A DNA stretch of 64,000 bases from Chitinophaga sp. 180180018-3 (GTDB lineage Bacteria > Bacteroidota > Bacteroidia > Chitinophagales > Chitinophagaceae), in NCBI RefSeq assembly GCF_037893185.1, contig NZ_CP140772.1, positions 2,976,001-3,040,000 on the forward strand, read 5' to 3'. Shown piece by piece: positions 1 through 64,000 of the stretch. Below the pieces are notes generated by a model. The model was not told the DNA's origin. It saw only the letters and a program-made list of their open reading frames with translations, and made no database searches. Both the position numbers and the translations under genes were made by a program. The first letter of the stretch is position 1. Each line of letters begins with the position of its first letter.

Positions 1-3000
1 AGAATCGTTCAAATATTTTTTGCTGCTGGTTTTCAGGAATACCAATGCCGGTATCTTCTACTTCTATAGTAAGTGCGGCATCGTTTTCGGTACCATCGTG
101 GTATGCAAGCCGGAGATACACTGTGCCATTGTCTGGTGTGTATTTGAAAGCATTCGACAACAGATTAAATAAGATCTTCTCCATCTTATCCTTGTCGAAG
201 TATATTTCGAGATGATCAACGCCGGAAGAGAAATTAAAAATTATTTTCTTCTTTTCTGCTATATCCGTAAACGAGCGACTGATATCCCGGATGAATTGTA
301 TAATATCGCCCATGGCCAGATGCAGCCTGATGGCCTGTACTTCCATCTTCCTGAAATCGAGTAGCTGGTTAACGAGGTTCAGTAATCTTTTTGCATTGCG
401 CAACACCAGGTGCAGCTGTTTTTGCTGATCGGTGTCACGGGTGTTTTTGATGATGCTGTCTAACGGAGAAATGATCAGGCTGAGTGGTGTACGCAGTTCA
501 TGACTGACGTTGGTAAAGAATTTTGTTTTTATCTGTTCTATGCTATGTGCTCTTTCTGCTTCGCGGCGCTGGTGTTCTACTTCATATTTCATGTGTATCC
601 GGTCGAGCGTAATACGTCTTGCCAGCAGAAAGAGGCCGGCAGCTGTAAGCAGATAGATGGCAAAAGCAAAAGGTGTGCGCCAGAAAGGGGGAGCTATGTT
701 GATGTGTAACAATTTGGGCTCACTCCAGGAACCGTCGCTATTGAGGGCTTTCACCTTAAAGGTATAATGTCCCGGATCCAGGTTGGTGTAAGTAGCTTTT
801 CGCTGGTCGCCATCTGCATACAACCAGTCGGTATTAAATCCTTCCAGCATATACGCATATCGCTGATGCGCTTTGTGGCCGTAGTCGAGTGAAGCAAACT
901 CGATAGAAAAAACGTTCTCTTTGTATTTGAGATCGATGCTTTGCAGTTTCGATAATGCCTCTTTTAAAACAACGCGGCCATTTACTGTTTCGCCGGGCTT
1001 TATAGTGGTGTTCAGTATTTGCAGGCCGGAGAGCACCAGTTTGGCGCGATTAACGGGCTTGGCAGCGTGGTCGGTATTGATGATGTTAAACCCCGAAGGG
1101 CCGCCGAAGATAAGCTCGCCGGTGCTTGTTTTGAGTGCAGCATTATCGTTGAACTCGCGGTTCTGAAGATTGTTGGCTTCGTCGTAGTTAACCACCGACA
1201 GCGCCATGTTGTTGTTCCTTTGATGCAGGGTAGCGCTGCATAGTCCGTTGGGTGTGGAAAGCCAGAGACGTTGGTAGTTATCTTCGAGTATATTGAGTAC
1301 AATGTTGTCGGGAAGACCGTCCGCCATCGTGAACTGCCCGAAGTCGCCGGTCTGCCTGTTGAGCAGATTCAATCCTTCATGGGTGCCTACCCATATTCGT
1401 TGCTGGCTGTCTTCCAGCAGGCAGATAACATTGTTATTGCTCAGGCTTTTGGGGCTGGTAGTATGCCGGTAGGTCGCAACAGGCTTTTTATCGGGGGAGA
1501 ACACCATGACTCCGTACGTAGTGCCAACCCATAGGTTTCCTTTCTGGTCGTCGATCAGCGCGGAGATATAATTGGCCGACTGGTTGCCGGAGCGGTTGCG
1601 GTAGAAATGATGGAACCGGCCGGTTTGTTTGTCGAACAGGTCGAGCCCCGCTCCCCAGGTGCCTATCCAAAGATTTTGTTCCCTGTCTTCAAATATCTCC
1701 CATACCTTATCATCGGCCAGGGAAGCAGTGTCCTGATCGCTGTGCCGGTAGCGGGTAAACTTTTTGCCATCGAAGCTATTGAGGCCGCCGTAATAAGTGC
1801 CTATCCAGAGTGTGTTCTGGTGATCGAGCCACATGCTTACGATGACATTATTGCTTAAACTATTTGGATTGGCAGGATCGTGCAGGTATTGCCGGAAGGT
1901 GTTATTTTTCTTATCAAAGTAAATCAGGCCGCCACCGTTGGTGCCGATCCAGATATTGCCCTGTTTGTCTTCCACAAAACGGTTTACATCATCATAAGGA
2001 AGGCTGCTGGCTTCTGATTCCCGGTGGCGATAATAAGGGAACTGCTGAATATTGCTGTTGAGATAATTCACGCCCTGCTTATAGGTACCCAGCCACATGA
2101 TGCTGTTGTCGTCTTTATATAAGGCAATGATGCTGTTTTGACTGAGGCTTTGAGGATTTTTAGGATCATTGAGCAGATAGCTGGTGTGGAAATCTTTCTT
2201 TTTATCGATCAGCGTAACGCCGCCATGATCCGTGGCAATCCATATGGTACCATGACTGTCCTGCGTTACCTGGCTGACAAGATTAGATTGCAGCCGGGCC
2301 GGGAACGAATTTTCGTTGAATGATCTGACGGAGTTGTCCGGTGGATGAAAAAGCAGCACGCCGCTGGTGAAGCTCCACAGCCAGATGTCGCCGTCGCTGT
2401 CGATGAACAGGTTGACCGGGCTTTGACCCTTGGCTTGTTGTAACGCGGTGCTGGTAAACGTAGTTTTACCGGATGGAATATCGTATTCCTGTAGTGTGTT
2501 GTTCTGATATAGCAGCCATAATTTATCATTGCCTGTTTCCCTGACAGCAATAATTTTCTGTGCGGGATTGGTTGCTCCAAACGGCCTGACTTTTTTTTCT
2601 ATGGCTGAATAGCCGAATAAGAGGCCGCTGTCGTAGAGAAACCAGTAACGGTGGTTGTTTCCTTTCGAGATGCTGGCCATTGTTCCATTCGGCAGGCCGA
2701 GTGATTGCAGATAATTACTGTAGCTGACGTTGAAGCGTTCCGTACGGGTATCATAAATGCAGGGGCCGCCTTTCGTCACCACCCAGATCTTTTCGTCCGG
2801 AAGCTCATACAGGGAGAGTACGTAGTTGTCGGCCAGCGAGGTGCTGTCGTTTTGCCGGTTGCGCAATATCTTACAGGTGTAGCCATCGTACCGGTTAAGG
2901 CCGGATACGGTGCCAAACCACAGATACCCTGCTGCGTCTTTGAGAATAGCGGTTACCTGGTTATGAGATAAGCCTGAATAGATATCGAGTTTGGAGAAGT

Positions 3001-3073
3001 TGTAGGGCGCAACCTGGGTAAAAACCCGGAAAGGGAGCGCTAGTAGCGCGATGACGAGGAAAATGCGCATCAT
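1..3073 (-). CDS. Two-component regulator propeller sensor histidine kinase (3' end cut by window)
   Basis: Reading leftward from ATG at 3073 (a second ATG follows at 3070), the frame stays open to the window edge. It starts with a signal peptide (about residues 1-20), then repeated propeller blades with WFGT, WIGT and WVGT motifs (two-component regulator propeller repeats), a Y_Y_Y domain, a membrane segment near residues 795-820, and a dimerisation/phosphoacceptor box SHELRTPLS with His858. An ATPase domain with N-box and a DTGIGIPE G1 box follows up to the edge. This is the architecture of Bacteroidota hybrid two-component sensors, which read periplasmic glycans or other ligands and usually continue into receiver and AraC-type DNA-binding domains. 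That C-terminal part would lie outside the window, so hybrid status is inferred. It is transcribed alone; the ligand cannot be told. Confidence 0.93.
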   Translation of the reverse strand, partial: MMRIFLVIALLALPFRVFTQVAPYNFSKLDIYSGLSHNQVTAILKDAAGYLWFGTVSGLNRYDGYTCKILRNRQNDSTSLADNYVLSLYELPDEKIWVVTKGGPCIYDTRTERFNVSYSNYLQSLGLPNGTMASISKGNNHRYWFLYDSGLLFGYSAIEKKVRPFGATNPAQKIIAVRETGNDKLWLLYQNNTLQEYDIPSGKTTFTSTALQQAKGQSPVNLFIDSDGDIWLWSFTSGVLLFHPPDNSVRSFNENSFPARLQSNLVSQVTQDSHGTIWIATDHGGVTLIDKKKDFHTSYLLNDPKNPQSLSQNSIIALYKDDNSIMWLGTYKQGVNYLNSNIQQFPYYRHRESEASSLPYDDVNRFVEDKQGNIWIGTNGGGLIYFDKKNNTFRQYLHDPANPNSLSNNVIVSMWLDHQNTLWIGTYYGGLNSFDGKKFTRYRHSDQDTASLADDKVWEIFEDREQNLWIGTWGAGLDLFDKQTGRFHHFYRNRSGNQSANYISALIDDQKGNLWVGTTYGVMVFSPDKKPVATYRHTTSPKSLSNNNVICLLEDSQQRIWVGTHEGLNLLNRQTGDFGQFTMADGLPDNIVLNILEDNYQRLWLSTPNGLCSATLHQRNNNMALSVVNYDEANNLQNREFNDNAALKTSTGELIFGGPSGFNIINTDHAAKPVNRAKLVLSGLQILNTTIKPGETVNGRVVLKEALSKLQSIDLKYKENVFSIEFASLDYGHKAHQRYAYMLEGFNTDWLYADGDQRKATYTNLDPGHYTFKVKALNSDGSWSEPKLLHINIAPPFWRTPFAFAIYLLTAAGLFLLARRITLDRIHMKYEVEHQRREAERAHSIEQIKTKFFTNVSHELRTPLSLIISPLDSIIKNTRDTDQQKQLHLVLRNAKRLLNLVNQLLDFRKMEVQAIRLHLAMGDIIQFIRDISRSFTDIAEKKKIIFNFSSGVDHLEIYFDKDKMEKILFNLLSNAFKYTPDNGTVYLRLAYHDGTENDAALTIEVEDTGIGIPENQQQKIFERF

Positions 3074-3367
3074 AACGTGTTAAACTTAGAATTTGGTTTG
3101 TATGGTATAGGTGCTGATGACAGCCTATGGGGGCTAAGGTAAGGAAATTCGGTATTGAGATGATAGATGGGGGTGGGAATGTTGGGTTTGGGGAAGGGTG
3201 GAGTTATAGAGATCGGCTACTATGGCTTGTTGTGTCGTATTGAGGGTGGTTATGAAATAATTGTAATTATGACAATATATGATAATAGGATTGGGTATGG
3301 ATGTTAAAATGAATCAAGGTTTTTTTAATATGTGTATTAGAAAAGAGGGGCTGCATTTTTGAGGTGC
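3074..3367. other. Intergenic stretch upstream of the sensor kinase
   Basis: AT-rich and G-rich spacer between the sensor kinase start and the terminator of the small peptide gene. I see no convincing open frame, RNA gene or repeat. The kinase promoter should lie here, but no clear TAnnTTTG element was found near the start. Confidence 0.5.
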
Positions 3368-3369
3368 GG

Positions 3370-3430
3370 GAAAAAATACTCCGGTAGGAGAGGCCTGAGC
3401 GGCTATTAATAGCGGAAAGCCGTTCAGACC
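3370..3430 (-). terminator. Double hairpin terminator after the second leader peptide gene
   Basis: Arms 3392-3403 and 3419-3430 pair over 12 positions with two wobble or mismatched positions. A second short hairpin (CTCC/GGAG, about 3379-3390) follows on the minus strand and runs directly into a T tract (A run at 3371-3376 on the plus strand). It lies just past the stop of the peptide gene ending at 3469. Confidence 0.6.
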
Positions 3431-3468
3431 GCGATTTATAGATTGGGTGGTAGATTAGTGTCTGGTTT

Positions 3469-3690
3469 TCAGAGTGGGTGAATACTCTTAAATATCACAT
3501 CAATATAAAAGTGCAAATAGTTGATAAGGGTTACAGCAAGATACTTCGCCTGTTCAATAGACCCAGTTAAAGTTGCAATTATCCCTTCCAATCCAATGGT
3601 TTCTCCGCCGTTAACCGTTTCCATTTCCCGGATACTCATTTCTTCGAGCCCGTATTGGCCTGGTTCAAGGAGATTTACTGTTGTTTTCAT
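3469..3690 (-). CDS. Double-glycine leader peptide, copy B (bacteriocin/secreted-peptide precursor-like)
   Basis: A 73-residue peptide. Residues 1-29 form a leader ending in VNGG, with MKTTV, EPGQYG, EM and EME blocks; such GG-terminated leaders are typically cut by C39 peptidase domains of peptide exporters. The remaining 44 residues are a hydrophobic, aromatic-rich core with no relation I can see to known toxins. The leader is nearly the same as that of the peptide gene at 4266-4517 while the cores differ, which is the usual pattern for secreted peptide precursors. It is followed by a hairpin terminator and preceded by its own duplicated upstream region. No peptidase-containing exporter is present in the window; a small ABC transporter lies upstream. 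Function (antimicrobial, signal or other) is unknown. Confidence 0.75.
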   Translation of the reverse strand: MKTTVNLLEPGQYGLEEMSIREMETVNGGETIGLEGIIATLTGSIEQAKYLAVTLINYLHFYIDVIFKSIHPL

Positions 3691-3900
3691 AAATGTTGAT
3701 TTTTTATGGTTAAGAAATATGCCTGAGTTAATCAGCGTGCAACTTCAGCTGGGTGGGTAACTTGTTTCAGGCAGCAGACATAATCTGAATTGAGGTTGTG
3801 TCGGATGAATTGAACAATGAATTTATTTCTTTGCGGGGAAAATCTATTTATTTATTTTATCCATTACGGCTTTTATTATTCATTTTGTTCAATCGATACT
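3604..3900 (-). repeat. Duplicated promoter-leader block, copy B
   Basis: This block covers the leader codons and about 210 bp upstream of peptide B. It is strongly similar to 4431-4714, with small indels (for example about 12 extra bases in copy B near 3805-3815). Shared landmarks on the plus strand include TTAATCAGCGTGC, CACTTCAGCTG/AACTTCAGCTG, GATGAATTTATTTCTTTGC and CATTTTGTTCAATCGA. Similarity stops at the leader/core junction and at the outer end, so promoter, 5' UTR and leader were copied as one unit. Confidence 0.9.
3714..3721 (-). promoter_or_regulatory. Candidate -7 element for peptide B
   Basis: On the minus strand CATATTTC lies 24 bases before the ATG; the matching place in copy A reads TATATTTC. 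Both resemble the Bacteroidota -7 consensus TAnnTTTG with one or two mismatches, inside a conserved stretch. Weak call based on pattern only. Confidence 0.35.
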
Positions 3901-4086
3901 GCGAAAAGAATGTAGCTCAAATAGAATATTATCCGCGTCCCATCGTTTTGATAGTTTTTTTATAATATAAAATCAATGAATAAGCCCTGAACCATACGTA
4001 TTATCACGGTCGAAGAACATCTCCCATTCTCCGAAATGGCTGCTCAAATCCCGGGGGGAAGCGCTTGGTAATTTGGGCCAGTCGCC

Positions 4087-4236
4087 ATGTATGCAGCAAT
4101 TAGTTTCCCTACAGTCCTTAAATCGGTATACCTGGCTTTACAGGAAGCGTCAAAAAAATGGACCATGCCCATTAGAAGCCTGGGCATGATCCTCAATCAG
4201 TTTTTAACTGTTTTTGATAAAAGGGTGAGCATCTAA
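4087..4236 (+). pseudogene. IS256-family transposase C-terminal remnant
   Basis: On the plus strand a frame ending at TAA 4234-4236 encodes a tail with [19 protein letters not shown] followed by LNQF. The pattern [17 protein letters not shown]...LNQF is the characteristic C-terminus of IS256-type (mutator-like) transposases. The catalytic DDE part is missing; upstream sequence (3960-4086) gives no recognisable transposase. It sits between the two duplicated peptide blocks, antisense to the peptide genes, and marks a past insertion and deletion event. It cannot encode an active enzyme. Confidence 0.75.
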
Positions 4237-4265
4237 TTATTTATCTGACTCTCCGATTTTTGAGT

Positions 4266-4517
4266 TTACACACCTAGTGAATTACTCGATAAGAAATTAG
4301 ATATATATGTAAGTAAATTTTCCCATTGACTGTGATAATATGCGACCATATTGTTGAGAACGGAGATAGTATACGTATTAATATACATAGTGGTCTTCTC
4401 AACATCAATAACTATATCCGTAATGAGTCCTCCGCCGTTAACTGCTTCCATTTCCCCGATATTCATTTCATCGAACCCGTATTGGCCTGGTTCGATGAGA
4501 CCTACCGTTGTTTTCAT
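4266..4517 (-). CDS. Double-glycine leader peptide, copy A (bacteriocin/secreted-peptide precursor-like)
   Basis: An 83-residue peptide with a 29-residue leader ending in VNGG, matching the leader of the gene at 3469-3690 at about three quarters of positions (MKTTV, EPGQYG, EM, EME blocks). The predicted mature part of 54 residues begins with a third Gly, is rich in Ile, Tyr, Asn and Ser, and has no Cys. It is unlike copy B's core. The gene lies 274 bp downstream of the ABC permease gene, in the same direction, but has its own duplicated upstream block, so independent transcription is likely. Export by a C39-type transporter elsewhere in the genome is inferred from the leader. The role is unknown. 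Confidence 0.75.
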   Translation of the reverse strand: MKTTVGLIEPGQYGFDEMNIGEMEAVNGGGLITDIVIDVEKTTMYINTYTISVLNNMVAYYHSQWENLLTYISNFLSSNSLGV

Positions 4518-4714
4518 AAATATTTATTTTGATGATTAAGAAATATACCTAAATTAATCAGCGTGCCACTTCAGCTGAGTGGGTAACCTGTTTCAGGCAG
4601 AAGACGTAATCTAAATTGAGGTATTAGCGGATGAATTTATTTCTTTGCAGGAAGAATCTATTTGTTTATTTTATCCAATACGGCTTTTCTTATTCATTTT
4701 GTTCAATCGACACT
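4431..4714 (-). repeat. Duplicated promoter-leader block, copy A
   Basis: Partner of 3604-3900. It contains the first 29 codons of peptide A and roughly 200 bp upstream, ending 77 bp short of the stop of the ABC permease gene. A candidate -7 element (TATATTTC on the minus strand) is at 4540-4547. The core-coding parts of the two peptide genes are not duplicated. Confidence 0.9.
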
Positions 4715-4791
4715 GTTTAGATAATACCGGTCTTCCTGCTGCTAATCTGGAGAAAATAGCATATCGCAATGCAGAACGTGTTGTAGCTTTA

Positions 4792-5916
4792 CTAAGCTTG
4801 TTTAAAATATCGTCGGTAGAAGAGCAGGTAAGCCGCTGCAAAAGAAACCGGCAACAACCAGTAAATACCGTTATACATAATGCTCCAGAACAACCCTCCG
4901 AACAACAGGAATACCGTGAGCAGGTATTTGCGCATATGATCGCCGTAATAATAGCAAATACTACGTAGCAACTGCGTATAACCGAGTGCGGAAAGGAAGA
5001 GCAGGATGCTGTTGGGAAACCGGAACGAAAAGAGCAGCCACGACAGTTCCGGCAGCAACAGTATAACATGTGTAAGCAGCGAATAAACAAAAATACGTGC
5101 CCGGCTATACGGAAAGTTGCGCAGGAACCCGAGGTAATATTGCTCGAACTGTTGTTCCTGGAAAATCAGCACGGCATGCGCCATTACAATCAGGAGCATC
5201 GCCAAACCGGCCACGCGGAGATCCTGTGGCATATCTTCAAGAAAATGAAAGAAATGTGAGCCGATAATAATAGCTGTTGCTACCTTGGTGAGGATATATA
5301 CAATTTTCTTCTTGTCAAGGATGTGGTATATAAAGAGACTGAATAAAGGTTTCCGCCATTGCATCGTAAAACGAAGCAGCCAGGAAGAAGGAGAGGGGGT
5401 ATCGATAAAACGGTTGGATTGTTGTATATAAATAACAGCCCCCGCGGTTGTCAATATCAACAGATAAAGAAATATAATAACGGGAAACAAATAGTGATGC
5501 CATATACAGCCTATGCACAAGGCAAATATAGCGTACACAAAGGCCGGTGCATTGATCAGCAGCTGCACATAAAACCAGCTGATGAATTGTTTGCGTACCG
5601 GCATGGCATTGGCGCTGTAAAAAATAAATTGTTGTTCACCAGCCGCTAATTGCAGCATAACATATTGCCAGCTTTTGATATTGTATATCAGGCAGACGAT
5701 GAAAAACAACAACAGGATAAACGGATTACTGATCAGTGTAATAGTGATCAGTTGCTGGAAGTAGGAAAGGAATTCCGCCCGTACATCGCCGGCAGTATTA
5801 ATGAAAAAGGCATAGCTCACAAAGGTTACAAAAAGGAAGAGTAGCAGGCCGGCATGTATCTTGAAAAAGCCCCGGGAAAATATACGCGTCAGTACAATGG
5901 TAAGAGGCTGTTTCAT
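4792..5916 (-). CDS. ABC transporter permease, six or more membrane segments
   Basis: A 374-residue hydrophobic protein with an N-terminal cytoplasmic stretch, membrane segments near residues 22-40, 55-85, 125-160 and a further group between 205 and 370, ending in a basic tail. It has no nucleotide-binding domain; its start overlaps the stop of the ATPase gene by 4 bases (ATGA), so the two form one transporter. The layout resembles ABC-2 type exporters of Bacteroidota with unassigned substrates. The two leader-peptide genes just downstream make peptide export or self-protection a reasonable guess, but there is no C39 peptidase domain here, so this transporter would not be expected to mature the peptides. 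Confidence 0.8.
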   Translation of the reverse strand: MKQPLTIVLTRIFSRGFFKIHAGLLLFLFVTFVSYAFFINTAGDVRAEFLSYFQQLITITLISNPFILLLFFIVCLIYNIKSWQYVMLQLAAGEQQFIFYSANAMPVRKQFISWFYVQLLINAPAFVYAIFALCIGCIWHHYLFPVIIFLYLLILTTAGAVIYIQQSNRFIDTPSPSSWLLRFTMQWRKPLFSLFIYHILDKKKIVYILTKVATAIIIGSHFFHFLEDMPQDLRVAGLAMLLIVMAHAVLIFQEQQFEQYYLGFLRNFPYSRARIFVYSLLTHVILLLPELSWLLFSFRFPNSILLFLSALGYTQLLRSICYYYGDHMRKYLLTVFLLFGGLFWSIMYNGIYWLLPVSFAAAYLLFYRRYFKQA

Positions 5917-6548
5917 GCATGTACCAGTTTGAGCGTTTGCGAAGCCACCAACAGGGTGGCGCTGGTACGTACAATCTCTCCTTCAGGAGGCTGGTGCGAC
6001 GATAGCAGAAAACTCACGCCCTGCCTGTGGCTTTCCTGTATCCAGTTGTACAGGATCTGCAATGAAGCTTCATCCATTGTAATAAGCGGTTCATCCAGCA
6101 ATATGAGTTGAGGGTTACCAGTAAACGCAAGTACCAATGAGAGCTTTTTGAGCATACCGCTGGAGTAGGTATGGATCGGATCATGGATGTAGTCCTGCAT
6201 TTGCATGCTATCTATATAACTCCCGGCCTGAGAGGCATTACCTTTTTTTGCTGCTGTAAAGAGGGCCACCATATCCTGCCCGGTAAGATAGGGAGGAAAC
6301 ACCGGCTCGGCCTCCGCGAAGTTAACCAAACCACGGTATGCCTTTGTTTGCTGCTTTAGCGACAAAGTGTTGTTGAGTACTATCTGGCCTTCGAAGTGAA
6401 GCAGTCCGGCAAGGGATTTTAACAGCGTGCTTTTGCCGGAGCCGTTTGCACCTTTTACCCAATAAATACCGGGATTGATATCGAGATCATCAACGGAGAG
6501 TATTAACCGGTGATGATAGTATTTTTTGAATTGTTTGATATGCAGCAT
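5913..6548 (-). CDS. ABC transporter ATP-binding protein
   Basis: A compact 211-residue ABC ATPase. Visible motifs are Walker A GANGSGKST (about residues 35-43), signature YSSGMLKKLSL (about 128-138), Walker B LILLDEP (about 147-153) and a switch His in SSHQ. It powers the membrane protein encoded immediately downstream, whose start codon overlaps its stop. No regulator or accessory protein is adjacent. Family motifs are certain; the substrate is not. Confidence 0.93.
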   Translation of the reverse strand: MLHIKQFKKYYHHRLILSVDDLDINPGIYWVKGANGSGKSTLLKSLAGLLHFEGQIVLNNTLSLKQQTKAYRGLVNFAEAEPVFPPYLTGQDMVALFTAAKKGNASQAGSYIDSMQMQDYIHDPIHTYSSGMLKKLSLVLAFTGNPQLILLDEPLITMDEASLQILYNWIQESHRQGVSFLLSSHQPPEGEIVRTSATLLVASQTLKLVHA

Positions 6549-6601
6549 GAATTGTAATATAACATATCTCCGGTATATAGCTTTTCGTATTTTACTAAAG
6601 A

Positions 6602-7078
6602 CTAAAACCTGAATCGAAACACATTCAGGTGCCTGCCTTCAATCCGGGTGCTGATACTCCGTACTTTTTCAGCGCCCATTTTTATATAAAAGCCTTCGGC
6701 ATTAGGATCTGACTCAACGTCCACTATGGGTTCATTCATGGCCAGGCAACGGTTCCGGAGGTCAGTAAATGCTTCCTTCCCTAAACCCTTTCCAATAAAT
6801 TCAGGCAACATCCAAAAGTAACCGATGTACAGTTGTTTTTCTTTGTATTCAAGCGCATAGAAGCCCGCCAGTATATCTTCATTGATAATCTTAATAACCT
6901 GGTTCTTACTGATATATTCAGGAGTGATCGTAAGATCCTCTGTCCAGAGTTGTATCCACTCTTCCGGGTAATCCCAGTAGCGTTTGGAATGGAAAGCTAT
7001 TTGGGTGAGCGGGTCAGCATCACTAATTTCAGCGGGAATGTATTTTATATGTTGGGTCATACAGCATATTTCAGGCAA
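6602..7078 (-). CDS. GNAT-family N-acetyltransferase
   Basis: A 158-residue single-domain protein. The central part (YIGYFWMLPEFIGKGLGKEAF) has the GNAT acetyl-CoA pocket pattern with the GKGLGKEA loop, followed by VDVESDPNAEGFYIKMGAE, the typical motif-B stretch where an Asn and Tyr pack against the cofactor. The C-terminus ends in a beta strand as usual. A second in-frame ATG at codon 7 (7060) gives a more normal N-terminus for the family and may be the true start. It is monocistronic. The acceptor substrate cannot be predicted. Confidence 0.88.
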   Translation of the reverse strand: MPEICCMTQHIKYIPAEISDADPLTQIAFHSKRYWDYPEEWIQLWTEDLTITPEYISKNQVIKIINEDILAGFYALEYKEKQLYIGYFWMLPEFIGKGLGKEAFTDLRNRCLAMNEPIVDVESDPNAEGFYIKMGAEKVRSISTRIEGRHLNVFRFRF

Positions 7079-7122
7079 TATTATATCTGCAAATTAAAGC
7101 TATTTAAGTGTAGAAAAAGTTA

Positions 7123-7158
7123 AAGCAGGGTTGTAAGAGAAAACTTACAACCCTGCTT
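7123..7158 (-). terminator. Terminator of the TonB receptor gene
   Basis: Perfect 15-bp arms (7123-7137 and 7144-7158) with a 6-base loop lie immediately after the stop of the receptor gene. On the minus strand the stem is followed by TTTAACTTTTTC. Confidence 0.85.
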
Positions 7159-7164
7159 GTCGTT

Positions 7165-9336
7165 CTATAGTTTTAATTTCAGTCCACCATTAACAACAAA
7201 GCCATCCAGCGGAGCATATATATCCCGGAACACCGGATGCGTGACAGTGCCGGTATAGATGGTGTCGAACCTGGTTTGCCGGGTATCCAGCATGTTTTCG
7301 AAGTTGACAAACAAGGAAAACCGCTCCCATAGCTTTTCCGCCATAAATCCACATATCCAGTACGGTTTGCCGGTACTGCCATCGTTCAGTGCCTGCTGGC
7401 TGTAGTAGTAGGCTTCCAGTCCCACTTTCCATTTCTCCTCTTTTTCGTACATCAGTACATTGTTCAACCGGTGACGGGCAGTCAATGGGTTTTCCATGAC
7501 CCTGCCGTTATTATTCAGTTGCGCATCTGTAAAGGTATAGCCAAGATATAGTTTGAAGTCGCCGTATCCTATTTTTACATTGGTTTCCCAGCCCCTGGTT
7601 TTAATATAACCAGCTGCATTCTCCAGTCGGAATAGATGTGCAGCTGCATTTGTCAACAGTAGCGGATCGTTGATACGGGTGTAGAAAAACAACTGGTTAA
7701 AGCTGAAGCTGAATTTATCGTCAAAGAAGGAGGTATGATAATTTACATCAACATTGGCGCCATACGATCGCTCCAGTTTATTAGCATCACTGCTAACGGG
7801 AAGCACACCCTGGTATTGAATCCGCTCCGTTTCTTCCGTAAATATAGTCGGTGTTTTGTAACCGAGGCCTCCGCCGATGCGGGACGATACTTTCGGCGAT
7901 ATCTTAAACAAGGCAGAGAGCCGCGGCAACAGCACCAGTCCGTAATCCGCTACATAATCGCCCCTGAGCCCCGTTTCCAGTTGCAGCCAGTTACTGGTCT
8001 TCCAGGTATTCTGTATAAACGCACCCATAGTACGCTGATCGTAGTTGCGCCTGGGTACGGTGTCGGTTGGTGTCTCCCTGAAATTATCAGTATAAACATT
8101 CAGCCCCATTACCCATTCCAGACGCTCCCGGCTATGGTGGTAAGTTGCTTCTGTATAAGACGACCATTGTTTGCCGTCAAATACATAGCCGGGAATACGT
8201 ATGGTGCGGTTGAAGTTGTTGATGGAATTTTTTACAGCCACACTGCTGTTATCAGTGAATTGATGCTCGAAGGCCAATTGCGTAGATACCCGCTGGCTGT
8301 TATTCTTCTCAAAATAACTGTGCACATCATTTCCCTGTCCCCTGATATATAAAATATCCCCGCCTGTACGATCTTCTGTCGTGAAACTGATGCCTGCATT
8401 TAATTTAGTATTGGCGTTGAAATACAGGAACAGCCTGGGATTGAGCACATACCGCTCAAATTTTGGAATGGCGGTAAACCCGGTATTGGAAGGATCATAT
8501 GCCCGGTTGCTGTTGCGCGAGGCAAAAACGGTCACACCAACTTTCTCAAATCGCTGTCCGTAATATCCGCTCAGATCAAGTCCGCCTGCCGATGTACCAT
8601 TGACCAGGAATCTGAGTTCCCGGTTTTCTGTTGGCACTTTGGAAATCAGGTTTACCAACCCCGCTATGGCCCCGCCACCATATAAAGTGGAAGATGAGCC
8701 TTTAATTACTTCCACCTGTTTCAAGTCCATCGGAGGCGTCTGCAACAGGCCAAGACCGCCGGAAAAGCCGGCATACAACGGAAATCCATCTTTAAGGATC
8801 TGTGTATAGCGTCCGTCCAGTCCCTGAATCCGGATACTGGAGTTCGCTGACGTGGCCGATACCTGTTGCGTTTGGATGCCGGTGCTTTCATTCAGCATCA
8901 TACGGATATCTCCGGGCTTCATGTTTCCCTTTTCTTCCAGCTCTTCCCCATTTATAAATTCAACGCGGGTAGGGATATCCTTTATGCTGCGATTACTACG
9001 GGTAGAAGATATCATTACTTCTTCTATTTCCCTGCCTGCTCTTTCCAGCGATATGGTTAGCAGCGCTTCCTGCTGCGGAAAAACGATCGTGTCAGTTTTT
9101 TCCTGGTAGCCCATAAACCGGAAAATAATCACCTGCTTTCCGGATGGAATGTCTTTTATGCTGACTATCCCTTTTTCGTTCGACTGTGCGCCATTGCTGG
9201 TGCCAGCCAGCAAAGCCGTTGCGCCAGGCAATGGCTCTTTCGTATCCGCATCTTTTATAACGGCCGTGAGGGTATGCTGAGCTCCTGCCTGCTGGGCAAA
9301 GCCCAGCAGGAGCATAATGGTTAAAATACGCTTCAT
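7165..9336 (-). CDS. TonB-dependent outer-membrane receptor with carboxypeptidase-like N-terminal domain
   Basis: A 723-residue outer-membrane transporter. Residues 1-19 are a signal peptide ending AGAQ. A CarboxypepD_reg-like domain (about 20-100, TAVIKDADTKEPLPGATA) is followed by a plug domain with the usual IRIQGLDGRY and VEVIKGSSSTLYGGGAI signatures, then a beta barrel ending in a Leu residue (LKLKL). It imports a chelated or bulky ligand using TonB energy. No SusD partner is present, so it is not a glycan SUS pair. The Cys/His-rich small protein encoded directly upstream in the same direction hints at metal or metal-chelate uptake, but this is inference. A strong hairpin follows the gene. 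Confidence 0.95.
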   Translation of the reverse strand: MKRILTIMLLLGFAQQAGAQHTLTAVIKDADTKEPLPGATALLAGTSNGAQSNEKGIVSIKDIPSGKQVIIFRFMGYQEKTDTIVFPQQEALLTISLERAGREIEEVMISSTRSNRSIKDIPTRVEFINGEELEEKGNMKPGDIRMMLNESTGIQTQQVSATSANSSIRIQGLDGRYTQILKDGFPLYAGFSGGLGLLQTPPMDLKQVEVIKGSSSTLYGGGAIAGLVNLISKVPTENRELRFLVNGTSAGGLDLSGYYGQRFEKVGVTVFASRNSNRAYDPSNTGFTAIPKFERYVLNPRLFLYFNANTKLNAGISFTTEDRTGGDILYIRGQGNDVHSYFEKNNSQRVSTQLAFEHQFTDNSSVAVKNSINNFNRTIRIPGYVFDGKQWSSYTEATYHHSRERLEWVMGLNVYTDNFRETPTDTVPRRNYDQRTMGAFIQNTWKTSNWLQLETGLRGDYVADYGLVLLPRLSALFKISPKVSSRIGGGLGYKTPTIFTEETERIQYQGVLPVSSDANKLERSYGANVDVNYHTSFFDDKFSFSFNQLFFYTRINDPLLLTNAAAHLFRLENAAGYIKTRGWETNVKIGYGDFKLYLGYTFTDAQLNNNGRVMENPLTARHRLNNVLMYEKEEKWKVGLEAYYYSQQALNDGSTGKPYWICGFMAEKLWERFSLFVNFENMLDTRQTRFDTIYTGTVTHPVFRDIYAPLDGFVVNGGLKLKL

Positions 9337-9423
9337 CCTGATGTTTAATATTTGTCTGATAGCAATGCCTTATCTGCCTGCACAAAAGGCGGGCAAATCT
9401 ATTTCTTTAATCATGATAAGTAC

Positions 9424-9726
9424 TTATGCTAACCGGGGAGGTTGCCACACGGAAGCCGTGAATCCAGGGAGGGAGCAGGCAATGTAATTAAAGGAGAAAC
9501 TGCTGAGAATAATCACCCGGGCACTCAGACCGGGGGTAAAGTCAGGAACCACCACTCCGTGGCAGGTATTACAGGAAAAAAAAGGACTGCAGGGAAGTTC
9601 CTGCCTGTGGTGGTTATGATGAGTTTCCTTGCCGGCCATTTCCTCGCAACATTGATCATCTCCGCAGCAGGGAATGGCCGACAAAGTCAGTACATACAAC
9701 GACAATAATATCATCAACCATCTCAT
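9424..9726 (-). CDS. Small Cys/His-rich exported protein (DUF6660-like)
   Basis: From ATG 9726 the product has 100 residues and begins with a hydrophobic signal (MRWLMILLSLYVLTLSAIPC). It then shows clustered Cys and His: CCGDDQCCEE, HHNHH, CSPFFSCNTCHG. An upstream ATG at 9762 would put 12 polar residues in front of the signal and is less likely. Proteins of this kind are commonly found directly before TonB receptors in Bacteroidota, as here (88-bp gap to the receptor start). A metal-binding or metal-sensing role is plausible from composition and context but unproven. Shorter or alternative starts are possible. Confidence 0.7.
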   Translation of the reverse strand: MRWLMILLSLYVLTLSAIPCCGDDQCCEEMAGKETHHNHHRQELPCSPFFSCNTCHGVVVPDFTPGLSARVIILSSFSFNYIACSLPGFTASVWQPPRLA

Positions 9727-9834
9727 AGAAGCAAATATACAAACACCATCATTAACCTGCAATGTCTTTCAAAAAATCAATCAACGAATCCGGTCGAATT
9801 TATTGCCGTCATTGATTAATAAGCGGTTTCACTT

Positions 9835-11544
9835 TCAATACCATCTCTTCCGCCGATCCCGCTCCAGGGCTTTAATTTCAAATACTTTCAGGGCATTTTC
9901 CAGCTGCGTTAACTTCCCGTTGTTGCCTTGTTCCTGGTACGCTTTTCTAAGCACGCGGATTTTTTCAAAATCCTGTATTCCTTCTATCAGTTTCTCAAAG
10001 CGGATGGAACTCATCGGTCCGGGATAAACCTGGTAGGTATCTCCTGCAGGGAACTTGTGATTACGGCTGTCTGTGAGCGGATTGGCTGTCCAGCTGTTGT
10101 AAGCCCAGCGCAGGTATCCGTCCATGTGCTGAGCTGCTGTATACCAGCCCATCCAAACATGCTCCGCAGGTGGTGAAAACGTAAAGCCGTTGGGATATTT
10201 TTCTACGCAACAGGTATACCAGGTGCTGGTTTTTCCCTGCTGTGTTCTTTGCGGTAATACATCTGCCGGAAATTTATGTACAGATGCTAAACAATAGTCA
10301 TCAATATCTTTCTCAATGTCGGCGTGATATTCTCCGGCCAGGGCTATCTTCCAGTCTTTGTCGATTCCCTTCAGCAATTTAATAACGGCTTTCATGGCAT
10401 CCATGGGGCGCTCATCCATGGCGATGGTTGTTTTTGCAAACCAGCCTTTGGCTTTCAGATGGCGGGTGAAATCTTTCAGCATAGGTGTCCAGAAGGCATT
10501 GTATTCGTCGGAGCCGATCTTGCCGGTAAACACGGTATCGCGGCCGAGGCCTTCGTCGTAATATTGAAATGCCACTTTCCACGGCACCATACTGTAGCAA
10601 TTGATGCGCTGATCAATGCCTGTGCCCATGACAAAGCTGATGTATTGATCGAACAGGCTATAGTCGTACTGCCAGCTGCCGTCTTTCTTTCTGGTCCATT
10701 TGATAAGGCTGGGATAATCATCGTAGGTCTGATGCCCCCAGGGCTCATTCACAATGCCTGCGGTGATACATTTCTGGCCGGCTTTTGCCAGCATGGTATA
10801 ATACCCGCGCATCAGGTTAAAGTGAGCATCGCTCCAGAGTGGTACCTGATGTACCCGCGCCACCGCAGCCGGATGTTGCCACAGATCGAGCTGAAAAGCC
10901 CATTGGGAAGGAGGGGGCAGCACCTTATCCAGTACTTTAACGATGAGTTTTAGCTGATAAGTTTTACCGGCTTTTACAGAGATGGTGCCCGCATAGTTAC
11001 CTGCCTGCGCGTTTGCGGGAATAGTGATGCTGATCCAGAAAGGTTGCACCTGTTGTGGTTTCAGCTGGCCCTGGTGATGCTGCATGTCAATGATGTCTTC
11101 CACCAGCGACGAGTCCGGGTCGTTTTGCTGGATCTGTCCGCAGCCGTAGCTGCGATCGCCGGTTCTTACGTAGTTTACGAGCCCGATCTGGACATTTTCA
11201 GGAGGAATTACCGCCCCGCCTGTGGATTTCAGCGTACCGGCAATTGCTTCCACAGGTACGTCTTTCGTAGCCCATACACCAAGCTGGGTATGGATCTTTT
11301 CGTTCTTCCAGGCTACGAGCGTTATTGTACTCATCGGATTTTCTTCCGGAACACGATCGGGTGCATAATGCCTGTTGCTGTTCAGGAAGCCAACACCTAC
11401 GCCGTTTTTCAGCGCCTGCCACTGAGCATTTTTTTCAGCGGGCGTCATAACCGGATCTCTTTGCTGGGCCAGGCTTACATCCTGGGCAGAAGATACCGCC
11501 GTGTTGAGCAATAAGCCAACGGCCAAAATACAATGTAGGTTCAT
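9835..11544 (-). CDS. DUF4091-type glycoside hydrolase-like secreted protein
   Basis: From ATG 11544 the product begins with a clean signal peptide (MNLHCILAVGLLLNTAVSSAQ). In-frame ATGs upstream at 11661, 11655 and 11631 would add up to 39 polar residues; they cannot be excluded because a candidate promoter lies only about 20 bases before 11661. The mature protein has a beta-sandwich N-terminal part and a C-terminal TIM-barrel-like part with DUF4091 features such as EHVWMGWYTAAQ, YLRWAYNSW and SSIRFEKLIEGIQDFEKI. The family is related to glycosidases; the substrate is unknown. The gene stands alone. The C-terminal stretch ends with basic residues. Confidence 0.85.
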   Translation of the reverse strand: MNLHCILAVGLLLNTAVSSAQDVSLAQQRDPVMTPAEKNAQWQALKNGVGVGFLNSNRHYAPDRVPEENPMSTITLVAWKNEKIHTQLGVWATKDVPVEAIAGTLKSTGGAVIPPENVQIGLVNYVRTGDRSYGCGQIQQNDPDSSLVEDIIDMQHHQGQLKPQQVQPFWISITIPANAQAGNYAGTISVKAGKTYQLKLIVKVLDKVLPPPSQWAFQLDLWQHPAAVARVHQVPLWSDAHFNLMRGYYTMLAKAGQKCITAGIVNEPWGHQTYDDYPSLIKWTRKKDGSWQYDYSLFDQYISFVMGTGIDQRINCYSMVPWKVAFQYYDEGLGRDTVFTGKIGSDEYNAFWTPMLKDFTRHLKAKGWFAKTTIAMDERPMDAMKAVIKLLKGIDKDWKIALAGEYHADIEKDIDDYCLASVHKFPADVLPQRTQQGKTSTWYTCCVEKYPNGFTFSPPAEHVWMGWYTAAQHMDGYLRWAYNSWTANPLTDSRNHKFPAGDTYQVYPGPMSSIRFEKLIEGIQDFEKIRVLRKAYQEQGNNGKLTQLENALKVFEIKALERDRRKRWY

Positions 11545-11681
11545 GAAAGGAATGCGGTACTTTTTCTTTCCCTGAATGAGGGCAGTATTACCATCCAGCG
11601 TGGTAATAGCAGTTTTTTCATTGTTCTCCATAACGTTGAATATAAGGTTGATCATGGTCACAGTGCTTACTGTGTTACCGG

Positions 11682-11689
11682 CAAATATA
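11682..11689 (-). promoter_or_regulatory. -7 promoter element for the DUF4091 gene, with adjacent palindrome
   Basis: On the minus strand TATATTTG matches the Bacteroidota -7 consensus TAnnTTTG exactly. Just downstream, 11659-11674 is a palindrome (CACAGT-gctt-ACTGTG) that would lie at or just after the transcription start, a position suited to an operator or a short 5' hairpin. No clear -33 TTTG was found. Confidence 0.55.
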
Positions 11690-11724
11690 GATGATTTATG
11701 TGGTTAATGCCAGCTGAAAAGAAG

Positions 11725-11744
11725 AAGCCCCCGGAAGGGGGCTT
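11725..11744 (-). terminator. Terminator of the DUF1269 gene
   Basis: Arms 11725-11732 and 11737-11744 pair perfectly over 8 bp (AAGCCCCC/GGGGGCTT) with a 4-base loop, followed on the minus strand by a TTCTTTTC run. Confidence 0.8.
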
Positions 11745-11781
11745 GTGGTGAATACTTTATGTGCGCTGCAACAATAGCTGA

Positions 11782-12459
11782 TTAGCTTTTTATTTGCTCT
11801 TTTATTTTATGCAGCCAGTTTTTATAAGCATTTTTCTGAGCTGTAATGCTCTTCTGTGCCTGATTCTGCAGGCGTTTTAATTGTTTCTCCAGTTTGTCTA
11901 TTTCAGACTGTGCCTCCTTCTTTTTGTCATCTGCAGCCTGGTTCCATTCCGCCTTTTTAGCATCAATTTTTGCCTGTAATTCCTGTTCCTGTTTGGCGTA
12001 CAGCTTTTCTAATTCCTCCTCTACGCTGTAACGCTTAATTTCTGCAATGCCCGACAGACTGGTATTAATGGCAGCTTCCCATTCTTCGTTTACGTGCGCT
12101 ACTACTACATTTTGGCCGTTCTCCATTGTTTTTGAAATTTCATGAAGATAAGCCTGCTGAAAATCTTCATCGTCCCAATCGGCAGCAGAGCCTACCAGTG
12201 CGCCGAGAGATGTTCCAAACAGGAAACCAACCGGCCCCGCCAGCAAGCCAATGAGGCCTCCGAAAAGACTACCATACAGCGTGTTGGAAGCGTCTGCGCC
12301 TTTGCTGTCTTTAACGGAAGTGTTGCCATTGGCGTCTTTCTGTAATACAAATATTTCTGCAACATCTACATCTCCTTTGGCATTGAGGTTTTGAAGGGTG
12401 TCCACTACTTTATAAGCATTGTTCTCGTCGGTGGTAAGAAACTGGATAATCTTTTCCAT
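11782..12459 (-). CDS. DUF1269-type protein with glycine-rich membrane segment and coiled coil
   Basis: A 225-residue protein. Residues 1-70 form a small alpha/beta domain of the DUF1269 kind. Residues 80-115 (LFGGLIGLLAGPVGFLFGTS) are a Gly-zipper-like hydrophobic hairpin followed by the DWDDEDF patch typical of this family. Residues 155-225 are a long charged coiled coil rich in Glu, Lys and Gln. It is divergently oriented to the thioredoxin-like gene. The biochemical role of the family is not established; related proteins are often stress induced. The long coiled-coil tail looks like an extension of the usual domain. Confidence 0.8.
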   Translation of the reverse strand: MEKIIQFLTTDENNAYKVVDTLQNLNAKGDVDVAEIFVLQKDANGNTSVKDSKGADASNTLYGSLFGGLIGLLAGPVGFLFGTSLGALVGSAADWDDEDFQQAYLHEISKTMENGQNVVVAHVNEEWEAAINTSLSGIAEIKRYSVEEELEKLYAKQEQELQAKIDAKKAEWNQAADDKKKEAQSEIDKLEKQLKRLQNQAQKSITAQKNAYKNWLHKIKEQIKS

Positions 12460-12707
12460 AAACTAAAATGTTTAATTGATTGAAATAGTAACGAAAGGAA
12501 CCTGATTAAATATAGTTTAACTTTCCGGATAAAGCATCAGCGGCGATTGTAAAGGAATTATTATTTATCAGGTATCCATACCAGATGGATCCCGTTGTAA
12601 AACCGGTTATATAGTCAGCCTGCCATTTATCCAGCCTGCTTGATGATTTAAGCATTTATATTTATTTTTAATTTAACTATTACCAACCAACCATTAAACA
12701 TTAGCAA

Positions 12708-14000
12708 ATGAAAAGAGCACTTTCGGCCGCAAGCGGCCTGTTGCTGTATGCAACCTCCTGTTTGTCGCAGGATAGCAACCCAAAAACGAATGCCCCTTCC
12801 TTCGGCGTCGGCAGTGAAGTATCCAATTACCCAGGCGTTCAATGGATCAAGGGCGCCCCGGTTACTAAATTTGAAAAGGATAAAATTTATGTAGTGGAAT
12901 GCTGGGCTACCTGGTGCGGACCATGCGTAGGAAATATTCCTCATCTGAACGACCTGGCAAAGAAGTTTGCAGGGAAAATTGTCGTTGTTGGCCAGGATGT
13001 TTTTGAAGATGATAAGGCGGAGGTTGAAAAATTTGTGAAGGAGCAGGGCGACGGGATGAGCTACCGTGTGGCATTTGGTGGAGGCGAGGATGGCGATTTT
13101 AATAAGAAATGGCTCGAGCCGGCCGGTGTAAGAGGTATCCCGCATGCATTTGTTATCCAGGATAACAAAGTGGTTTGGACGGCGCATCCGGCTGAATTCA
13201 GTGAAGCCGCTTTCCAGATGCTGGTAGACCGGAAATTTACCATTGCAGCAGCTAAAGCAGTAAGCCCTTTAGGAGAGATTGGCCAGATTGATTCCCTGAT
13301 ACAAATGGCAAAATATGATGAAGCCGGTACCAGGATTGAAACATTCATTAAGGCAAATCCACATGCTGATATGGGCTTTTATTCGAAAATGACGCTGCTG
13401 CAAAAACAGGGTAAAAATGCGGAGGCCATAGCATTTGCAAAGGAGTTGTCTGTCAGTCATCCGAAAGTAGGTAAACCAATGTATTACGACGCACTGGCAA
13501 CGGCCAAAGATTATAATACCCTGATGGCACTCACCGGCGCCGACCTGGAGAAGAAGCCGGATGATGTAAGCACTATATTTACACGTTACCGCATTTTTGT
13601 AGAGCAGAATGATTATAAAAGCGCTGCGGCAATGATTAACAAGGCAACAACAGCTTCTGCGGATGTAAAAACCCTGTCTACCCTCGCTATGCTGAATAAG
13701 TACCTCCCTGAAGCTAAGAAAGGTACGGAGGCGGAAGCGGCCATGTTAAAAGCTGGCCGGAAAGCATTAAACCTGAAACCCGGAAACCTTCAACTGGCAA
13801 TGACAGTTGCTGAAATGCTGTGGGACAATGATAAGAACGGCGCTAAAACTGTGATAGCCAGTACTGCGGATGCCATGAAGAAAGATCCAAAACAGGCGAA
13901 GCTTGCCGGTGTTGCGGGTAATGTAAAGGAGTCACTTGATAAGGGCGTTTTCCCGGACATGAAGCAGGTACGTGAATGGTATAAGGATGCTTCAAAATAA
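12708..14000 (+). CDS. Exported thioredoxin-fold protein with alpha-helical C-terminal half
   Basis: A 430-residue protein with a signal sequence (residues 1-20; TSC at 16-18 could be a lipobox). Residues 30-180 are a TlpA/ResA-type thioredoxin fold with active site WCGPC in CWATWCGPCVGN (about 65-75) and a GIPHAFV cis-Pro loop. The remaining 240 residues are helical, TPR-like repeats. It probably acts as a periplasmic thiol-disulfide reductase or sensor. It has its own strong terminator and no obvious operon partner, and is divergent from the DUF1269 gene. Confidence 0.9.
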   Translation: MKRALSAASGLLLYATSCLSQDSNPKTNAPSFGVGSEVSNYPGVQWIKGAPVTKFEKDKIYVVECWATWCGPCVGNIPHLNDLAKKFAGKIVVVGQDVFEDDKAEVEKFVKEQGDGMSYRVAFGGGEDGDFNKKWLEPAGVRGIPHAFVIQDNKVVWTAHPAEFSEAAFQMLVDRKFTIAAAKAVSPLGEIGQIDSLIQMAKYDEAGTRIETFIKANPHADMGFYSKMTLLQKQGKNAEAIAFAKELSVSHPKVGKPMYYDALATAKDYNTLMALTGADLEKKPDDVSTIFTRYRIFVEQNDYKSAAAMINKATTASADVKTLSTLAMLNKYLPEAKKGTEAEAAMLKAGRKALNLKPGNLQLAMTVAEMLWDNDKNGAKTVIASTADAMKKDPKQAKLAGVAGNVKESLDKGVFPDMKQVREWYKDASK

Positions 14001-14015
14001 CAGCTGTTATAATGG

Positions 14016-14047
14016 AAAAAATCCCGGACCTTTACCCGGGATTTTTT
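14016..14047 (+). terminator. Terminator of the thioredoxin-like gene
   Basis: Perfect 12-bp arms (14016-14027 and 14036-14047) with an 8-base loop. The right arm ends in six T residues, a textbook intrinsic terminator. The A run in the left arm makes it usable in both directions. Confidence 0.92.
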
Positions 14048-14330
14048 CTATTGATACCCCGCTTTACAGTGATTGATTATCAGTCCGGGCAAAAGATTGC
14101 TTGCAGATGGCTGTTTTCCGGGAAGTAGCAGCACTATCCTAAAACCTTACTTACGGGCAACGATGTAAGCCCTCTTATAAAATTACTGCTCCGCGTTGAT
14201 ATCCCTTCTATTGAGGTTTGGAAATGATTCTTCCAATGAGTTGAAATATTTCATGAAGATTGCAAAAATATTCAATTAGGCAACCATTGCACATGCCTTA
14301 TTGCCTTCCAAATAAAATCTTCCTTATTTC
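14048..14330. other. Intergenic stretch before the MarR operon
   Basis: About 280 bp without a credible gene on either strand. The distal part (14230-14330) is AT-rich and leads into the promoter at 14331-14352. No repeats or RNA genes were noticed. Confidence 0.5.
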
Positions 14331-14352
14331 ATTGATATATCAATTATATTTG
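14331..14352 (+). promoter_or_regulatory. Promoter with overlapping palindrome (likely MarR autoregulatory operator)
   Basis: A perfect 14-bp palindrome ATTGATATATCAAT (14331-14344) directly abuts TATATTTG (14345-14352), an exact Bacteroidota -7 element. It lies 25 bases before the marR start. Operators of MarR regulators are typically such AT-rich palindromes that overlap their own promoter, so autorepression of the MarR-peptidase operon is likely. Confidence 0.7.
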
Positions 14353-14376
14353 CATCAATAATATAAGTTGTGAAAG

Positions 14377-14802
14377 ATGAAGTCTGAACAAACAGTGTTT
14401 TATTATATTGAAAGGGCGATAAAGTCGTACCGCCAATTCGTGCAAAGAAATATAACAGAAAAAGGCTTTGAAACCACGATAGATCAGGGGTTGATATTGA
14501 GCATCATCCAGAATAACCCCGGTATCACACAGCAGCAAATAGCAATCGCTGCGTTCAAGGACCATGCTTCTGTCACCCGTATCATCGAAAATCTGGTGAG
14601 CAAACAAATCCTGAAACGCGAGTTTCACGCGGAAGACAGAAGGCGCTTTCACCTGACCATCACTCCGTATGGATTAAAGATGCTGCAGCAAATGAAGCCG
14701 GTTGTCAATGCCTACCGGAAGAAAGCACTACAGGGTATTACGGCACAGGAAATTGAATTGGTGAAAAATATACTTCACAGAATAAGTGAAAATTGTCAGT
14801 GA
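14377..14802 (+). CDS. MarR-family transcriptional regulator
   Basis: A 141-residue winged-helix regulator. Residues 45-75 give the recognition region (TQQQIAIAAFKDHASVTRII), followed by the wing (KREFHAEDRRRFHLTITPYG), and helices for dimerisation at both ends. It is translationally coupled to the S9 peptidase gene (TGATG overlap at its stop) and preceded by a palindrome-promoter unit at 14331-14352. It probably represses the two-gene operon in response to a small ligand; the ligand cannot be predicted. Confidence 0.93.
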   Translation: MKSEQTVFYYIERAIKSYRQFVQRNITEKGFETTIDQGLILSIIQNNPGITQQQIAIAAFKDHASVTRIIENLVSKQILKREFHAEDRRRFHLTITPYGLKMLQQMKPVVNAYRKKALQGITAQEIELVKNILHRISENCQ

Positions 14803-16856
14803 TGATCAACGCCCGCTTTACGCTATCGTGCCTGCTGGTAGCTGCACAATTAGTTATTGCAGTGCCTTCAGCCGATGCTCAGTCTGCCGATACCATAACA
14901 CAGGACGATCGCTATGAAGCCTATCTCAGGGTTCATACGCTTGTCAGCGGAACCTACATCCGGCCTCATTGGCTGGTGGCCGGCGACCGCTTTTGGTTTG
15001 CCACAGGCAGGCCGGACAGCACCGTTATCTATGAGGTTGACGCTAAACGTAACACAAAAAAAGAGCTTTCTGATAAAGCCAGGCTGAATGCGATGCAGGA
15101 GAAAGCGGAGGATCCATTGTCGCTGCCGTCTCCGGATAAACAACAATCTGTTTTTGTTCAGGACAATAATCTATGGCTGCGTAATACAGGGGCCGGGGCG
15201 CCAAAGCAGCTGACAGACAACGGTATCGCAGACAACGCGTGGAGCATAGCCGATGCTGCCTGGTCGCCGGATGGTGCGCAGCTGCTTGTCCGCCAATCAG
15301 ACGACCGGAACGTATACCATCTCCCCATTATCAATTATTCAAAGCCTTTGGAAGATGTTGAATGGGACGTATATGCCAGAACAGGAGATAGCCTGGAAAT
15401 ACCTCACCTTTATGTAATTGACACCAGGTCCGGCAAACAGGTAAAGATAGCAATGGGTGGCAGTCCGCAGCAATACGTTTATCCGCTGGGGTGGACACCT
15501 GATGGGGCGGCTGTGATTTTTATGCGGATGAACCGCCAGGGAAATGATTTAACGCTGCTGACAGCGGATCCTAACACAGGTGCCAGCAGCGTCATACTGA
15601 TGGAGCAACAAAATACTTTTGTTGGCGGATTGGATTTCATCATAGACAAATGGCGGCGTCAATTCACGCTATTGAAAGATGGTAAACGTTTTATCTGGAT
15701 GTCGGAGCGCAGCGGCTGGCGCCATCTTTACCTGTATGATATGCGCGGGAAATTAATCCGCCAGCTAACGGATGGTACTTTCCCTGTTATACAGGTGGTG
15801 AAGGTAGATGAGAAAAATGGATGGATCTATTTTACGGCCAATGCGGAGACTAATCTTTATTACACTAATCTCTACCGGATAAATCTGGAAGGCAAAAACA
15901 TGCAACGGCTAACGAGTGCCAGTGGCGCGCATTACATTCAGTTCTCGCCGGGGGGCAACTATTTCCTGGATACGCATTCTACCATCAGCGAACCTCCGGT
16001 GGTGGAGCTGCGCCGCGCGAATGGGCAGCTACTGCAGGTAGTAAGAACAGCAGACACGAGCCGGCTTCGGCGCATTGGCTGGAACCCGCCGGAGAGCTTC
16101 GTCGTAAAAGCTGCTGATGGGAAAACAGATCTGTATGGGATCCTCTATAAGCCATACAACTTCGATCCAAATAAAAAATATCCCGTCATTAATGTGATCT
16201 ATGCCGGTCCTTTTATGACAATCGTGCCCAATGGATTCATGCCTAACAGCTCTTTGTCTATCCAGGCACAGGCACTGGCACAGGCCGGATACATTACCTT
16301 CCTGGTAGATGGGCGGGGTACTACTGAAAGGAGTAAAGCTTTCCAGGATGTGGTGTTTAATAATATCGGGAGGAATGAGATTCCCGACCAGGTAGCTGCT
16401 TTAAGGCAGCTGGCTGAGAAACGGCCTTATATGGACCTCACAAGAGTAGGCGTTTACGGCCATTCCTGGGGTGGATATTTTACAGAACGTGCTATGCTGA
16501 CAGCCCCCGATGTTTACCGGGTAGGTGTTGCTTCCTCGGCAGGAGAGGTCAATGAAGGTGCAGAGATCCACGAGCCCTACATTGGGCTGCCGCAGAACAA
16601 TAAGGCGGTTTATGACTATGCCGCCAATAACAAACTTGCTGCTAATCTTAAGGGCAAATTACTCCTTATTCATGGCACCAGTGATGTCAACGCGCCATTT
16701 TCTGCAACAGTGAGAATGATAGCTGCACTCATTAAGGCAGGTAAACCATACGATCTCCTGCTATTACCATTGCAAACTCATTTTTTTGAAGGAACAAGTG
16801 AAAAATATGCCAACGAAGCCATACGGCGGTATTTCGATAAAAATCTGAAGCCATAA
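14802..16856 (+). CDS. S9 family prolyl oligopeptidase (DPP4-like), exported
   Basis: From ATG 14802, which overlaps the marR stop in TGATG, the product has 684 residues with a signal peptide ending SADAQ (about residue 27). An eight-bladed DPP4-type propeller spans about 40-430, with IRQLTDGTF and LYYTNLYRI repeats. The C-terminal alpha/beta hydrolase domain contains the nucleophile elbow GHSWGGY (Ser555), Asp628 (GTSDVNAPF) and His660 (QTHFF), so the triad is complete. Family enzymes cleave after Pro or Ala near peptide N-termini in the periplasm. In-frame TTG 14793 and GTG 14799 are weaker starts. It is about the usual length for the family. Confidence 0.95.
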   Translation: MINARFTLSCLLVAAQLVIAVPSADAQSADTITQDDRYEAYLRVHTLVSGTYIRPHWLVAGDRFWFATGRPDSTVIYEVDAKRNTKKELSDKARLNAMQEKAEDPLSLPSPDKQQSVFVQDNNLWLRNTGAGAPKQLTDNGIADNAWSIADAAWSPDGAQLLVRQSDDRNVYHLPIINYSKPLEDVEWDVYARTGDSLEIPHLYVIDTRSGKQVKIAMGGSPQQYVYPLGWTPDGAAVIFMRMNRQGNDLTLLTADPNTGASSVILMEQQNTFVGGLDFIIDKWRRQFTLLKDGKRFIWMSERSGWRHLYLYDMRGKLIRQLTDGTFPVIQVVKVDEKNGWIYFTANAETNLYYTNLYRINLEGKNMQRLTSASGAHYIQFSPGGNYFLDTHSTISEPPVVELRRANGQLLQVVRTADTSRLRRIGWNPPESFVVKAADGKTDLYGILYKPYNFDPNKKYPVINVIYAGPFMTIVPNGFMPNSSLSIQAQALAQAGYITFLVDGRGTTERSKAFQDVVFNNIGRNEIPDQVAALRQLAEKRPYMDLTRVGVYGHSWGGYFTERAMLTAPDVYRVGVASSAGEVNEGAEIHEPYIGLPQNNKAVYDYAANNKLAANLKGKLLLIHGTSDVNAPFSATVRMIAALIKAGKPYDLLLLPLQTHFFEGTSEKYANEAIRRYFDKNLKP

Positions 16857-17153
16857 GGGAATTACGGGTTTCAGGTCAGGAACCAGGAGTTGAGTTGAAG
16901 AGAAGAATTGAATGCTTCCCTTCGATGTTTAATTAGTCCTCCTTCCGCCATGCTTAATTATCCCTTTCGGGTTGCTGATTTGGAATCCGTAATTTCTATT
17001 AAATGACGCCATGCGCTGCAATGGTTATCTGTTTTTTCATATATATGCGTTAAAAATATATTAAAGCCGCTATGCCTATTCGTCTTTTTAAACTTTATCA
17101 ATAGTGATATGTCCAACCATCGTAACTAAATTGATAATATAAAAAACACCACC

Positions 17154-17483
17154 ATGAAGTTTCCATTTATGTTGGCCATCGCCGGCTTAATTAGTGCATC
17201 TGCCTTTGCACAGGGACCAGGGCATCAAAGAACACATATCAGGAACCATCCTCGTGTAAATCAGGTAAACAGACGGATAGATAACCAGGAAAGAAGAATA
17301 AGCGAAGAGAGAAGGGAAGGAGATATCACCAAAGGCCAGGCCAAACAGGATCGCAAAAACCTGAGAGAAATTAACGAGGAGAAGCGGGATATGCGCAAAA
17401 AGGATCGTGGCCATCTTACTAAGAAAGATCAGTCGGCGTTAAATCAGCAGTTGAATCAGGATAGTAAGGCCATAGGGCATTAG
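17154..17483 (+). CDS. Small basic exported protein of unknown function
   Basis: A 109-residue protein with a signal peptide (MKFPFMLAIAGLISASAFAQ). The mature 89 residues are very rich in Arg, Lys, Asn, Gln, Asp and Glu, with repeats such as NRRIDNQERRI and KDRGHL, predicted to be helical and highly soluble. No Cys. I recognise similar small proteins in Bacteroidota but no assigned role. It is a single gene that ends in a bidirectional hairpin shared with the barrel gene to the right. Confidence 0.75.
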   Translation: MKFPFMLAIAGLISASAFAQGPGHQRTHIRNHPRVNQVNRRIDNQERRISEERREGDITKGQAKQDRKNLREINEEKRDMRKKDRGHLTKKDQSALNQQLNQDSKAIGH

Positions 17484-17522
17484 TGTTTGTATATAACAAT
17501 TTCGGGAGCAGACAATTTCTTG

Positions 17523-17557
17523 ATGAGCCAGGTCTTTATTTGAAGGGCCTGGCTCAT
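17523..17557. terminator. Bidirectional terminator between convergent genes
   Basis: Perfect 10-bp arms ATGAGCCAGG (17523-17532) and CCTGGCTCAT (17548-17557) with a 15-base loop, 40 bp after the small protein gene and 9 bp before the stop of the barrel gene. Confidence 0.65.
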
Positions 17558-17565
17558 GTTTATGT

Positions 17566-18240
17566 TCATAAACGGTATCCAAGCCTGAAGCCCATTGGTA
17601 TATGTATGAAATCCCCGTCCTCTGCCTGGTAAACCGAAAGCCAAAGACTGCTTGCTTTTACCATGTTGGCGGGTCTGTTGCCAAAATTTTTGCTCTTTAC
17701 GCCCAAACCACCATAGCATTCGAGCATAAAACGTTGCGACTTACCTAGTCTGGCCTGGAAGCCTATATTCCCGGCTATGGAGCGGGTATATTTCCGTTCT
17801 TCGTAGTCTACAGATTCCCAGGATGTCCGATTGGTATTGGGGGTTCTTTCAACCATCGCTGTTTGCTGATAGGAGGTTTGCTTGTAGGCTGCCTGTAAAC
17901 TAAAGAAGCCCCTGTATCTTTCATAGCGTCCTGGAAAATAAAACCTTAGCTCCGGCTGGACGCGAAACCCATGGGGTGTACTTCCGCCACTTCCCAAACC
18001 CTGGTACATGACTGCCATGCCTTCTATTACTACCCCCCAGTATTTTGAATACCGATATTCTACTGCCAGACTGGGTCCGGCGTCAAAATCGTGTAGCGAT
18101 TGCAGGTTGGTGCTGAGAAGCCATCCGGTTTTGGGCGGGTCGATGACTATCGGCGGGGCATGCGGGCGTCTGCGCTGGGCCGATGAGGCGAGGCTTACTG
18201 CCATGCACAGGAAAAACAGGAGATAACTACGTACAGACAT
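17566..18240 (-). CDS. Outer-membrane beta-barrel-like protein of unknown function
   Basis: A 224-residue protein with a signal peptide (ending SLASSAQ, about residue 21) and alternating hydrophobic/aromatic strands: LAVEYRYSKYWGVVIEGMAV, PELRFYFPGRYERY, GFFSLQAAYKQTSY. It ends MGFRLGYRL, with a C-terminal Leu after alternating residues, as in small outer-membrane barrels. About eight strands are plausible (DUF3575-like architecture). No partner gene. The role is unknown. Confidence 0.75.
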   Translation of the reverse strand: MSVRSYLLFFLCMAVSLASSAQRRRPHAPPIVIDPPKTGWLLSTNLQSLHDFDAGPSLAVEYRYSKYWGVVIEGMAVMYQGLGSGGSTPHGFRVQPELRFYFPGRYERYRGFFSLQAAYKQTSYQQTAMVERTPNTNRTSWESVDYEERKYTRSIAGNIGFQARLGKSQRFMLECYGGLGVKSKNFGNRPANMVKASSLWLSVYQAEDGDFIHIPMGFRLGYRL

Positions 18241-18335
18241 TGGCTGATCAGTGAATTTATAGGGTAAATTTAAATGAATACTGTCAGCTGTTGAACGATG
18301 GAAAAATCTAAAAGTTACATGATAACCTGATGAGG

Positions 18336-18380
18336 GCGAAAGAACCTTAGCGATTATTATTATCGCTAAGGTCTTCGCTG
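18336..18380. repeat. Dispersed intergenic hairpin element, short copy
   Basis: Perfect 10-bp core arms CCTTAGCGAT (18345-18354) and ATCGCTAAGG (18362-18371), with an imperfect extension (GCGAAAGAA against TCTTCGC). The right arm, read in reverse complement, gives AACAGCGAAGACCTTAGCGA, nearly identical to the core of the much longer hairpins at 48055-48170 and 56251-56369. It follows the sulfatase gene and could act as its terminator. Confidence 0.8.
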
Positions 18381-18395
18381 TTCAGCCGGATGGCG

Positions 18396-19865
18396 TTATT
18401 TTTTTACTGTTATTTTTGCCGCCTCTCTGCATTCTTTGCAAGGTGTTTGGGTAAGATCATCCCCCAATGTACTCCTGTACTTTTCCACAACCGTCATTAA
18501 ATCTTTCACGATATCGGGATATGATTTCTGAACGTCCAGCGTTTCGCCGGGATCATGCGCCAGATCATACAATGCCATAGGTTCATCCGCCTCTGCATAA
18601 CCGCCAGGGAAGCCGTTTTTCCCGGGCATGTAGGTCTTATACGTTTGCCCCCTGTGTGGCAGCACCAGTTTCCAGCTGCCCTTGCGAACAGCCTCTAAGT
18701 TGTTGCGACGATAATAATATGCAAATTCATTTCTGGGATTCGCACCTTTCTCCATGAACAGCAATGAAGATATATCCACGCCATCAATTTTATTTTCGGG
18801 TAATGGTGCATGGGCAAGCTTCGCAATGGTTGGTAAAAGATCGATGGTAGCCGACAGGTTATTGCAGATGGTACCAGCAGGGATTATTCCCGGCCAGCGA
18901 ATAATACAGGGCTCCCGCTGGCCGCCTTCCCAGCTACTGCCTTTCCCTTCTCTCAGGCCGCCGGCATTACCCGCGTGATCGCCGAAGGTAAGCCAGGGAC
19001 CATTGTCGCTGGTAAAAACAACCATCGTATTCTTATCAATACCCTGCTGTTTGAGGGTTTGCATGATTTCGCCTACCGACCAGTCTACTTCCATCATCAC
19101 ATCGCCAAATAAACCAGCGCCGCTTTTTCCCAAAAAACGGGGGGATGCCGCAATGGGAACATGTACCATGGAATGCGCCAGGTATAAAAAGAAGGGCCTG
19201 TTTTTATTCTTTTTTATAAAATCACAGGCACGCTGGGTATAGGTGGCAGTTAAAGTGCCCTGGTCGTCCAGGGTTTTAATATAACGAACGGGTTGATCTC
19301 CCTCCAGCAGGGGCAGTGGCGGGTATTTCGACATCCGGTTAGCGGTATCAGTAACAGGTTTGCCATCATATCCCACAGGCCACATATCATTGGAATAAGG
19401 TAATCCTAAATATTCATCAAAGCCGTAGTGTATGGGGAAATAAGGCGCTTTGGCGCCCAGATGCCATTTCCCGATCATGCCTGTATAGTATCCTTCTTTC
19501 TTCAGCATAGATGCGATGGTGGTTTCCCGGGGATTCAGCGCAATCTCAGTCCAGGGCATAAAGGCGCCATGTATGCCCAGGCGGTTGGGATAACAGCCGG
19601 TAAGTATACCCGCCCTGGAAGCAGTGCAGACGGCCTGCGCGGCGTAGAAATTGGTAAAGCGCATACCTTCTGCTGCAAGCTTGTTGATATGGGGGGTATG
19701 ATATACGGCGCCGTTATAGCATTCCGGATCGCCATAACCCATATCATCCATGAAAATAATGATGAAGTTAGGCCTGGGCGCAGTTTTTCGCGGCGCCTGT
19801 GCGATGGCTGTGAGATTACCCACGCTCATCAGCGCCACCAGTAAATAGATAAACCCCTTTTTCAT
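18396..19865 (-). CDS. Sulfatase (arylsulfatase-like, exported)
   Basis: From ATG 19865 the product has 489 residues with a signal peptide (MKKGFIYLLVALMSVGNLTAIAQ). An upstream ATG (19895) would add ten polar residues. Metal ligands appear in FIIIFMDDMGYGD; the formylglycine motif is CTASRAGILTG with Cys80, the S1 sulfatase CxAxR type; GKWHLG, HSMVH and TSDNGPW complete the active site. The Cys must be converted to formylglycine by a maturase such as anSME, which is not encoded in this window. The substrate is probably a sulfated glycan. A decayed partial copy of a related sulfatase lies at 23311-23444. Confidence 0.95.
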   Translation of the reverse strand: MKKGFIYLLVALMSVGNLTAIAQAPRKTAPRPNFIIIFMDDMGYGDPECYNGAVYHTPHINKLAAEGMRFTNFYAAQAVCTASRAGILTGCYPNRLGIHGAFMPWTEIALNPRETTIASMLKKEGYYTGMIGKWHLGAKAPYFPIHYGFDEYLGLPYSNDMWPVGYDGKPVTDTANRMSKYPPLPLLEGDQPVRYIKTLDDQGTLTATYTQRACDFIKKNKNRPFFLYLAHSMVHVPIAASPRFLGKSGAGLFGDVMMEVDWSVGEIMQTLKQQGIDKNTMVVFTSDNGPWLTFGDHAGNAGGLREGKGSSWEGGQREPCIIRWPGIIPAGTICNNLSATIDLLPTIAKLAHAPLPENKIDGVDISSLLFMEKGANPRNEFAYYYRRNNLEAVRKGSWKLVLPHRGQTYKTYMPGKNGFPGGYAEADEPMALYDLAHDPGETLDVQKSYPDIVKDLMTVVEKYRSTLGDDLTQTPCKECREAAKITVKK

Positions 19866-20060
19866 TGGAATATTTTTGTTTATAGATGCAGGCATCGACA
19901 GACGATTTGCTGCTATCTCTGTATAAACTTAACTAAATATCCGAAAAGAGTGCTTAGTTTCCACCAATTGCTATCCCTAAAACTGATCAATATCCGTTTG
20001 CCACGGTATATTCTTATCCGAAGTAAGATAATTCACCATTCCTTCTGTTATGTTTATTGT

Positions 20061-20840
20061 TCACCTGCAGGTGTAATTGTAAAGCAGCACAAAAGTGCGA
20101 TAGCCATCTCGTGTAATGCTGTTGCTAACAACCCGGCCCGTGTCATCGAACCCGTAAATATAGCTTTCCGGCGTGTTAGGAGCGCCTGACCTGCTTTTTA
20201 CCAGGCTTTTATTTCGAATGGTACCTGCGGTATTGCCGTAGGAATTAAAATCTTCATTCACCAGTTCGTCGCCCTGCCGCACCGGCTGGTCATAGTAGGT
20301 GTAAATTTTTGTACTGCTCACTTTACCATTTTGCGTTTCTGTTTGTTTTATAAGATTGCCGTCTGCCCACTGATAAGTGCTGAGAAAAGGCGCGGAAACA
20401 CCAACGAAAGTAATGCTGCTTCTGATAACAATAGTGTCGTTATACTCATACGTTTCTATATATCCGGAATTGAGATTTTCGCTGCCATCATCATTGACAT
20501 CCCTCAGGGTAACTTTGGTAATCAGCCGCTGGCTATTGTATTCGATGAGCTCTTTGCTGTCTTTTTTCCCGTTTCTGATGTTTATTCTTGTTATTTTGTT
20601 GGGCTCGTAGGTGAAGTAGGTAGTATCCGCCTGGTTATATGTAACACGCGATAGTCTGTTATTTCCGTCATATTGATACGATATAATAGTGGGCGGCGTA
20701 TAGTAGGTGGAAGTGACAGTGGTAGGAAATCTGCCATCACAGCCGTTGCCGGGAGTATCATGATTTTTCTTGCTGCAACCGGCCAATGCAATAAACACCA
20801 ATGGTAGCAGCAATGTAGCAGTTGTTATTCTTGCGTTCAT
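20061..20840 (-). CDS. Lipoprotein with YD-like repeats, copy 1
   Basis: A 259-residue protein with lipobox ALAGC (Cys22) followed by SKKNHD. The body has degenerate YD-type repeats: YQYDGNNRLSRVTY, YEPNKITRI, IEYNSQRLITKVTL, YIYGFDDTGRVVS, as in RHS-like or DUF4595 surface proteins of Bacteroidota. The adjacent upstream gene (20878-21825) is a related lipoprotein in the same direction, 37 bp away. They are probably co-transcribed and exposed at the cell surface or facing the periplasm. No toxin tip or cleavage domain is visible. Role unknown. Confidence 0.8.
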   Translation of the reverse strand: MNARITTATLLLPLVFIALAGCSKKNHDTPGNGCDGRFPTTVTSTYYTPPTIISYQYDGNNRLSRVTYNQADTTYFTYEPNKITRINIRNGKKDSKELIEYNSQRLITKVTLRDVNDDGSENLNSGYIETYEYNDTIVIRSSITFVGVSAPFLSTYQWADGNLIKQTETQNGKVSSTKIYTYYDQPVRQGDELVNEDFNSYGNTAGTIRNKSLVKSRSGAPNTPESYIYGFDDTGRVVSNSITRDGYRTFVLLYNYTCR

Positions 20841-20877
20841 CGTTATCTGGTTTGGATGTTATTAAAAGAATTCCTGG

Positions 20878-21825
20878 TTATTTACATTGATAAGTAAATG
20901 TTTCCTGGGTGTTACCGCCCGACAGGCGTTCTGTCGGGTAGCCGTGCTCGTTATAGTTGTAGGTGTATTCGTATGTCGCATCTATTGCGTTTAAATACAG
21001 GTCACGACCGTAAGCGTGCAATTTAACAGGATTGTTTTTGCTAAGGGCAGCAATGATCAACAACCAGTTGCTCGTATAATAATCCCCCCAGTCGGATCGT
21101 ATGAATTTGTAATAGTTCAGCATACATGTATACGGACAGGGCTTTTCGTCGTAGACGATTTCAAATGTTTCCCGGAGCGCCTGATCGAAGAGCCAGTAAT
21201 TTTGAGATGGCTGCTGTGGGAAATACTTGAAGGTTGCGTATTTATTGATGACCAGTATTTTTATCACATTGTCTTTATCGTCATATACAAGACTGTCTGT
21301 AACTCCTGCTACTATTTTCTTGTTGCTGAAGGTATCTATGTTCACCGTATACCTGTAGTTGATGTAAACAGAAGTGAGCCGTTTCTTTGCGTCGTAGCCA
21401 TAAAGAAAGTAATGATCCTTGTAGTTGATGATTTTGATAACACTATCTGCGCCGGTACCTCCGTCTCCAAATCCAGCATAGGCGGGCATGCCGTCATACA
21501 CACTTTGGGTACTGTCGTCAAACACCACGAGATCGTTGATGGTGAACTGGCCTATTTTACTATAGGTTCCCGCCACCCTGTAGGGAGTAACGGTTTGTAC
21601 ATACGGGGTGTAAAGAGAACTGAGGCCGTAAGCCATTGTTACTTTGGTGAGCAATCCTTTCGGATCATATTCAAAAGTCTGTGGCTGTCCGGTCAGAGAG
21701 CTGGATTCTCCTGAAAGCATACAGGTATTGTTGTTAGATGGCGGCGGATTAGGGGAAGTAATGGAGTTTTTCTTACAACTTGCAAGAAGCAGGAAAAGCA
21801 AAGCTGATAGTAGAATATTTTTCAT
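20878..21825 (-). CDS. Lipoprotein with YD-like repeats, copy 2
   Basis: From ATG 21825 the product has 315 residues with lipobox LLLASCKK (Cys17). The in-frame ATG at 21891 would place 22 residues before the signal and is unlikely. YD-type units include FEYDPKGLLTKVTM, LYGYDAKKRLTSVYI and YNYNEHGYPTERLS. It shares its fold, lipobox tail (CKKN/CSKKN) and terminal YTC/YQC ending with the gene downstream, so the pair is likely a duplication. No catalytic motif is evident. Confidence 0.8.
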   Translation of the reverse strand: MKNILLSALLFLLLASCKKNSITSPNPPPSNNNTCMLSGESSSLTGQPQTFEYDPKGLLTKVTMAYGLSSLYTPYVQTVTPYRVAGTYSKIGQFTINDLVVFDDSTQSVYDGMPAYAGFGDGGTGADSVIKIINYKDHYFLYGYDAKKRLTSVYINYRYTVNIDTFSNKKIVAGVTDSLVYDDKDNVIKILVINKYATFKYFPQQPSQNYWLFDQALRETFEIVYDEKPCPYTCMLNYYKFIRSDWGDYYTSNWLLIIAALSKNNPVKLHAYGRDLYLNAIDATYEYTYNYNEHGYPTERLSGGNTQETFTYQCK

Positions 21826-22134
21826 GATCTTTATTTTGTTAAGAAGGGGTGATAACAATCGGTACAAAACTACTCCCGGACTATGCTGCAAGTCAATAGC
21901 AATAAAACGCTAATTCGCCCCCGTGAAAACCCCCTCCTGGTCACGTAAAAACACGGTTTTTTGACGGGTTTGGAAGATAGTATGGCTGCTGCGAAATGCT
22001 TATTTGCAGTGCGTTTATATAGGTTTTTAATATAGACGTGGTTCATTCCCGGTGATAGCCTTTGTTGGAAATTACGGTGGGAATAATTGTATATTAGGGA
22101 GGAATTTACCCCTCACACTTTAAAACATTAAGTT
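21826..22134. other. Divergent intergenic region
   Basis: About 300 bp between the leftward lipoprotein pair and the rightward unknown gene. Near 22108, TATATTAG, preceded by TTG about 22 bases upstream, is a mediocre candidate promoter for the rightward gene. I see no further structure. Confidence 0.4.
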
Positions 22135-22620
22135 ATGTCCACCAAAATTGTTAACAGTGGCCAGTCCAGTCCCCAGGACGGAGCCATTAACCAGGGTGAT
22201 TTAGCAAAGATTATCAGTGATTTCGAGAATTTTGTTCAACTATCTTCTACGGATGGCAGGGTGATCACGAAGATCGACTACATTTCCATCCCTTTAGCTG
22301 TCATGTATGGGTTTATCCAGGATGCACAAAAGCTTATTGCTGCGAATGGTGACATTGGAGCATTGACACCAGCAGATTTCAAAAGGATTAATATCAACAT
22401 CAGGTTTGGCGTTACGCTCCCGAGCCAGAAAGATTGTCAGAACCCGAAGAAAGACATTTCCAATCACCTGACTACGGCGTTGCTGATTGAAAAGGATGGG
22501 GTTGAATTATCATCGATAGGGGATAGCGTTATTATACCGGGCTTTAAAGCGAATTACAGGTACCCGGGTAACGACAATATCGGTGATACTGCCTGCTGCC
22601 CTTCACCACCTTATCATTGA
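22135..22620 (+). CDS. Hypothetical protein, 161 residues
   Basis: I do not recognise this protein. It has no signal peptide or membrane segment. The N-terminal 20 residues are Ser/Gln/Gly rich; the middle is mixed alpha/beta (DYISIPLAVMYGFIQDAQKL, FKRININIRFGVTL); the C-terminus has a CC pair in DTACCPSPP. Codon use is like its neighbours. It is followed 43 bp later by a membrane protein gene in the same direction, so the two may be co-transcribed. Confidence 0.65.
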   Translation: MSTKIVNSGQSSPQDGAINQGDLAKIISDFENFVQLSSTDGRVITKIDYISIPLAVMYGFIQDAQKLIAANGDIGALTPADFKRININIRFGVTLPSQKDCQNPKKDISNHLTTALLIEKDGVELSSIGDSVIIPGFKANYRYPGNDNIGDTACCPSPPYH

Positions 22621-22663
22621 GAGGCTTGAACCCCAACAGATGTAGTTCGATATTATTGCTGAC

Positions 22664-23308
22664 ATGATCATTCGTATTGCACAACCGGCTTATCTGGCAG
22701 AGATTTTTCTATGCTTAATTTTCAGCGCTTTTTTTTACAAAAAAGGAACCAGGGCTGAGAAGTGGCTGGTTCCCTTTTTCGCCGCGCTGCTATGCGTAGA
22801 ATCTTATGCAATGTATCGTTCTGCAAAATGGATCTCCACATCCCTGCTTTACAATTTTTGGTTTCCGGGAGAATTTATTTTTTATTCCCTGTTTATTTCT
22901 TCATTTATTCAAAGTCCTGTAAGAATAAAAGTTATCCGTTACGGAGTATACATTTACGCGCTGTTTGTAGCGATGAGCTATATCTTTGTAGTTAACCTGG
23001 TAAACTTTGCGTCGACTGTTTTCCTGATAGGGGTGCTATTGATACTTCCCGTTTGCTTCATGAAGCTCTACGAAGAGATAGAAGGAGAGATCATGCAACA
23101 TCCGTTTAAGAATCCGCTGTTTTGGTTTATTACAGGCTTGTTGATAGAAAATATAGGCAGCTTTTTTATATTGGGAAGCATTAACCTCGTGAAGGTGAAG
23201 AACGAGCATATGTTGATGTCGTTGTACGATATAAATATTATAGCTACCTGTATGCAATACTTTTCTTTCCTGTTGTATTTTTATTGCAGATGGAAATATC
23301 AGCGATAG
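22664..23308 (+). CDS. Hypothetical membrane protein, about seven segments
   Basis: A 214-residue protein made almost entirely of hydrophobic segments (about 8-25, 35-52, 58-82, 92-110, 112-133, 150-172, 185-207) with short charged loops. It has no recognisable enzymatic motif. Similar small seven-segment proteins in Bacteroidota often accompany sensor or signalling genes, but nothing here proves that. It is directly followed by a sulfatase remnant on the other strand. Confidence 0.7.
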   Translation: MIIRIAQPAYLAEIFLCLIFSAFFYKKGTRAEKWLVPFFAALLCVESYAMYRSAKWISTSLLYNFWFPGEFIFYSLFISSFIQSPVRIKVIRYGVYIYALFVAMSYIFVVNLVNFASTVFLIGVLLILPVCFMKLYEEIEGEIMQHPFKNPLFWFITGLLIENIGSFFILGSINLVKVKNEHMLMSLYDINIIATCMQYFSFLLYFYCRWKYQR

Positions 23309-23310
23309 CG

Positions 23311-23444
23311 TATAAGTCCTGCAGGTTTACCCTTTGTAAGGGCAGTACCAGTTTCCCTTTCCAACAACTTCCTTTCCCTTCTCTCAGTCTGCCGGCATTA
23401 TCCGCGTGATCGCCGGAGGTAAGCGCGTGGCCATTGTCGCCCAC
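23311..23444 (-). pseudogene. Sulfatase gene remnant with internal deletion
   Basis: Read leftward, the sequence encodes GDNGHALTSGDHADNAG followed by LREGKGSCWKG, then jumps straight to KLVLPLQRVN. The first part matches the sulfatase stretch DNGPWLTFGDHAGNAG with LREGKGSSWEGG, the second matches KLVLPHRGQTYK about 80 residues later in the intact enzyme at 18396-19865. DNA identity is also visible (for example CCTTTCCCTTCTCTCAG). Both ends of the gene are gone, so this is a fossil, not a short gene. Confidence 0.8.
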
Positions 23445-23490
23445 ATGGGGGAGGGGGATTTTACCCCCCTGAAAATGCGCCGGATCACGC

Positions 23491-23522
23491 TTGATTCAGG
23501 GCATACATCTGATGTAACTTTA
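23491..23522 (+). promoter_or_regulatory. Candidate promoter for the lipoprotein-GH5 operon
   Basis: TTG at 23491-23493, a 21-base spacer, and TAACTTTA at 23515-23522 (one mismatch to TAnnTTTG), 48 bases before the lipoprotein start. Confidence 0.5.
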
Positions 23523-23570
23523 TCCTGCAAAAAATAATAAACCCCAAACCATCACCTTAAATCTACAACT

Positions 23571-24227
23571 ATGATAGCAGTAAAGCATATTACGGTAACG
23601 CTGATTGTGGTTGCCCTGGCAGCCTGTAGCAAAAGCCACGATACTTCACCGGCTTTCGTTCCCGAGCAGTCTTATATCACCGGCACCATCGAAGGTAATG
23701 TGAACGACTCGGCCATTTACGCCCTGGTACTTCAGCCAAATGGCATGGCAAAGGCCCTGTCCATCGAGAAATCCCCGGATGCTACTTATGAATATAAAAA
23801 TAATCACCTGAAATTCATGCTGGCCGGCTCCAGTGAGGGATTCGATTTTACTATTTCCGGAAATACCATCACCGATGCGGCTTCGCTGACTCATACGATG
23901 GCGGCTCCCAATACATCGATACTGCAGAAAGTACCTGCATCCGACGCTTTTTCCGGTAAAACATTCACCGGAAATCTAAAATTAAATGGCCATAACACAC
24001 CCGACTTCATTTTTACTTTCCGGTTCGATGGTGGAAAGTTTGCTTTTTCAACAGACGGGCAGCCTCCAACCTTGCTGGACAAGGATTATGCACTGCAGAA
24101 CAATGCTGTTGCTACAGCCTCCGCAGGTAATCAGAAATTTCTGTTTGTCATCGTAAACGGTAAGCTGGCCGTTTCCTTTACTTCCGGGGTCCTTCAATTC
24201 AATGGTGAATTACATCCAGCCGCCTGA
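23571..24227 (+). CDS. Lipoprotein of unknown function, paralogue 1
   Basis: A 218-residue lipoprotein with lipobox LAACSKS (Cys19). The mature part is all-beta in appearance, with two similar halves. It shares DAF-GK-F-G-L-LN, a Y-LQNNAVAT block and FL-V-NGKL-VS with the lipoprotein at 26036-26677, showing a common origin. It opens a run of same-direction genes (lipoprotein, GH5, membrane protein, lipoprotein, hydrolase). Spacing to the GH5 gene is 27 bp. Possible roles are surface binding of a polysaccharide or enzyme accessory; neither is shown. Confidence 0.8.
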   Translation: MIAVKHITVTLIVVALAACSKSHDTSPAFVPEQSYITGTIEGNVNDSAIYALVLQPNGMAKALSIEKSPDATYEYKNNHLKFMLAGSSEGFDFTISGNTITDAASLTHTMAAPNTSILQKVPASDAFSGKTFTGNLKLNGHNTPDFIFTFRFDGGKFAFSTDGQPPTLLDKDYALQNNAVATASAGNQKFLFVIVNGKLAVSFTSGVLQFNGELHPAA

Positions 24228-24254
24228 TGCTTCATTGTGAATCTAAAATCAAAC

Positions 24255-25370
24255 ATGATGAAACCTATAAAATTATTAGCTATTACAATGCTCGCCGTAA
24301 CGGCATTTACTGCCTGTAAAAAACACGAAACATCAGGTAATACGCCTGCTGTTCCCAACAATGATGGATTACATATTGTGGACGGCCATTTTCTTGCCGA
24401 TGGTGCAGGGAACAAAGTGGTACTGCGTGGCGTGAATATGGGATCTGCCTGGACCGATGGCCTGGGCATGACGGAAATACCTGAAATTGAAAAGACCGGC
24501 GCAAATGCCATCAGATTCATGCTCCAGCGCCAATCCGATAACAGTGAGCCCGCCCCTATAACTGCAGCGCAGATAGAACCACTGATTACTACCTGTATCA
24601 GCAAAGGCATCATTCCTATATTGGAAATACATGATTTTACAGGGCTGGACAAGGATAATCAGGGAAACAAATACGACCTGGCTGACGCCTTTAACCAGGC
24701 AGTCGGATGGTGGACTGGTACAGCTATGAAGAATATGCTGATGAAATATCAGCAATCTATCATTCTGAATATTGCTAATGAACCGTCTTATGAGAACACC
24801 TCTGCAGATGATTATACAGCCGTGAATATAGATGCGGTAAAACGCTTACGTAGCGCCGGATTCAGCTGCCCTATTATGATTGACGCCGTTAACTGGGGCA
24901 AAAGTGCTGATTATTTTGTTCAGTCGGGGCCTACGCTGATGGACGCCGACCCGATCCACAGCCTGATCTTCAGCATACATACCTATTGGCCTACCCAGGG
25001 CGCTTTCGGCAATTATTCCGATGCGCAGATAACCACCAACCTAACTAATCTCAGTAAAACAGGCCTGCCGGTGGTGATCGGCGAAATAGCCAGCGTGGAT
25101 GATCAGCGGAGTGATGATGAAATAAAGAACAATACCAACCCGCAGAAAATCCGGCCCATCAATTTCCTCCTGATGATGAATCTCTGCCAGCAGTCGCAAA
25201 TGGGCTATATGGTATTTTGGTGGGGCTTCGTTAAGCCAATAGAATCAAACAATATTGAAAGCATGAGCCCTAACGGTACATTCAAAGGCCTGACAGGCGC
25301 CGGACTGGCGTTTGCTGTCACAGATCGCAACTCCATCATGAAAACCTCCCAAAAGGCGGTTTTAAAATAG
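24255..25370 (+). CDS. GH5-family glycoside hydrolase, lipoprotein (endoglucanase/mannanase-like)
   Basis: From ATG 24255 (371 residues; a GTG at 24237 is upstream in frame) the product starts with a lipoprotein signal ending TAFTACKK. The (beta/alpha)8 domain begins with LHIVDGHFLADGAGNKVVLR, a typical GH5 opening. The acid/base Glu176 is in NIANEPSY and the nucleophile Glu277 in VVIGEIAS; HTYW carries the substrate-side His. It acts on beta-1,4-linked glycans at the cell surface or periplasm. It sits between two paralogous lipoproteins and is probably co-transcribed with them. No carbohydrate-binding module is visible. Confidence 0.93.
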   Translation: MMKPIKLLAITMLAVTAFTACKKHETSGNTPAVPNNDGLHIVDGHFLADGAGNKVVLRGVNMGSAWTDGLGMTEIPEIEKTGANAIRFMLQRQSDNSEPAPITAAQIEPLITTCISKGIIPILEIHDFTGLDKDNQGNKYDLADAFNQAVGWWTGTAMKNMLMKYQQSIILNIANEPSYENTSADDYTAVNIDAVKRLRSAGFSCPIMIDAVNWGKSADYFVQSGPTLMDADPIHSLIFSIHTYWPTQGAFGNYSDAQITTNLTNLSKTGLPVVIGEIASVDDQRSDDEIKNNTNPQKIRPINFLLMMNLCQQSQMGYMVFWWGFVKPIESNNIESMSPNGTFKGLTGAGLAFAVTDRNSIMKTSQKAVLK

Positions 25371-25397
25371 AGCTTCTCTTTAATTAAATAATGAAAG

Positions 25398-26018
25398 ATG
25401 AAAAAAACAATAGCCGTCACTATCAGCAGTGCTGTTATACTGGCAACTTCCGTTTGGTTTTACTTTAACGAGTATAAATATAAAAACAACTTTATCGTAG
25501 CCGGCGCGATGGTACTCCTTGTTTTCTTTGGCTGGTTTTTCCTTTTCTATTGTTTAAAGAAGAGGAATGCGGTACCAGGACCCAAACGTACCATCAGCGA
25601 AATACTTTTTGGTACAAAAGAGGAACAACAACAAAGCCGTGAAAATAGAATGGAAGTACTTCGGCAAAAGAAGCGTTATGTGCGGATGGTGATAGTGCCG
25701 ATGATATTGTTGGTTCTCGGCAACCTGGCGGCCGTATTCCTGCTCTCCTGGCAGAGAGACCAGCGCGTACTCAGCACCGGTGAAACACGGCAGGCAGAAG
25801 CGGTTGTTACCAGATTGGAAGACAGGTGGGAGGGAAGGCGGGGGGATCTCTTTAAAACCAATCCCTATGCTATCATCCACTATCGGGCAGCCGATAAGGA
25901 AATAGAACAATCAATCGCAAACAACGGATTCCCGGTTTACAATTTAGGGCAAAGGGTATTGATCAGATATGCTGTTGATTATCCGGAATTGTTTGAAGTC
26001 ATAAGGGATACAGAATAG
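25398..26018 (+). CDS. DUF3592-like membrane protein
   Basis: A 206-residue protein with membrane segments at about 5-22, 33-53 and 95-118, and a basic helical linker (KEEQQQSRENRMEVLRQKKRY). The C-terminal soluble part (EAVVTRLEDRW...AIIHYRAADKEIEQ...GQRVLIRYAVDYPELFEV) has the strand pattern of DUF3592 domains. It lies 27 bp after the GH5 gene and 17 bp before the second lipoprotein. Function unknown. Confidence 0.75.
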   Translation: MKKTIAVTISSAVILATSVWFYFNEYKYKNNFIVAGAMVLLVFFGWFFLFYCLKKRNAVPGPKRTISEILFGTKEEQQQSRENRMEVLRQKKRYVRMVIVPMILLVLGNLAAVFLLSWQRDQRVLSTGETRQAEAVVTRLEDRWEGRRGDLFKTNPYAIIHYRAADKEIEQSIANNGFPVYNLGQRVLIRYAVDYPELFEVIRDTE

Positions 26019-26035
26019 CACTTAAATGTATAATT

Positions 26036-26677
26036 ATGAAACAACTAAAATTAATTTTTGCAGGATTGCTACTACTCGTTTGCGTTTCCGCCTGTAAGAA
26101 AGACAGCGGAACCAATGCCGGCTTTGACCCTGCACAATACTATATAGCAGGTGTTCGGGTGGTTAATTACAAAACCAATTTTGCAATCATATTTACACCT
26201 GGTGGAGCTTCCAGGCAATTGACTGTTGGAGGAAGCCTCGTCTCTGCCGGAAGCTATCAGTATAATGGCAGCCATTTGAAAATTACTGACGCTACTTTTG
26301 GTGATGCAGATTTGACGATCATCAACAATGCCATTACAGACTACGCAGGCAACACGGGTTTCGCTGACGCTTCTCTGTTAAGGATACCAGGCAACGATGC
26401 TTTTGCAGGTAAGAAATTTCAGGGACAGCTGCGATTAAACAATGAGTCAACTGCTATTGCCTGCACCATTCAATTTAGTACCGATAGTAAATTTGGCTTT
26501 CGCTTCAATAGCTCCGACTTCACCTCTCCGACTGCGCCTTATACATTGCAAAACAATGCTGTGGCCACCGGAAACAGCAATGGACAATTCCTGCTGGTGA
26601 TGGCTAACGGTAAGCTTCTTGTTTCCACTTCTAACGACAGTAATCAGATGTATGGAGAATTTTCACAGGTGATTTAA
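26036..26677 (+). CDS. Lipoprotein of unknown function, paralogue 2
   Basis: A 213-residue lipoprotein with lipobox VSACKKD (Cys20). It is clearly related to the product of 23571-24227 (shared NDAFAGKKFQGQLRLN-type block, YTLQNNAVAT, MANGKLLVS), although diverged elsewhere. It is predicted to be beta-rich and anchored at the outer membrane or inner-membrane outer face. It is placed between the DUF3592-like gene and the hydrolase gene, 48 bp before the latter. Confidence 0.8.
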   Translation: MKQLKLIFAGLLLLVCVSACKKDSGTNAGFDPAQYYIAGVRVVNYKTNFAIIFTPGGASRQLTVGGSLVSAGSYQYNGSHLKITDATFGDADLTIINNAITDYAGNTGFADASLLRIPGNDAFAGKKFQGQLRLNNESTAIACTIQFSTDSKFGFRFNSSDFTSPTAPYTLQNNAVATGNSNGQFLLVMANGKLLVSTSNDSNQMYGEFSQVI

Positions 26678-26725
26678 GTATTAGAGAGAATTTAAACAAT
26701 AAGGTCAACATAAAATCTACAAACA

Positions 26726-27505
26726 ATGACAACAATAAATCAAATCAAAAAAGCTGCTGCCATCACGGCAGTTATACTTATCGCAACGGTGTTTTCCTGC
26801 AAGAAGGGCGGAAGCAGCGATAACATCACCACTGACGGAGCTGTAAAAAGCAGCATTGAATCCGGGAACGGCATTACTTACAAGTTATATATAAAACCCG
26901 GTCAGGCCAGTTACAAAGGAATTCTTGTAATGGGAAGCGGAAATGAACCCAGCCAGCCTTCAGAAGGAGCTCTCGACGGAGATGGGGAAAATGCCCTATG
27001 TCAGAAAGCGGCTGAAAACGGCTATGTGGCTGCTATTGTTAAATACCGGAAAGGACAGCCAGCCAATACAGACGATGCCTGGAACAGCGATGCGAATATG
27101 CTTGGGCAGGACTATGACAACTGCATACAAGCCCTGTCAGTAAAATATAAGGTGAATAAAAACAGATCAGTAGTAGGCGGATACTCTTATGCAAGCATGA
27201 TGCTCTTTACCGTTAATTCCACTTATTCAACGCTCGCTTATTGTAAAGGAATATTGGGCGCCTGTGGGGCATCCGGTCAATGGGACGCACAAAATTTTAA
27301 AATACCTATTTATGCCGTTAATTGCGCCCAGGCCGACGACCAATACGGCGTAAACGGAAAAGCCCTGTATGACCTGATTCCTGCCAATTCTCCTGTGAAA
27401 GCCAATAGTGAAGGATTTACAGATAACGGCTGTAGCACACATTGTGGTAAAAACTGGACGGACGAGATGTATGCCAGGCTCGCGAAATGGCTGCCCATAG
27501 AATAA
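26726..27505 (+). CDS. Alpha/beta-hydrolase-like lipoprotein
   Basis: A 259-residue protein with lipobox VFSCKKG (Cys25). The mature part resembles dienelactone hydrolase-like enzymes: GILVMGSGNE strand-loop, elbow VVGGYSYASM with the nucleophile Ser, ADDQYG for the acid and a C-terminal STHCGKNW His. The positions fit a Ser-Asp-His triad. It ends the lipoprotein-GH5 run, so an esterase acting on polysaccharide decorations (acetyl or aryl esters) is reasonable but not shown. It has four extra Cys in the second half that could form disulfides. Confidence 0.75.
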   Translation: MTTINQIKKAAAITAVILIATVFSCKKGGSSDNITTDGAVKSSIESGNGITYKLYIKPGQASYKGILVMGSGNEPSQPSEGALDGDGENALCQKAAENGYVAAIVKYRKGQPANTDDAWNSDANMLGQDYDNCIQALSVKYKVNKNRSVVGGYSYASMMLFTVNSTYSTLAYCKGILGACGASGQWDAQNFKIPIYAVNCAQADDQYGVNGKALYDLIPANSPVKANSEGFTDNGCSTHCGKNWTDEMYARLAKWLPIE

Positions 27506-27581
27506 TAGTACGGCTGTAATAAAATGTTTTAATTAGCAGCTCCTGAATACAATTGCTATCTGTTTTGTACTTTTATTGTAA

Positions 27582-28361
27582 ATGGAAGTATCGGAAATTA
27601 CATACCTGGTCGTTTTTGGTACCATTGCTTTTCTCCTGTTCTTTGTTTTTATCGGATTGGTAGTTATTCGTTACTATAAAAAAAGTAAAGAGTATGTAGA
27701 GAAGACCTTTTTGCTGAAGCAGAGCTTTGAACACAATCTTCTCCAGGCCCGCCTGGAAGTACAGGAGCAAACGTTCAACACCATCAGCCAGGAAATACAC
27801 GACAACGTGGGGCAGTTACTTAGCCTGGCAAAGGTGCAGTTAAGCATCGCCGAGCAAAGTGAAACGGCCGACAAACCGTTGTTGTCTGATATAAAAAGCA
27901 ATCTTAGCAATGCGTTGAACGATTTACGTGATATTGCCAAAAGCCTCAATAGTGATCGCATCCGGCAACTGACCCTGGCACAGATCATTGAGGAAGAGTT
28001 GCAGCGGATCAGCCGCTGGGGCTCCATTCGATATCATCTGCAGGTAAGTGGTGCTGAACAGCCGCTTTCCGAACAAACAAAAACTATCCTCTTTCGTGTA
28101 GTACAGGAATGCTTTCAGAATATCCTGAAGCACGCCAATGCAACACAGATAAATACAGATCTTGATTACACCGTTCCATACCTGCACATAAAGATCACCG
28201 ACAACGGCGTAGGCTTCCTTCAGCATCAGTCGAACGAAATACGATCAGGCATTGGTCTCAATAACATCAAAACCCGGGTAGCATTAATTAACGGAACTAT
28301 TCATATCAGCAGTACTGAAGGAAAGGGCGCCGCTGTTACTTTAAATATCCCATATGAATAA
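27582..28361 (+). CDS. Sensor histidine kinase, NarL-type partner (HisKA_3)
   Basis: A 259-residue kinase with one N-terminal membrane segment (about 8-30), a short coiled coil, the phosphoacceptor box ISQEIHDNVGQLLSLAKVQL with His73, and an ATPase domain with VVQECFQNILKHA N-box and DNGVGF and GIGLNNI G boxes. It has no extracellular sensor domain, so it probably senses at the membrane or through a partner. The stop overlaps the start of the response regulator gene by 8 bases, so they are one operon. It follows the GH5/hydrolase genes by 76 bp, a possible functional link. Confidence 0.94.
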   Translation: MEVSEITYLVVFGTIAFLLFFVFIGLVVIRYYKKSKEYVEKTFLLKQSFEHNLLQARLEVQEQTFNTISQEIHDNVGQLLSLAKVQLSIAEQSETADKPLLSDIKSNLSNALNDLRDIAKSLNSDRIRQLTLAQIIEEELQRISRWGSIRYHLQVSGAEQPLSEQTKTILFRVVQECFQNILKHANATQINTDLDYTVPYLHIKITDNGVGFLQHQSNEIRSGIGLNNIKTRVALINGTIHISSTEGKGAAVTLNIPYE

Positions 28362-29010
28362 AGAAATAAAAATTGCTATTGCAGACGATCACGCTTTGTT
28401 TCGCAGAGGAATTACATCCCTTATCAATTTTTTTCCGGGATACAAAGTGCTGTTCGAAGCCGCTGATGGAAAGGATTTCATCCGGCAGCTCCGCCAGGAT
28501 TCACTGCCGGATATTGCGCTGCTCGATATCAGTATGCCCAATATGGATGGTTACGCCACCGCCCATTGGATCAATACCTATTACCCTCAGATCAACGTGC
28601 TGGCCCTGAGCACGATGGATGCGGAATCTGCTATCATTAGAATGATGAAAAACGGTGCCAAAGGTTACGTACTGAAGGATGCCGAACCAGAAGAGCTGAA
28701 GCTGGCCTTCGATGAGGTGCTTCAGCACGGATGTTTCTATAACGAGCAGATTACAAGAAAAGTCATGAAATCATTAAACGCGTTATCTTCCGAAAACAAC
28801 ATTTCCGGGTTTGTAAAGTTAACCGAAAGGGAAACCGAGTTTTTAAAATTACTTTGTACGGAGAAAACATATAACGAAATAGCTGCGGAGATGTTTGTTA
28901 GTCCTCGTACGGCGGAGGGATACCGCAATGCGCTTTGTGAGAAGTTACAACTGAAAAGCCGTACCGGCCTGGTACTTTATGCCATCAAAAATGGGTTGGT
29001 GAAGATATAG
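28354..29010 (+). CDS. LuxR/NarL-type response regulator
   Basis: A 218-residue regulator. The receiver domain has the acidic pair DD at 11-12, phosphoacceptor Asp58 (LLDISMPNMDG) and Lys in GYVLKDA. The C-terminal LuxR helix-turn-helix begins LTERETEFLKLLC and includes YNEIAAEMFVSPRTAEGYRN. It is translationally coupled to the kinase gene. Targets cannot be told from sequence. Confidence 0.95.
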   Translation: MNKEIKIAIADDHALFRRGITSLINFFPGYKVLFEAADGKDFIRQLRQDSLPDIALLDISMPNMDGYATAHWINTYYPQINVLALSTMDAESAIIRMMKNGAKGYVLKDAEPEELKLAFDEVLQHGCFYNEQITRKVMKSLNALSSENNISGFVKLTERETEFLKLLCTEKTYNEIAAEMFVSPRTAEGYRNALCEKLQLKSRTGLVLYAIKNGLVKI

Positions 29011-29042
29011 AAGGAGGGAAGACATACTTCCGCAGAACAACA

Positions 29043-29067
29043 GTGGATGGCCCGCCTCACCATCCAC
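29043..29067. terminator. Bidirectional hairpin between response regulator and pqsE-like gene
   Basis: Perfect 8-bp arms GTGGATGG (29043-29050) and CCATCCAC (29060-29067) with a 9-base loop lie between convergent genes. No long T tract. Confidence 0.5.
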
Positions 29068-29078
29068 CTTAATTAACA

Positions 29079-29960
29079 TCATGCAATATATCCCTCTGTC
29101 TTTAAGATCGAAATCATCCTGAGCATGGCCGACTTAAACATCCTCTCATTGAAAAAGCCCTTGCTGTAACCGGCATATTTTTGCGAAAAAATAGCTGCCA
29201 CTTCCTCCGCCGGATGGCTGTTTAGCATCTTACCAAAATCATCGATGTAGTGATTAGTAGAGGCAAAACTATTCGATGGCGCAGTTGTTGCAAATGTATC
29301 CGTCAGCAATCCGTGATGTCCTAACGCCAGCATAGACACCCGCAGTGCATTTACTTTCCCAACGCTTTCCATATACTGGCCCGCATGCTGGAAGATGAGC
29401 GGAAACCAGTCGTGTGGCTGCATCATGTGCCCCAACGCATCAGAGGCAAATAACCATTGCTGTTCGCTGTACAACGACAGATGGCAATCGCTGTGACCCG
29501 GGGTGGCCAGTACCCGGAAGTTCCAGCCATTGAACGACAGTTCATCTCCATCGGCCACACATTCGAAATGCTGATCAATCAGCCCGTAAAACGGATTGCC
29601 GGTTACATTGAGTGTTTCCCGGTCCGGTTGCATCCGTAATACAAAGTCCATGTATTTGTCGTACCGGAAACCCGCGATGGCAGCAGCGGATGCATATAAT
29701 TTTACCTCAGGCATATGAGGCAAAAGAACGGGAAGCAGGCCACAATGGTCGTAATGGGAATGGGTAATGAACCAATGCCGGATATCCTGCAGCCGTGGTA
29801 CTATTTCGCCAAGCTGCGACATCACAAGGTCTGCATCACGTAAGAGGCCTCCTTCAATGAGTAGCCAGCCGTCACCGGTTTTTACGAGGTAAAGCGGGTT
29901 GTCCGGCGTGCCAAGCAGAAACAATGCTGCATTTACTTTTCCTGGTTTATTAATCCACAT
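29079..29960 (-). CDS. pqsE: PqsE-like metallo-beta-lactamase-fold thioesterase
   Basis: A 293-residue MBL-fold hydrolase with the metal-binding motif THSHYDHCG (His67, His69, Asp71, His72), further ligands in GHSDCHL, FASDALG and LGHHGLL. The stretch RHWFITHSHYDHCGLLPVL closely resembles Pseudomonas PqsE (HYWLITHKHYDHCGLLPYL), and length matches (PqsE about 301 residues). PqsE hydrolyses 2-aminobenzoylacetyl-CoA. It is the last gene of a leftward operon, 20 bp after the PqsD-like gene. The Glu that follows DALG in PqsE is His here. General MBL hydrolase is the fallback call; confidence in the family is high, in substrate moderate. Confidence 0.85.
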   Translation of the reverse strand: MWINKPGKVNAALFLLGTPDNPLYLVKTGDGWLLIEGGLLRDADLVMSQLGEIVPRLQDIRHWFITHSHYDHCGLLPVLLPHMPEVKLYASAAAIAGFRYDKYMDFVLRMQPDRETLNVTGNPFYGLIDQHFECVADGDELSFNGWNFRVLATPGHSDCHLSLYSEQQWLFASDALGHMMQPHDWFPLIFQHAGQYMESVGKVNALRVSMLALGHHGLLTDTFATTAPSNSFASTNHYIDDFGKMLNSHPAEEVAAIFSQKYAGYSKGFFNERMFKSAMLRMISILKTEGYIA

Positions 29961-29980
29961 ATGCTCGTTTTTTTGGGTGA

Positions 29981-30961
29981 TCAGAATCGGTACAACATGG
30001 CGCCCCAGGTGGCCCCTGAGCCATAAGTCAACACCAGCGCCAGCGTACCAGGCGCCGGATCCTGCTGATGTATGTATTCACTGATGGTAACCGGAAGAGA
30101 GGCAGAGGCCATGTTACCGTAATGCTGAACATTGGTCACCATTTTTTCCGGAGGTACGCCCAGTTGTTCTCTAACGTTATCGAGTATACGTAGATTAGGC
30201 TGATGAGGTAGTATAATATCTACGTCGCCAGGCCCGAGGCCATTTCTTTCCAGTATCTCCAGCGCCACTTCGCAGATCCTCGAAGTAGCATCTTTGAACA
30301 TATGCTTTCCGTTCATCCGGAAATGAGCCGTTGTATCAGTGCGGGTGTAATGTGGCTGTGCAGTGCCTGGCGCCTCGGTCCATAACAGCCGGTACTGGCT
30401 GCCATCGGCTTTAATCAGCAAATCAATCACGCCGCCGGGGTGATCGTCGTCCCGGCTTAATACGATGGCGCCGGCGCCATCTCCCAGTAAAATCGACAAA
30501 TTCCTCCCTTCATCTGAAGTATCCATTCTTTTAGACAACACCTCGCCACATGCAATCAGCACATGTTTGCTCCGTCCGGCCAGCAACCTGGAATAGGCGA
30601 TTTCCACGCCGTATAGCAGGCCGGAACATTGCGCCCTGATATCAAATACCGGTATGTGGCCGAGGCCCAGCGCCGGCTGGATAAAACAGGCTTCAGACGG
30701 ATCGTGGTGATCAGGACTGAGGGTATTGATGATCATCATGTCGATATCCCGGGGTGTAAGGCCCGCCTTTGCTATGGCAGCCAGACAGGCTGGTATCAGC
30801 AGGCTGCTGACCCCTTTATCGGGCGTTACATGCCTGCGGGTTAATACGCCCGTCCGGGTTTCAATGAATTCTTCCGTAGTGTTCATCCTGCTTACAATAG
30901 CAGCATTGCCGATGGTTTGCCCGGGCAGGGCATGACCGGTTCCTTTTATTACTATCGCCAT
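29981..30961 (-). CDS. pqsD: PqsD-like ketoacyl-ACP synthase III (aroyl-CoA condensing)
   Basis: A 326-residue thiolase-fold enzyme with the full KAS III triad: Cys112 in AQCSGLLYG, His253 in LPHQPNLRI and Asn283 in YGNMASAS. It carries the distinctive PqsD stretches NTLSPDHHDPS, DIRAQCSGLLYG, GEVLSKRMD, GRNLSILLGDGAGA and TYGSGATWGA, shared nearly word for word with the Pseudomonas enzyme as I remember it. PqsD condenses anthraniloyl-CoA with malonyl-CoA to 2-aminobenzoylacetyl-CoA. Only 2 bp separate it from the ligase gene upstream. FabH-type acyl-ACP synthases are the alternative, but this pattern is much closer to PqsD. Confidence 0.9.
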   Translation of the reverse strand: MAIVIKGTGHALPGQTIGNAAIVSRMNTTEEFIETRTGVLTRRHVTPDKGVSSLLIPACLAAIAKAGLTPRDIDMMIINTLSPDHHDPSEACFIQPALGLGHIPVFDIRAQCSGLLYGVEIAYSRLLAGRSKHVLIACGEVLSKRMDTSDEGRNLSILLGDGAGAIVLSRDDDHPGGVIDLLIKADGSQYRLLWTEAPGTAQPHYTRTDTTAHFRMNGKHMFKDATSRICEVALEILERNGLGPGDVDIILPHQPNLRILDNVREQLGVPPEKMVTNVQHYGNMASASLPVTISEYIHQQDPAPGTLALVLTYGSGATWGAMLYRF

Positions 30962-30963
30962 GG

Positions 30964-32487
30964 TTAATTCTTTTTATGCTGAAAATATTGTTGATACTGC
31001 GATCTGAGCACTGTCCGGGATATCTTCCCGTTAGCATTCCGGGGAAGCTCGGGTAAATAGGCGATATCTCTCGGTCGGCAATGGCTTTCGACATTGCTCT
31101 TAATATAGCTGGTAACAGCGCTCTTCGTATCTTCCTTCCCAACAACAAGTAACAACATAGCGATAAGCGATTCCTCATCAGGAAGGTCCAGCAGCATGCA
31201 TTCTTCAATACCTGATACTGAACTGAGTAACCGGGATTCAAAGGCACTCGGATTTACCCACCGGCCATTGGATTTAAACAATTCATCCTTGCGGCCATGA
31301 TAAACATAGGTACCGTTGTCGGCCTTGCTGAACAGATCGCCGGTATGATACCAGCCATCCCGGAATTTGGCATTGTTCCTTACGGGATCTTCCCAGTATC
31401 CGGCCAGCGGATAAGGCGTTTTTACACACAGTTCTCCCGCAACCTGTTTTTCCTTCGGCTCGCTATGGCTATAGTTGAGTTGCAGATCATAGCCTTCCAC
31501 TACATTCCCTGTATTTCCGGCGCCATGGCTGCCGGGCTTATTGGTAAGGAATACGTGGCCTACCTCCGTACAACCGATACCATCCAGTATCGGATGGCGG
31601 GTATATGCTTTCCACTTTTCATACAAAGCAGCCGGTAACGGAGAACCGGCAGAAAAGAATAGTCGCACTTCCTTCAGTGCTGCTGTCAGTTCCGGAGTAG
31701 GCGAATGCAATAAAGCCGCGTACATTTTAGGCACGCCAAAAAAGACGCTGGGCTTATAATGTATGATGTTGGCTGCAACACTGGCGGGGTCTGGCCATTG
31801 GCCGTCGATTAAAACGCTGGCGCCCGTCAGTAACGGAAAGAAAAAGCTGTTGCCGAGGCCGTATCCGAAAAACATTTTTGGAACGGAATAGATCCGGTCG
31901 TGTTGATGGATGCCAAGCGTGTCGGTGGCAAACAGTTTTGTGTTGATGAGCATTGTATCCTGGCTATGCTGTACAGCCTTCGGTCTTCCGGAGGTGCCGG
32001 ATGTATATTGCCAGAATGCAATACTGTTGGGTTTCTTCCGATAAAAAAAAGTGGGCCTGGAAGAAAGAAAAGCGGTATCATTCAACTGGCTTTCCCGGAA
32101 GATTTTATCCGGCGCAATAAATATCGCCTGCCGAAATACCGTCTTGAGCCGTTCCTGTTCTGCATCGTCTATTATAATGGCCGCTGCCCGGCTGTCGTCC
32201 AGTATATAAGCCAGCGTTTCCGGCTCTGTTTTCGGATTAAGCGGCACCGGTATGGCGCCGATCTTTAACAAGGCCAGGAATGAGTAAATGAAGGTGGGAC
32301 TGTCTTTTAATAGCAACAACACTCTCTGTTCAGGAAGAATGCCGGCAGTATGGAATCCGCCCGCAAAACGTCCTGTTTGTTCACAAATAAAATCGCCCTT
32401 CAGGAATTGATTGTTGAATAGGATCTGGTGCTCATTGTCGTGGTCACTAACAGACATGAGAATTCTCTCTGCAAGATTATATTGCAT
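30964..32487 (-). CDS. pqsA: PqsA-like aromatic acid-CoA ligase (anthranilate/benzoate type)
   Basis: A 507-residue adenylate-forming enzyme: P-loop YTSGTSGRPKA, DGIGCTEVGHVF (A5), GWYHTGDLF (A7) and RKDELFKSNGRW (A8), with the C-terminal catalytic Lys in NANGKISR. Stretches YSVPKMFFGYGLGNSFFFP, FFGVPKMYAALL and IGCTEVGHVFLTNKPG follow Pseudomonas PqsA (517 residues) as remembered, and also benzoate-CoA ligases. It should activate anthranilate or a similar aryl acid to the CoA ester consumed by the PqsD-like enzyme. The substrate-pocket specificity was not determined, so benzoate or another aryl acid stays possible. Confidence 0.88.
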   Translation of the reverse strand: MQYNLAERILMSVSDHDNEHQILFNNQFLKGDFICEQTGRFAGGFHTAGILPEQRVLLLLKDSPTFIYSFLALLKIGAIPVPLNPKTEPETLAYILDDSRAAAIIIDDAEQERLKTVFRQAIFIAPDKIFRESQLNDTAFLSSRPTFFYRKKPNSIAFWQYTSGTSGRPKAVQHSQDTMLINTKLFATDTLGIHQHDRIYSVPKMFFGYGLGNSFFFPLLTGASVLIDGQWPDPASVAANIIHYKPSVFFGVPKMYAALLHSPTPELTAALKEVRLFFSAGSPLPAALYEKWKAYTRHPILDGIGCTEVGHVFLTNKPGSHGAGNTGNVVEGYDLQLNYSHSEPKEKQVAGELCVKTPYPLAGYWEDPVRNNAKFRDGWYHTGDLFSKADNGTYVYHGRKDELFKSNGRWVNPSAFESRLLSSVSGIEECMLLDLPDEESLIAMLLLVVGKEDTKSAVTSYIKSNVESHCRPRDIAYLPELPRNANGKISRTVLRSQYQQYFQHKKN

Positions 32488-32531
32488 AGCGGGTTACTTG
32501 ATGGTTTAAAATAGGATAGTACTAAGGTTGC

Positions 32532-32969
32532 TTACAGCCGTTGCCAGGTAAGCTGAAAAGTCATGGGTTTATCGTACACTACCAGGGGAGGCGTTTTCAA
32601 CACCAGTTTGTCGTCTTGTAAGGTGGCGTAACGGATAAACCTGATTCCGATAAAATTGGGAAAAAGGCTGCCTTCTACCACATGGGAGATCTCACCAGGC
32701 TGTTCCTCGGAATAACGCCCATAGTAGGCGTTATATCCGAGGAATGCCGCAGAAGCTTCTTCCGGCGTACAGACGCCCATTGCATCCGACTTGAATCTGG
32801 GTCTTTCAGGATTCATGATCTGAACATTCATGTGACCTTTCTCGTCGTACATTAGAATACCGGAAGGTGTGGATCCAAAGAAATGAAGTGATTGTCCGTT
32901 GGCGTCCCAGTCGACGCAGTTAGTCAGGGCCCAGGAGCCGACTATAAGGTTTCCAATAGTGGGTTGCAT
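32532..32969 (-). CDS. Lipocalin-like domain protein heading the pqs-like operon
   Basis: A 145-residue single-domain protein without signal peptide. The fold is beta-rich with the opening GSWALTNC, then GILMYDEKGHMNVQIMN and VVEGSLFPNFIGIRFIRYA, typical of the lipocalin-5-like domain often found near secondary-metabolite genes. It is 44 bp upstream of the ligase gene in the same direction. It may bind the aromatic product or shape its cyclisation; no direct evidence. Confidence 0.75.
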   Translation of the reverse strand: MQPTIGNLIVGSWALTNCVDWDANGQSLHFFGSTPSGILMYDEKGHMNVQIMNPERPRFKSDAMGVCTPEEASAAFLGYNAYYGRYSEEQPGEISHVVEGSLFPNFIGIRFIRYATLQDDKLVLKTPPLVVYDKPMTFQLTWQRL

Positions 32970-32990
32970 AATGGTATATTGAGGGTATTA

Positions 32991-33027
32991 AAATCCGGAT
33001 AGTAAAATCAGGATAGTAAGATAGTAA
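32991..33027 (-). promoter_or_regulatory. Tandem 14-bp direct repeats before the pqs-like operon
   Basis: Plus-strand units AAATCCGGATAGTA (32991-33004) and AAATCAGGATAGTA (33005-33018) differ at one base, followed by a partial unit GATAGTAA (33020-33027). They lie 22-58 bp upstream of the first start codon, where a regulator would control the operon. No clear TAnnTTTG element was identified. Confidence 0.55.
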
Positions 33028-33254
33028 TTATTGTGGAATTATTAACTGGTATAAAAGGAACTGAGAAGAATGAACAGAATGAACAGCATGTTTACGGAGG
33101 CGGCTATACGTTCTCTGCTTTATGTCCGTTACCGAACAATCTCTGTACTCATCCGGACACTTAATCAATACACATCATGATTAAGTCTCTGTACATCATA
33201 TATCTGTAACATGGCATGATAATACCTGCCTCTCCCGCAATACTTCTTCACACT

Positions 33255-34565
33255 ATGAACCTCCTGATCAAAACTATATTCCGCCAGCTATGGCGCCAAC
33301 GGCTCTTCACTTTCCTCAACATCATAGGAATTGCCATCAGCATCAGCGCCTGTTGGGTGATCTACCGCATCGTCAGTTACGAATATAGCTTCGATAGTCA
33401 ATTGCCCGATCGCACTAATACCTACCGCCTGGTAACAGGAATGATGTTTGAACAAACAGAAAGTTACAACGGCGGCGCTTCTGCTCCGCTATATTAGTTC
33501 CTGCGTGAAGAAGTACCCGGCCTCAAACGGGTGGTACCGGTTTTCTCCCAATGGATCAACGTCGTGGAAACTACGGATCAACGGCAGGAACCTGTTGTTA
33601 AAGGTAACGTAAAGGGTGTGGTGGCTACTGATTCTACTTATTTTGCAATGGTGCCTTACGCCTGGTTAGCCGGCAGTCCCGCTACTGCGCTGAATGCTCC
33701 GGAAAATGTAGTGCTTACCGAAAGCCGCGCAAAAAGTTATTTTGGTACAACCGCTCCGGAGGCGGTTTTAGGGAAAATAATTACTTATAACAAAGAAAAG
33801 AAACGGACGGTAACGGGTATCGTAAAAGATCTGGGCTATCCTACAGAATTTACGGGACAGGAATTTTTCAGGCTTCCTCCTGCAACTTATTCGCTGGGCC
33901 AGTGGACCAGCACCGATGGTGCTAACCGGGTGTATCTCCAGCTGGGGCCGGGTACGGATACGGCAAAGGTGCTGGCAATGGTAACGAAGGTGGCCGGCGA
34001 AAAATGGGAGGAGAATTTGCAGGATAGCAAGCTTCCCCGCAGCATCAAACGCTGGTTCAAACTGATACCGCTGACTGAATCGCATTTTTCAACTTACATC
34101 CCTGAGTGGGAGGTACGTAAAGCCAGCAAACCGGTAATGCACGGACTCATCGGCCTGGGTCTGCTGCTGATCATTGCGGCCAGCATCAATTTTGTAAACC
34201 TCGCCACCACCATCGCTATCATTATAAGCTGCTTGGGCCTCTTCGGCCTTGCGGTGCTCATCGCATTCCAGCGTACAAAGGAAATCGGTATACGGAAAGT
34301 GCTGGGCGCTACTGTTACCGGCATCATACAGATGCTGATGTTGGATTTTGTGAAGCTCGTGCTTATTGCGTTGGTGATCGCCGCTCCCATTGCATGGTGG
34401 GGCATGTCGAAATGGCTGCAGAACTTTGTTTACCGGATCTCCATTGAATGGTGGATGTTTGCGCTGTCTGGTGCGGTAGTGGTGCTCATTGCCATATTTA
34501 CGGTGAGCTTCCAGGCGGTAAGGGCGGCCCTGGCCAACCCGGTGAAGTCGCTGCGATCCATGTAA
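33255..34565 (+). pseudogene. MacB-like FtsX permease pseudogene with in-frame stop and internal deletion
   Basis: From ATG 33255 the frame opens with a MacB_PCD N-terminus (LLIKTIFRQLWRQRLFTFLNIIGIA), stops at TAG 33495-33497 and continues in the same frame with LREEVPGLKRVVPVFSQWI. Further on, INFVNLATT joins directly to IAIIISCLGLFGLAV; in intact relatives of about 780 residues these motifs belong to the first and second FtsX domains, roughly 300 residues apart. So the gene has both a nonsense codon and a deletion of a whole middle part. No second half, ATPase or MFP genes are next to it. Non-functional unless readthrough occurs. Confidence 0.88.
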
Positions 34566-34603
34566 CAGGGAACCCGGCGCTGCAATACCATCTTTATAGC
34601 TGC

Positions 34604-35737
34604 TTATTTTTCCAAACGTTCCGATAATAATTGTTTCAACAGGCTCAGATGATCATCATCCTTTACAGTGCCGTTGTTGTAAATCGTACGCCCGGTTTTA
34701 TCAATCAGGTAAAGTTGCGGAATCGGATAGGACGATAATGCATCCCGGATATGATCATCTCCGAATACCAACGTCCAGTTCATGGCATATTTTTCAACCG
34801 CCTGCTCAAAAGCCGCGCGATCCTTGTCTACATTGAATGAAATAAGCCTGAAGTCACCTCCCTGGTATTGGTCGTTGATGATCTTTAAATCCGGTATCTC
34901 CCTCACACAAGGTCCGCACCACGACGCCCAGATCTGTATCAGCACATACTTTCCACGGAGCCTGGATAATTCAATTTTGTTATTGTTGATGTCGGCTGCT
35001 GTAAAATCCGGAAAATTGCTGTTGGTGGTGATAGCTACTTTATTTTGAAGAATTTCCCGTACATGTTCGGCGGACCTGGAGTGTTTATATTTATCAGGCA
35101 AAACTGTATTGTAATACCGCAGCATCTCTTCCGGTTTTAAGCATATCACCGGAAGTATTCTCTCCTGAAGTACCCAAAAGGAGATGTATAGATCCGGGAA
35201 TTTTTGAATGAACTCAAATTCTTTATATGTCACCGTATCGGCCATCCTGAATGCCTGCATCCGGAGAGCGGTATCGCTTCCGAATTCGCTCATGTTTTTC
35301 ATGATAAAACTTAAATGAGCATCCTGTTTTTCTTTTATAAAGGCATCATAAGTGTTACCTCCTAATCGGGCGTAAGGAACAAGATTTACAGATCGCTTTT
35401 CGTCGATCGTATAATATTTACCCGTATCAGGCAATGATACCACAACGACATCGGAATTTCCTTTTTTAAAAAAGGCCCTTCTGGCAATATAACTGGTATC
35501 ACTGGTATGGTAGTATATCGAGATCAACCCATAAGGAGCAAACAGCTCCCCGTGCCACTCCTGGTTCCCTTTGGGATCTATATCGTGGCGCCTGATCCCG
35601 TCGCTCACTGTTATAGCAAAGTTTTGCTGATTCAATGGTGGCGTAAAAACGAATCTGACATGCGCTGAGTCATTCGCTAACGCTGAAAAACACGTGAATA
35701 GGAGCAATGCGGAGAATATACCCGGGTAACTTTTCAT
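34604..35737 (-). CDS. Exported thioredoxin-fold protein, TlpA/ResA type
   Basis: From ATG 35737 (377 residues; an upstream ATG at 35779 adds a poor leader) the product has a signal peptide ending SALA. Residues 20-230 are an N-terminal domain of the kind found with Bacteroidota thiol-disulfide isomerases (DUF4369-like opening). The thioredoxin domain carries active site WCGPC in WASWCGPCVREIP and the cis-Pro YPIPQLYLID. It probably reduces or checks disulfides in the periplasm. It is convergent with the dead MacB permease gene. Confidence 0.88.
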   Translation of the reverse strand: MKSYPGIFSALLLFTCFSALANDSAHVRFVFTPPLNQQNFAITVSDGIRRHDIDPKGNQEWHGELFAPYGLISIYYHTSDTSYIARRAFFKKGNSDVVVVSLPDTGKYYTIDEKRSVNLVPYARLGGNTYDAFIKEKQDAHLSFIMKNMSEFGSDTALRMQAFRMADTVTYKEFEFIQKFPDLYISFWVLQERILPVICLKPEEMLRYYNTVLPDKYKHSRSAEHVREILQNKVAITTNSNFPDFTAADINNNKIELSRLRGKYVLIQIWASWCGPCVREIPDLKIINDQYQGGDFRLISFNVDKDRAAFEQAVEKYAMNWTLVFGDDHIRDALSSYPIPQLYLIDKTGRTIYNNGTVKDDDHLSLLKQLLSERLEK

Positions 35738-35832
35738 CTTGCTAATAACAATTATTTTGTTATTAAATATATTACACAAAATGAATGATGGGTGGATGAC
35801 CGTTGTTAAAGTTTCGCCAAGACTCCCATAAC

Positions 35833-36996
35833 TTATCTTGCAGCCCTGAACATCCGCCAGAGCTTTATCTTCAATGCCAGCCAGCCTATGAATGCATAAA
35901 CGAGTAACAGAATACCCAAATGTCGTATATACGGAAACGTTAGTCCCACCGCGCCTTTCTGAATCAACAGAATTTTAAATGCCTGTAAAAACGGCGTCAG
36001 TGGAATAATGTTGGCCATAAACTGAACGAAAGACGGCATAGCGCTGAGCGGCCAGGTAAAGCCGCTGATGATAAACGCCGGCGAAGCAATCACCATCAGT
36101 ATTTGCGTGGCTTTTAACGCATCCGGTATAAGTATGCTCACAAATACACCGAGGAAGGAGGCGGAGCCTACAAAAAATGCAGTAAGCCATATAAAGTTCA
36201 GAATACCTTCCGGCAATGGCACCCGGAAAAGAATATGCATCAGATAATAAACTGCAACAATCAGGATAGAAAAAAGCCAGATGGGAATCACTTTTATCAG
36301 CATAATAGGGAAGGCCCATCTGCGCATGCCACGGTACTCTTCCACGAAAGAACCCCGCTGGAACTCCGCTGCAAAGCTAACGGCCATCGCCAGCAGGATC
36401 ACCTGTTGCAGTACTACCGCCAGCATGGCCGGCCACATAAAAATCAGGTAGTTACTGGTAGTATTGAAGAGCGTGATATAGTTGGTTTTGAAAGGCTCAT
36501 ACTGGGTGGCTGCCCTCACTGCCGGCATCCCCATTTTCTGTAATCCCTTGATGGATACACCCGCGGAAAATGTACCAATGGTCAGCTGCAATGCCTTGGA
36601 AGCGAAGTTGGCCGTTAATACGTTTCCGGTGTTAACATATACATTCACTTCAGGATATTTCTTCTGCAATATATCCGCTTCAAAACGGGAAGGGAGCATC
36701 ACTACAGCAGCTGCTTCTTTCCTGATCACTTCACTGTTCACGTTGTCGGGCTCCCGCAGATATTTCAGCACCTTAATACTTTTATTATCTCCCAACATCT
36801 CCACCAACTGGTTAGATAACGGGGTATTATCTTTATCGATTACGATTACAGGTATATTCTCCACCTTCCCGCTTTTGTACACAAAACCCAGCAGTGTGGC
36901 ATAAAAGACCGGCGCCAGGAAAAAGACGGTGCGCAGGGTGGAATTGCCAATGAACAGCTTGAACTCACGTTTCAACAATCGGATAAATTCTTTCAT
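35833..36996 (-). CDS. ABC-2 type permease of an export system
   Basis: A 387-residue membrane protein with one N-terminal segment (about 22-40), a periplasmic domain up to about residue 175, then five C-terminal segments, and the classic ABC-2 stretch FIISGFTWPLSAMPSFVQF. This is the YhhJ/YbhR half-permease type. It is preceded by HlyD-like and TolC-like genes at 6 and 3 bp spacing. The ATPase, and usually a second permease, are not encoded next to it, so the pump must borrow an ATPase from elsewhere, if active. Confidence 0.9.
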   Translation of the reverse strand: MKEFIRLLKREFKLFIGNSTLRTVFFLAPVFYATLLGFVYKSGKVENIPVIVIDKDNTPLSNQLVEMLGDNKSIKVLKYLREPDNVNSEVIRKEAAAVVMLPSRFEADILQKKYPEVNVYVNTGNVLTANFASKALQLTIGTFSAGVSIKGLQKMGMPAVRAATQYEPFKTNYITLFNTTSNYLIFMWPAMLAVVLQQVILLAMAVSFAAEFQRGSFVEEYRGMRRWAFPIMLIKVIPIWLFSILIVAVYYLMHILFRVPLPEGILNFIWLTAFFVGSASFLGVFVSILIPDALKATQILMVIASPAFIISGFTWPLSAMPSFVQFMANIIPLTPFLQAFKILLIQKGAVGLTFPYIRHLGILLLVYAFIGWLALKIKLWRMFRAAR

Positions 36997-37002
36997 GCCT
37001 GA

Positions 37003-37959
37003 TTATTTCAGTAAAACAGTTGCATTTACCAGTATATCTTTCACCTTACTCATATCTTTAGGTTGCACCTTGATCTCATATATTGCATCCTGTATCTGGT
37101 AGTCAGGATAAGCGGTGGTGATATCCGCATAACGGGTCAGCTGCCTGATATACGCGACGGTTCCATCCACGTCTTCTTTATTGTACGATACCTGCATTTT
37201 TATATCCTGCCCTGTTTTGAAGGGCGCAATTTTGCTTTCCGGTATCGTAAAACGGAAGTACGTGCTGCCGGGTATATATCCGTTGAACAGCGCAAAGCCG
37301 GCCGTAGCCAGCTCTCCGGGATTCAGGCTGATCGTTTCTATTTCCATATCGTTGGTAGCAATGATATACCGCTCCGAATAAGCAACGTTCGCTTCCTGTA
37401 ATGCGCCCTTTGCCTGGGATGCCTGTCCGGCGGCCATTTCCACTTTTTCAATACGGGTACCTCTTTTTACATCGTCCAGTTCTGCTACTACGGCATCATA
37501 CTGGGCTTTTGCTCCCTGGAATTTTGCATAGATCTCATCGTAAGACTGAGGCGACATCAGGCTGTCGTTGAACATATTGGTTGCCCGTTCATACGATTTT
37601 CTCGCAAATTCATATTGCTCTTTCAATCCTTTATACTTGGCCTGCAGTTGTTTCAGCTGATCGGCTGTAGCGCCATTGCGCGCCATCTGCTCCTGTGCGG
37701 TGGCGGCATTAACGGCCCCCTGCGCCTGTGCAATTTTTGCCGAAACCTCCGGTACATCCAGCAAAGCCAGGGTGTCGCCTTTCTTCACTGTTTGTCCTTC
37801 TGCTACATAAATTTTCAGTATCCTGCCGGTAACTTTAGGCGCAAAAGAAATGACGTCCTTTTTAGCTTTTCCTTCCACCCGGTCAGCATCCCGCTTTTTC
37901 GAAGCACAGCCTGCCAGTGCCAGTAAACCGATCAATAATATGCTGCTGGTTATTTTCAT
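37003..37959 (-). CDS. HlyD-family periplasmic adaptor (lipoprotein)
   Basis: From ATG 37959 the product has 318 residues with a lipobox LALAGCAS (Cys17). An in-frame ATG at 38001 is closer to the tolC stop (3 bp) and cannot be excluded. It has a biotinyl-lipoyl-like half (KIYVAEGQTVKKGDTLALLD), a coiled-coil hairpin (about 75-175) and barrel strands ending in ILVNATVLLK. It links the permease to the outer-membrane channel. Same operon as its neighbours. Confidence 0.92.
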   Translation of the reverse strand: MKITSSILLIGLLALAGCASKKRDADRVEGKAKKDVISFAPKVTGRILKIYVAEGQTVKKGDTLALLDVPEVSAKIAQAQGAVNAATAQEQMARNGATADQLKQLQAKYKGLKEQYEFARKSYERATNMFNDSLMSPQSYDEIYAKFQGAKAQYDAVVAELDDVKRGTRIEKVEMAAGQASQAKGALQEANVAYSERYIIATNDMEIETISLNPGELATAGFALFNGYIPGSTYFRFTIPESKIAPFKTGQDIKMQVSYNKEDVDGTVAYIRQLTRYADITTAYPDYQIQDAIYEIKVQPKDMSKVKDILVNATVLLK

Positions 37960-38004
37960 TTTATCGTAGTTAATTTTAGTAATCGTTGTAGCTGTCTGCA
38001 TAAG

Positions 38005-39420
38005 TTAATATAGTTTATTAACATCCAGTTCCTGTGTCGACCGCATCATTTCAATAGCAGCTCTGCGCTGATTGAAGATCGCATTTTGATATTCCAGCTC
38101 GGCCGTCTCCAGGTCGTTTTCTGCATCTATCAGCTGAGTGGATTTGGACATACCATACCTGAACTCCTTCTCGGCCTGTACCAACGCATCACCGGCTATT
38201 TCCTGCTGCTTTTTCTTCAGCGCAATCTGCGCATTGGCGATATCATAATTAGATTGATTGTTGGCCTGGTTCAATGTGAGTTTACGTAATGCATCATACT
38301 TCTGATTCTCCAGCAACTCCTGGTCGATACGGGCAACTTCGATGGCATGTTTGCCTTCCCTGCCATCGAAGATCTCCCATTTGAATCCAACACCAGCCAG
38401 TACTAAAGGGAATATATTCAGATTCGTAGGCCGCCAGTCGAGCTTATGGCCAGGGTAACCAATTGCCGGGATAGGAGGGATGATGTTATCAGACGATTTA
38501 ATCCTGCTGCCATAGAGACCGAAATACGCGGCGGATGCCATCAGCTGTACTTTTGGGATCCACCAGGTTTGTTCTGCTTTTATTTTATAGGCAGACGCAT
38601 TAATACCGTGGTTCAATGCCCGGATCTCCGCGCGGTCTGCTATCGTTTTCTGAGGCACTGGCGGTGTCATGGGCACCAGTACAGGCTCAATAAGCCGAAG
38701 CCTGTTTTTGTCGATACCGGTCAATACCTCCAGTTGGGTCAGTAGCAGTTCCTTCTTCCCTTCATATTCCGCTACTTTAGCATCCAGTGTAGCTTGCGCT
38801 ACTTCTATTTTTTTATGATCGTAGGGGGTGATGAGTCCATATCCCAACGCTTTGTCGGCCGTTTTACGGTTGGCATCCAATCTCTTTTTCGCTTCATCCA
38901 GCACGCGTTTCGACTGATGCACCAGTGCCAGCTGATCATATGCCCGCGATACCATCGCTACTACTTCATCACTCGTTTTTTCCAGCAATGTATTTTCAGA
39001 CAATTTCTTTTCTCCCAATGCTTTGCTGAGATATTTTACTTTGCCACCGGAATGCAACAGCATTTTGGCGTCTGCCTTTGCCAGCCCCGAAAAACCCGAT
39101 GCCGTAATGTTGTTGTTGTATTTACCTTCCGGGATATTCAGAAACGGCGCCAGGTTCAGCTCGGGAGATATAACGCGCGCAGTGGCATTCATGTAGCCCG
39201 CCATACCGCTTACTTCCAGCGTGGGGAGGTAAACATCTTTGAGTTTGTGCTGATCAAGACCGGTAAGTTTATTTTTGGTGATCTGACCCCGAAGGTCCGC
39301 ATCCCGCACCATGGCACTGTCAAGCAATTCCCTGAAACCCGGCGCTGTTTGCGCCCGGCAATAGTTGTAAAACAAAAGTGAAAGGAGTAGGAAAGTCAGC
39401 TTACTTTTCATCGATAGCAT
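38005..39420 (-). CDS. TolC-family outer-membrane efflux channel
   Basis: A 471-residue protein, start ATG 39420 or the second ATG 39411 before MKSKLTFLLLSLLFYNYC; signal peptide ends CRAQ. It has long helical duplicated halves: EVAQATLDAKVAEYEGKKELLLTQ in the first and the second ending FRYGMSKSTQLIDAENDLETAELEYQNA, the usual TolC/OEP repeat signature. It forms the outer-membrane exit for the adaptor and permease encoded downstream. A palindrome immediately upstream is likely the operator of the whole operon. Confidence 0.94.
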   Translation of the reverse strand: MLSMKSKLTFLLLSLLFYNYCRAQTAPGFRELLDSAMVRDADLRGQITKNKLTGLDQHKLKDVYLPTLEVSGMAGYMNATARVISPELNLAPFLNIPEGKYNNNITASGFSGLAKADAKMLLHSGGKVKYLSKALGEKKLSENTLLEKTSDEVVAMVSRAYDQLALVHQSKRVLDEAKKRLDANRKTADKALGYGLITPYDHKKIEVAQATLDAKVAEYEGKKELLLTQLEVLTGIDKNRLRLIEPVLVPMTPPVPQKTIADRAEIRALNHGINASAYKIKAEQTWWIPKVQLMASAAYFGLYGSRIKSSDNIIPPIPAIGYPGHKLDWRPTNLNIFPLVLAGVGFKWEIFDGREGKHAIEVARIDQELLENQKYDALRKLTLNQANNQSNYDIANAQIALKKKQQEIAGDALVQAEKEFRYGMSKSTQLIDAENDLETAELEYQNAIFNQRRAAIEMMRSTQELDVNKLY

Positions 39421-39440
39421 ATATTTTATTATATATAGAT

Positions 39441-39462
39441 AGATACCACACGGGTGGTATCT
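39441..39462 (-). promoter_or_regulatory. Palindromic operator upstream of the efflux operon
   Basis: Perfect 9-bp arms AGATACCAC and GTGGTATCT with a 4-base spacer (22 bp), centred about 31 bases before the tolC start. Such perfect palindromes are typical TetR/AcrR operators, and Bacteroidota efflux operons of this kind are often led by a tetR gene; here no regulator gene is adjacent, so it must be encoded elsewhere. Confidence 0.75.
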
Positions 39463-39621
39463 TTAATACAAGTTCAGAATATCGTTTAGTTCCTCAGGCG
39501 TTAACCATATCTATAAAAAAGGTCATATATCCTGACTTTATAGTGTTCGTTTATTCAAATTAACACATAAAATAAACTAATGTTTGATTGCTCCTTTGAT
39601 ATCGATAAATTATATATGGTT

Positions 39622-42207
39622 TTATTTTTTATTCAATACGGGACTATAACGCTTCGTATAGCCGGTAGCGGGGGAAGGGGACTGCCTGGCATACTGCTTT
39701 TGACCGTGCCGCCGCAGCCATTGTTTAAGCAGCTCGGCGCATAGCAGGTAAACTATCACCAGTACAATGATGTAAAGAAGAATGTTCCAGGGAAGAGGTT
39801 TGAATCCAATGCTGCTACTGAAAGGAAGATAGGGAAGCAGCCATCCTGCCAGCAGGCAGCCGGATACGCTTATCGCCAGCTGAGGCGCGGGTTTGCTTTG
39901 AATAAACGGCAGCTGTTCTGTACGGATGATGAAAACAACAAGTACCTGTGTAGCCAGGGATTCCATGAACCATCCTGTTCGGAATAATTCCGGTCCAACT
40001 GCAAAATAACCGTGTAATAAAAAGAAAGTGAGCAAATCAAATGCAGAGCTGAGCAGGCCAAACAGGATCATGAAACGCCGGATATCTTTCATATTCCAGC
40101 TTTGTGGGGTAAGGATATATTTTTTATCAACATGATCGGTGGGGATAGTAATCTGGGAGGTGTCGTACAAAAAATTGTTGATAAGTACCTGAACCGGCAA
40201 CATGGGCAGGAACGGAAGAAACAGGCTGGCAGCAGCCATAGAGAACATGTTCCCGAAATTGGAGCTGATGCCCATTCTGATGTATTTCATGGTATTACCA
40301 AACGTTTTCCTGCCTTCCAGTATCCCTTCTTTCAGTACCAGCAGATCTTTGCGGGTAAGAATAATATCGGCCGCATCCTTGGCTACTTCTGCTGCACTGT
40401 TGACGGTAATACCAATATCAGCGGTCTTTAATGAAGGCGCGTCATTTATACCATCTCCCATATAACCTACTGCCCGGTGCTTTTTTTTCAATACCTGGAT
40501 AATCCTGTTTTTCTGTTCAGGCGCAAACCTCGCAAAGATAGTTGTATCGGATATCCGTTGAAGTAATGCTTCATCACTGAGACCATCTGTTTCCACACCT
40601 GTTATCATACCCTTTACCGGCAAACCAATCTCCCCGCAGATATGTTGTGTAACCAGGTGATTGTCGCCGGTAATAATTTTCACTTCAACTCCCATGTTTT
40701 GCAAGGCGTTTATAGTATCCGCAACAAACGGTTTGGGTGGATCCCTGAATATAGCGAATCCGGATAATTGCATATCCTGCTCATCTTCCTTTACATATCT
40801 TTCACTTGCCGGTACATTTCTGACAGCTACGGCAAGTGCCCGGAACCCTTCACTGCTAAGGTTTTCATAAAGTAAATGCGCCTGCTCGCGTAACTGCTCA
40901 TCCATGATGCAATGCTTCATTACTTCATCCGGTGCTCCTTTGCAGATCAACTGGTACCTTCCGTCGTCTGATACTACCACACTCAAACGCTTGCGGGAAA
41001 AGTCAAAAGGGATTTCGTCTTCTTTTTTAAAGGAAGTAATGTCGGGCTGGCTATAATGCAGAATAGCATCATCCAGCGGGCTATGGATACCGCTCTGGTA
41101 ATAACTGTTCAGGTAAACATATTTAAATACTTCCGTTGATTCCTGGTTATGCAGATCTATACATCGCACCAGCGCTATTTTATCTTCGGTAATGGTGCCG
41201 GTTTTATCAGTACACAATACTTCCATACTTCCGAAGTTTGGTATGGCAGTGATGTTCTTAACGATCACTCCTTTTTTAGCCATATGAACAGCTCCCTTCG
41301 CCATCGTAACACTCATGATCATCGGGAGCAGTTCCGGCGTGAGACCTACAGCTACTGCCACTGCGAACATAAGAGATTCCAGCAGGTTGTGTTTGGAAAT
41401 AGCATTGACGAGAAAGATAAACAACACCAGAAGAAGGGTTACTTTCATAATCAGATAACCGAAATCGCGGATACCCCGGCTGAAATCCGTTTCTATAGGA
41501 CGTTGTATCAGCTTTTCTGCAATTTTTCCAAACTCACTTTCTTTGCCTGTTACTACAACCACCGCCTGTGCTACGCCGGATATGACATTGGATCCCATGA
41601 ATACGGTATTATTTAAGGAACTTAGTCCATCGGCCGTTTCTGTTAATGGATCGCTTGTTTTTTCTGCCGGAAATGATTCTCCTGTAAGCGACGATTGATT
41701 TACAAAAAGATCTTTTGCTTCCAGCAGGCGGGCGTCGGCCGGAATAATCTTACCGGCGTTGAGCCGGATGATGTCGCCCGGGCACAGGTCTTCCGGAAAC
41801 AGTTCCTGCCAGCTTCCATCTCTAAGCACCTCTACTTTGTTCCGTATACTATTCTTCAATGCAGCTGCGGCATTACGCGCATCATGTTCCTGCCAGTAGT
41901 CCATGCCAACACTGAGCAGCACGATAAAAATGATAATGATGGCGTTTATGGTTTCTCCCATAGAAAGAGAAATCATACCGGCTATCATCAGTATTATTAC
42001 AAGTGGACTTTTAAAATGTGACAACAACTGGAGCCACTCTGCCGTCTTTTTTTTATCATCTATTGTATTAGGTCCATATAGATGAATACGTCGCCCGGCT
42101 TCTTCGGAAGTAAGGCCCTGCGTAGCGTCTGCCTTTAGCGCCAACAAAACGGAGCTGGTGTCGGCGGCGGCAATTTCATATATCAGGTTTTTTTCCCCTG
42201 GTTGCAT
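39622..42207 (-). CDS. mgtA: Magnesium-translocating P-type ATPase (MgtA/MgtB type)
   Basis: An 861-residue P-type ATPase with actuator motif LTGESFP (about 174-180), membrane motif GLTPELLPMIM (type IIIB hallmark), phosphorylation site CTDKTGTIT with Asp334, nucleotide stretch KGAPDEV and hinge GDGINDAPSLKTADIG. The type IIIB family imports Mg2+. It begins 10 bp downstream of the acetyl-CoA hydrolase gene, so the two are probably co-transcribed, an unusual pairing. No mgt regulatory leader was found. Confidence 0.92.
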   Translation of the reverse strand: MQPGEKNLIYEIAAADTSSVLLALKADATQGLTSEEAGRRIHLYGPNTIDDKKKTAEWLQLLSHFKSPLVIILMIAGMISLSMGETINAIIIIFIVLLSVGMDYWQEHDARNAAAALKNSIRNKVEVLRDGSWQELFPEDLCPGDIIRLNAGKIIPADARLLEAKDLFVNQSSLTGESFPAEKTSDPLTETADGLSSLNNTVFMGSNVISGVAQAVVVVTGKESEFGKIAEKLIQRPIETDFSRGIRDFGYLIMKVTLLLVLFIFLVNAISKHNLLESLMFAVAVAVGLTPELLPMIMSVTMAKGAVHMAKKGVIVKNITAIPNFGSMEVLCTDKTGTITEDKIALVRCIDLHNQESTEVFKYVYLNSYYQSGIHSPLDDAILHYSQPDITSFKKEDEIPFDFSRKRLSVVVSDDGRYQLICKGAPDEVMKHCIMDEQLREQAHLLYENLSSEGFRALAVAVRNVPASERYVKEDEQDMQLSGFAIFRDPPKPFVADTINALQNMGVEVKIITGDNHLVTQHICGEIGLPVKGMITGVETDGLSDEALLQRISDTTIFARFAPEQKNRIIQVLKKKHRAVGYMGDGINDAPSLKTADIGITVNSAAEVAKDAADIILTRKDLLVLKEGILEGRKTFGNTMKYIRMGISSNFGNMFSMAAASLFLPFLPMLPVQVLINNFLYDTSQITIPTDHVDKKYILTPQSWNMKDIRRFMILFGLLSSAFDLLTFFLLHGYFAVGPELFRTGWFMESLATQVLVVFIIRTEQLPFIQSKPAPQLAISVSGCLLAGWLLPYLPFSSSIGFKPLPWNILLYIIVLVIVYLLCAELLKQWLRRHGQKQYARQSPSPATGYTKRYSPVLNKK

Positions 42208-42217
42208 ATATGTGATA

Positions 42218-43516
42218 TTAGAAAATCGTTCGGAATGATTTTTTAAAGCGCTCGCGACAAGCCTTTTCCAGTTCTTCCCTGTGATCGGGATGAGCGATGC
42301 TGATCAGCAAACGTGCTCTTTGTTCCAGGCTTTTGCCATACAGATTCACCACACCAAATTCAGTGACTACGTAGTGTACATGTCCTCTTGTTGTTACCAC
42401 TCCGGCTCCCTGTTTCAGACTGGGCACGATACGGGAAATGCCTTTGCGTGTAGTGGAAGGCAATGCAATCACAGGTTTTCCACCTTCCGACAATGCGGCT
42501 CCCCGCATGAAATCCATTTGTCCGCCTATACCTGAATACTGATAGGTGCCAATAGAATCCGCACATACCTGCCCGGTAAGATCAATCTCTATAGCACTGT
42601 TGATGGCTACCACTTTGGGGTTTTTGCGGATGATATCACTGTCATTTACAAAGGAAACATCCATCAGGCTTACATAGGGATTGTTATCAACGAAATCGTA
42701 AACCTTTCGCGTTCCCAATATAAAACTGCTGACAATCTTTCCTCTTCTTATTTCCTTATGTTCATTGGTGATGATTCCTTTTTCAACCAGTGATACCACG
42801 CCGTCAGAAAACATTTCTGTATGTAAGCCCAATCCTTTATGATTGGTAAGCTGCTTCAATACTGCATCCGGGATGCTGCCAATTCCTACCTGGAGCGTTG
42901 CGCCATCGTCGATCAGCCCGGCAACATAAGCCGCAATTTTTTCAGAAACATCATTCGTTTCTGTTGCATAACTCACCTCCGGCAACTCCGTGCTTTGCCA
43001 TACCATGGCGTCGAAACGGGAATGATGAATAACGCCGTCGCCCATCACCCGTGGCATTTGCGGGTTAACCTGGGCGATCACAATTTTTGCATTCCTGACA
43101 GCGCTGAAAGCAGCGTCAACAGAAGTGCCGAGCGTACAGTAACCATGTTCATCAGGCGGCGATACATGTACCATGGCAACATCCAGGGGAAGATATCCCT
43201 TTTCAAACAGATGCGGGATCTCACTCAGAAAGATGGGTACATATCCTCCGCTGCCATTATTCACCCATTCTCTTACATTGGCGGAAACAAACAGGGAATT
43301 CAGGCGGAAATGCTCCTGTACAGCCGGTTGGTTCCATTCTATATTTCCGTAGGTACTGATAGAGACCAGTTCTATATCGCTCAGCTGCCCGGCCTTTTTA
43401 AATAAGCCGTTTACAAGGAACAATGGTGTGGCTGCACTGCCATGAACGAAAACACGGTCGCCACTGCGCACCAGCGATAAAGCTTCTTCTGTTGTCTGAT
43501 AGGAAATTTTTGACAT
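42218..43516 (-). CDS. Acetyl-CoA hydrolase/transferase family protein
   Basis: A 432-residue enzyme of the acetyl-CoA hydrolase/4-hydroxybutyrate CoA-transferase family. Motifs: VFVHGSAATP near the N-terminus, VSPPDEHGYCTLG, ATLQVGIGSIPDAV, the Glu-containing LHTEMFSDGVV (the catalytic Glu forms a glutamyl-CoA intermediate in this family), and GGQMDFMRGA. It moves CoA between acetate or another short acid, or hydrolyses acetyl-CoA. It shares a promoter region with the divergent Ca-type ATPase gene and is followed by mgtA. Precise substrate unknown. Confidence 0.92.
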   Translation of the reverse strand: MSKISYQTTEEALSLVRSGDRVFVHGSAATPLFLVNGLFKKAGQLSDIELVSISTYGNIEWNQPAVQEHFRLNSLFVSANVREWVNNGSGGYVPIFLSEIPHLFEKGYLPLDVAMVHVSPPDEHGYCTLGTSVDAAFSAVRNAKIVIAQVNPQMPRVMGDGVIHHSRFDAMVWQSTELPEVSYATETNDVSEKIAAYVAGLIDDGATLQVGIGSIPDAVLKQLTNHKGLGLHTEMFSDGVVSLVEKGIITNEHKEIRRGKIVSSFILGTRKVYDFVDNNPYVSLMDVSFVNDSDIIRKNPKVVAINSAIEIDLTGQVCADSIGTYQYSGIGGQMDFMRGAALSEGGKPVIALPSTTRKGISRIVPSLKQGAGVVTTRGHVHYVVTEFGVVNLYGKSLEQRARLLISIAHPDHREELEKACRERFKKSFRTIF

Positions 43517-43699
43517 AATAGTAATGAGTATTTTTGTACTGAGTTGTTATCAGGCACTTCCAGCCATTCCCGGATTTGCTGGTCAAAGTTCGGTCGCCGT
43601 TTTTGGATAGTTTATAACTATTGTCAGGATTTAAACTGATTTATCTCATTATTTGCGGGAAGCAGCCTGTATAATATTGCGTACCAAACGGAATTAAAG

Positions 43700-46201
43700 A
43701 TGCAGACCTTGAATTCAATCCAGCCCCCACTGCCGCAAGGACTGGCGGGTAAAGACATCCCAGGCCTACAACAACAGTATGGCAAAAATGTTTTTGAAGC
43801 AACATCTTCACGTGGTTTATTCTTTATACTGAAAGATCTCGTACGGGAACCGATGTTTTTGTTATTGCTGTTTGCAAGCCTTCTTTATTTTATGCTGGGA
43901 AGCATTACCGAAGGCACAACGATGTTGGTGGCCATGATGCTGGTGAGTGCTGTTTCCGTATACGAGGGGGCCAGGAGCGAAAAGGCATTGGAGGCGCTGA
44001 AACAGTATACAGCTCCCAGCGTTTCGGTGGTACGCGATGGCATCCTGGAATCTGTGGCAACCAGCGAACTGGTACCCGGCGACCTGATCTTACTGCAGGA
44101 AGGGGACCTGATTCCTGCAGATGGCCAGGTCATAGACGCCAACGATCTGACCGTTGATGAGGCTATCATTACCGGAGAATCTTTCCCGGTGGAAAAGAAT
44201 ACCACACCCGAAAACAACCTGGTACTTCAGGGAACTACCATCAATGCAGGTAAATGTACCGTCAGGGTAACTACTACCGGAAGCCGGACGGTATTGGGCA
44301 AGCTGGGTAAAAGTATAGACGCCCCGCAAACTTCGCGGACGTTGCTGCAGGAACAGGTTAACAATACCGTACGGCGCCTGGCCGTATTTGGCGTGGCAGC
44401 TTTCCTGCTCATTTGCCTGGTGAACTACATTAAAAGTCATGATATCACAGGCAGCCTTTTGCTGGGACTGACATTGGCAATGGCTGCCATTCCTGAAGAA
44501 ATACCCGTTGCATTTTCGTCATTCATGGCTTTGGGCGCATTTTATATGTCGAGGATGGGGATCATCTGCCGGCGGCCGCAAACAATAGAATACCTGGGTT
44601 CCATGAATGTGCTATGCCTCGATAAAACCGGTACTATCACGGAAAACCGGATGAATGTGGCCATGATATACGACTATAATGCTGATAAGCTTACTGACCT
44701 GGAACAGGAACAATTACAAAGTTCCCGCGTATTGTATTATGCAACACTGGCCTCGGAACACCCGGCATTCGACAGCATGGAAAAAGCAATTATCAATGCC
44801 TATGAACAGCAAAAGGATGTTGAATATATGCCCGCTATGATTCATGAATACCCGCTGGAAGGGCGTCCGCTGATGATGACGCATGTATATCCTTCTCCGC
44901 AGGGCGCCCTGGCAGCCGCAAAAGGAGGGCCGGAGCGGATTATGGCCGTTTGCCGGCTGGATCAGGCAACCATGGCCAGGCTTAACGGCATGCTGGCGGC
45001 CATGGCGGAAAAAGGATACCGGATCCTGGGTGTAGCCAGCGCCATGGCCGACAGGGAAAAATTACCAGCACACCAGGATGATTTCAACTGGAAGCTAGAG
45101 GGATTTATCAGCCTGTACGATCCGCCCAGGCAAAATGCCGCCCAGGCTATAAAGGACTTATATAATGCCGGTGTAGACGTAAAACTCCTTACTGGTGATT
45201 ACCCGCGTACAGCTATTCATATTGCCGAAAAAACGGGTTTGAAAAATAGCGGGAATTATATATCTGGTGAAGAGATAATGAAGATGGAGGAAACGCAATT
45301 GCAGGAAACGCTGGTAAGAACAAACATTTTTGCACGCATGTTTCCTGAAGCCAAACTGAGAGTGATCAATGCCCTGAAAACAATGAACCTCATCACAGGA
45401 ATGACGGGAGATGGTGTGAATGATGGCCCGGCGCTGAAAGCAGCCCATATCGGTATTGCAATGGGGAAAAAGGGAACAGAAATAGCAAGGCTCGCGGCCG
45501 ACATGGTGATCACAGACGATAACCTGGCAAATATTCCCGAGGCAGTCAGGCAGGGACGAAGGATCAACAACAATCTGAAAAAAGCAATACGCTATATTAT
45601 GTCCATTCACATCCCTATCATACTTACTGCCACTGCACCATTGCTGCTGGGATGGAAGTATCCTGTTATTTTTGATCCCATACATATTATTTTCCTGGAA
45701 TTGATAATGGGGCCCACCTGTTCTTTCTTTTTTGAAAAAGAGCCGGTTGAAACAGCTGCCATGAAAAAGCCGGTCAGACGCCTTTCAGGGGGATTGTTTA
45801 CTACCGGCGAAACCCTGATTACTATTGTACAGGGACTTGTGATCACTGTGGGAGTATTGGGGATTTATCACTATTTTATGAAAACAGCATCCCTTGAAGT
45901 CACCAGAACTGAGGTATTCATAACATTGGTAATCAGCAACATTTTTCTGACATTCGCGAACCGGTCCTTTACAGAAAATATCCTGCATACCATCAGGTAC
46001 AGCAATAAACTGGCTCCACTGATTGTGGCAATCTCTATTCTTTTTATAGCGGCTATATACTTCATTCCGGTGTTGCGCGGTTTATTTGGAATAGCCGGAA
46101 TTAGCCTGTCATGGTTCCTGATAGCCATGCTAACAGCCTTTATTTGCGTTTTCTGGTTTGAGATTTATAAGTCAATATTGTTCCGGAGAAGCAGGCCGTA
46201 A
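43700..46201 (+). CDS. Cation-translocating P-type ATPase, Ca2+-like
   Basis: An 833-residue P-type ATPase with ITGESFP (actuator), AAIPEEIPVAF in M4, phosphorylation site LDKTGTIT (Asp308), hinge TGDGVNDGPALKAAHIG and ten predicted membrane segments. The N-terminal part lacks metal-binding Cys motifs, so it is not a heavy-metal pump. It resembles type II Ca2+ or related pumps, but the PEEIP motif differs from the usual PEGLP, so cation choice is open. It is divergent from the acetyl-CoA hydrolase gene and ends in a strong hairpin. Confidence 0.9.
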   Translation: MQTLNSIQPPLPQGLAGKDIPGLQQQYGKNVFEATSSRGLFFILKDLVREPMFLLLLFASLLYFMLGSITEGTTMLVAMMLVSAVSVYEGARSEKALEALKQYTAPSVSVVRDGILESVATSELVPGDLILLQEGDLIPADGQVIDANDLTVDEAIITGESFPVEKNTTPENNLVLQGTTINAGKCTVRVTTTGSRTVLGKLGKSIDAPQTSRTLLQEQVNNTVRRLAVFGVAAFLLICLVNYIKSHDITGSLLLGLTLAMAAIPEEIPVAFSSFMALGAFYMSRMGIICRRPQTIEYLGSMNVLCLDKTGTITENRMNVAMIYDYNADKLTDLEQEQLQSSRVLYYATLASEHPAFDSMEKAIINAYEQQKDVEYMPAMIHEYPLEGRPLMMTHVYPSPQGALAAAKGGPERIMAVCRLDQATMARLNGMLAAMAEKGYRILGVASAMADREKLPAHQDDFNWKLEGFISLYDPPRQNAAQAIKDLYNAGVDVKLLTGDYPRTAIHIAEKTGLKNSGNYISGEEIMKMEETQLQETLVRTNIFARMFPEAKLRVINALKTMNLITGMTGDGVNDGPALKAAHIGIAMGKKGTEIARLAADMVITDDNLANIPEAVRQGRRINNNLKKAIRYIMSIHIPIILTATAPLLLGWKYPVIFDPIHIIFLELIMGPTCSFFFEKEPVETAAMKKPVRRLSGGLFTTGETLITIVQGLVITVGVLGIYHYFMKTASLEVTRTEVFITLVISNIFLTFANRSFTENILHTIRYSNKLAPLIVAISILFIAAIYFIPVLRGLFGIAGISLSWFLIAMLTAFICVFWFEIYKSILFRRSRP

Positions 46202-46204
46202 AAC

Positions 46205-46233
46205 CGATGGCGCCCTACGAAAAGGCGCCATCG
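46205..46233. terminator. Terminator of the P-type ATPase gene
   Basis: Perfect 10-bp arms CGATGGCGCC (46205-46214) and GGCGCCATCG (46224-46233) directly after the stop codon, between convergent genes; probably works in both directions. Confidence 0.8.
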
Positions 46234-46286
46234 CAAATAAACAGTATTTTCTGCCCGAAGCCTGATTCAACAGGCGGGCTGCATTT

Positions 46287-47327
46287 TTATTCGTTGATAA
46301 GGATCACCTTTAACGCTTTTTTCGCAGCAGCATTTCCGAAGGTTTCATATGCATGGATGATATCGTTCAGTTTGAAGCGGTGTGTTACCAGCTTAAGGGC
46401 GTCGATCTTCCGGGCATTGACTGTTTTTAGCAACATGGGAGTAGTGACGGTGTCCACAAGCCGCGTGGTGATAGTGATATTCCTGGCCCACAGGTTCTCG
46501 AGGTGAATCGTGGCACTTTTGCCGTGCACACCCACATTGGCAATGGTACCACCCGGAGCCACCAGCAGCTGGCAAAGCTCGAATGTTGCCGGGATGCCCA
46601 CTGCTTCAATAACGGTATCCACTCCCACACCTCCTGTCAGCTGCATCACTTTTTCTGCTGCATTCTCCTGACTGTTGTTGATTACCCTTGTGCCGCCAAA
46701 TTGTTGGGCTACCTGCAAACGGTTATCGTCCGGATCTATCATGATAATTTCAGCCGGTGTGTAAAATTGCGCGGTAAGCAGGGCTGCCAGGCCAATGGGA
46801 CCTGCACCTACAATGGCGACGGTGCTGCCAGGCTGCACTTTGCCGTTCAATACACCACATTCAAAGCCAGTAGGCAGAATGTCACTCAACATTACCAGCG
46901 CCTCTTCGTCAGCATTTTCCGGTATCCGGTACAAACTGGTATCGGCATGTGGAATCCGCACGTACTCCGCCTGTGTACCATCTATCAGGTGACCCAGTAT
47001 CCAGCCTCCGTTTTCACAATGCGAATACATACCCCGTTTACAATAACTGCATTTTCCGCAGGAGGTAATACAGGAGATGAGCACATGATCTCCTTTCCTG
47101 AAATTCGTAACGGCCGTCCCTGTTTCTTCCACAATCCCAACACCCTCATGACCGAGTATACGGCCATCTGTAACTTCCGGCACGTCGCCTTTCAAAATGT
47201 GGAGATCGGTTCCACAGATGGTAGTTCTGGTGATGCGCACAACGGCATCAGTAGCCTCCAGGATGGATGGTTTCGGCTTTTCTTCCCAGGCTTTATTGCC
47301 CGGGCCATGATAAACTAATGCTTTCAT
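46287..47327 (-). CDS. Zinc-dependent alcohol dehydrogenase family protein
   Basis: From ATG 47327 (346 residues; an upstream ATG at 47351 is weaker). Catalytic-zinc motifs ICGTDLH and GHEGVG, structural-zinc Cys lobe CGKCSYCKRGMYSHC, and NAD(P) fold VAIVGAGPIGLAAL are all complete. IMIDPDDNRL after the second strand suggests NAD preference. Medium-chain dehydrogenase acting on an alcohol or aldehyde. It stands convergent to the P-type ATPase and may belong to an anaerobic/acid stress set together with the neighbouring pumps and CoA enzyme; this is inference. Confidence 0.93.
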   Translation of the reverse strand: MKALVYHGPGNKAWEEKPKPSILEATDAVVRITRTTICGTDLHILKGDVPEVTDGRILGHEGVGIVEETGTAVTNFRKGDHVLISCITSCGKCSYCKRGMYSHCENGGWILGHLIDGTQAEYVRIPHADTSLYRIPENADEEALVMLSDILPTGFECGVLNGKVQPGSTVAIVGAGPIGLAALLTAQFYTPAEIIMIDPDDNRLQVAQQFGGTRVINNSQENAAEKVMQLTGGVGVDTVIEAVGIPATFELCQLLVAPGGTIANVGVHGKSATIHLENLWARNITITTRLVDTVTTPMLLKTVNARKIDALKLVTHRFKLNDIIHAYETFGNAAAKKALKVILINE

Positions 47328-47515
47328 ATGATCGGTATTATCTGTCTGCAAACTACGTTTCCACCGGCCGGCTTTTTATGATCGTCATTAGGGGAAGGAA
47401 TGATTGCCGTCATGATATGGAAATAGGAAGAAGGAATCTCAGGGGCATTTCAATAAATATGATCTCCTTTAATTAAATTCGCAATATCCCTTAATACATA
47501 TTTATCCCTTCAGTA

Positions 47516-48070
47516 ATGGAACAGGTTGCATTGATAAAGATCATTCAGGAAGATATAGTACTGCATAATGAGGATCACGGAACGAAACCCGGCGACATTT
47601 ACGTCAGGCCCGCCTGGAAAGAGGCCTATTACAACCCTGCAAAAAAGACCGGCAACGGCGAGGTAATCGTAAAACCACTGGCGGTATGGATGGGGATACC
47701 ATTCTATATTATTGCTATTATCACCATTGTGATTTTAAGCCAGCGGAATTACCTGATGTTACTGGTGCCTGCAGCAGCGGTAGCTGGCATACTTTTTTAT
47801 GGACACCAGTATCCGGCGCCGTCAACGATTGTCAACGCTATAGGTATTACCTACAAGAACCGGACATTTAAATGGGCCGATCTCAATGGCGTCTTCATTG
47901 CTTCCTGGCTCAATGGGAGGCAGGCATATTTCGAACTGATACTGCTTCATACAGATGGCAAACTAATGTATATCCGGCTGCCCAGTGGATATTCTATGGC
48001 GGCATTAGGCACGGCTATACGCGATTTTCAACCCGCCGATTGGAAACCGCTTTCAAGAATGAAGAATTAG
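47516..48070 (+). CDS. Hypothetical membrane protein with two segments
   Basis: A 184-residue protein with a polar N-terminus (1-60), two close membrane segments (about 64-82 and 86-105) and a C-terminal beta-rich part (ITYKNRTFKWADLNGVF, LILLHTDGKLMYIRLP) resembling small bacterial PH-like domains. Unknown role. Its last codons and stop (48068-48070) fall in the left arm of a very long hairpin, which forms the whole space to the convergent gene. Confidence 0.7.
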   Translation: MEQVALIKIIQEDIVLHNEDHGTKPGDIYVRPAWKEAYYNPAKKTGNGEVIVKPLAVWMGIPFYIIAIITIVILSQRNYLMLLVPAAAVAGILFYGHQYPAPSTIVNAIGITYKNRTFKWADLNGVFIASWLNGRQAYFELILLHTDGKLMYIRLPSGYSMAALGTAIRDFQPADWKPLSRMKN

Positions 48071-48170
48071 GAATGAAGAATTAAGAAACAGCGTGAAGAT
48101 ATTAGCGAGTAGTTATTCGCTAATATCTTCACGCTGTTTCTTAATTCTTCATTCCCAATTCCTCATTCTC
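48055..48170. repeat. Long perfect intergenic hairpin, 38-bp core stem
   Basis: Left arm 48071-48108 and right arm 48117-48154 are perfectly complementary over 38 bp with an 8-base loop; an outer 16-base extension on each side (48055-48070, 48155-48170) pairs with few mismatches. The left arm contains AATGAAGAATTA twice in tandem. The core CGTGAAGATATTAGCGA matches the family seen at 18336-18380 and 56251-56369. It covers the ends of both convergent genes. Confidence 0.95.
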
Positions 48171-49890
48171 AAAGGCTGTACGTCCAAATATCCCCGTTCC
48201 GCATCGTTATCTTCGGGCTGGTATACAACAATGTAGTGCCATCTGTATCATACACATAAAAATGGCCGGTTTCGATATTGGTGTTCATAAATAATTTAAT
48301 CCTGTCGGGGCCGTAGGCTCTTTCTATGTCGCCCCACCTGGCTCCCGTGGCATCGCTGATGAAAATAACTTTCTTTTGCAGCCACTTGGCGTAAATAGCG
48401 TTATGATCCAATGTGGATACCGCGCCTGCACCGTAGAAGATTCCGTATAACCGGTTGTTGTTCGTAACGATACCGGCGGAAGTGATGTATTGGTCGCCCG
48501 TACCCTGGTTAGTGGTCAGCACCTGGCTGGCAGGGAAATTAACCGGACTGCTGCCAAGGCTGTACCTTACTTCTGTACCATTCATATGCATAACCATCAG
48601 GTAATAACTGCTACCTCCATACGTAAATTTCTTTACGTCCTGCGCTACTCTTCCTTCATTCAATACATCACCCGTGTAACTGAAATTAATCATATCGGAG
48701 CTGGTAGCATGGTGCACGGCGAAGGCATGTCCTGTACTGGTATAGTTGAAATCGTTGAAATAAAGGTGATATACGCTATTCTCAAGGTATACCACATTGG
48801 AGCCGTTTACATCGGCGTTGTTCCAGTTGGCATAGCCGCTCATATTAAGCAGGTAGGAGGCATTGCCGGCAGACGGTGTCCAGTTCACCCCATTCGGAGA
48901 AGTGGCATAAGCCGGTTTGTTCAGCGCCGGAGATCCGCCATAGGTCGTATAATACATCAGCCACGTGTTGTCCGGCTTCTTGATAACAGTTTCGTTATTA
49001 ACGTGTATCATCACACCTTTGTCTATCATTAGCGCATGTGGATTGAAGGTAAGGAAGTTGTCGTTGCTAACGGTAACTGATATACGATCGTTGCCGCTGG
49101 TGGTACCATCCCAGCCGCCGAAATATACGTTCCAGGCCCCTCCGTTGCTGACTGCATTCGGTGCATAGATATTGCTGTTGCCTCCCGGCTGCGCGGATAT
49201 GATTGGGTAACGGGCATCGTAGTTCCAGTTGCTCATCATATTCGGGTTGAATGATCCGGAGCCAACGTTGCGTATCTCATTCTGCTGGTAAGTATTGTCG
49301 TTACCCAAAAAAGTAAAATGGCTCAGCTGCGAATCATACCCGGCCCCGGCTTCAGCCAGCTGGAATACATAGTTGCCTACATCATCCTGTCCCAGTTTAT
49401 TGGCAACAATACGTATACCGTTGGCATTAACTGTTGCGGGCAACGGCAGTATGATCCAGTCGTGCTGCGGGGTAGGGAAAGCCGTGTCTGATGCGGCCAG
49501 TATCCAGTTGGTACCATCAGACCAGTAAATATCGAAATTGACAGGAAACCCTAATGCGCCACTGGTATAATAGCGCGGATACAGTTTTATATAGTTCACG
49601 TTATGAAAACCGTTAAACCAGTAGGCGGCCCACTCCTGAACGTTGGCGGTGGAATGAGTGTTGGAGCTCCATATCGTGGTTTCATTCGTGTCCGCAAGCG
49701 CTGCTGCCGGCCATAATGCGGAAGAAGCGGCAACGCTGGTAACAGGTATATCGGTACTGCTGTAGGTGATAGCACCCACTAACATGCCCTTATTATTGGG
49801 GATACGTTCCAGGGTGGCTGTTTTCCTGCAGGCATTAAAGGCAATGAAAACTCCCGACAAACAAAGAAATAGACAGATTGAATTTTTCAT
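48169..49890 (-). CDS. Discoidin-domain plus GH43-like propeller lipoprotein
   Basis: A 573-residue protein with a lipoprotein signal (lipobox-like FNACRKT, Cys21). Residues 55-180 form an F5/8 type C (discoidin) domain (WSSNTHSTANVQEWAAYWF, NVNYIKLYPR), a carbohydrate-binding fold. Residues 200-530 resemble five-bladed GH43/GH32-type propellers (WLMYYTTYGG, VYHLYFNDFN, YYLMVMHMNG). The exact GH family and catalytic residues were not assigned. It probably binds or trims a polysaccharide at the cell surface. Its 3' end lies in the hairpin at 48055-48170. Confidence 0.78.
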   Translation of the reverse strand: MKNSICLFLCLSGVFIAFNACRKTATLERIPNNKGMLVGAITYSSTDIPVTSVAASSALWPAAALADTNETTIWSSNTHSTANVQEWAAYWFNGFHNVNYIKLYPRYYTSGALGFPVNFDIYWSDGTNWILAASDTAFPTPQHDWIILPLPATVNANGIRIVANKLGQDDVGNYVFQLAEAGAGYDSQLSHFTFLGNDNTYQQNEIRNVGSGSFNPNMMSNWNYDARYPIISAQPGGNSNIYAPNAVSNGGAWNVYFGGWDGTTSGNDRISVTVSNDNFLTFNPHALMIDKGVMIHVNNETVIKKPDNTWLMYYTTYGGSPALNKPAYATSPNGVNWTPSAGNASYLLNMSGYANWNNADVNGSNVVYLENSVYHLYFNDFNYTSTGHAFAVHHATSSDMINFSYTGDVLNEGRVAQDVKKFTYGGSSYYLMVMHMNGTEVRYSLGSSPVNFPASQVLTTNQGTGDQYITSAGIVTNNNRLYGIFYGAGAVSTLDHNAIYAKWLQKKVIFISDATGARWGDIERAYGPDRIKLFMNTNIETGHFYVYDTDGTTLLYTSPKITMRNGDIWTYSL

Positions 49891-50092
49891 AACTCAGAAT
49901 TTTGGTTTATGCGCTAATAGTGAAATAGGCAGGGTGTGGAAAAAGATAAGGCACATTCCGGCATGCAAGTCCCTGCATCCTTTGCGGATGAATGTCAGAG
50001 CACTGTTCTCTATTTATTACGGCAGATGCGTTGCTGATAACAACGCGTAATGAATGTAGAAAGAATTGAGGGAATAACTGTCCTGTACTGTC

Positions 50093-50848
50093 CTAGTCGA
50101 TCTTTGCCGTATATAGGGTTGTGGTATAATCAAACCTGATCTTCCCGTTTTCTTCATAACAATTGAACAACGCTGCCAGTTCCGCCAGCATGGCTGCACA
50201 ATCTGCATCTTCTTCTGAAGGCAGAAAGGAGGTCGATAACAAACGGCCGCGCAGCTGCTCGTAGTCCAGCAGTTGCGTGTGCGTGAATGTCTGCCTGCAG
50301 TACCCGGACGATGAAAAAAATGAAGTATGCCTGTCTTCCGCTGCCAGGTCTCTGTTACGCGCTTCATAACCTCTTCCGAACCGGGCAATGATGCGCTCAT
50401 AAGCAGCTGAAAAATCCGTTGATATATCACGTATATTCCATAACAACAGAATATGTGCATCAGGCCTGGCAATTCTCCTGAATTCCTGCTTCGCTTCCTG
50501 CTGCGCAAACCAATGAAACGATTGTCCCGCAAGGATAATGTTGATACTGTTATCGGGCAGGGAAGTGTTTTCTGCCGTGCCGTTAATACTATGAAATCTG
50601 TCATATCCCTGCAGATACTTTTCTGCTTCCGCTCGCATCGCGTCATTCGGCTCTACTCCGTAAACGGTATGACCGTTATCGAGAAACAACACAGATGAAA
50701 TACCTGTGCCCGAACCGATATCAGCTACCTCCATCGCGCTATGCAGGCCAATAGCGGATGTCAGATGATCTATGATGGCAGCAGGATATCCGGGGCGAAA
50801 CCTGGCGTAGTTGTTGGCGCGGTTCGTAAATCTGGTAGTATTGTTCAT
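50093..50848 (-). CDS. Class I SAM-dependent methyltransferase
   Basis: A 251-residue enzyme with SAM motif I VADIGSGTGISS (about 41-52), the acidic ribose-binding VYGVEPNDAMRAEAE, motif post-I, and AGQSFHWF, which is typical of the Trans-aconitate/UbiE-like methyltransferase group. No membrane part. It is divergent from the Cys-motif/TauD pair at 51212. Acceptor unknown. Confidence 0.9.
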   Translation of the reverse strand: MNNTTRFTNRANNYARFRPGYPAAIIDHLTSAIGLHSAMEVADIGSGTGISSVLFLDNGHTVYGVEPNDAMRAEAEKYLQGYDRFHSINGTAENTSLPDNSINIILAGQSFHWFAQQEAKQEFRRIARPDAHILLLWNIRDISTDFSAAYERIIARFGRGYEARNRDLAAEDRHTSFFSSSGYCRQTFTHTQLLDYEQLRGRLLSTSFLPSEEDADCAAMLAELAALFNCYEENGKIRFDYTTTLYTAKID

Positions 50849-51211
50849 ATTTGTTTGTATAACACCATCTGTTAATAAGGTTTCAGGAAATTGCCGGTTT
50901 GATTGAATGGATAGGTCAACAGCTTTATTTGTCTTTCATCAACTCAAATGTATATATAAGTTCAACACCACACAAAACAGAAATAGATAAGACAGAATTA
51001 ACGATAATATTTTTTGCATATCAGAATTTTTCTTTTACTTTATAGGAATGACGATAGTTGCCCGGCTTAACCTGAAATAGATAAACTTATTGCCAGAAGA
51101 CCCTTGACCCGAACTAAAGTTTCCTATTTACCAAGCTAAAGATCAAACCCTTAAAGTATTGCTGATAACCCGTGCGTTGTGTTGTTTTACCTAACTCAAA
51201 AAATAAAGCTT
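50849..51211. other. Divergent intergenic region with long leader
   Basis: About 360 bp between the methyltransferase and the Cys-motif gene. It holds the candidate promoter at 51013-51042 and about 160 bases of transcribed leader before ATG 51212, in which I recognise no known riboswitch fold or open frame. Confidence 0.45.
51013..51042 (+). promoter_or_regulatory. Candidate promoter of the Cys-motif/TauD-like operon
   Basis: TTTG at 51013-51016, a 19-base spacer and TACTTTA at 51036-51042, a good Bacteroidota -33/-7 pair with one mismatch in the last position. Confidence 0.6.
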
Positions 51212-52201
51212 ATGGAGCATTTGCTAAACTATGACGACAGCAGAGCGCTTGCTTTTCAAAGACCTTCTCTGAAATCCGTCGATGAAAAGACCCTTGCCGA
51301 AATGCCTGTGTACAACATTCTCTGCGGTAAAGGTGCAGGACTGCCCTTCGATTATCTCATGACAGATATCTATTCAGGATGCCTTCCCATCAAGAGTATC
51401 TGCTATGGTAACTGCTCTGCAGCCGAATACTGGATCAACAAAGGCCATAACTTTGGAATGCGCCGTATCAACAATTTTGATGAAAAGGAATTCAGAAGCT
51501 CCATTGAGCAGTTGCCCCGCGAACAGCGATGGCTCCGTCAGGGCTGGGTTTCCGACTGCTCCCTGTCGAAGAAAGCCTGGGACGTATTGGCCGACGCTTC
51601 GGATATACTGGCGGAGTATAACATCCGCCTCGTCATCATCTCTAAGGTATTCACCGATCCCAGTGAAGCCGTTATGCAGCGGTTGGCAAAGAACAAAGCA
51701 GAATTAAGGGTTTCTATTTCTGCTATCGATACCAAAAGAGAGATAGAAAAAAGATTTGATTCCCTCGAAGCGTACCGGCAGGCAGGAGGCATGGCGGTGC
51801 CTTACCTGATGTCGTTCAAATTTGCAGATCATGCATTGAAAAATAATCAGGAACTGATCGTAGAAAAAGTGGTGGCAGACGATTATGTTGCTGCGGAACA
51901 CCCGCTCAGATTAAGCAACGACAATATCGGTCTGGAAAGCGCTGAAACAGACAGACACTATCATCCTAAGTTCGCAGACCAGACCTGGTTTGGCCGGCTC
52001 TACAGCGAAATCGGCAACTTCATTTTACCTCCGCCTACTTTCCTGCCACCGGAATATGATTTCCATTTTCTCAGCTATGCTGATCTCCTGAAAAACGGCA
52101 ACGCTTTCCGGTTTAATAATCTTCCTACTTACCAGGATCTGATTGAAAAAAATTTAGTTCACAATAATACTTTTGATCATGCAAACTATGACGTTAAATA
52201 A
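51212..52201 (+). CDS. Uncharacterised protein with CX6CX3C motif (divergent radical-SAM-like?)
   Basis: From ATG 51212 (329 residues; an in-frame GTG at 51179 is upstream). It has Cys38 and a cluster SGCLPIKSICYGNCSA with Cys57, Cys64 and Cys68 (CX6CX3C), followed by alternating strands and helices (GWVSDCSLS, RLVIISKVFTDP, LRVSISAID, AVPYLMSF) that would suit a TIM-barrel. This looks like a radical SAM scaffold with unusual Cys spacing, but the spacing fits no family I know, so the assignment is speculative. It overlaps the TauD-like gene by up to 23 bases, so they act together. Confidence 0.7.
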   Translation: MEHLLNYDDSRALAFQRPSLKSVDEKTLAEMPVYNILCGKGAGLPFDYLMTDIYSGCLPIKSICYGNCSAAEYWINKGHNFGMRRINNFDEKEFRSSIEQLPREQRWLRQGWVSDCSLSKKAWDVLADASDILAEYNIRLVIISKVFTDPSEAVMQRLAKNKAELRVSISAIDTKREIEKRFDSLEAYRQAGGMAVPYLMSFKFADHALKNNQELIVEKVVADDYVAAEHPLRLSNDNIGLESAETDRHYHPKFADQTWFGRLYSEIGNFILPPPTFLPPEYDFHFLSYADLLKNGNAFRFNNLPTYQDLIEKNLVHNNTFDHANYDVK

Positions 52202-52868
52202 GGACTTGTCTACCTTCGAAACAAGTGAAGCCGACATTCTGAACACTATTGCTGCACCGCTGTTCTCGCAGGGATATGCTGCGGAAGATATCGGAGCTAT
52301 TTCCTCAAAAGCATTGTTGTCCGTTGCCTACTTTTTTGGAGAAGTAATACCTATCGGCAGAGGAAATGATCACATTACGGAAATCAAAACCAGCGCGGAA
52401 GTGGGCACAAAAGAAGTTCCGCTTCATAACGATAAATCTTACTGGCGCATACCTCCCCGGTATTTAATTCTCTACTGCCGGGAATCCAGCGGCTTTGAAA
52501 ATAATCATATGCATGTATCAGATATCCACGGCGCCTTTGAACAACTGAGCGAACAGGAAAAAACTGAACTTTCTGACCGGGTGTTAGATATATATCACCC
52601 CTCCAACAGGAGTAGCGGGACACTGAAAGGTAAGCTGGTCAATCATCTCAATGAAGAGGTATTTTACCGCCTCCGTTCCGATACCATCGAAAAAACCTGG
52701 GGCGCCTTCAATCACTGGGACCAACTGGTGAACGAGAACTTCATTGAAGTGCCCTTCAATCCCGGTACCATCCTCATCATGGACAACTGGAAATTTGCAC
52801 ACGGCCGGAAATTGACCGCTTTGGAAAATAGCTTTTCAAGAAATATCGACAGAGTACTGATTATGTAA
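52179..52868 (+). CDS. TauD/TfdA-like Fe(II)/2-oxoglutarate oxygenase
   Basis: From ATG 52179 (229 residues; a TTG at 52173 and an ATG at 52188 are alternatives). The iron triad is HND (His83, Asp85) and His208 in KFAHGR, with Arg210 for 2-oxoglutarate. The fold is the short TauD form (about 230 instead of 280 residues). It probably hydroxylates, desaturates or cyclises a small amino-acid-derived compound made or bound by the protein encoded just before. Start overlaps the previous gene, so translation is coupled. Confidence 0.85.
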   Translation: MQTMTLNKDLSTFETSEADILNTIAAPLFSQGYAAEDIGAISSKALLSVAYFFGEVIPIGRGNDHITEIKTSAEVGTKEVPLHNDKSYWRIPPRYLILYCRESSGFENNHMHVSDIHGAFEQLSEQEKTELSDRVLDIYHPSNRSSGTLKGKLVNHLNEEVFYRLRSDTIEKTWGAFNHWDQLVNENFIEVPFNPGTILIMDNWKFAHGRKLTALENSFSRNIDRVLIM

Positions 52869-52953
52869 GTTTTTAGTTTTCAGTAAATGTGGTGGAGATT
52901 AACGTGTAACCATATACGTTAATCTCCACCACATTTACTGAAAACTAAAAACT
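52868..52953. repeat. Long perfect intergenic hairpin, 38-bp stem
   Basis: Arms 52868-52905 and 52916-52953 are exactly complementary over 38 bp with a 10-base loop. It includes the end of the TauD-like stop codon and part of the esterase stop codon and fills the gap between these convergent genes. The core sequence differs from the other long hairpins, but the design is the same. Confidence 0.95.
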
Positions 52954-53764
52954 AAAGCCTCGCTTCTTTAAAGAATCTGTCGAAGAACAGTACCTGATAT
53001 ATTGCCGCTTTCGACCAATAGGCATGATCATGCGCGCCTTCCTGCTCTATATAAGTATGAGCAACATGTTGGCTTTCCAGGAACTCATGCAGCTTTCGGT
53101 TTTGCGCCAGAAATGGATCAGAGATGCCGCAGCTGATAATAAGCGCCTGCTGGCTGAATGCAAAGAGTTTTGCATTGCCGTAAACGGTGTAGCTGGCCCA
53201 TTTGCTGGCGTCGGTACCGATGATTTTGTCTATACCAAAATCCGGCACAAACGGAACAAAATCCACTGCTCCGCACATGCTGCCCAACACGCCAAATACG
53301 CCCGCGTTTTTCAAACCAACATACAACGCACCATGGCCACCCATACTCCAGCCCATGATACCACGGTGATAGCGATCGGCGATAGTAGGGTAGTGCCCGT
53401 CTATAAATTGCACCAACTCCTGGCCAAGAAATGTTTCATATTGACTGTTCTTTCTAACCGGACTGTTAATGTACCAGCTGTCGAACTGGCCGTCGGGCAG
53501 AATGAAGATGATGCCGTACTGGTCGGCCTGTGCGGGCAGCGAAGGGATATCTTCTTTTAACGTCCTGTAAGGATTACCGCTGTAGCCATGCAATACATAT
53601 ACGGAAGGATATCGCCTGCCCGCCTGCTGCGACGGAGAGATCACAATGGTGTTGATCTGCTTATTCATGGCGCTGCTGAAAACCGGAATAGTGTCAACAG
53701 TAGCTGCATGCAACAGTGCTGCCGGCACCAGCAATAGCCAGAGAATAAAAATTGAATGTTTCAT
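52952..53764 (-). CDS. Exported esterase, alpha/beta-hydrolase fold (esterase D-like)
   Basis: From ATG 53764 (270 residues; an ATG at 53788 upstream is weaker). A signal peptide ends LLHAA. Motifs: YVLHGYSGNPYRT oxyanion loop, elbow GIMGWSMGGHGAL with the nucleophile Ser, ISCGISDPF with the acid, and a terminal GAHDHAYWS with the His. This is the S-formylglutathione hydrolase/esterase D-like group often acting on acyl or aryl esters. It is convergent with the TauD-like gene. Confidence 0.9.
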   Translation of the reverse strand: MKHSIFILWLLLVPAALLHAATVDTIPVFSSAMNKQINTIVISPSQQAGRRYPSVYVLHGYSGNPYRTLKEDIPSLPAQADQYGIIFILPDGQFDSWYINSPVRKNSQYETFLGQELVQFIDGHYPTIADRYHRGIMGWSMGGHGALYVGLKNAGVFGVLGSMCGAVDFVPFVPDFGIDKIIGTDASKWASYTVYGNAKLFAFSQQALIISCGISDPFLAQNRKLHEFLESQHVAHTYIEQEGAHDHAYWSKAAIYQVLFFDRFFKEARL

Positions 53765-53856
53765 ACCTGTGTTTATTTTCAAATCCATAATTACTTTGCA
53801 GATGTAGCAAAGCTAGGATGACCACCAGTACTAAACATTTACATATGTTGACGTTT

Positions 53857-54441
53857 TCAGGAAATGTCTTTCCGGATGCGGCTTAATTGTGTTGGCGTTA
53901 CACCCAGGAATGCCGCTATATGATGCTGTTTGAGCCGCTTTACCAGCTCGGGGCTGTGCCTGATCAGATCCAGGTAGCGCTCTTTCGCGGTCAGGTATTT
54001 AAGGGTGATTTCCTGTTCTTCTTTTCCGGCTACCCAGTTTTCTTCAAGATAGTTGATCCAGAAAAAAGCCAGATCGGTGTGCTGGTGCATCAGCGCTTTG
54101 AATGAATGGAAGCTGAATTCGAGCACAATGGTGTTTTCCAGCGCTTCAATGGCAAATAATCCGCGCGTTTTTTTTATCAGTGCCGATGTGGAAGCTACAA
54201 AAGAGTTTTCCTGGAAAAATCGCTTGATGATGGTATCTCCGCTTTCGTGAATGGTGTAATACGACAATAGTCCCTTGCATATATAGGCGATCTTTTGAGG
54301 TACTACCCCCTGGGCCAGGTAAAGCTCCTGTTTTTTTATTTTTTTTAAATGGAGATGGGATTGCATAACGACCTTCGTTTCAGCGGAAAGCGCCGTATAT
54401 TTTTCCATTGCGGAAAAGAATTCATTCATCCATTCCTCCAT
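53857..54441 (-). CDS. Crp/Fnr-family regulator
   Basis: A 194-residue protein with a cyclic-nucleotide-binding-like beta barrel (about 20-125) and a C-terminal winged helix (KQHHIAAFLGVTPTQLSRIRKDI). No Fe-S Cys are present at the Fnr positions, so it is not a classic oxygen sensor. It lies 92 bp downstream of the esterase start and is single. Ligand and targets unknown. Confidence 0.9.
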   Translation of the reverse strand: MEEWMNEFFSAMEKYTALSAETKVVMQSHLHLKKIKKQELYLAQGVVPQKIAYICKGLLSYYTIHESGDTIIKRFFQENSFVASTSALIKKTRGLFAIEALENTIVLEFSFHSFKALMHQHTDLAFFWINYLEENWVAGKEEQEITLKYLTAKERYLDLIRHSPELVKRLKQHHIAAFLGVTPTQLSRIRKDIS

Positions 54442-54589
54442 TGATGATCCGGGTTAGTTGGTAAAATGATGTAAGGGTAATGCAGCAAGTTAAAGAATCC
54501 GCCTTTAAAAGGACGCATTTCCGGTTTACAGGCTACATCATTAATTTTCGTAATTTAACTTCCTGCTCATCACCATAAAACACTTCAAC

Positions 54590-55231
54590 ATGACCACAAA
54601 GAAAGCGCCTGGTGTTGATAATACCCAGGTTTTTCCCACGCTGCTGGTCGATGATATACCGGCCGCTGTCAGCTTTTATACCAGCCAGCTTGGTTTTACA
54701 CACCGTTTCTCCTGGGGAAGCCCGCCCACTTTTGCCGGGGTGGATCTGGGCAAAACCACGATACATCTGGGCAAGGCGGCTCCGGGACCTAAAGGATATG
54801 CGGAGCTAAACTTTGTAGTGGATGATGCTGATCTCCTTTTTGCCTTTCACAAGGCCAACGGAGTGGAAGTGGTGAGTCCTCCGGAAGATCAGCCTTTCGG
54901 CCTGCGAACCTATCAGGTAAAGGATCCTTACAACAACTACCTGGGCTTCGGGCATTATATTTATAACCAGGGCCCTCCGGTTAAAATAGAGCGGATTAGC
55001 CTGCCCGTTCGCCTCGAGAAGCGGCTGGCCGCAGTGCTGGAGGAACTGGCAACCCATAACCGGTCGTCGCTTTCCGGCTGCCTCGAAGAAATACTCCTGC
55101 ATTGCTTTGAACGGGTGGGCGACAGCAGCGCCAGTCCCTTTACCGTGAGCACACTGGAATACATCCAGGAGCTTAAAGCCAAACACGGTATCAACTATGA
55201 TACGCATGATGCCTACCGCTTCATAGAATAA
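54590..55231 (+). CDS. Glyoxalase-fold (VOC) protein with ribbon-helix-helix-like C-terminus
   Basis: A 213-residue protein. Residues 10-130 are a VOC/bleomycin-resistance fold (FPTLLVDDIPAAVSFYTSQL, TIHLGKAAPG, VKDPYNNYLGFGHY). Residues 134-175 (ISLPVRLEKRLAAVLEELA, then NRSSLSGCLEEILLHCFERV) have the strand-helix-helix pattern of RHH/CopG-type DNA-binding domains. An about 35-residue tail (YIQELKAKHGINYDTHDAY) follows. VOC proteins are usually about 130 residues, so the C-terminal part is an extension. Metal ligands and substrate were not assigned. Confidence 0.82.
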   Translation: MTTKKAPGVDNTQVFPTLLVDDIPAAVSFYTSQLGFTHRFSWGSPPTFAGVDLGKTTIHLGKAAPGPKGYAELNFVVDDADLLFAFHKANGVEVVSPPEDQPFGLRTYQVKDPYNNYLGFGHYIYNQGPPVKIERISLPVRLEKRLAAVLEELATHNRSSLSGCLEEILLHCFERVGDSSASPFTVSTLEYIQELKAKHGINYDTHDAYRFIE

Positions 55232-55404
55232 AGCACCATGCTGTGCCCGCTTTATTAAAAAAGATGTTATCTTGCCGGAGTTTTTATTAAATGAAAATAT
55301 TAGCTTATTTTGATAGGTAGATTTTAGGCCATGCTATCCGTAAAATCATGTGAGTATTTCAAAACTTCCTGTATTTTTTTCATATCACTATAAAAATTAA
55401 AACG

Positions 55405-56247
55405 GTGCAAACCACAACGCAAATATTTGATTACCAGAAATGGAATGCCCAGCTTCCGGAGTTAAGTCAGCAATACCAACATAATAGCCCATATCCGCAC
55501 ATCGTGCTGGAAAATTTCATGGAGCCGGCGATCCTGGAAGAATGTATCGACGAGTTCAATAAACTGAATGAATCTGATGCCTGGATCAACTATGTACATT
55601 TTAACGAAAAGAAGAGAGGACTGAATAAGCTCGATCTGCTGCCTAAAGCTATCAAAAGCACGATCAACGAGCTGAATTCTCCTAAATTTTTGGAATTCCT
55701 CAGCACCATCACCGGCATTCAGGACCTGAAGAAAGACGATATGCTGGAAGGTGGTGGCATCCATCAGTCAAAGCGCGGTGGTTTCCTCAATATCCATGCG
55801 GATTTTACCGTGCATCCCCACCATCGCAAATGGCAACGCCGTGTAAATGTGCTGGTATACCTGAATAAAGACTGGGAAGAGGCATGGGGCGGAAAACTGG
55901 AACTGTGGGACCGTCAGATGCAGGCCTGCGAGAAAAAAGTACTGCCGGTATTCAACCGTTGTGTGATCTTTAACACCGATGCTGATTCCTATCACGGTCA
56001 CCCTGAACCAATGACCTGCCCGGAGGATCGTTTCAGAAGATCAATCGCATTATACTATTATACAGAAGAAGCCAATCCGTTTCGCCGGGCTACCCACTAC
56101 AAAGCCCGCCCGGGAGATTCCAAGAAATTCATGGTAAAACTGGATAACGCCATGGTGGCTGCCTACACCGAAATAAAAGGCCGCCTCGGCTCCAACGATA
56201 AAATCGTGAGTAAGATTCTGCGCATCCTGTCGCGGAAGAAGAACTAA
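55405..56247 (+). CDS. 2-oxoglutarate/Fe(II) dioxygenase, prolyl-4-hydroxylase-like
   Basis: A 280-residue protein starting at GTG 55405; no earlier ATG is in frame. The jelly-roll core shows HAD (His131, Asp133) in FLNIHADFTV, the second His in SYHGHPEP (His196 or His198) and Arg211 in RRSIALYYY, a complete 2OG-Fe set (2OG-FeII_Oxy_3). It probably hydroxylates a sugar, amino acid or protein side chain. The C-terminal helix is basic. It ends at the 52-bp hairpin. Confidence 0.9.
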   Translation: MQTTTQIFDYQKWNAQLPELSQQYQHNSPYPHIVLENFMEPAILEECIDEFNKLNESDAWINYVHFNEKKRGLNKLDLLPKAIKSTINELNSPKFLEFLSTITGIQDLKKDDMLEGGGIHQSKRGGFLNIHADFTVHPHHRKWQRRVNVLVYLNKDWEEAWGGKLELWDRQMQACEKKVLPVFNRCVIFNTDADSYHGHPEPMTCPEDRFRRSIALYYYTEEANPFRRATHYKARPGDSKKFMVKLDNAMVAAYTEIKGRLGSNDKIVSKILRILSRKKN

Positions 56248-56250
56248 ACA

Positions 56251-56369
56251 AAGAATTAAGAATATAGAAAGAAGAATTAACAAATAGCGCGAAGACCTTA
56301 GCAGATAATAATAATTCGCTAAGGTCTTCGCGCTATTTGTTAATTCTTCTTTCTATATTCTTAATTCTT
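56251..56369. repeat. Very long perfect intergenic hairpin, 52-bp stem
   Basis: Left arm 56251-56302 and right arm 56318-56369 are perfectly complementary over 52 bp with a 15-base loop. The inner part (GCGAAGACCTTAGC) belongs to the same family as 18336-18380 and 48055-48170; the middle GAAGAATTAA and neighbours also match 48071-48090. It fills the gap between the 2OG oxygenase and the GT39 gene, whose stop codon lies inside the right arm. Confidence 0.96.
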
Positions 56370-58025
56370 CACCCCCGGTTCTCTCTTCAAAAATACAAAC
56401 CCATTCTTCCGGTACAGCTCCTTCAGGTTGTATTGCTTATAATTATCCACCCTGTCTATCTTGGTAACAAAATACACCGGTTTATCAATATCTCCCGAAA
56501 GCAACCATTCCTGGCTATAATAGTTTTCATTGGTGGGCTTCTCCATATGTGTATAAAAGAAAGGAGCATAACTCCAATAGCCCAGCACGGTAGTGTAGCA
56601 ATTTTCCCCCTGGCGTTGCTCAAAGAAGTCGATGGCAGCACCCTGGGAATAACGCTCTACTTTAGGCACCACAATAGCCGCAGCCAGGAAAATAACAAGA
56701 GCAGTACCTCCAAAGAAGGCGGCTGCCGCTTTGAGGTAAGCCTTTTTGCGAAGCATCGTCAAACCCACAATCAGCGTCAGCACCATAATCACTCCGGATG
56801 CACCGTCCAGGGCACTCCAGGTAACCTCGGCCATCATATTGGCCTTGGCAAACGGATCTGCTACATAAGGAATCAGCTTTTTCACATTCAGTCCTATCAG
56901 CGGCACAAACAGCAGCACCAGCGCAATGATCCCACCCAGGATAGCGGTCAGCACAGCCGCATATTTCTTATAAGGCATATCGTGCCGCTCCCATTTATAG
57001 AACGTATAGGCCGCCAGGAACGTAACCGGGAACCAGGCGAGCGACGAATAGTGGATGATCCTTGATTGTACAATGGTGAAAAGGATAGCAACCACCCAGA
57101 AAAGAATCACCATCCAGCGCTTGAAATCCTTGTCGAAACGGTCGCCGGTGTTATTCCTGAAAAAGGCAGGAATCGCGAACAATGAAGCCGGAAAACAGCC
57201 TATCAGCAGCACCACGAAGTGATACCCCGGAAATCCGGCCTGTCCCGCATCATGCGTCGTGAAAAGCCGGTACTGGTATTTCAGGAACTCTGTAATAAAC
57301 CAGGGCCCGTTCTTCGCTGTTTCATAGCCATACCAGGTAGCGGTTACCAGCGCCGTGAACACCAGGAACAAAAGGGCATGACCCCAGCCAAAGTATATTC
57401 TGAAGCGGTTATAGATAAAATATACACCCAACACCAACAGAAATACCATCAGGGCTACCTGGCCCTTCGTTAATATAGCCAGCCCCATAAATACCCCCGA
57501 CCAGATGGCGTAGTACACCGGCTTTTTCGTAAGACCTTCCTTATCAAAATTATTTCTCTTCCAATGATACAGGATAAAATAATAGAGGGAAACAAAAGTG
57601 AACAGGTTAAACCAGGGATCTATAATGCCGGATTTAAAATACATATTCGGAAACAGGGAACCTCCGTAAGCCAGTGCCCATAACAGCCCGAATTTCCGGT
57701 CATATATCCGCTGGCCAATCAGGTATACAACAACCAACGTCACTATGCCGCAAAGCGCATTAGGAAACCGCGCCGCAAATTCATTCACACCGAAAACCTT
57801 CATCGCCGCACTCTGCATCCAGAAGAACATCGGCGGCTTCTCCCAGAACGGTTTGAAGTTGACATAAATACGCGTGTAATCGTCCAGTTTGATCATTTCC
57901 CGCGAACACTCGGCAAAGTTAATCTCATCCCAGTCGAAGAGATGAACCCTCCCCAGGAACGGAATAAAAAACAACGCTGCTACAATGGCCAGTAAAATGA
58001 CCGTCAGGATTCTGTTGGACCGCAT
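56361..58025 (-). CDS. GT39-type membrane glycosyltransferase (ArnT/PMT-like)
   Basis: A 554-residue protein with about eleven membrane segments and the loop motif FDWDEINFAECSREM (DE acid pair of GT-C enzymes), KPPMFFW, and AARFPNALCG, all typical of the PMT_2/ArnT group that uses lipid-linked sugars. The C-terminal 90 residues form a periplasmic domain. It transfers a sugar from undecaprenyl phosphate to lipid A, a glycan or a protein. It is monocistronic. Donor and acceptor unknown. Confidence 0.92.
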   Translation of the reverse strand: MRSNRILTVILLAIVAALFFIPFLGRVHLFDWDEINFAECSREMIKLDDYTRIYVNFKPFWEKPPMFFWMQSAAMKVFGVNEFAARFPNALCGIVTLVVVYLIGQRIYDRKFGLLWALAYGGSLFPNMYFKSGIIDPWFNLFTFVSLYYFILYHWKRNNFDKEGLTKKPVYYAIWSGVFMGLAILTKGQVALMVFLLVLGVYFIYNRFRIYFGWGHALLFLVFTALVTATWYGYETAKNGPWFITEFLKYQYRLFTTHDAGQAGFPGYHFVVLLIGCFPASLFAIPAFFRNNTGDRFDKDFKRWMVILFWVVAILFTIVQSRIIHYSSLAWFPVTFLAAYTFYKWERHDMPYKKYAAVLTAILGGIIALVLLFVPLIGLNVKKLIPYVADPFAKANMMAEVTWSALDGASGVIMVLTLIVGLTMLRKKAYLKAAAAFFGGTALVIFLAAAIVVPKVERYSQGAAIDFFEQRQGENCYTTVLGYWSYAPFFYTHMEKPTNENYYSQEWLLSGDIDKPVYFVTKIDRVDNYKQYNLKELYRKNGFVFLKREPGVKN

Positions 58026-58190
58026 ATCTGTATAAAAATTAATAGAATTACAAATATATGATCATATTATATCATTTGCAAACCAGTGGATTAGCGTTAA
58101 CCGTAACGGCTTCATGTATGATTATATTTAATAATGAGATAATATTTCAGTGGGACAACCTAAATTGGCGCCTATCCTTAAATAACCGTT

Positions 58191-59213
58191 ATGATGAAAC
58201 CCTCATTTTCAGCGGCATCTTCCTCAAAGGTGCTCAAAATCATTTATGATTACGAAATGTCCAGTTGTGCCTATGTAGCTGCACGCCTAAACATCGCAGA
58301 ACTGCTTTATGAAAAGCCCAGGCACGTCACTGAACTGGCACAGCTTACCGGCACCAATGCCACTGCATTGTACCGCGTGCTAAGAGTACTGGCAGGAGAA
58401 GGGCTGTTCAGCGAAAGCGCTCCGCAGGTATTTTCTTACCTGCCTGCTGCTGCCGCTTTACACGGCGAAACAACCGGCTCTGTTAAGTACTTCCTACAGG
58501 CGATCCTGGGAGAGTTCCGCTATGCCTTCGGTAATCTGCTGTACAGTGTCAGAACAGGTGAAACCGGCTTTGATCACCACTATGGCAAGGAAATCTGGGA
58601 ATATTACCAGGAGCATCCTGAAGAGGCGCTCAATTTCAACAAATCCATGGCCGGCCTGACGCAATATTATTCTCCGGCTGTCATTTCCGGCTACGACTTC
58701 AGCCAGTTCCGGACCATCGTGGATATCGGCGGCGGAAACGGGGCACTGCTCTTCAACGTCCTCCACGCTTTCCCCACGGTAAAGGGGGTTATTTTCGATG
58801 TGCCTTCTGTGGTGGAACAGGCAGAGCAACTGATCGCCGAAAATGGGCTGCAGGAAAGATGCAGCGCCACTTCCGGCGATTTCTTCAAAGCCGTGCCGCC
58901 CGGTGGAGATGCGTATATGATGAAGTACATTCTGCACGACTGGAACGATGAACAATCTGTTACTATCCTGCGGAACTGTGCAGCCGTCATGGAGAAAGGC
59001 GCCAAAGTAGTGGTATTGGATTCAGTGATTCCTGCCGGCGATGAGTGGCATCCGGGTAAACATATGGATGCTACCATGCTTGCCTGCACCAAAGGAAGGG
59101 AAAGAAATGAGGACGAATTCCGGCATATCTTCACTGAAGCTGGATTGAAATTCAATAAAGTAGTTAAACTGGAAATCGATGAAATCAGTATTGTAGAAGG
59201 AGAGAAGGTCTGA
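58191..59213 (+). CDS. O-methyltransferase, plant COMT/acetylserotonin-type
   Basis: A 340-residue protein with an N-terminal winged-helix dimerisation domain (VTELAQLTGTNATALYRVLRVL) and a SAM-binding domain: motif I VDIGGGNGALL, KGVIFDVPSVV, and the catalytic His motif YILHDWNDE. This is the family of natural-product O-methyltransferases. It is convergent with the GlxA/AraC regulator gene (7-bp gap). The acceptor is unknown. Confidence 0.93.
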   Translation: MMKPSFSAASSSKVLKIIYDYEMSSCAYVAARLNIAELLYEKPRHVTELAQLTGTNATALYRVLRVLAGEGLFSESAPQVFSYLPAAAALHGETTGSVKYFLQAILGEFRYAFGNLLYSVRTGETGFDHHYGKEIWEYYQEHPEEALNFNKSMAGLTQYYSPAVISGYDFSQFRTIVDIGGGNGALLFNVLHAFPTVKGVIFDVPSVVEQAEQLIAENGLQERCSATSGDFFKAVPPGGDAYMMKYILHDWNDEQSVTILRNCAAVMEKGAKVVVLDSVIPAGDEWHPGKHMDATMLACTKGRERNEDEFRHIFTEAGLKFNKVVKLEIDEISIVEGEKV

Positions 59214-59220
59214 GTACCGG

Positions 59221-60198
59221 TTAGTCCAGCGCTTTCCGGGCGTATTTGTTCTTGTATTCCACCGGCGTCATGCCGGTAATACGCCTGAACACATCCCGGA
59301 AGGTCTGGGTATCTGTATAACCAACATTCAGCATCACTTCATTAATCGATTTCCGGCCTATCTCCAGCTGTTTTTTGGCCCCCTCTATTTTCACCCGTTG
59401 TATATACTCGGCTACCGTATTCCTGGTAGCCTTCTTGAAACGCCGCTCAAAAGTGCGCCGGCTCATATTGAACTGTCCTGCCAGATCATCTACGGTAAAC
59501 TTCTCCCGGTAGTGCTCTTCAATATGCTGCTGCGCACTTTTTATCATCTCATCACTATGGTTTTTTAATCCATGGAAGACAATAAAAGGTGATTGCGCAT
59601 TTTTGTCGATATCAATCACAAAATACTTAGCTGTATAAATGGCAATCTCCCTGCCTGCATACTTTTCTACCAGATGCAGCAGCAGGTTCCAGTAAGCATT
59701 GCCGCCTCCGCTGGAATAAAGCCCGTGCTGGTCCGTAATCATACGCTCATCTACCACATCTATAGAAGGATAGTAATACTTCAACTCGTTGGCATAACTC
59801 CAGTGTGTGGTACATTGCCGCCCGTGAAGCAACCCCGAAAACGCCAGCAGAAATACGCCGGAACTTAAACAGGCAATCTCGGCGCCTTCCTTGTATTGCC
59901 CCGATATCCATAAACAGTATGCTGTGTTCAGCATCACTGAAGTGGTCATCTTGCCCGACAGCGCCGGCACGATGATCAGATCTGCCTGCACAACCTCCTC
60001 CAGCTTCACCTGCGGCCGGATGCTGAAGGTTCCGTTGTTATACCTGACCTCCTCTGTAATGCCCGCCAGCTGTACATTGAACAGGGCATGCCTGCCTCGC
60101 TCTTCAAGAAAAAGGTTTACCGTGCTGAACACATGCTGACAGTCGGCCATAGACGCGATGTCGGCGTTCCTGACGGTGAGGATGTAAATGTTGATCAT
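59221..60198 (-). CDS. GlxA-type AraC-family regulator (DJ-1/PfpI domain fused to HTH)
   Basis: From ATG 60198 (325 residues; an ATG at 60261 adds 21 residues and is weaker). Residues 1-200 are a DJ-1/PfpI-like domain with CLSSGVFLLAF carrying the elbow Cys; residues 230-320 contain two AraC-type helix-turn-helices (FTVDDLAGQFNMSRRTFERRFK and the Y-TDTQTFRDVFRRITGMTP segment). It is divergent from the PhnB-like gene, which is the natural target. Ligand unknown. Confidence 0.93.
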   Translation of the reverse strand: MINIYILTVRNADIASMADCQHVFSTVNLFLEERGRHALFNVQLAGITEEVRYNNGTFSIRPQVKLEEVVQADLIIVPALSGKMTTSVMLNTAYCLWISGQYKEGAEIACLSSGVFLLAFSGLLHGRQCTTHWSYANELKYYYPSIDVVDERMITDQHGLYSSGGGNAYWNLLLHLVEKYAGREIAIYTAKYFVIDIDKNAQSPFIVFHGLKNHSDEMIKSAQQHIEEHYREKFTVDDLAGQFNMSRRTFERRFKKATRNTVAEYIQRVKIEGAKKQLEIGRKSINEVMLNVGYTDTQTFRDVFRRITGMTPVEYKNKYARKALD

Positions 60199-60284
60199 GA
60201 TGACCAAAGGTAATTTAAAAAGATGTCGCAAATGCCCACTAAAGGTTGTCGTATTTACCATTTATCCCTATTGCTTTCTGTCCC

Positions 60285-60292
60285 TATCTTTG
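60285..60292 (+). promoter_or_regulatory. -7 element of the PhnB-like gene
   Basis: TATCTTTG exactly fits TAnnTTTG and lies 28 bp before ATG 60320. It sits between the divergent regulator and PhnB-like genes. Confidence 0.7.
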
Positions 60293-60319
60293 TTGCACAT
60301 CATAATAAAACACACTACC

Positions 60320-60751
60320 ATGCAAGCTATTGGCACCTATTTTAATTTCATGGGCAATTCTGAAGATGCCATGAATTTCTACAAGTCGGTATTCGGTGGC
60401 GAGATCGTTTCTCTCACCCGCTTTAAGGATACACCCGGCAGCGAGCATATGCCCGCACATGAACGAGATAAGATCATGAACATCATGCTTGTCCTCAAAA
60501 ATGGCGATACCCTCATGGCTACTGACTTCCTCGAGTCGATGGAACAAAAACTGGTTCCGGGAAATAATGTTCACCTGGTGGTGAATACAGATGCAGAGGA
60601 AGAAGTAGACAGGTACTTCAAAGCATTATCTGCCGGTGGAAAGGTGGAAATGCCCGTTAATAAGACCTTCTGGGGCGCTTACTTCGGCATGTGTGAAGAT
60701 CGGTTTGGCATCCGTTGGATGCTCAGCTATACTTACCCTCAAAATAAATAA
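60320..60751 (+). CDS. PhnB-like VOC-family protein
   Basis: From ATG 60320 the product has 143 residues (an in-frame ATG at 60188 lies within the divergent regulator gene and is not credible). It has the usual PhnB strand order: YFNFMGNSEDAMNFYKSVFG, IMNIMLVLKNGDTLMATDF, NVHLVVNTDAEEEVDRYF and a final FWGAYFGMCEDRFGIRWMLS. The role in Bacteroidota is unknown; regulation by the divergent GlxA-type regulator is likely. Confidence 0.9.
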   Translation: MQAIGTYFNFMGNSEDAMNFYKSVFGGEIVSLTRFKDTPGSEHMPAHERDKIMNIMLVLKNGDTLMATDFLESMEQKLVPGNNVHLVVNTDAEEEVDRYFKALSAGGKVEMPVNKTFWGAYFGMCEDRFGIRWMLSYTYPQNK

Positions 60752-60800
60752 GACGATGTCATTTCAGGCTTATGTGCTCTTCACCGGAAAGAAGGAATAG

Positions 60801-62045
60801 TCACCTTTGTAATTTCGCAATTTCCCGCGCAAGCGTTTTCTTTTCCGATGCCGATTTCGTCAGGCGGATAGCGGTTTCGTAATGCGCTGCTGCCTGACGT
60901 TTATCAATGGCAACGTAAAGGTACCCGAGCAGGGAATGATAATAATTGTTGTTATCAAGACCCAATTTCGTGGCTTCTTTTATACCCGGCTCACTACCAT
61001 AAACCTTCGCATAGGCAAAGGTTCTGTTCAATGCCGTCATAGGGGAGTATTCAATAAGAATAAGCTCATTATACAACTGCAGGATATGATCCCATTTGTT
61101 TTTCCCGTCTGCAGTAGTATGCCAGTAAGCTATAGCCGCTTCGAGATGGTATTTTGAGATCTCGTTTCCGGAGCAGGCGTTAACGAAGTAGTAATTACCT
61201 TTTTCAATCAGTTTGGTGATCCACCGCCCCTTGTCCTGCTGTTCGTAGAGGATGGTTTCTCCAAGATCATCTGTTCTGGCATCAAGCCGCGAGCTCTGGT
61301 AACACATCAGTGCCAGCAGCGCATTTGCCTGTGTGGTGTTGGTTAATTGATTTTCCGTAAGAAGAAGGGCAAGCCGGATGGCTTCCGAGCAAAGATCTTT
61401 GCGAATGATGTGATTAGATGACTGAGAAAAATAGCCTTCGTTAAACAACAGGTATAATGTCCGGAGAACGGTATCCAGCCGCGATTGTATAGCGCTTGTT
61501 TCAAGCGCGCGGATTTGAAAATTATCTTCGCGCAGGCTCGCTCTTGCCCTGAGTAACCGCTTCTTGATTGTTTCTTTTTTGGTCATGAACGCATCTGCAA
61601 TTTCTTCCACGCTGAATCCGCAGAGTATCTGAAGTGCCAGGCAAATCTGCGCTTCCGCGGAATTAGCCGGATTACAGATGGCGAAAATCATGGCGAGCTG
61701 ACTGTCGCTGATGGCCTGCGTAGAGAAGTCGAATGCGGGTTCATTGTAATGCTCCTCCGTTTGGATGGCAGCCCTCACACGGGTTTCAAAGACATGATTG
61801 CGCCTGAGCAAATCTTTGGTTTTGTTCTTCGCCACCGTATAAAGCCAGGCGGTCGGATTCTCCGGTATCCCATTTACACCCCACGTTTCCGTGGCTTTGA
61901 GAAATGTTTCACTGGCAATATCTTCCGCTGTTTCAATATGCTCCAGGCCAAAAAGACGACACAATACGGTCGTCATTTTAGCATATTCCTGTCTGAACAG
62001 GTGTGGTAAAAGTTCCTGGTGCGTTTCTTTAAAATGGTTGCCCAT
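60801..62045 (-). CDS. ECF sigma factor of the ECF42 type with helical C-terminal extension
   Basis: A 414-residue sigma factor. Region 2 (LFRQEYAKMTTVLCRLFG and AEDIASETFLKA), region 4 (GFSVEEIADAFMTKKETIKKRL) and a long C-terminal part (about residues 180-414) with TPR-like helices (DUF6596 type) match ECF42 sigma factors, which lack an anti-sigma factor and are paired with DGPF proteins. Here the DGPF gene is 2 bp upstream. The C-terminal extension is required for activity in the known members. Target genes unknown. Confidence 0.92.
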   Translation of the reverse strand: MGNHFKETHQELLPHLFRQEYAKMTTVLCRLFGLEHIETAEDIASETFLKATETWGVNGIPENPTAWLYTVAKNKTKDLLRRNHVFETRVRAAIQTEEHYNEPAFDFSTQAISDSQLAMIFAICNPANSAEAQICLALQILCGFSVEEIADAFMTKKETIKKRLLRARASLREDNFQIRALETSAIQSRLDTVLRTLYLLFNEGYFSQSSNHIIRKDLCSEAIRLALLLTENQLTNTTQANALLALMCYQSSRLDARTDDLGETILYEQQDKGRWITKLIEKGNYYFVNACSGNEISKYHLEAAIAYWHTTADGKNKWDHILQLYNELILIEYSPMTALNRTFAYAKVYGSEPGIKEATKLGLDNNNYYHSLLGYLYVAIDKRQAAAHYETAIRLTKSASEKKTLAREIAKLQR

Positions 62046-62047
62046 CG

Positions 62048-62389
62048 CTATCCTTTTTCGCCGGGTTTCAATACTGCCCTCACTTCTATGTTGCCTCCCG
62101 CCTTCAGCAAAGGATTCGCTTTGGCAATTTCCACGGCTTCCCCGATGGTATCGGCCTTCACAATCATATACCCGCTTACAAATTCTTTTATTTCTGTGTA
62201 AGGCCCGTCTGTTACCATATCGGGCCTTACCGTTTTGGCATTGATGGCAGAAAGACTGTTCCCCTTATCCCCCAGGTGATTGCCGGCTGCTACATTGGCC
62301 AGCCAGTTCATCCGCTCCTGCAGCTGCTCCGCGGTAGGATTGGCATGCGAATTTTCACTGTGCCTGAAAATCAGAACGAACTCATTCAT
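62048..62389 (-). CDS. YCII/DGPF-domain protein, ECF42 partner
   Basis: A 113-residue single-domain protein of the YCII-related family with the namesake motif in VTDGPYTEIKEFVSGYMIVK and an N-terminal MNEFVLIFRHSEN strand. DGPF proteins are conserved neighbours of ECF42 sigma factors and probably their targets or sensors. It leads the two-gene operon. Confidence 0.93.
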   Translation of the reverse strand: MNEFVLIFRHSENSHANPTAEQLQERMNWLANVAAGNHLGDKGNSLSAINAKTVRPDMVTDGPYTEIKEFVSGYMIVKADTIGEAVEIAKANPLLKAGGNIEVRAVLKPGEKG

Positions 62390-62652
62390 GAATAGTGGTT
62401 TTTTGTTCCAGTACTATAACGATCTAAGATCGCATACGGGGACAAAGAACGGATTTTTTAGCGACTAGCAGCCAGCTGCCAGCCGTTATTGATTTTAGCT
62501 TTTTTATGGAACACCTTACGCATACCTATCCCAATAAATTGTTAAAATAATATCAGGTTCGCCATTCATACCCATATGTTATTCACTTTAAAACGACTAC
62601 AAATCACTATTTCCCAATCAATTGAGCATCCATCCGTTACCCTGCTATACTC

Positions 62653-62691
62653 ATCCTCATATCATCCTCATATTATCCTCATATTATCCTC
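62653..62691. repeat. Tandem 11-bp repeats ATCCTCATATT
   Basis: Three and a half units of ATCCTCATATT (first unit ends in C): 62653-62663, 62664-62674, 62675-62685, partial 62686-62691. The 11-bp period is about one DNA turn, which would place repeated contacts on one helix face. It lies about 260 bp upstream of the DGPF start, which is transcribed away from it. Confidence 0.9.
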
Positions 62692-62767
62692 TAAGAATAC
62701 TGTCTCGTTCTATGTTCGTCCTGATATTATTTTACTCCGGGCCGGCGTGACAGTAGATTAAAATACG

Positions 62768-62800
62768 GCGGCGATTATCTTCCTGAAAGATAATCGCCGC
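62768..62800 (-). terminator. Terminator of the RemB-like gene
   Basis: Perfect 14-bp arms (62768-62781 and 62787-62800) with a 5-base loop, just downstream of the stop of the barrel gene on the minus strand. Confidence 0.85.
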
Positions 62801-62827
62801 TGCGTTGATATTTTAAATCGCTTACTG

Positions 62828-64000
62828 TTAAAAATTAAACTCCCGTGGCTGCAGGTTCATACGTAACCCAACTGTATAAAAGAATGTATTATTATCGGGC
62901 ATGCCTTGTACTTTGTACCTGCGCACAGTGGTATTCAGGTCGATGAACAGATTTTCGAAAAGCTCCCAGGAAGCACTAAAGGCCGCCATGGTGCTGTTAG
63001 CCGGTATACCCGTACCAATGAAGAATCCATAATCTCTCGGACGTGTATTGTAACTGCGGAATATATCTGATCCCATATTTACACCGGCAGAATCCAGTCC
63101 CTGTTTGTGCACCATCAGCTTTCCGGTGAGGTATAATTTAGGTATCGGCTGATAACGTACTATTCCGATGAACTCTCTGAAATTGGCTCCCAACGGATGT
63201 GCGAGTGGTTGATTGTAGTGGGTGAGATTGGTGGTGCTGTCGAAGTTGGTATAAGTGTACGGTCTTACTATGTTGGCTTCTACCTGCAGGTCGAGGTTCC
63301 TCACATTGAAGGCATCGATATACTTCGCACCAAACTGGAAACCCTGTTTGTTGGCAAAACTTCCCCGGTTGTAATGAAGCACTTCTTTCGTCACAAACTC
63401 ATTAATCAGCAATTGCCCATAGAGTTGAACTGATTTTGCTATGTTGGCCTTGAAATCGAATCCCACATTGGCTTTACCAACGGCTCCCAACTGCTGCTCC
63501 ACAGACCGGTAGAAAATGATCGGATTCAGGTAGGCCAGCTGTAGGCCGTGTTTACCATCTTCCATTATATTCTCATAAAATCCAAGGTTCAGCCATTTGG
63601 TGGCCTGCAGGGAAAGATGATGTATCATCATATAGTTCTGCGGCCGCAGGTTCCTCTCGCCACCACTCGTGTATGGAACAAAAGGAGCGATCGTTTGCGC
63701 AAAGATATTCTCATAGTCGAATTTCCATATCCTGGTACTGATACGCAGATACAGGTAATTGCTGCTGAAATCACTCAGAAATAAACTGCGGAAACCATTT
63801 CCAAGAAATAATTTATCGTATGCAAACTGGATATCAAAATACTTTGCTGCGTTAAAGGAAATACCGCCGCGCGCATCAAAGTAATCATAGCCCTTATTGT
63901 TATAACTCTTATAAAAACCGGCTCCAGGTACTGCATTGAATTTGGTTACCCAATCTCTCACATACGCAGGATCCCTTTCCTGGTTATCGGTAAGATAGGT
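62828..64000 (-). CDS. RemB/Wzi-like outer-membrane beta-barrel (5' end outside the window)
   Basis: The frame stays open to the right window edge, so the N-terminus is missing (an internal GTG at 63961 is not the start). At least 390 residues of alternating aromatic strands: YDYFDARGGISFNAAKYFDIQ, LGNGFRSLFLSDFSSNYLYL, IWKFDYENIFAQ, then repeated barrel strands ending QPREFNF. This resembles RemB-type gliding-motility and Wzi-type capsule-assembly barrels. It supports a gliding lifestyle. The exact member cannot be fixed. Confidence 0.8.
   Translation of the reverse strand, partial: TYLTDNQERDPAYVRDWVTKFNAVPGAGFYKSYNNKGYDYFDARGGISFNAAKYFDIQFAYDKLFLGNGFRSLFLSDFSSNYLYLRISTRIWKFDYENIFAQTIAPFVPYTSGGERNLRPQNYMMIHHLSLQATKWLNLGFYENIMEDGKHGLQLAYLNPIIFYRSVEQQLGAVGKANVGFDFKANIAKSVQLYGQLLINEFVTKEVLHYNRGSFANKQGFQFGAKYIDAFNVRNLDLQVEANIVRPYTYTNFDSTTNLTHYNQPLAHPLGANFREFIGIVRYQPIPKLYLTGKLMVHKQGLDSAGVNMGSDIFRSYNTRPRDYGFFIGTGIPANSTMAAFSASWELFENLFIDLNTTVRRYKVQGMPDNNTFFYTVGLRMNLQPREFNF

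Follow-up and report, generated by a model that had tools for sequence, protein, structure and literature searches.

The window analysed here, 64,000 nucleotides of a Chitinophaga genome that is a single contig of 8.13 Mb, contains an operon of four genes encoding a lipocalin and homologues of PqsA, PqsD and PqsE, and a search of the whole genome with PqsC gave no match above the level of FabH. This gene set probably encodes a natural PqsBC-less pathway, in which anthranilate would be converted to 2-aminobenzoylacetyl-CoA (2-ABA-CoA) and then to 2,4-dihydroxyquinoline (DHQ), 2-aminobenzoylacetate (2-ABA) or 2-aminoacetophenone (2-AA). A lipocalin-led PqsADE operon without PqsC is a new form of a known pathway, and it lies in a phylum where a 2025 mBio paper, in the passages cited here, places no PqsE (PMC12077149).

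All four genes are on the minus strand, and their open reading frames are intact. The first gene encodes a 145-aa lipocalin (32969-32532; PF13924, Lipocalin_5). It is followed by genes for a PqsA-like anthranilate-CoA ligase (32487-30964; 507 aa), a PqsD-like KAS III (30961-29981; 326 aa) and a putative PqsE-like thioesterase of the metallo-beta-lactamase fold (29960-29079; 293 aa), with gaps of 44 bp, 2 bp and 20 bp, respectively. The initial annotation had described the last three genes as leftward with gaps of 2 and 20 bp and had picked out PqsA, PqsD and PqsE motif stretches; the gaps and coordinates are confirmed, and the motifs are present in the translations of these frames. Directly 3' of the pqsE stop codon is a terminator-like hairpin with a 10-pair stem (29068-29042, minus strand), identified by a scan based on consensus only that yields 9 such sites in the region compared to 4.6 expected from shuffles. 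At the other end of the operon, the nearest open frame before the lipocalin start is approximately 250 bp away and lies on the opposite strand. Equally long stretches sampled across the window in steps of 200 have a mean GC content of 45.9% (s.d. 1.5), and the four-gene unit (49.5%) exceeds all of them, which is in line with acquisition of the unit but is not proof of it. A permease gene adjoining the operon looks degraded.

Among solved structures, the KAS III is most similar to PqsD of P. aeruginosa (3h76; 374.8 bits), while the next different molecule, a FabH, scores 207 bits. The protein is 54% identical to PqsD of P. aeruginosa PA7 (BLASTP). The Cys-His-Asn triad of PqsD (C112, H253 and N283) falls in columns that are invariant in a 22-row alignment. 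In a tree of 59 KAS III rows (31 PqsD, 14 labelled FabH and 14 other KAS III), the window protein and the other PqsD rows (31) form one side of a branch with an SH-aLRT value of 100; this tree omits 10 of the 33 PqsD-type loci (mostly same-genus relatives) and includes a selection of the available rows for the two comparison groups, and both it and the PqsA tree described below are quick searches with SH-aLRT as the sole support and with long branches flagged. Four of the 14 sequences labelled FabH are placed within the group of other KAS III. The grouping of the KAS III with FabH, which the initial annotation had named as evidence against its own reading, did not occur.

It could be argued that these genes encode an ordinary FabH, an unrelated acyl-CoA ligase and a metallo-beta-lactamase that merely resemble Pqs proteins. 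Close relatives are named 'beta-ketoacyl-ACP synthase 3', 'AMP-binding protein' and 'MBL fold metallo-hydrolase' by NCBI. On NF006829, a broad NCBIfam model for 'beta-ketoacyl-ACP synthase 3', the KAS III scores above the cut-off (291.9 vs 249), and on TIGR00747 (fabH) it reaches 273.4 bits, below the cut-off of 292.1. This explanation is contradicted by the trees and by the cross-genome searches, and a FabH gene distinct from the window KAS III is present elsewhere in the genome (G000:C1:299733-300689); we consider the explanation extremely improbable. A PqsD query finds only three KAS III-type places in this genome.

The best solved match of the ligase is the anthranilate-CoA ligase of P. 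aeruginosa (270 bits over 352 residues), with the benzoate-CoA ligase 2v7b a close second (261 bits over 462 residues). Because these scores barely separate PqsA from benzoate-CoA ligase, it is the tree and the residues that decide for PqsA. The ligase is 39% identical to PqsA of P. aeruginosa PA7 (BLASTP), and its score on the benzoate-CoA ligase model TIGR02262 is below the curated cut-off (317.7 vs 375.25). In a tree that took in 22 of the 31 ligase loci, it groups with P. aeruginosa PqsA in a 32-row clade (SH-aLRT 100) to which the benzoate-CoA ligases 2v7b and 4rlf do not belong, so the placement among ordinary benzoate-CoA ligases that was likewise raised against the initial reading is not seen. 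Two Burkholderia A-ligases and one Polyangiaceae ligase are outside this clade. G279 and D299, which are required for PqsA activity (PMC9430567), are kept in the window ligase, as they are in benzoate ligases. At 10 of 28 PqsA positions displayed around the active-site motifs (positions picked from the motifs, not from the full structural pocket), P. aeruginosa PqsA is unlike both benzoate-CoA ligases. The window ligase has the PqsA-type residue at eight of these 10 positions (Q162, T164, M207, G210, S280, V306, G307 and V309). At M213 it has Leu, as in the benzoate ligases, and at A303 it has Cys, which is found in neither.

The same enzymology could be applied to another aromatic acid, such as benzoate or salicylate, giving benzoylacetate/acetophenone or 4-hydroxycoumarin. 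PqsA is a member of the benzoate-CoA ligase superfamily and scores 261 bits against 2v7b, the Leu at M213 is of the benzoate-ligase type, and a Polyangiaceae locus holds a ligase above the benzoate-CoA-ligase cut-off in the place of PqsA. Against this stand the eight PqsA-type residues and the grouping of the window ligase with P. aeruginosa PqsA. Use of another acid is unlikely, and anthranilate is the predicted substrate.

P. aeruginosa PqsE is the best match of the fourth gene product (123 bits, compared to 37 for the next molecule), and identity to PqsE of P. aeruginosa PA7 is 29% (BLASTP). All seven metal ligands of PqsE (HxHxDH plus H159, D178 and H221) are kept. The equivalent of Glu182 is His in the window protein alone among 14 compared sequences, the other 13 having Glu. 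Unlike in P. aeruginosa PqsE, where R170 and R171 are described as essential for the interaction with RhlR (PMC12077149), these RhlR-contact residues are not kept in the Chitinophaga protein, which has Glu and Gln in their place. These residues do not define the thioesterase, because PqsE orthologs of Burkholderia likewise do not interact with their LuxR-type receptors according to the same source (PMC12077149). A PqsE query against the genome gives 687 bits for the protein itself and 25 bits for the second-best match, and in all eight other pqs-bearing genomes its top match adjoins pqsD. The matches exceed chance by a wide margin. On sequence evidence, the ligase, the KAS III and the fourth gene product are supported as homologues of PqsA, PqsD and PqsE, respectively.

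In the four pqs-bearing Chitinophaga genomes, the best matches to a PqsC query scored 89.5-93.7 bits (4/4), none of them above the FabH level, while positive controls gave 294-507 bits in 5/5 genomes. With the same query, the best match was 77.8 bits in Microbulbifer halophilus and 87.5 bits in Parabeggiatoa, which is the level of FabH or PqsD. The initial annotation had reported no pqsC in the window, and this now extends to the whole genome. Judged by the PqsC query, the known chain-adding enzyme (PqsBC) appears to be absent.

In the published pathway, as described in the passages cited, PqsA forms anthraniloyl-CoA and PqsD forms the unstable 2-ABA-CoA, which cyclises to DHQ unless it is hydrolysed by PqsE; the 2-ABA so released can lose CO2 to become 2-AA (PMC4807248; PMC7731028). 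The fluorescence of 2-ABA and 2-AA has been put to use in work on PqsBC (PMC4807248). When pqsB or pqsC of P. aeruginosa is mutated and A, D and E are left in place, DHQ is described as the only product, and DHQ activates PqsR in this species (PMC4715436). By analogy with this description, the gene content of the window operon is that of a P. aeruginosa pqsB/pqsC mutant.

We propose the following pathway for the window operon. The PqsA-like ligase would convert anthranilate to anthraniloyl-CoA. From this and malonyl-CoA (or malonyl-ACP), the PqsD-like KAS III would form 2-ABA-CoA, and hydrolysis of the thioester by the PqsE-like protein would give 2-ABA. The lipocalin would bind an unstable intermediate or product and steer or protect it. 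As no PqsC was found, no alkyl chain would be added by the known PqsBC route, and the product would be DHQ (by spontaneous cyclisation), 2-ABA and/or 2-AA (by decarboxylation). A small quinolone or aminoacetophenone is probably made in place of the Pseudomonas signal, and an aroyl-acetate product, as proposed in the initial annotation, is the best reading of these genes.

Alternatively, the operon might feed 2-ABA to an unlinked enzyme, with an alkylated or otherwise elaborated quinolone made by a non-PqsBC route. Much larger clusters surround these genes in related Bacteroidota, and PqsE, the presumed releaser of free 2-ABA, is part of the operon. However, neither a PqsC-like match above the FabH level in the four Chitinophaga genomes nor any additional gene common to the window and the other three loci was found, and we regard this route as quite unlikely. 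The preferred reading is a pathway that ends in DHQ, 2-ABA and/or 2-AA. The PqsC-less operon is the equivalent in nature of the laboratory strains mutated in pqsB or pqsC, and it raises the question of whether a pqs operon can ever have DHQ or 2-AA as its true end product, as opposed to a shunt product.

This PqsD is present in four of 79 Chitinophaga genomes, including the genome analysed here, and a Chitinophaga varians record carries the same locus. In the genomes drawn from the family (294) and from the phylum (395), no further copy was found at E-values up to 1e-90; the trait is rare. The three further Chitinophaga loci have the lipocalin, PqsA, PqsD and PqsE genes in identical order, with other flanking genes, and the reading frames are open in all four loci. 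PqsA is 59-60% identical to its counterparts in the three other loci, and the lipocalin counterparts, in the same place, are about as conserved (57-59%). Beyond the four genes, no open frame is common to the window and the other three 20-kb loci (E-values up to 1e-5), which limits the shared unit to these four genes and points to its movement as a block. A two-component pair neighbours the operon in the window but is not beside it in any of the three 20-kb loci from the other Chitinophaga genomes; the role as signal or antimicrobial put forward in the initial annotation has no direct support.

The rarity of the operon in the genus (4/79), the larger clusters of other Bacteroidota, the one odd PqsE residue and the degraded-looking permease gene nearby could be taken to mean that a full pqsABCDE cluster has decayed here and that what is left is functionless at present. 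Such decay is very unlikely given the open frames in four loci, the conserved gene order, the catalytic residues kept in the window proteins and a lipocalin about as conserved as PqsA.

The search for a related gene order in other Bacteroidota, suggested at the outset, was successful both within Chitinophaga and in a set of larger clusters. Nine loci of Chryseobacterium, Flavobacterium, Hymenobacter, Arcicella and Bizionia contain clustered homologues of pqsA, pqsC, pqsD and pqsE. Chryseobacterium and Flavobacterium are the nearest named A and D relatives outside Chitinophaga, and the adjacency of D and E is common to both forms. The larger clusters differ from the Chitinophaga operon in having PqsC (9/9) and PqsB (detected in 8/9, weakly in L005), and no lipocalin was detected in the nine loci. 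The L005 cluster additionally encodes an ACP, an FAD oxidoreductase, an AurF-like N-oxygenase, an FAD monooxygenase, two ketosynthase-type proteins, a FabA-like dehydratase, a thioesterase and a TrpE-like protein. To our knowledge, the Bacteroidota branch has no characterised member.

The Chitinophaga operon resembles pqsABCDE of P. aeruginosa in the relative order in which PqsA, PqsD and PqsE are encoded; the catalytic triad and the metal ligands are also shared, and the ligase residues are mostly PqsA-like. It differs in having no PqsC match in the genome, an additional lipocalin gene and a host of another phylum. The hmq/hhq ABCDEFG clusters of Burkholderia also encode PqsD and PqsE homologues, but they have B and C, and the two Burkholderia A-ligases in the tree are outside the clade of the window ligase and P. 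aeruginosa PqsA. Alkylquinolone producers are described as primarily Pseudomonas and Burkholderia (PMC7731028). The cited passages of the 2025 mBio paper restrict PqsE orthologs outside P. aeruginosa to Burkholderia and state that matches elsewhere are not in biosynthetic operons (PMC12077149). The four Chitinophaga and nine larger Bacteroidota loci, with their predicted PqsE genes, contradict this restriction as it is worded there. A literature search by title and abstract, in which few subscription journals are covered, gave no account of either operon form in Bacteroidota. The operon and the larger clusters extend the pathway, with PqsE adjoining PqsD, to another phylum.

The lipocalin matches PF13924 (Lipocalin_5) with 88.6 bits (gathering cut-off: 25), and the lipocalin-like leading gene of the initial annotation was therefore correctly named. 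Its AlphaFold model is a lipocalin-like barrel (mean pLDDT 75.7; three sequences), and no obvious signal peptide was seen by eye. Among 33 PqsD-type loci, a lipocalin was detected in two of the four without PqsC and in none of the 29 with it; the loci lacking both are those of Parabeggiatoa and Polyangiaceae. The second lipocalin locus is that of the gammaproteobacterium M. halophilus (L024), in which a PF13924 gene (30% identical) directly precedes pqsA and pqsD, again with no PqsC found in the genome. This locus differs from the Chitinophaga operon in that no PqsE was found within its 17 kb and in that its A and D proteins group with Cellvibrio on a gammaproteobacterial branch. Because A and D of Chitinophaga are on a different branch of the trees from those of M. 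halophilus, the pairing with a lipocalin arose or was passed on separately in the two.

The existence of this second lipocalin-pqsA-pqsD locus, also without PqsC, argues that the lipocalin is probably functional. It probably binds an unstable intermediate or product, steering or protecting it, and binding, protection or cyclisation would each be plausible as its role; the protein is a possible new pathway component. We tentatively raise the further possibility of a distinct pathway type, in which the lipocalin takes the place of PqsBC and captures 2-ABA-CoA or 2-ABA, serving as the cyclase or carrier dedicated to this step. In Bacteroidota and in one or more gammaproteobacteria, the intended end product would then be a signal or antimicrobial that is a non-alkylated quinolone, for example DHQ. 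The pairing would have arisen or spread on at least two occasions, and in both cases no PqsC is detectable in the genomes concerned. Three of 48 Microbulbifer genomes carry such a PqsD, and one of these, HZ11, has the form with PqsC.

Larger pqs-type clusters are found in other Bacteroidota. The L005 locus of Chryseobacterium phosphatilyticum carries such a cluster at 1670-16778. Based on Pfam matches, its first part encodes PqsA, PqsB and PqsC, an ACP, an FAD oxidoreductase, an AurF-like N-oxygenase, and PqsD and PqsE. The remainder encodes an FAD monooxygenase, ketosynthase-type proteins, a FabA-like dehydratase, a thioesterase and a TrpE-like protein. Clusters of this type may produce N-oxidised alkylquinolones. 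L006-L009, L011 and L012 have the pqs genes and the C-to-D gap in common with L005. L010 and L013 resemble the L005 cluster by eye, with an additional short-chain dehydrogenase.

A large cluster resembling the L005 type is also present in a Polyangiaceae MAG (L029, 2512-14644). Here the place of PqsA is taken by a ligase above the benzoate-CoA ligase cut-off (536 bits, TIGR02262), and no match to PqsC was found at the locus. This pathway may use another aromatic acid as its starter. Candidatus Parabeggiatoa has pqsA-pqsD (L050, 5697-8890), with a small open frame of 159 codons in front of them; no B, C, E or lipocalin gene was detected at this locus.

The peptide patterns that retrieved the PqsD-type loci also retrieved KAS III proteins with 31-41% identity to PqsD (L034-L045, L047-L049, L051-L055 and L057-L059), from Gemmatimonadota, Bacteroidota, Proteobacteria and other MAGs or isolates. 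Fourteen of these were entered in the tree, and all 14 fall outside the PqsD clade.

In the window, the Chitinophaga operon adjoins a plus-strand FtsX/MacB-type permease frame (33216-34565), which is split by an in-frame stop. Permeases of this type are usually longer, and this is probably a degraded gene. A histidine kinase gene and its paired gene for a LuxR-type response regulator (27582-29010, plus strand) converge on pqsE; neither is matched in the 20-kb loci of the other three Chitinophaga genomes. The minus-strand ABC-2 permease and HlyD-type gene (35833-38001), likely part of an exporter operon, lie apart from the pqs genes. Elsewhere in this genome, about 100 kb (contig G000:C1, about 2604000-2702000) contains many long open frames with weak matches to the benzoate-ligase model, and is probably a large nonribosomal peptide region.
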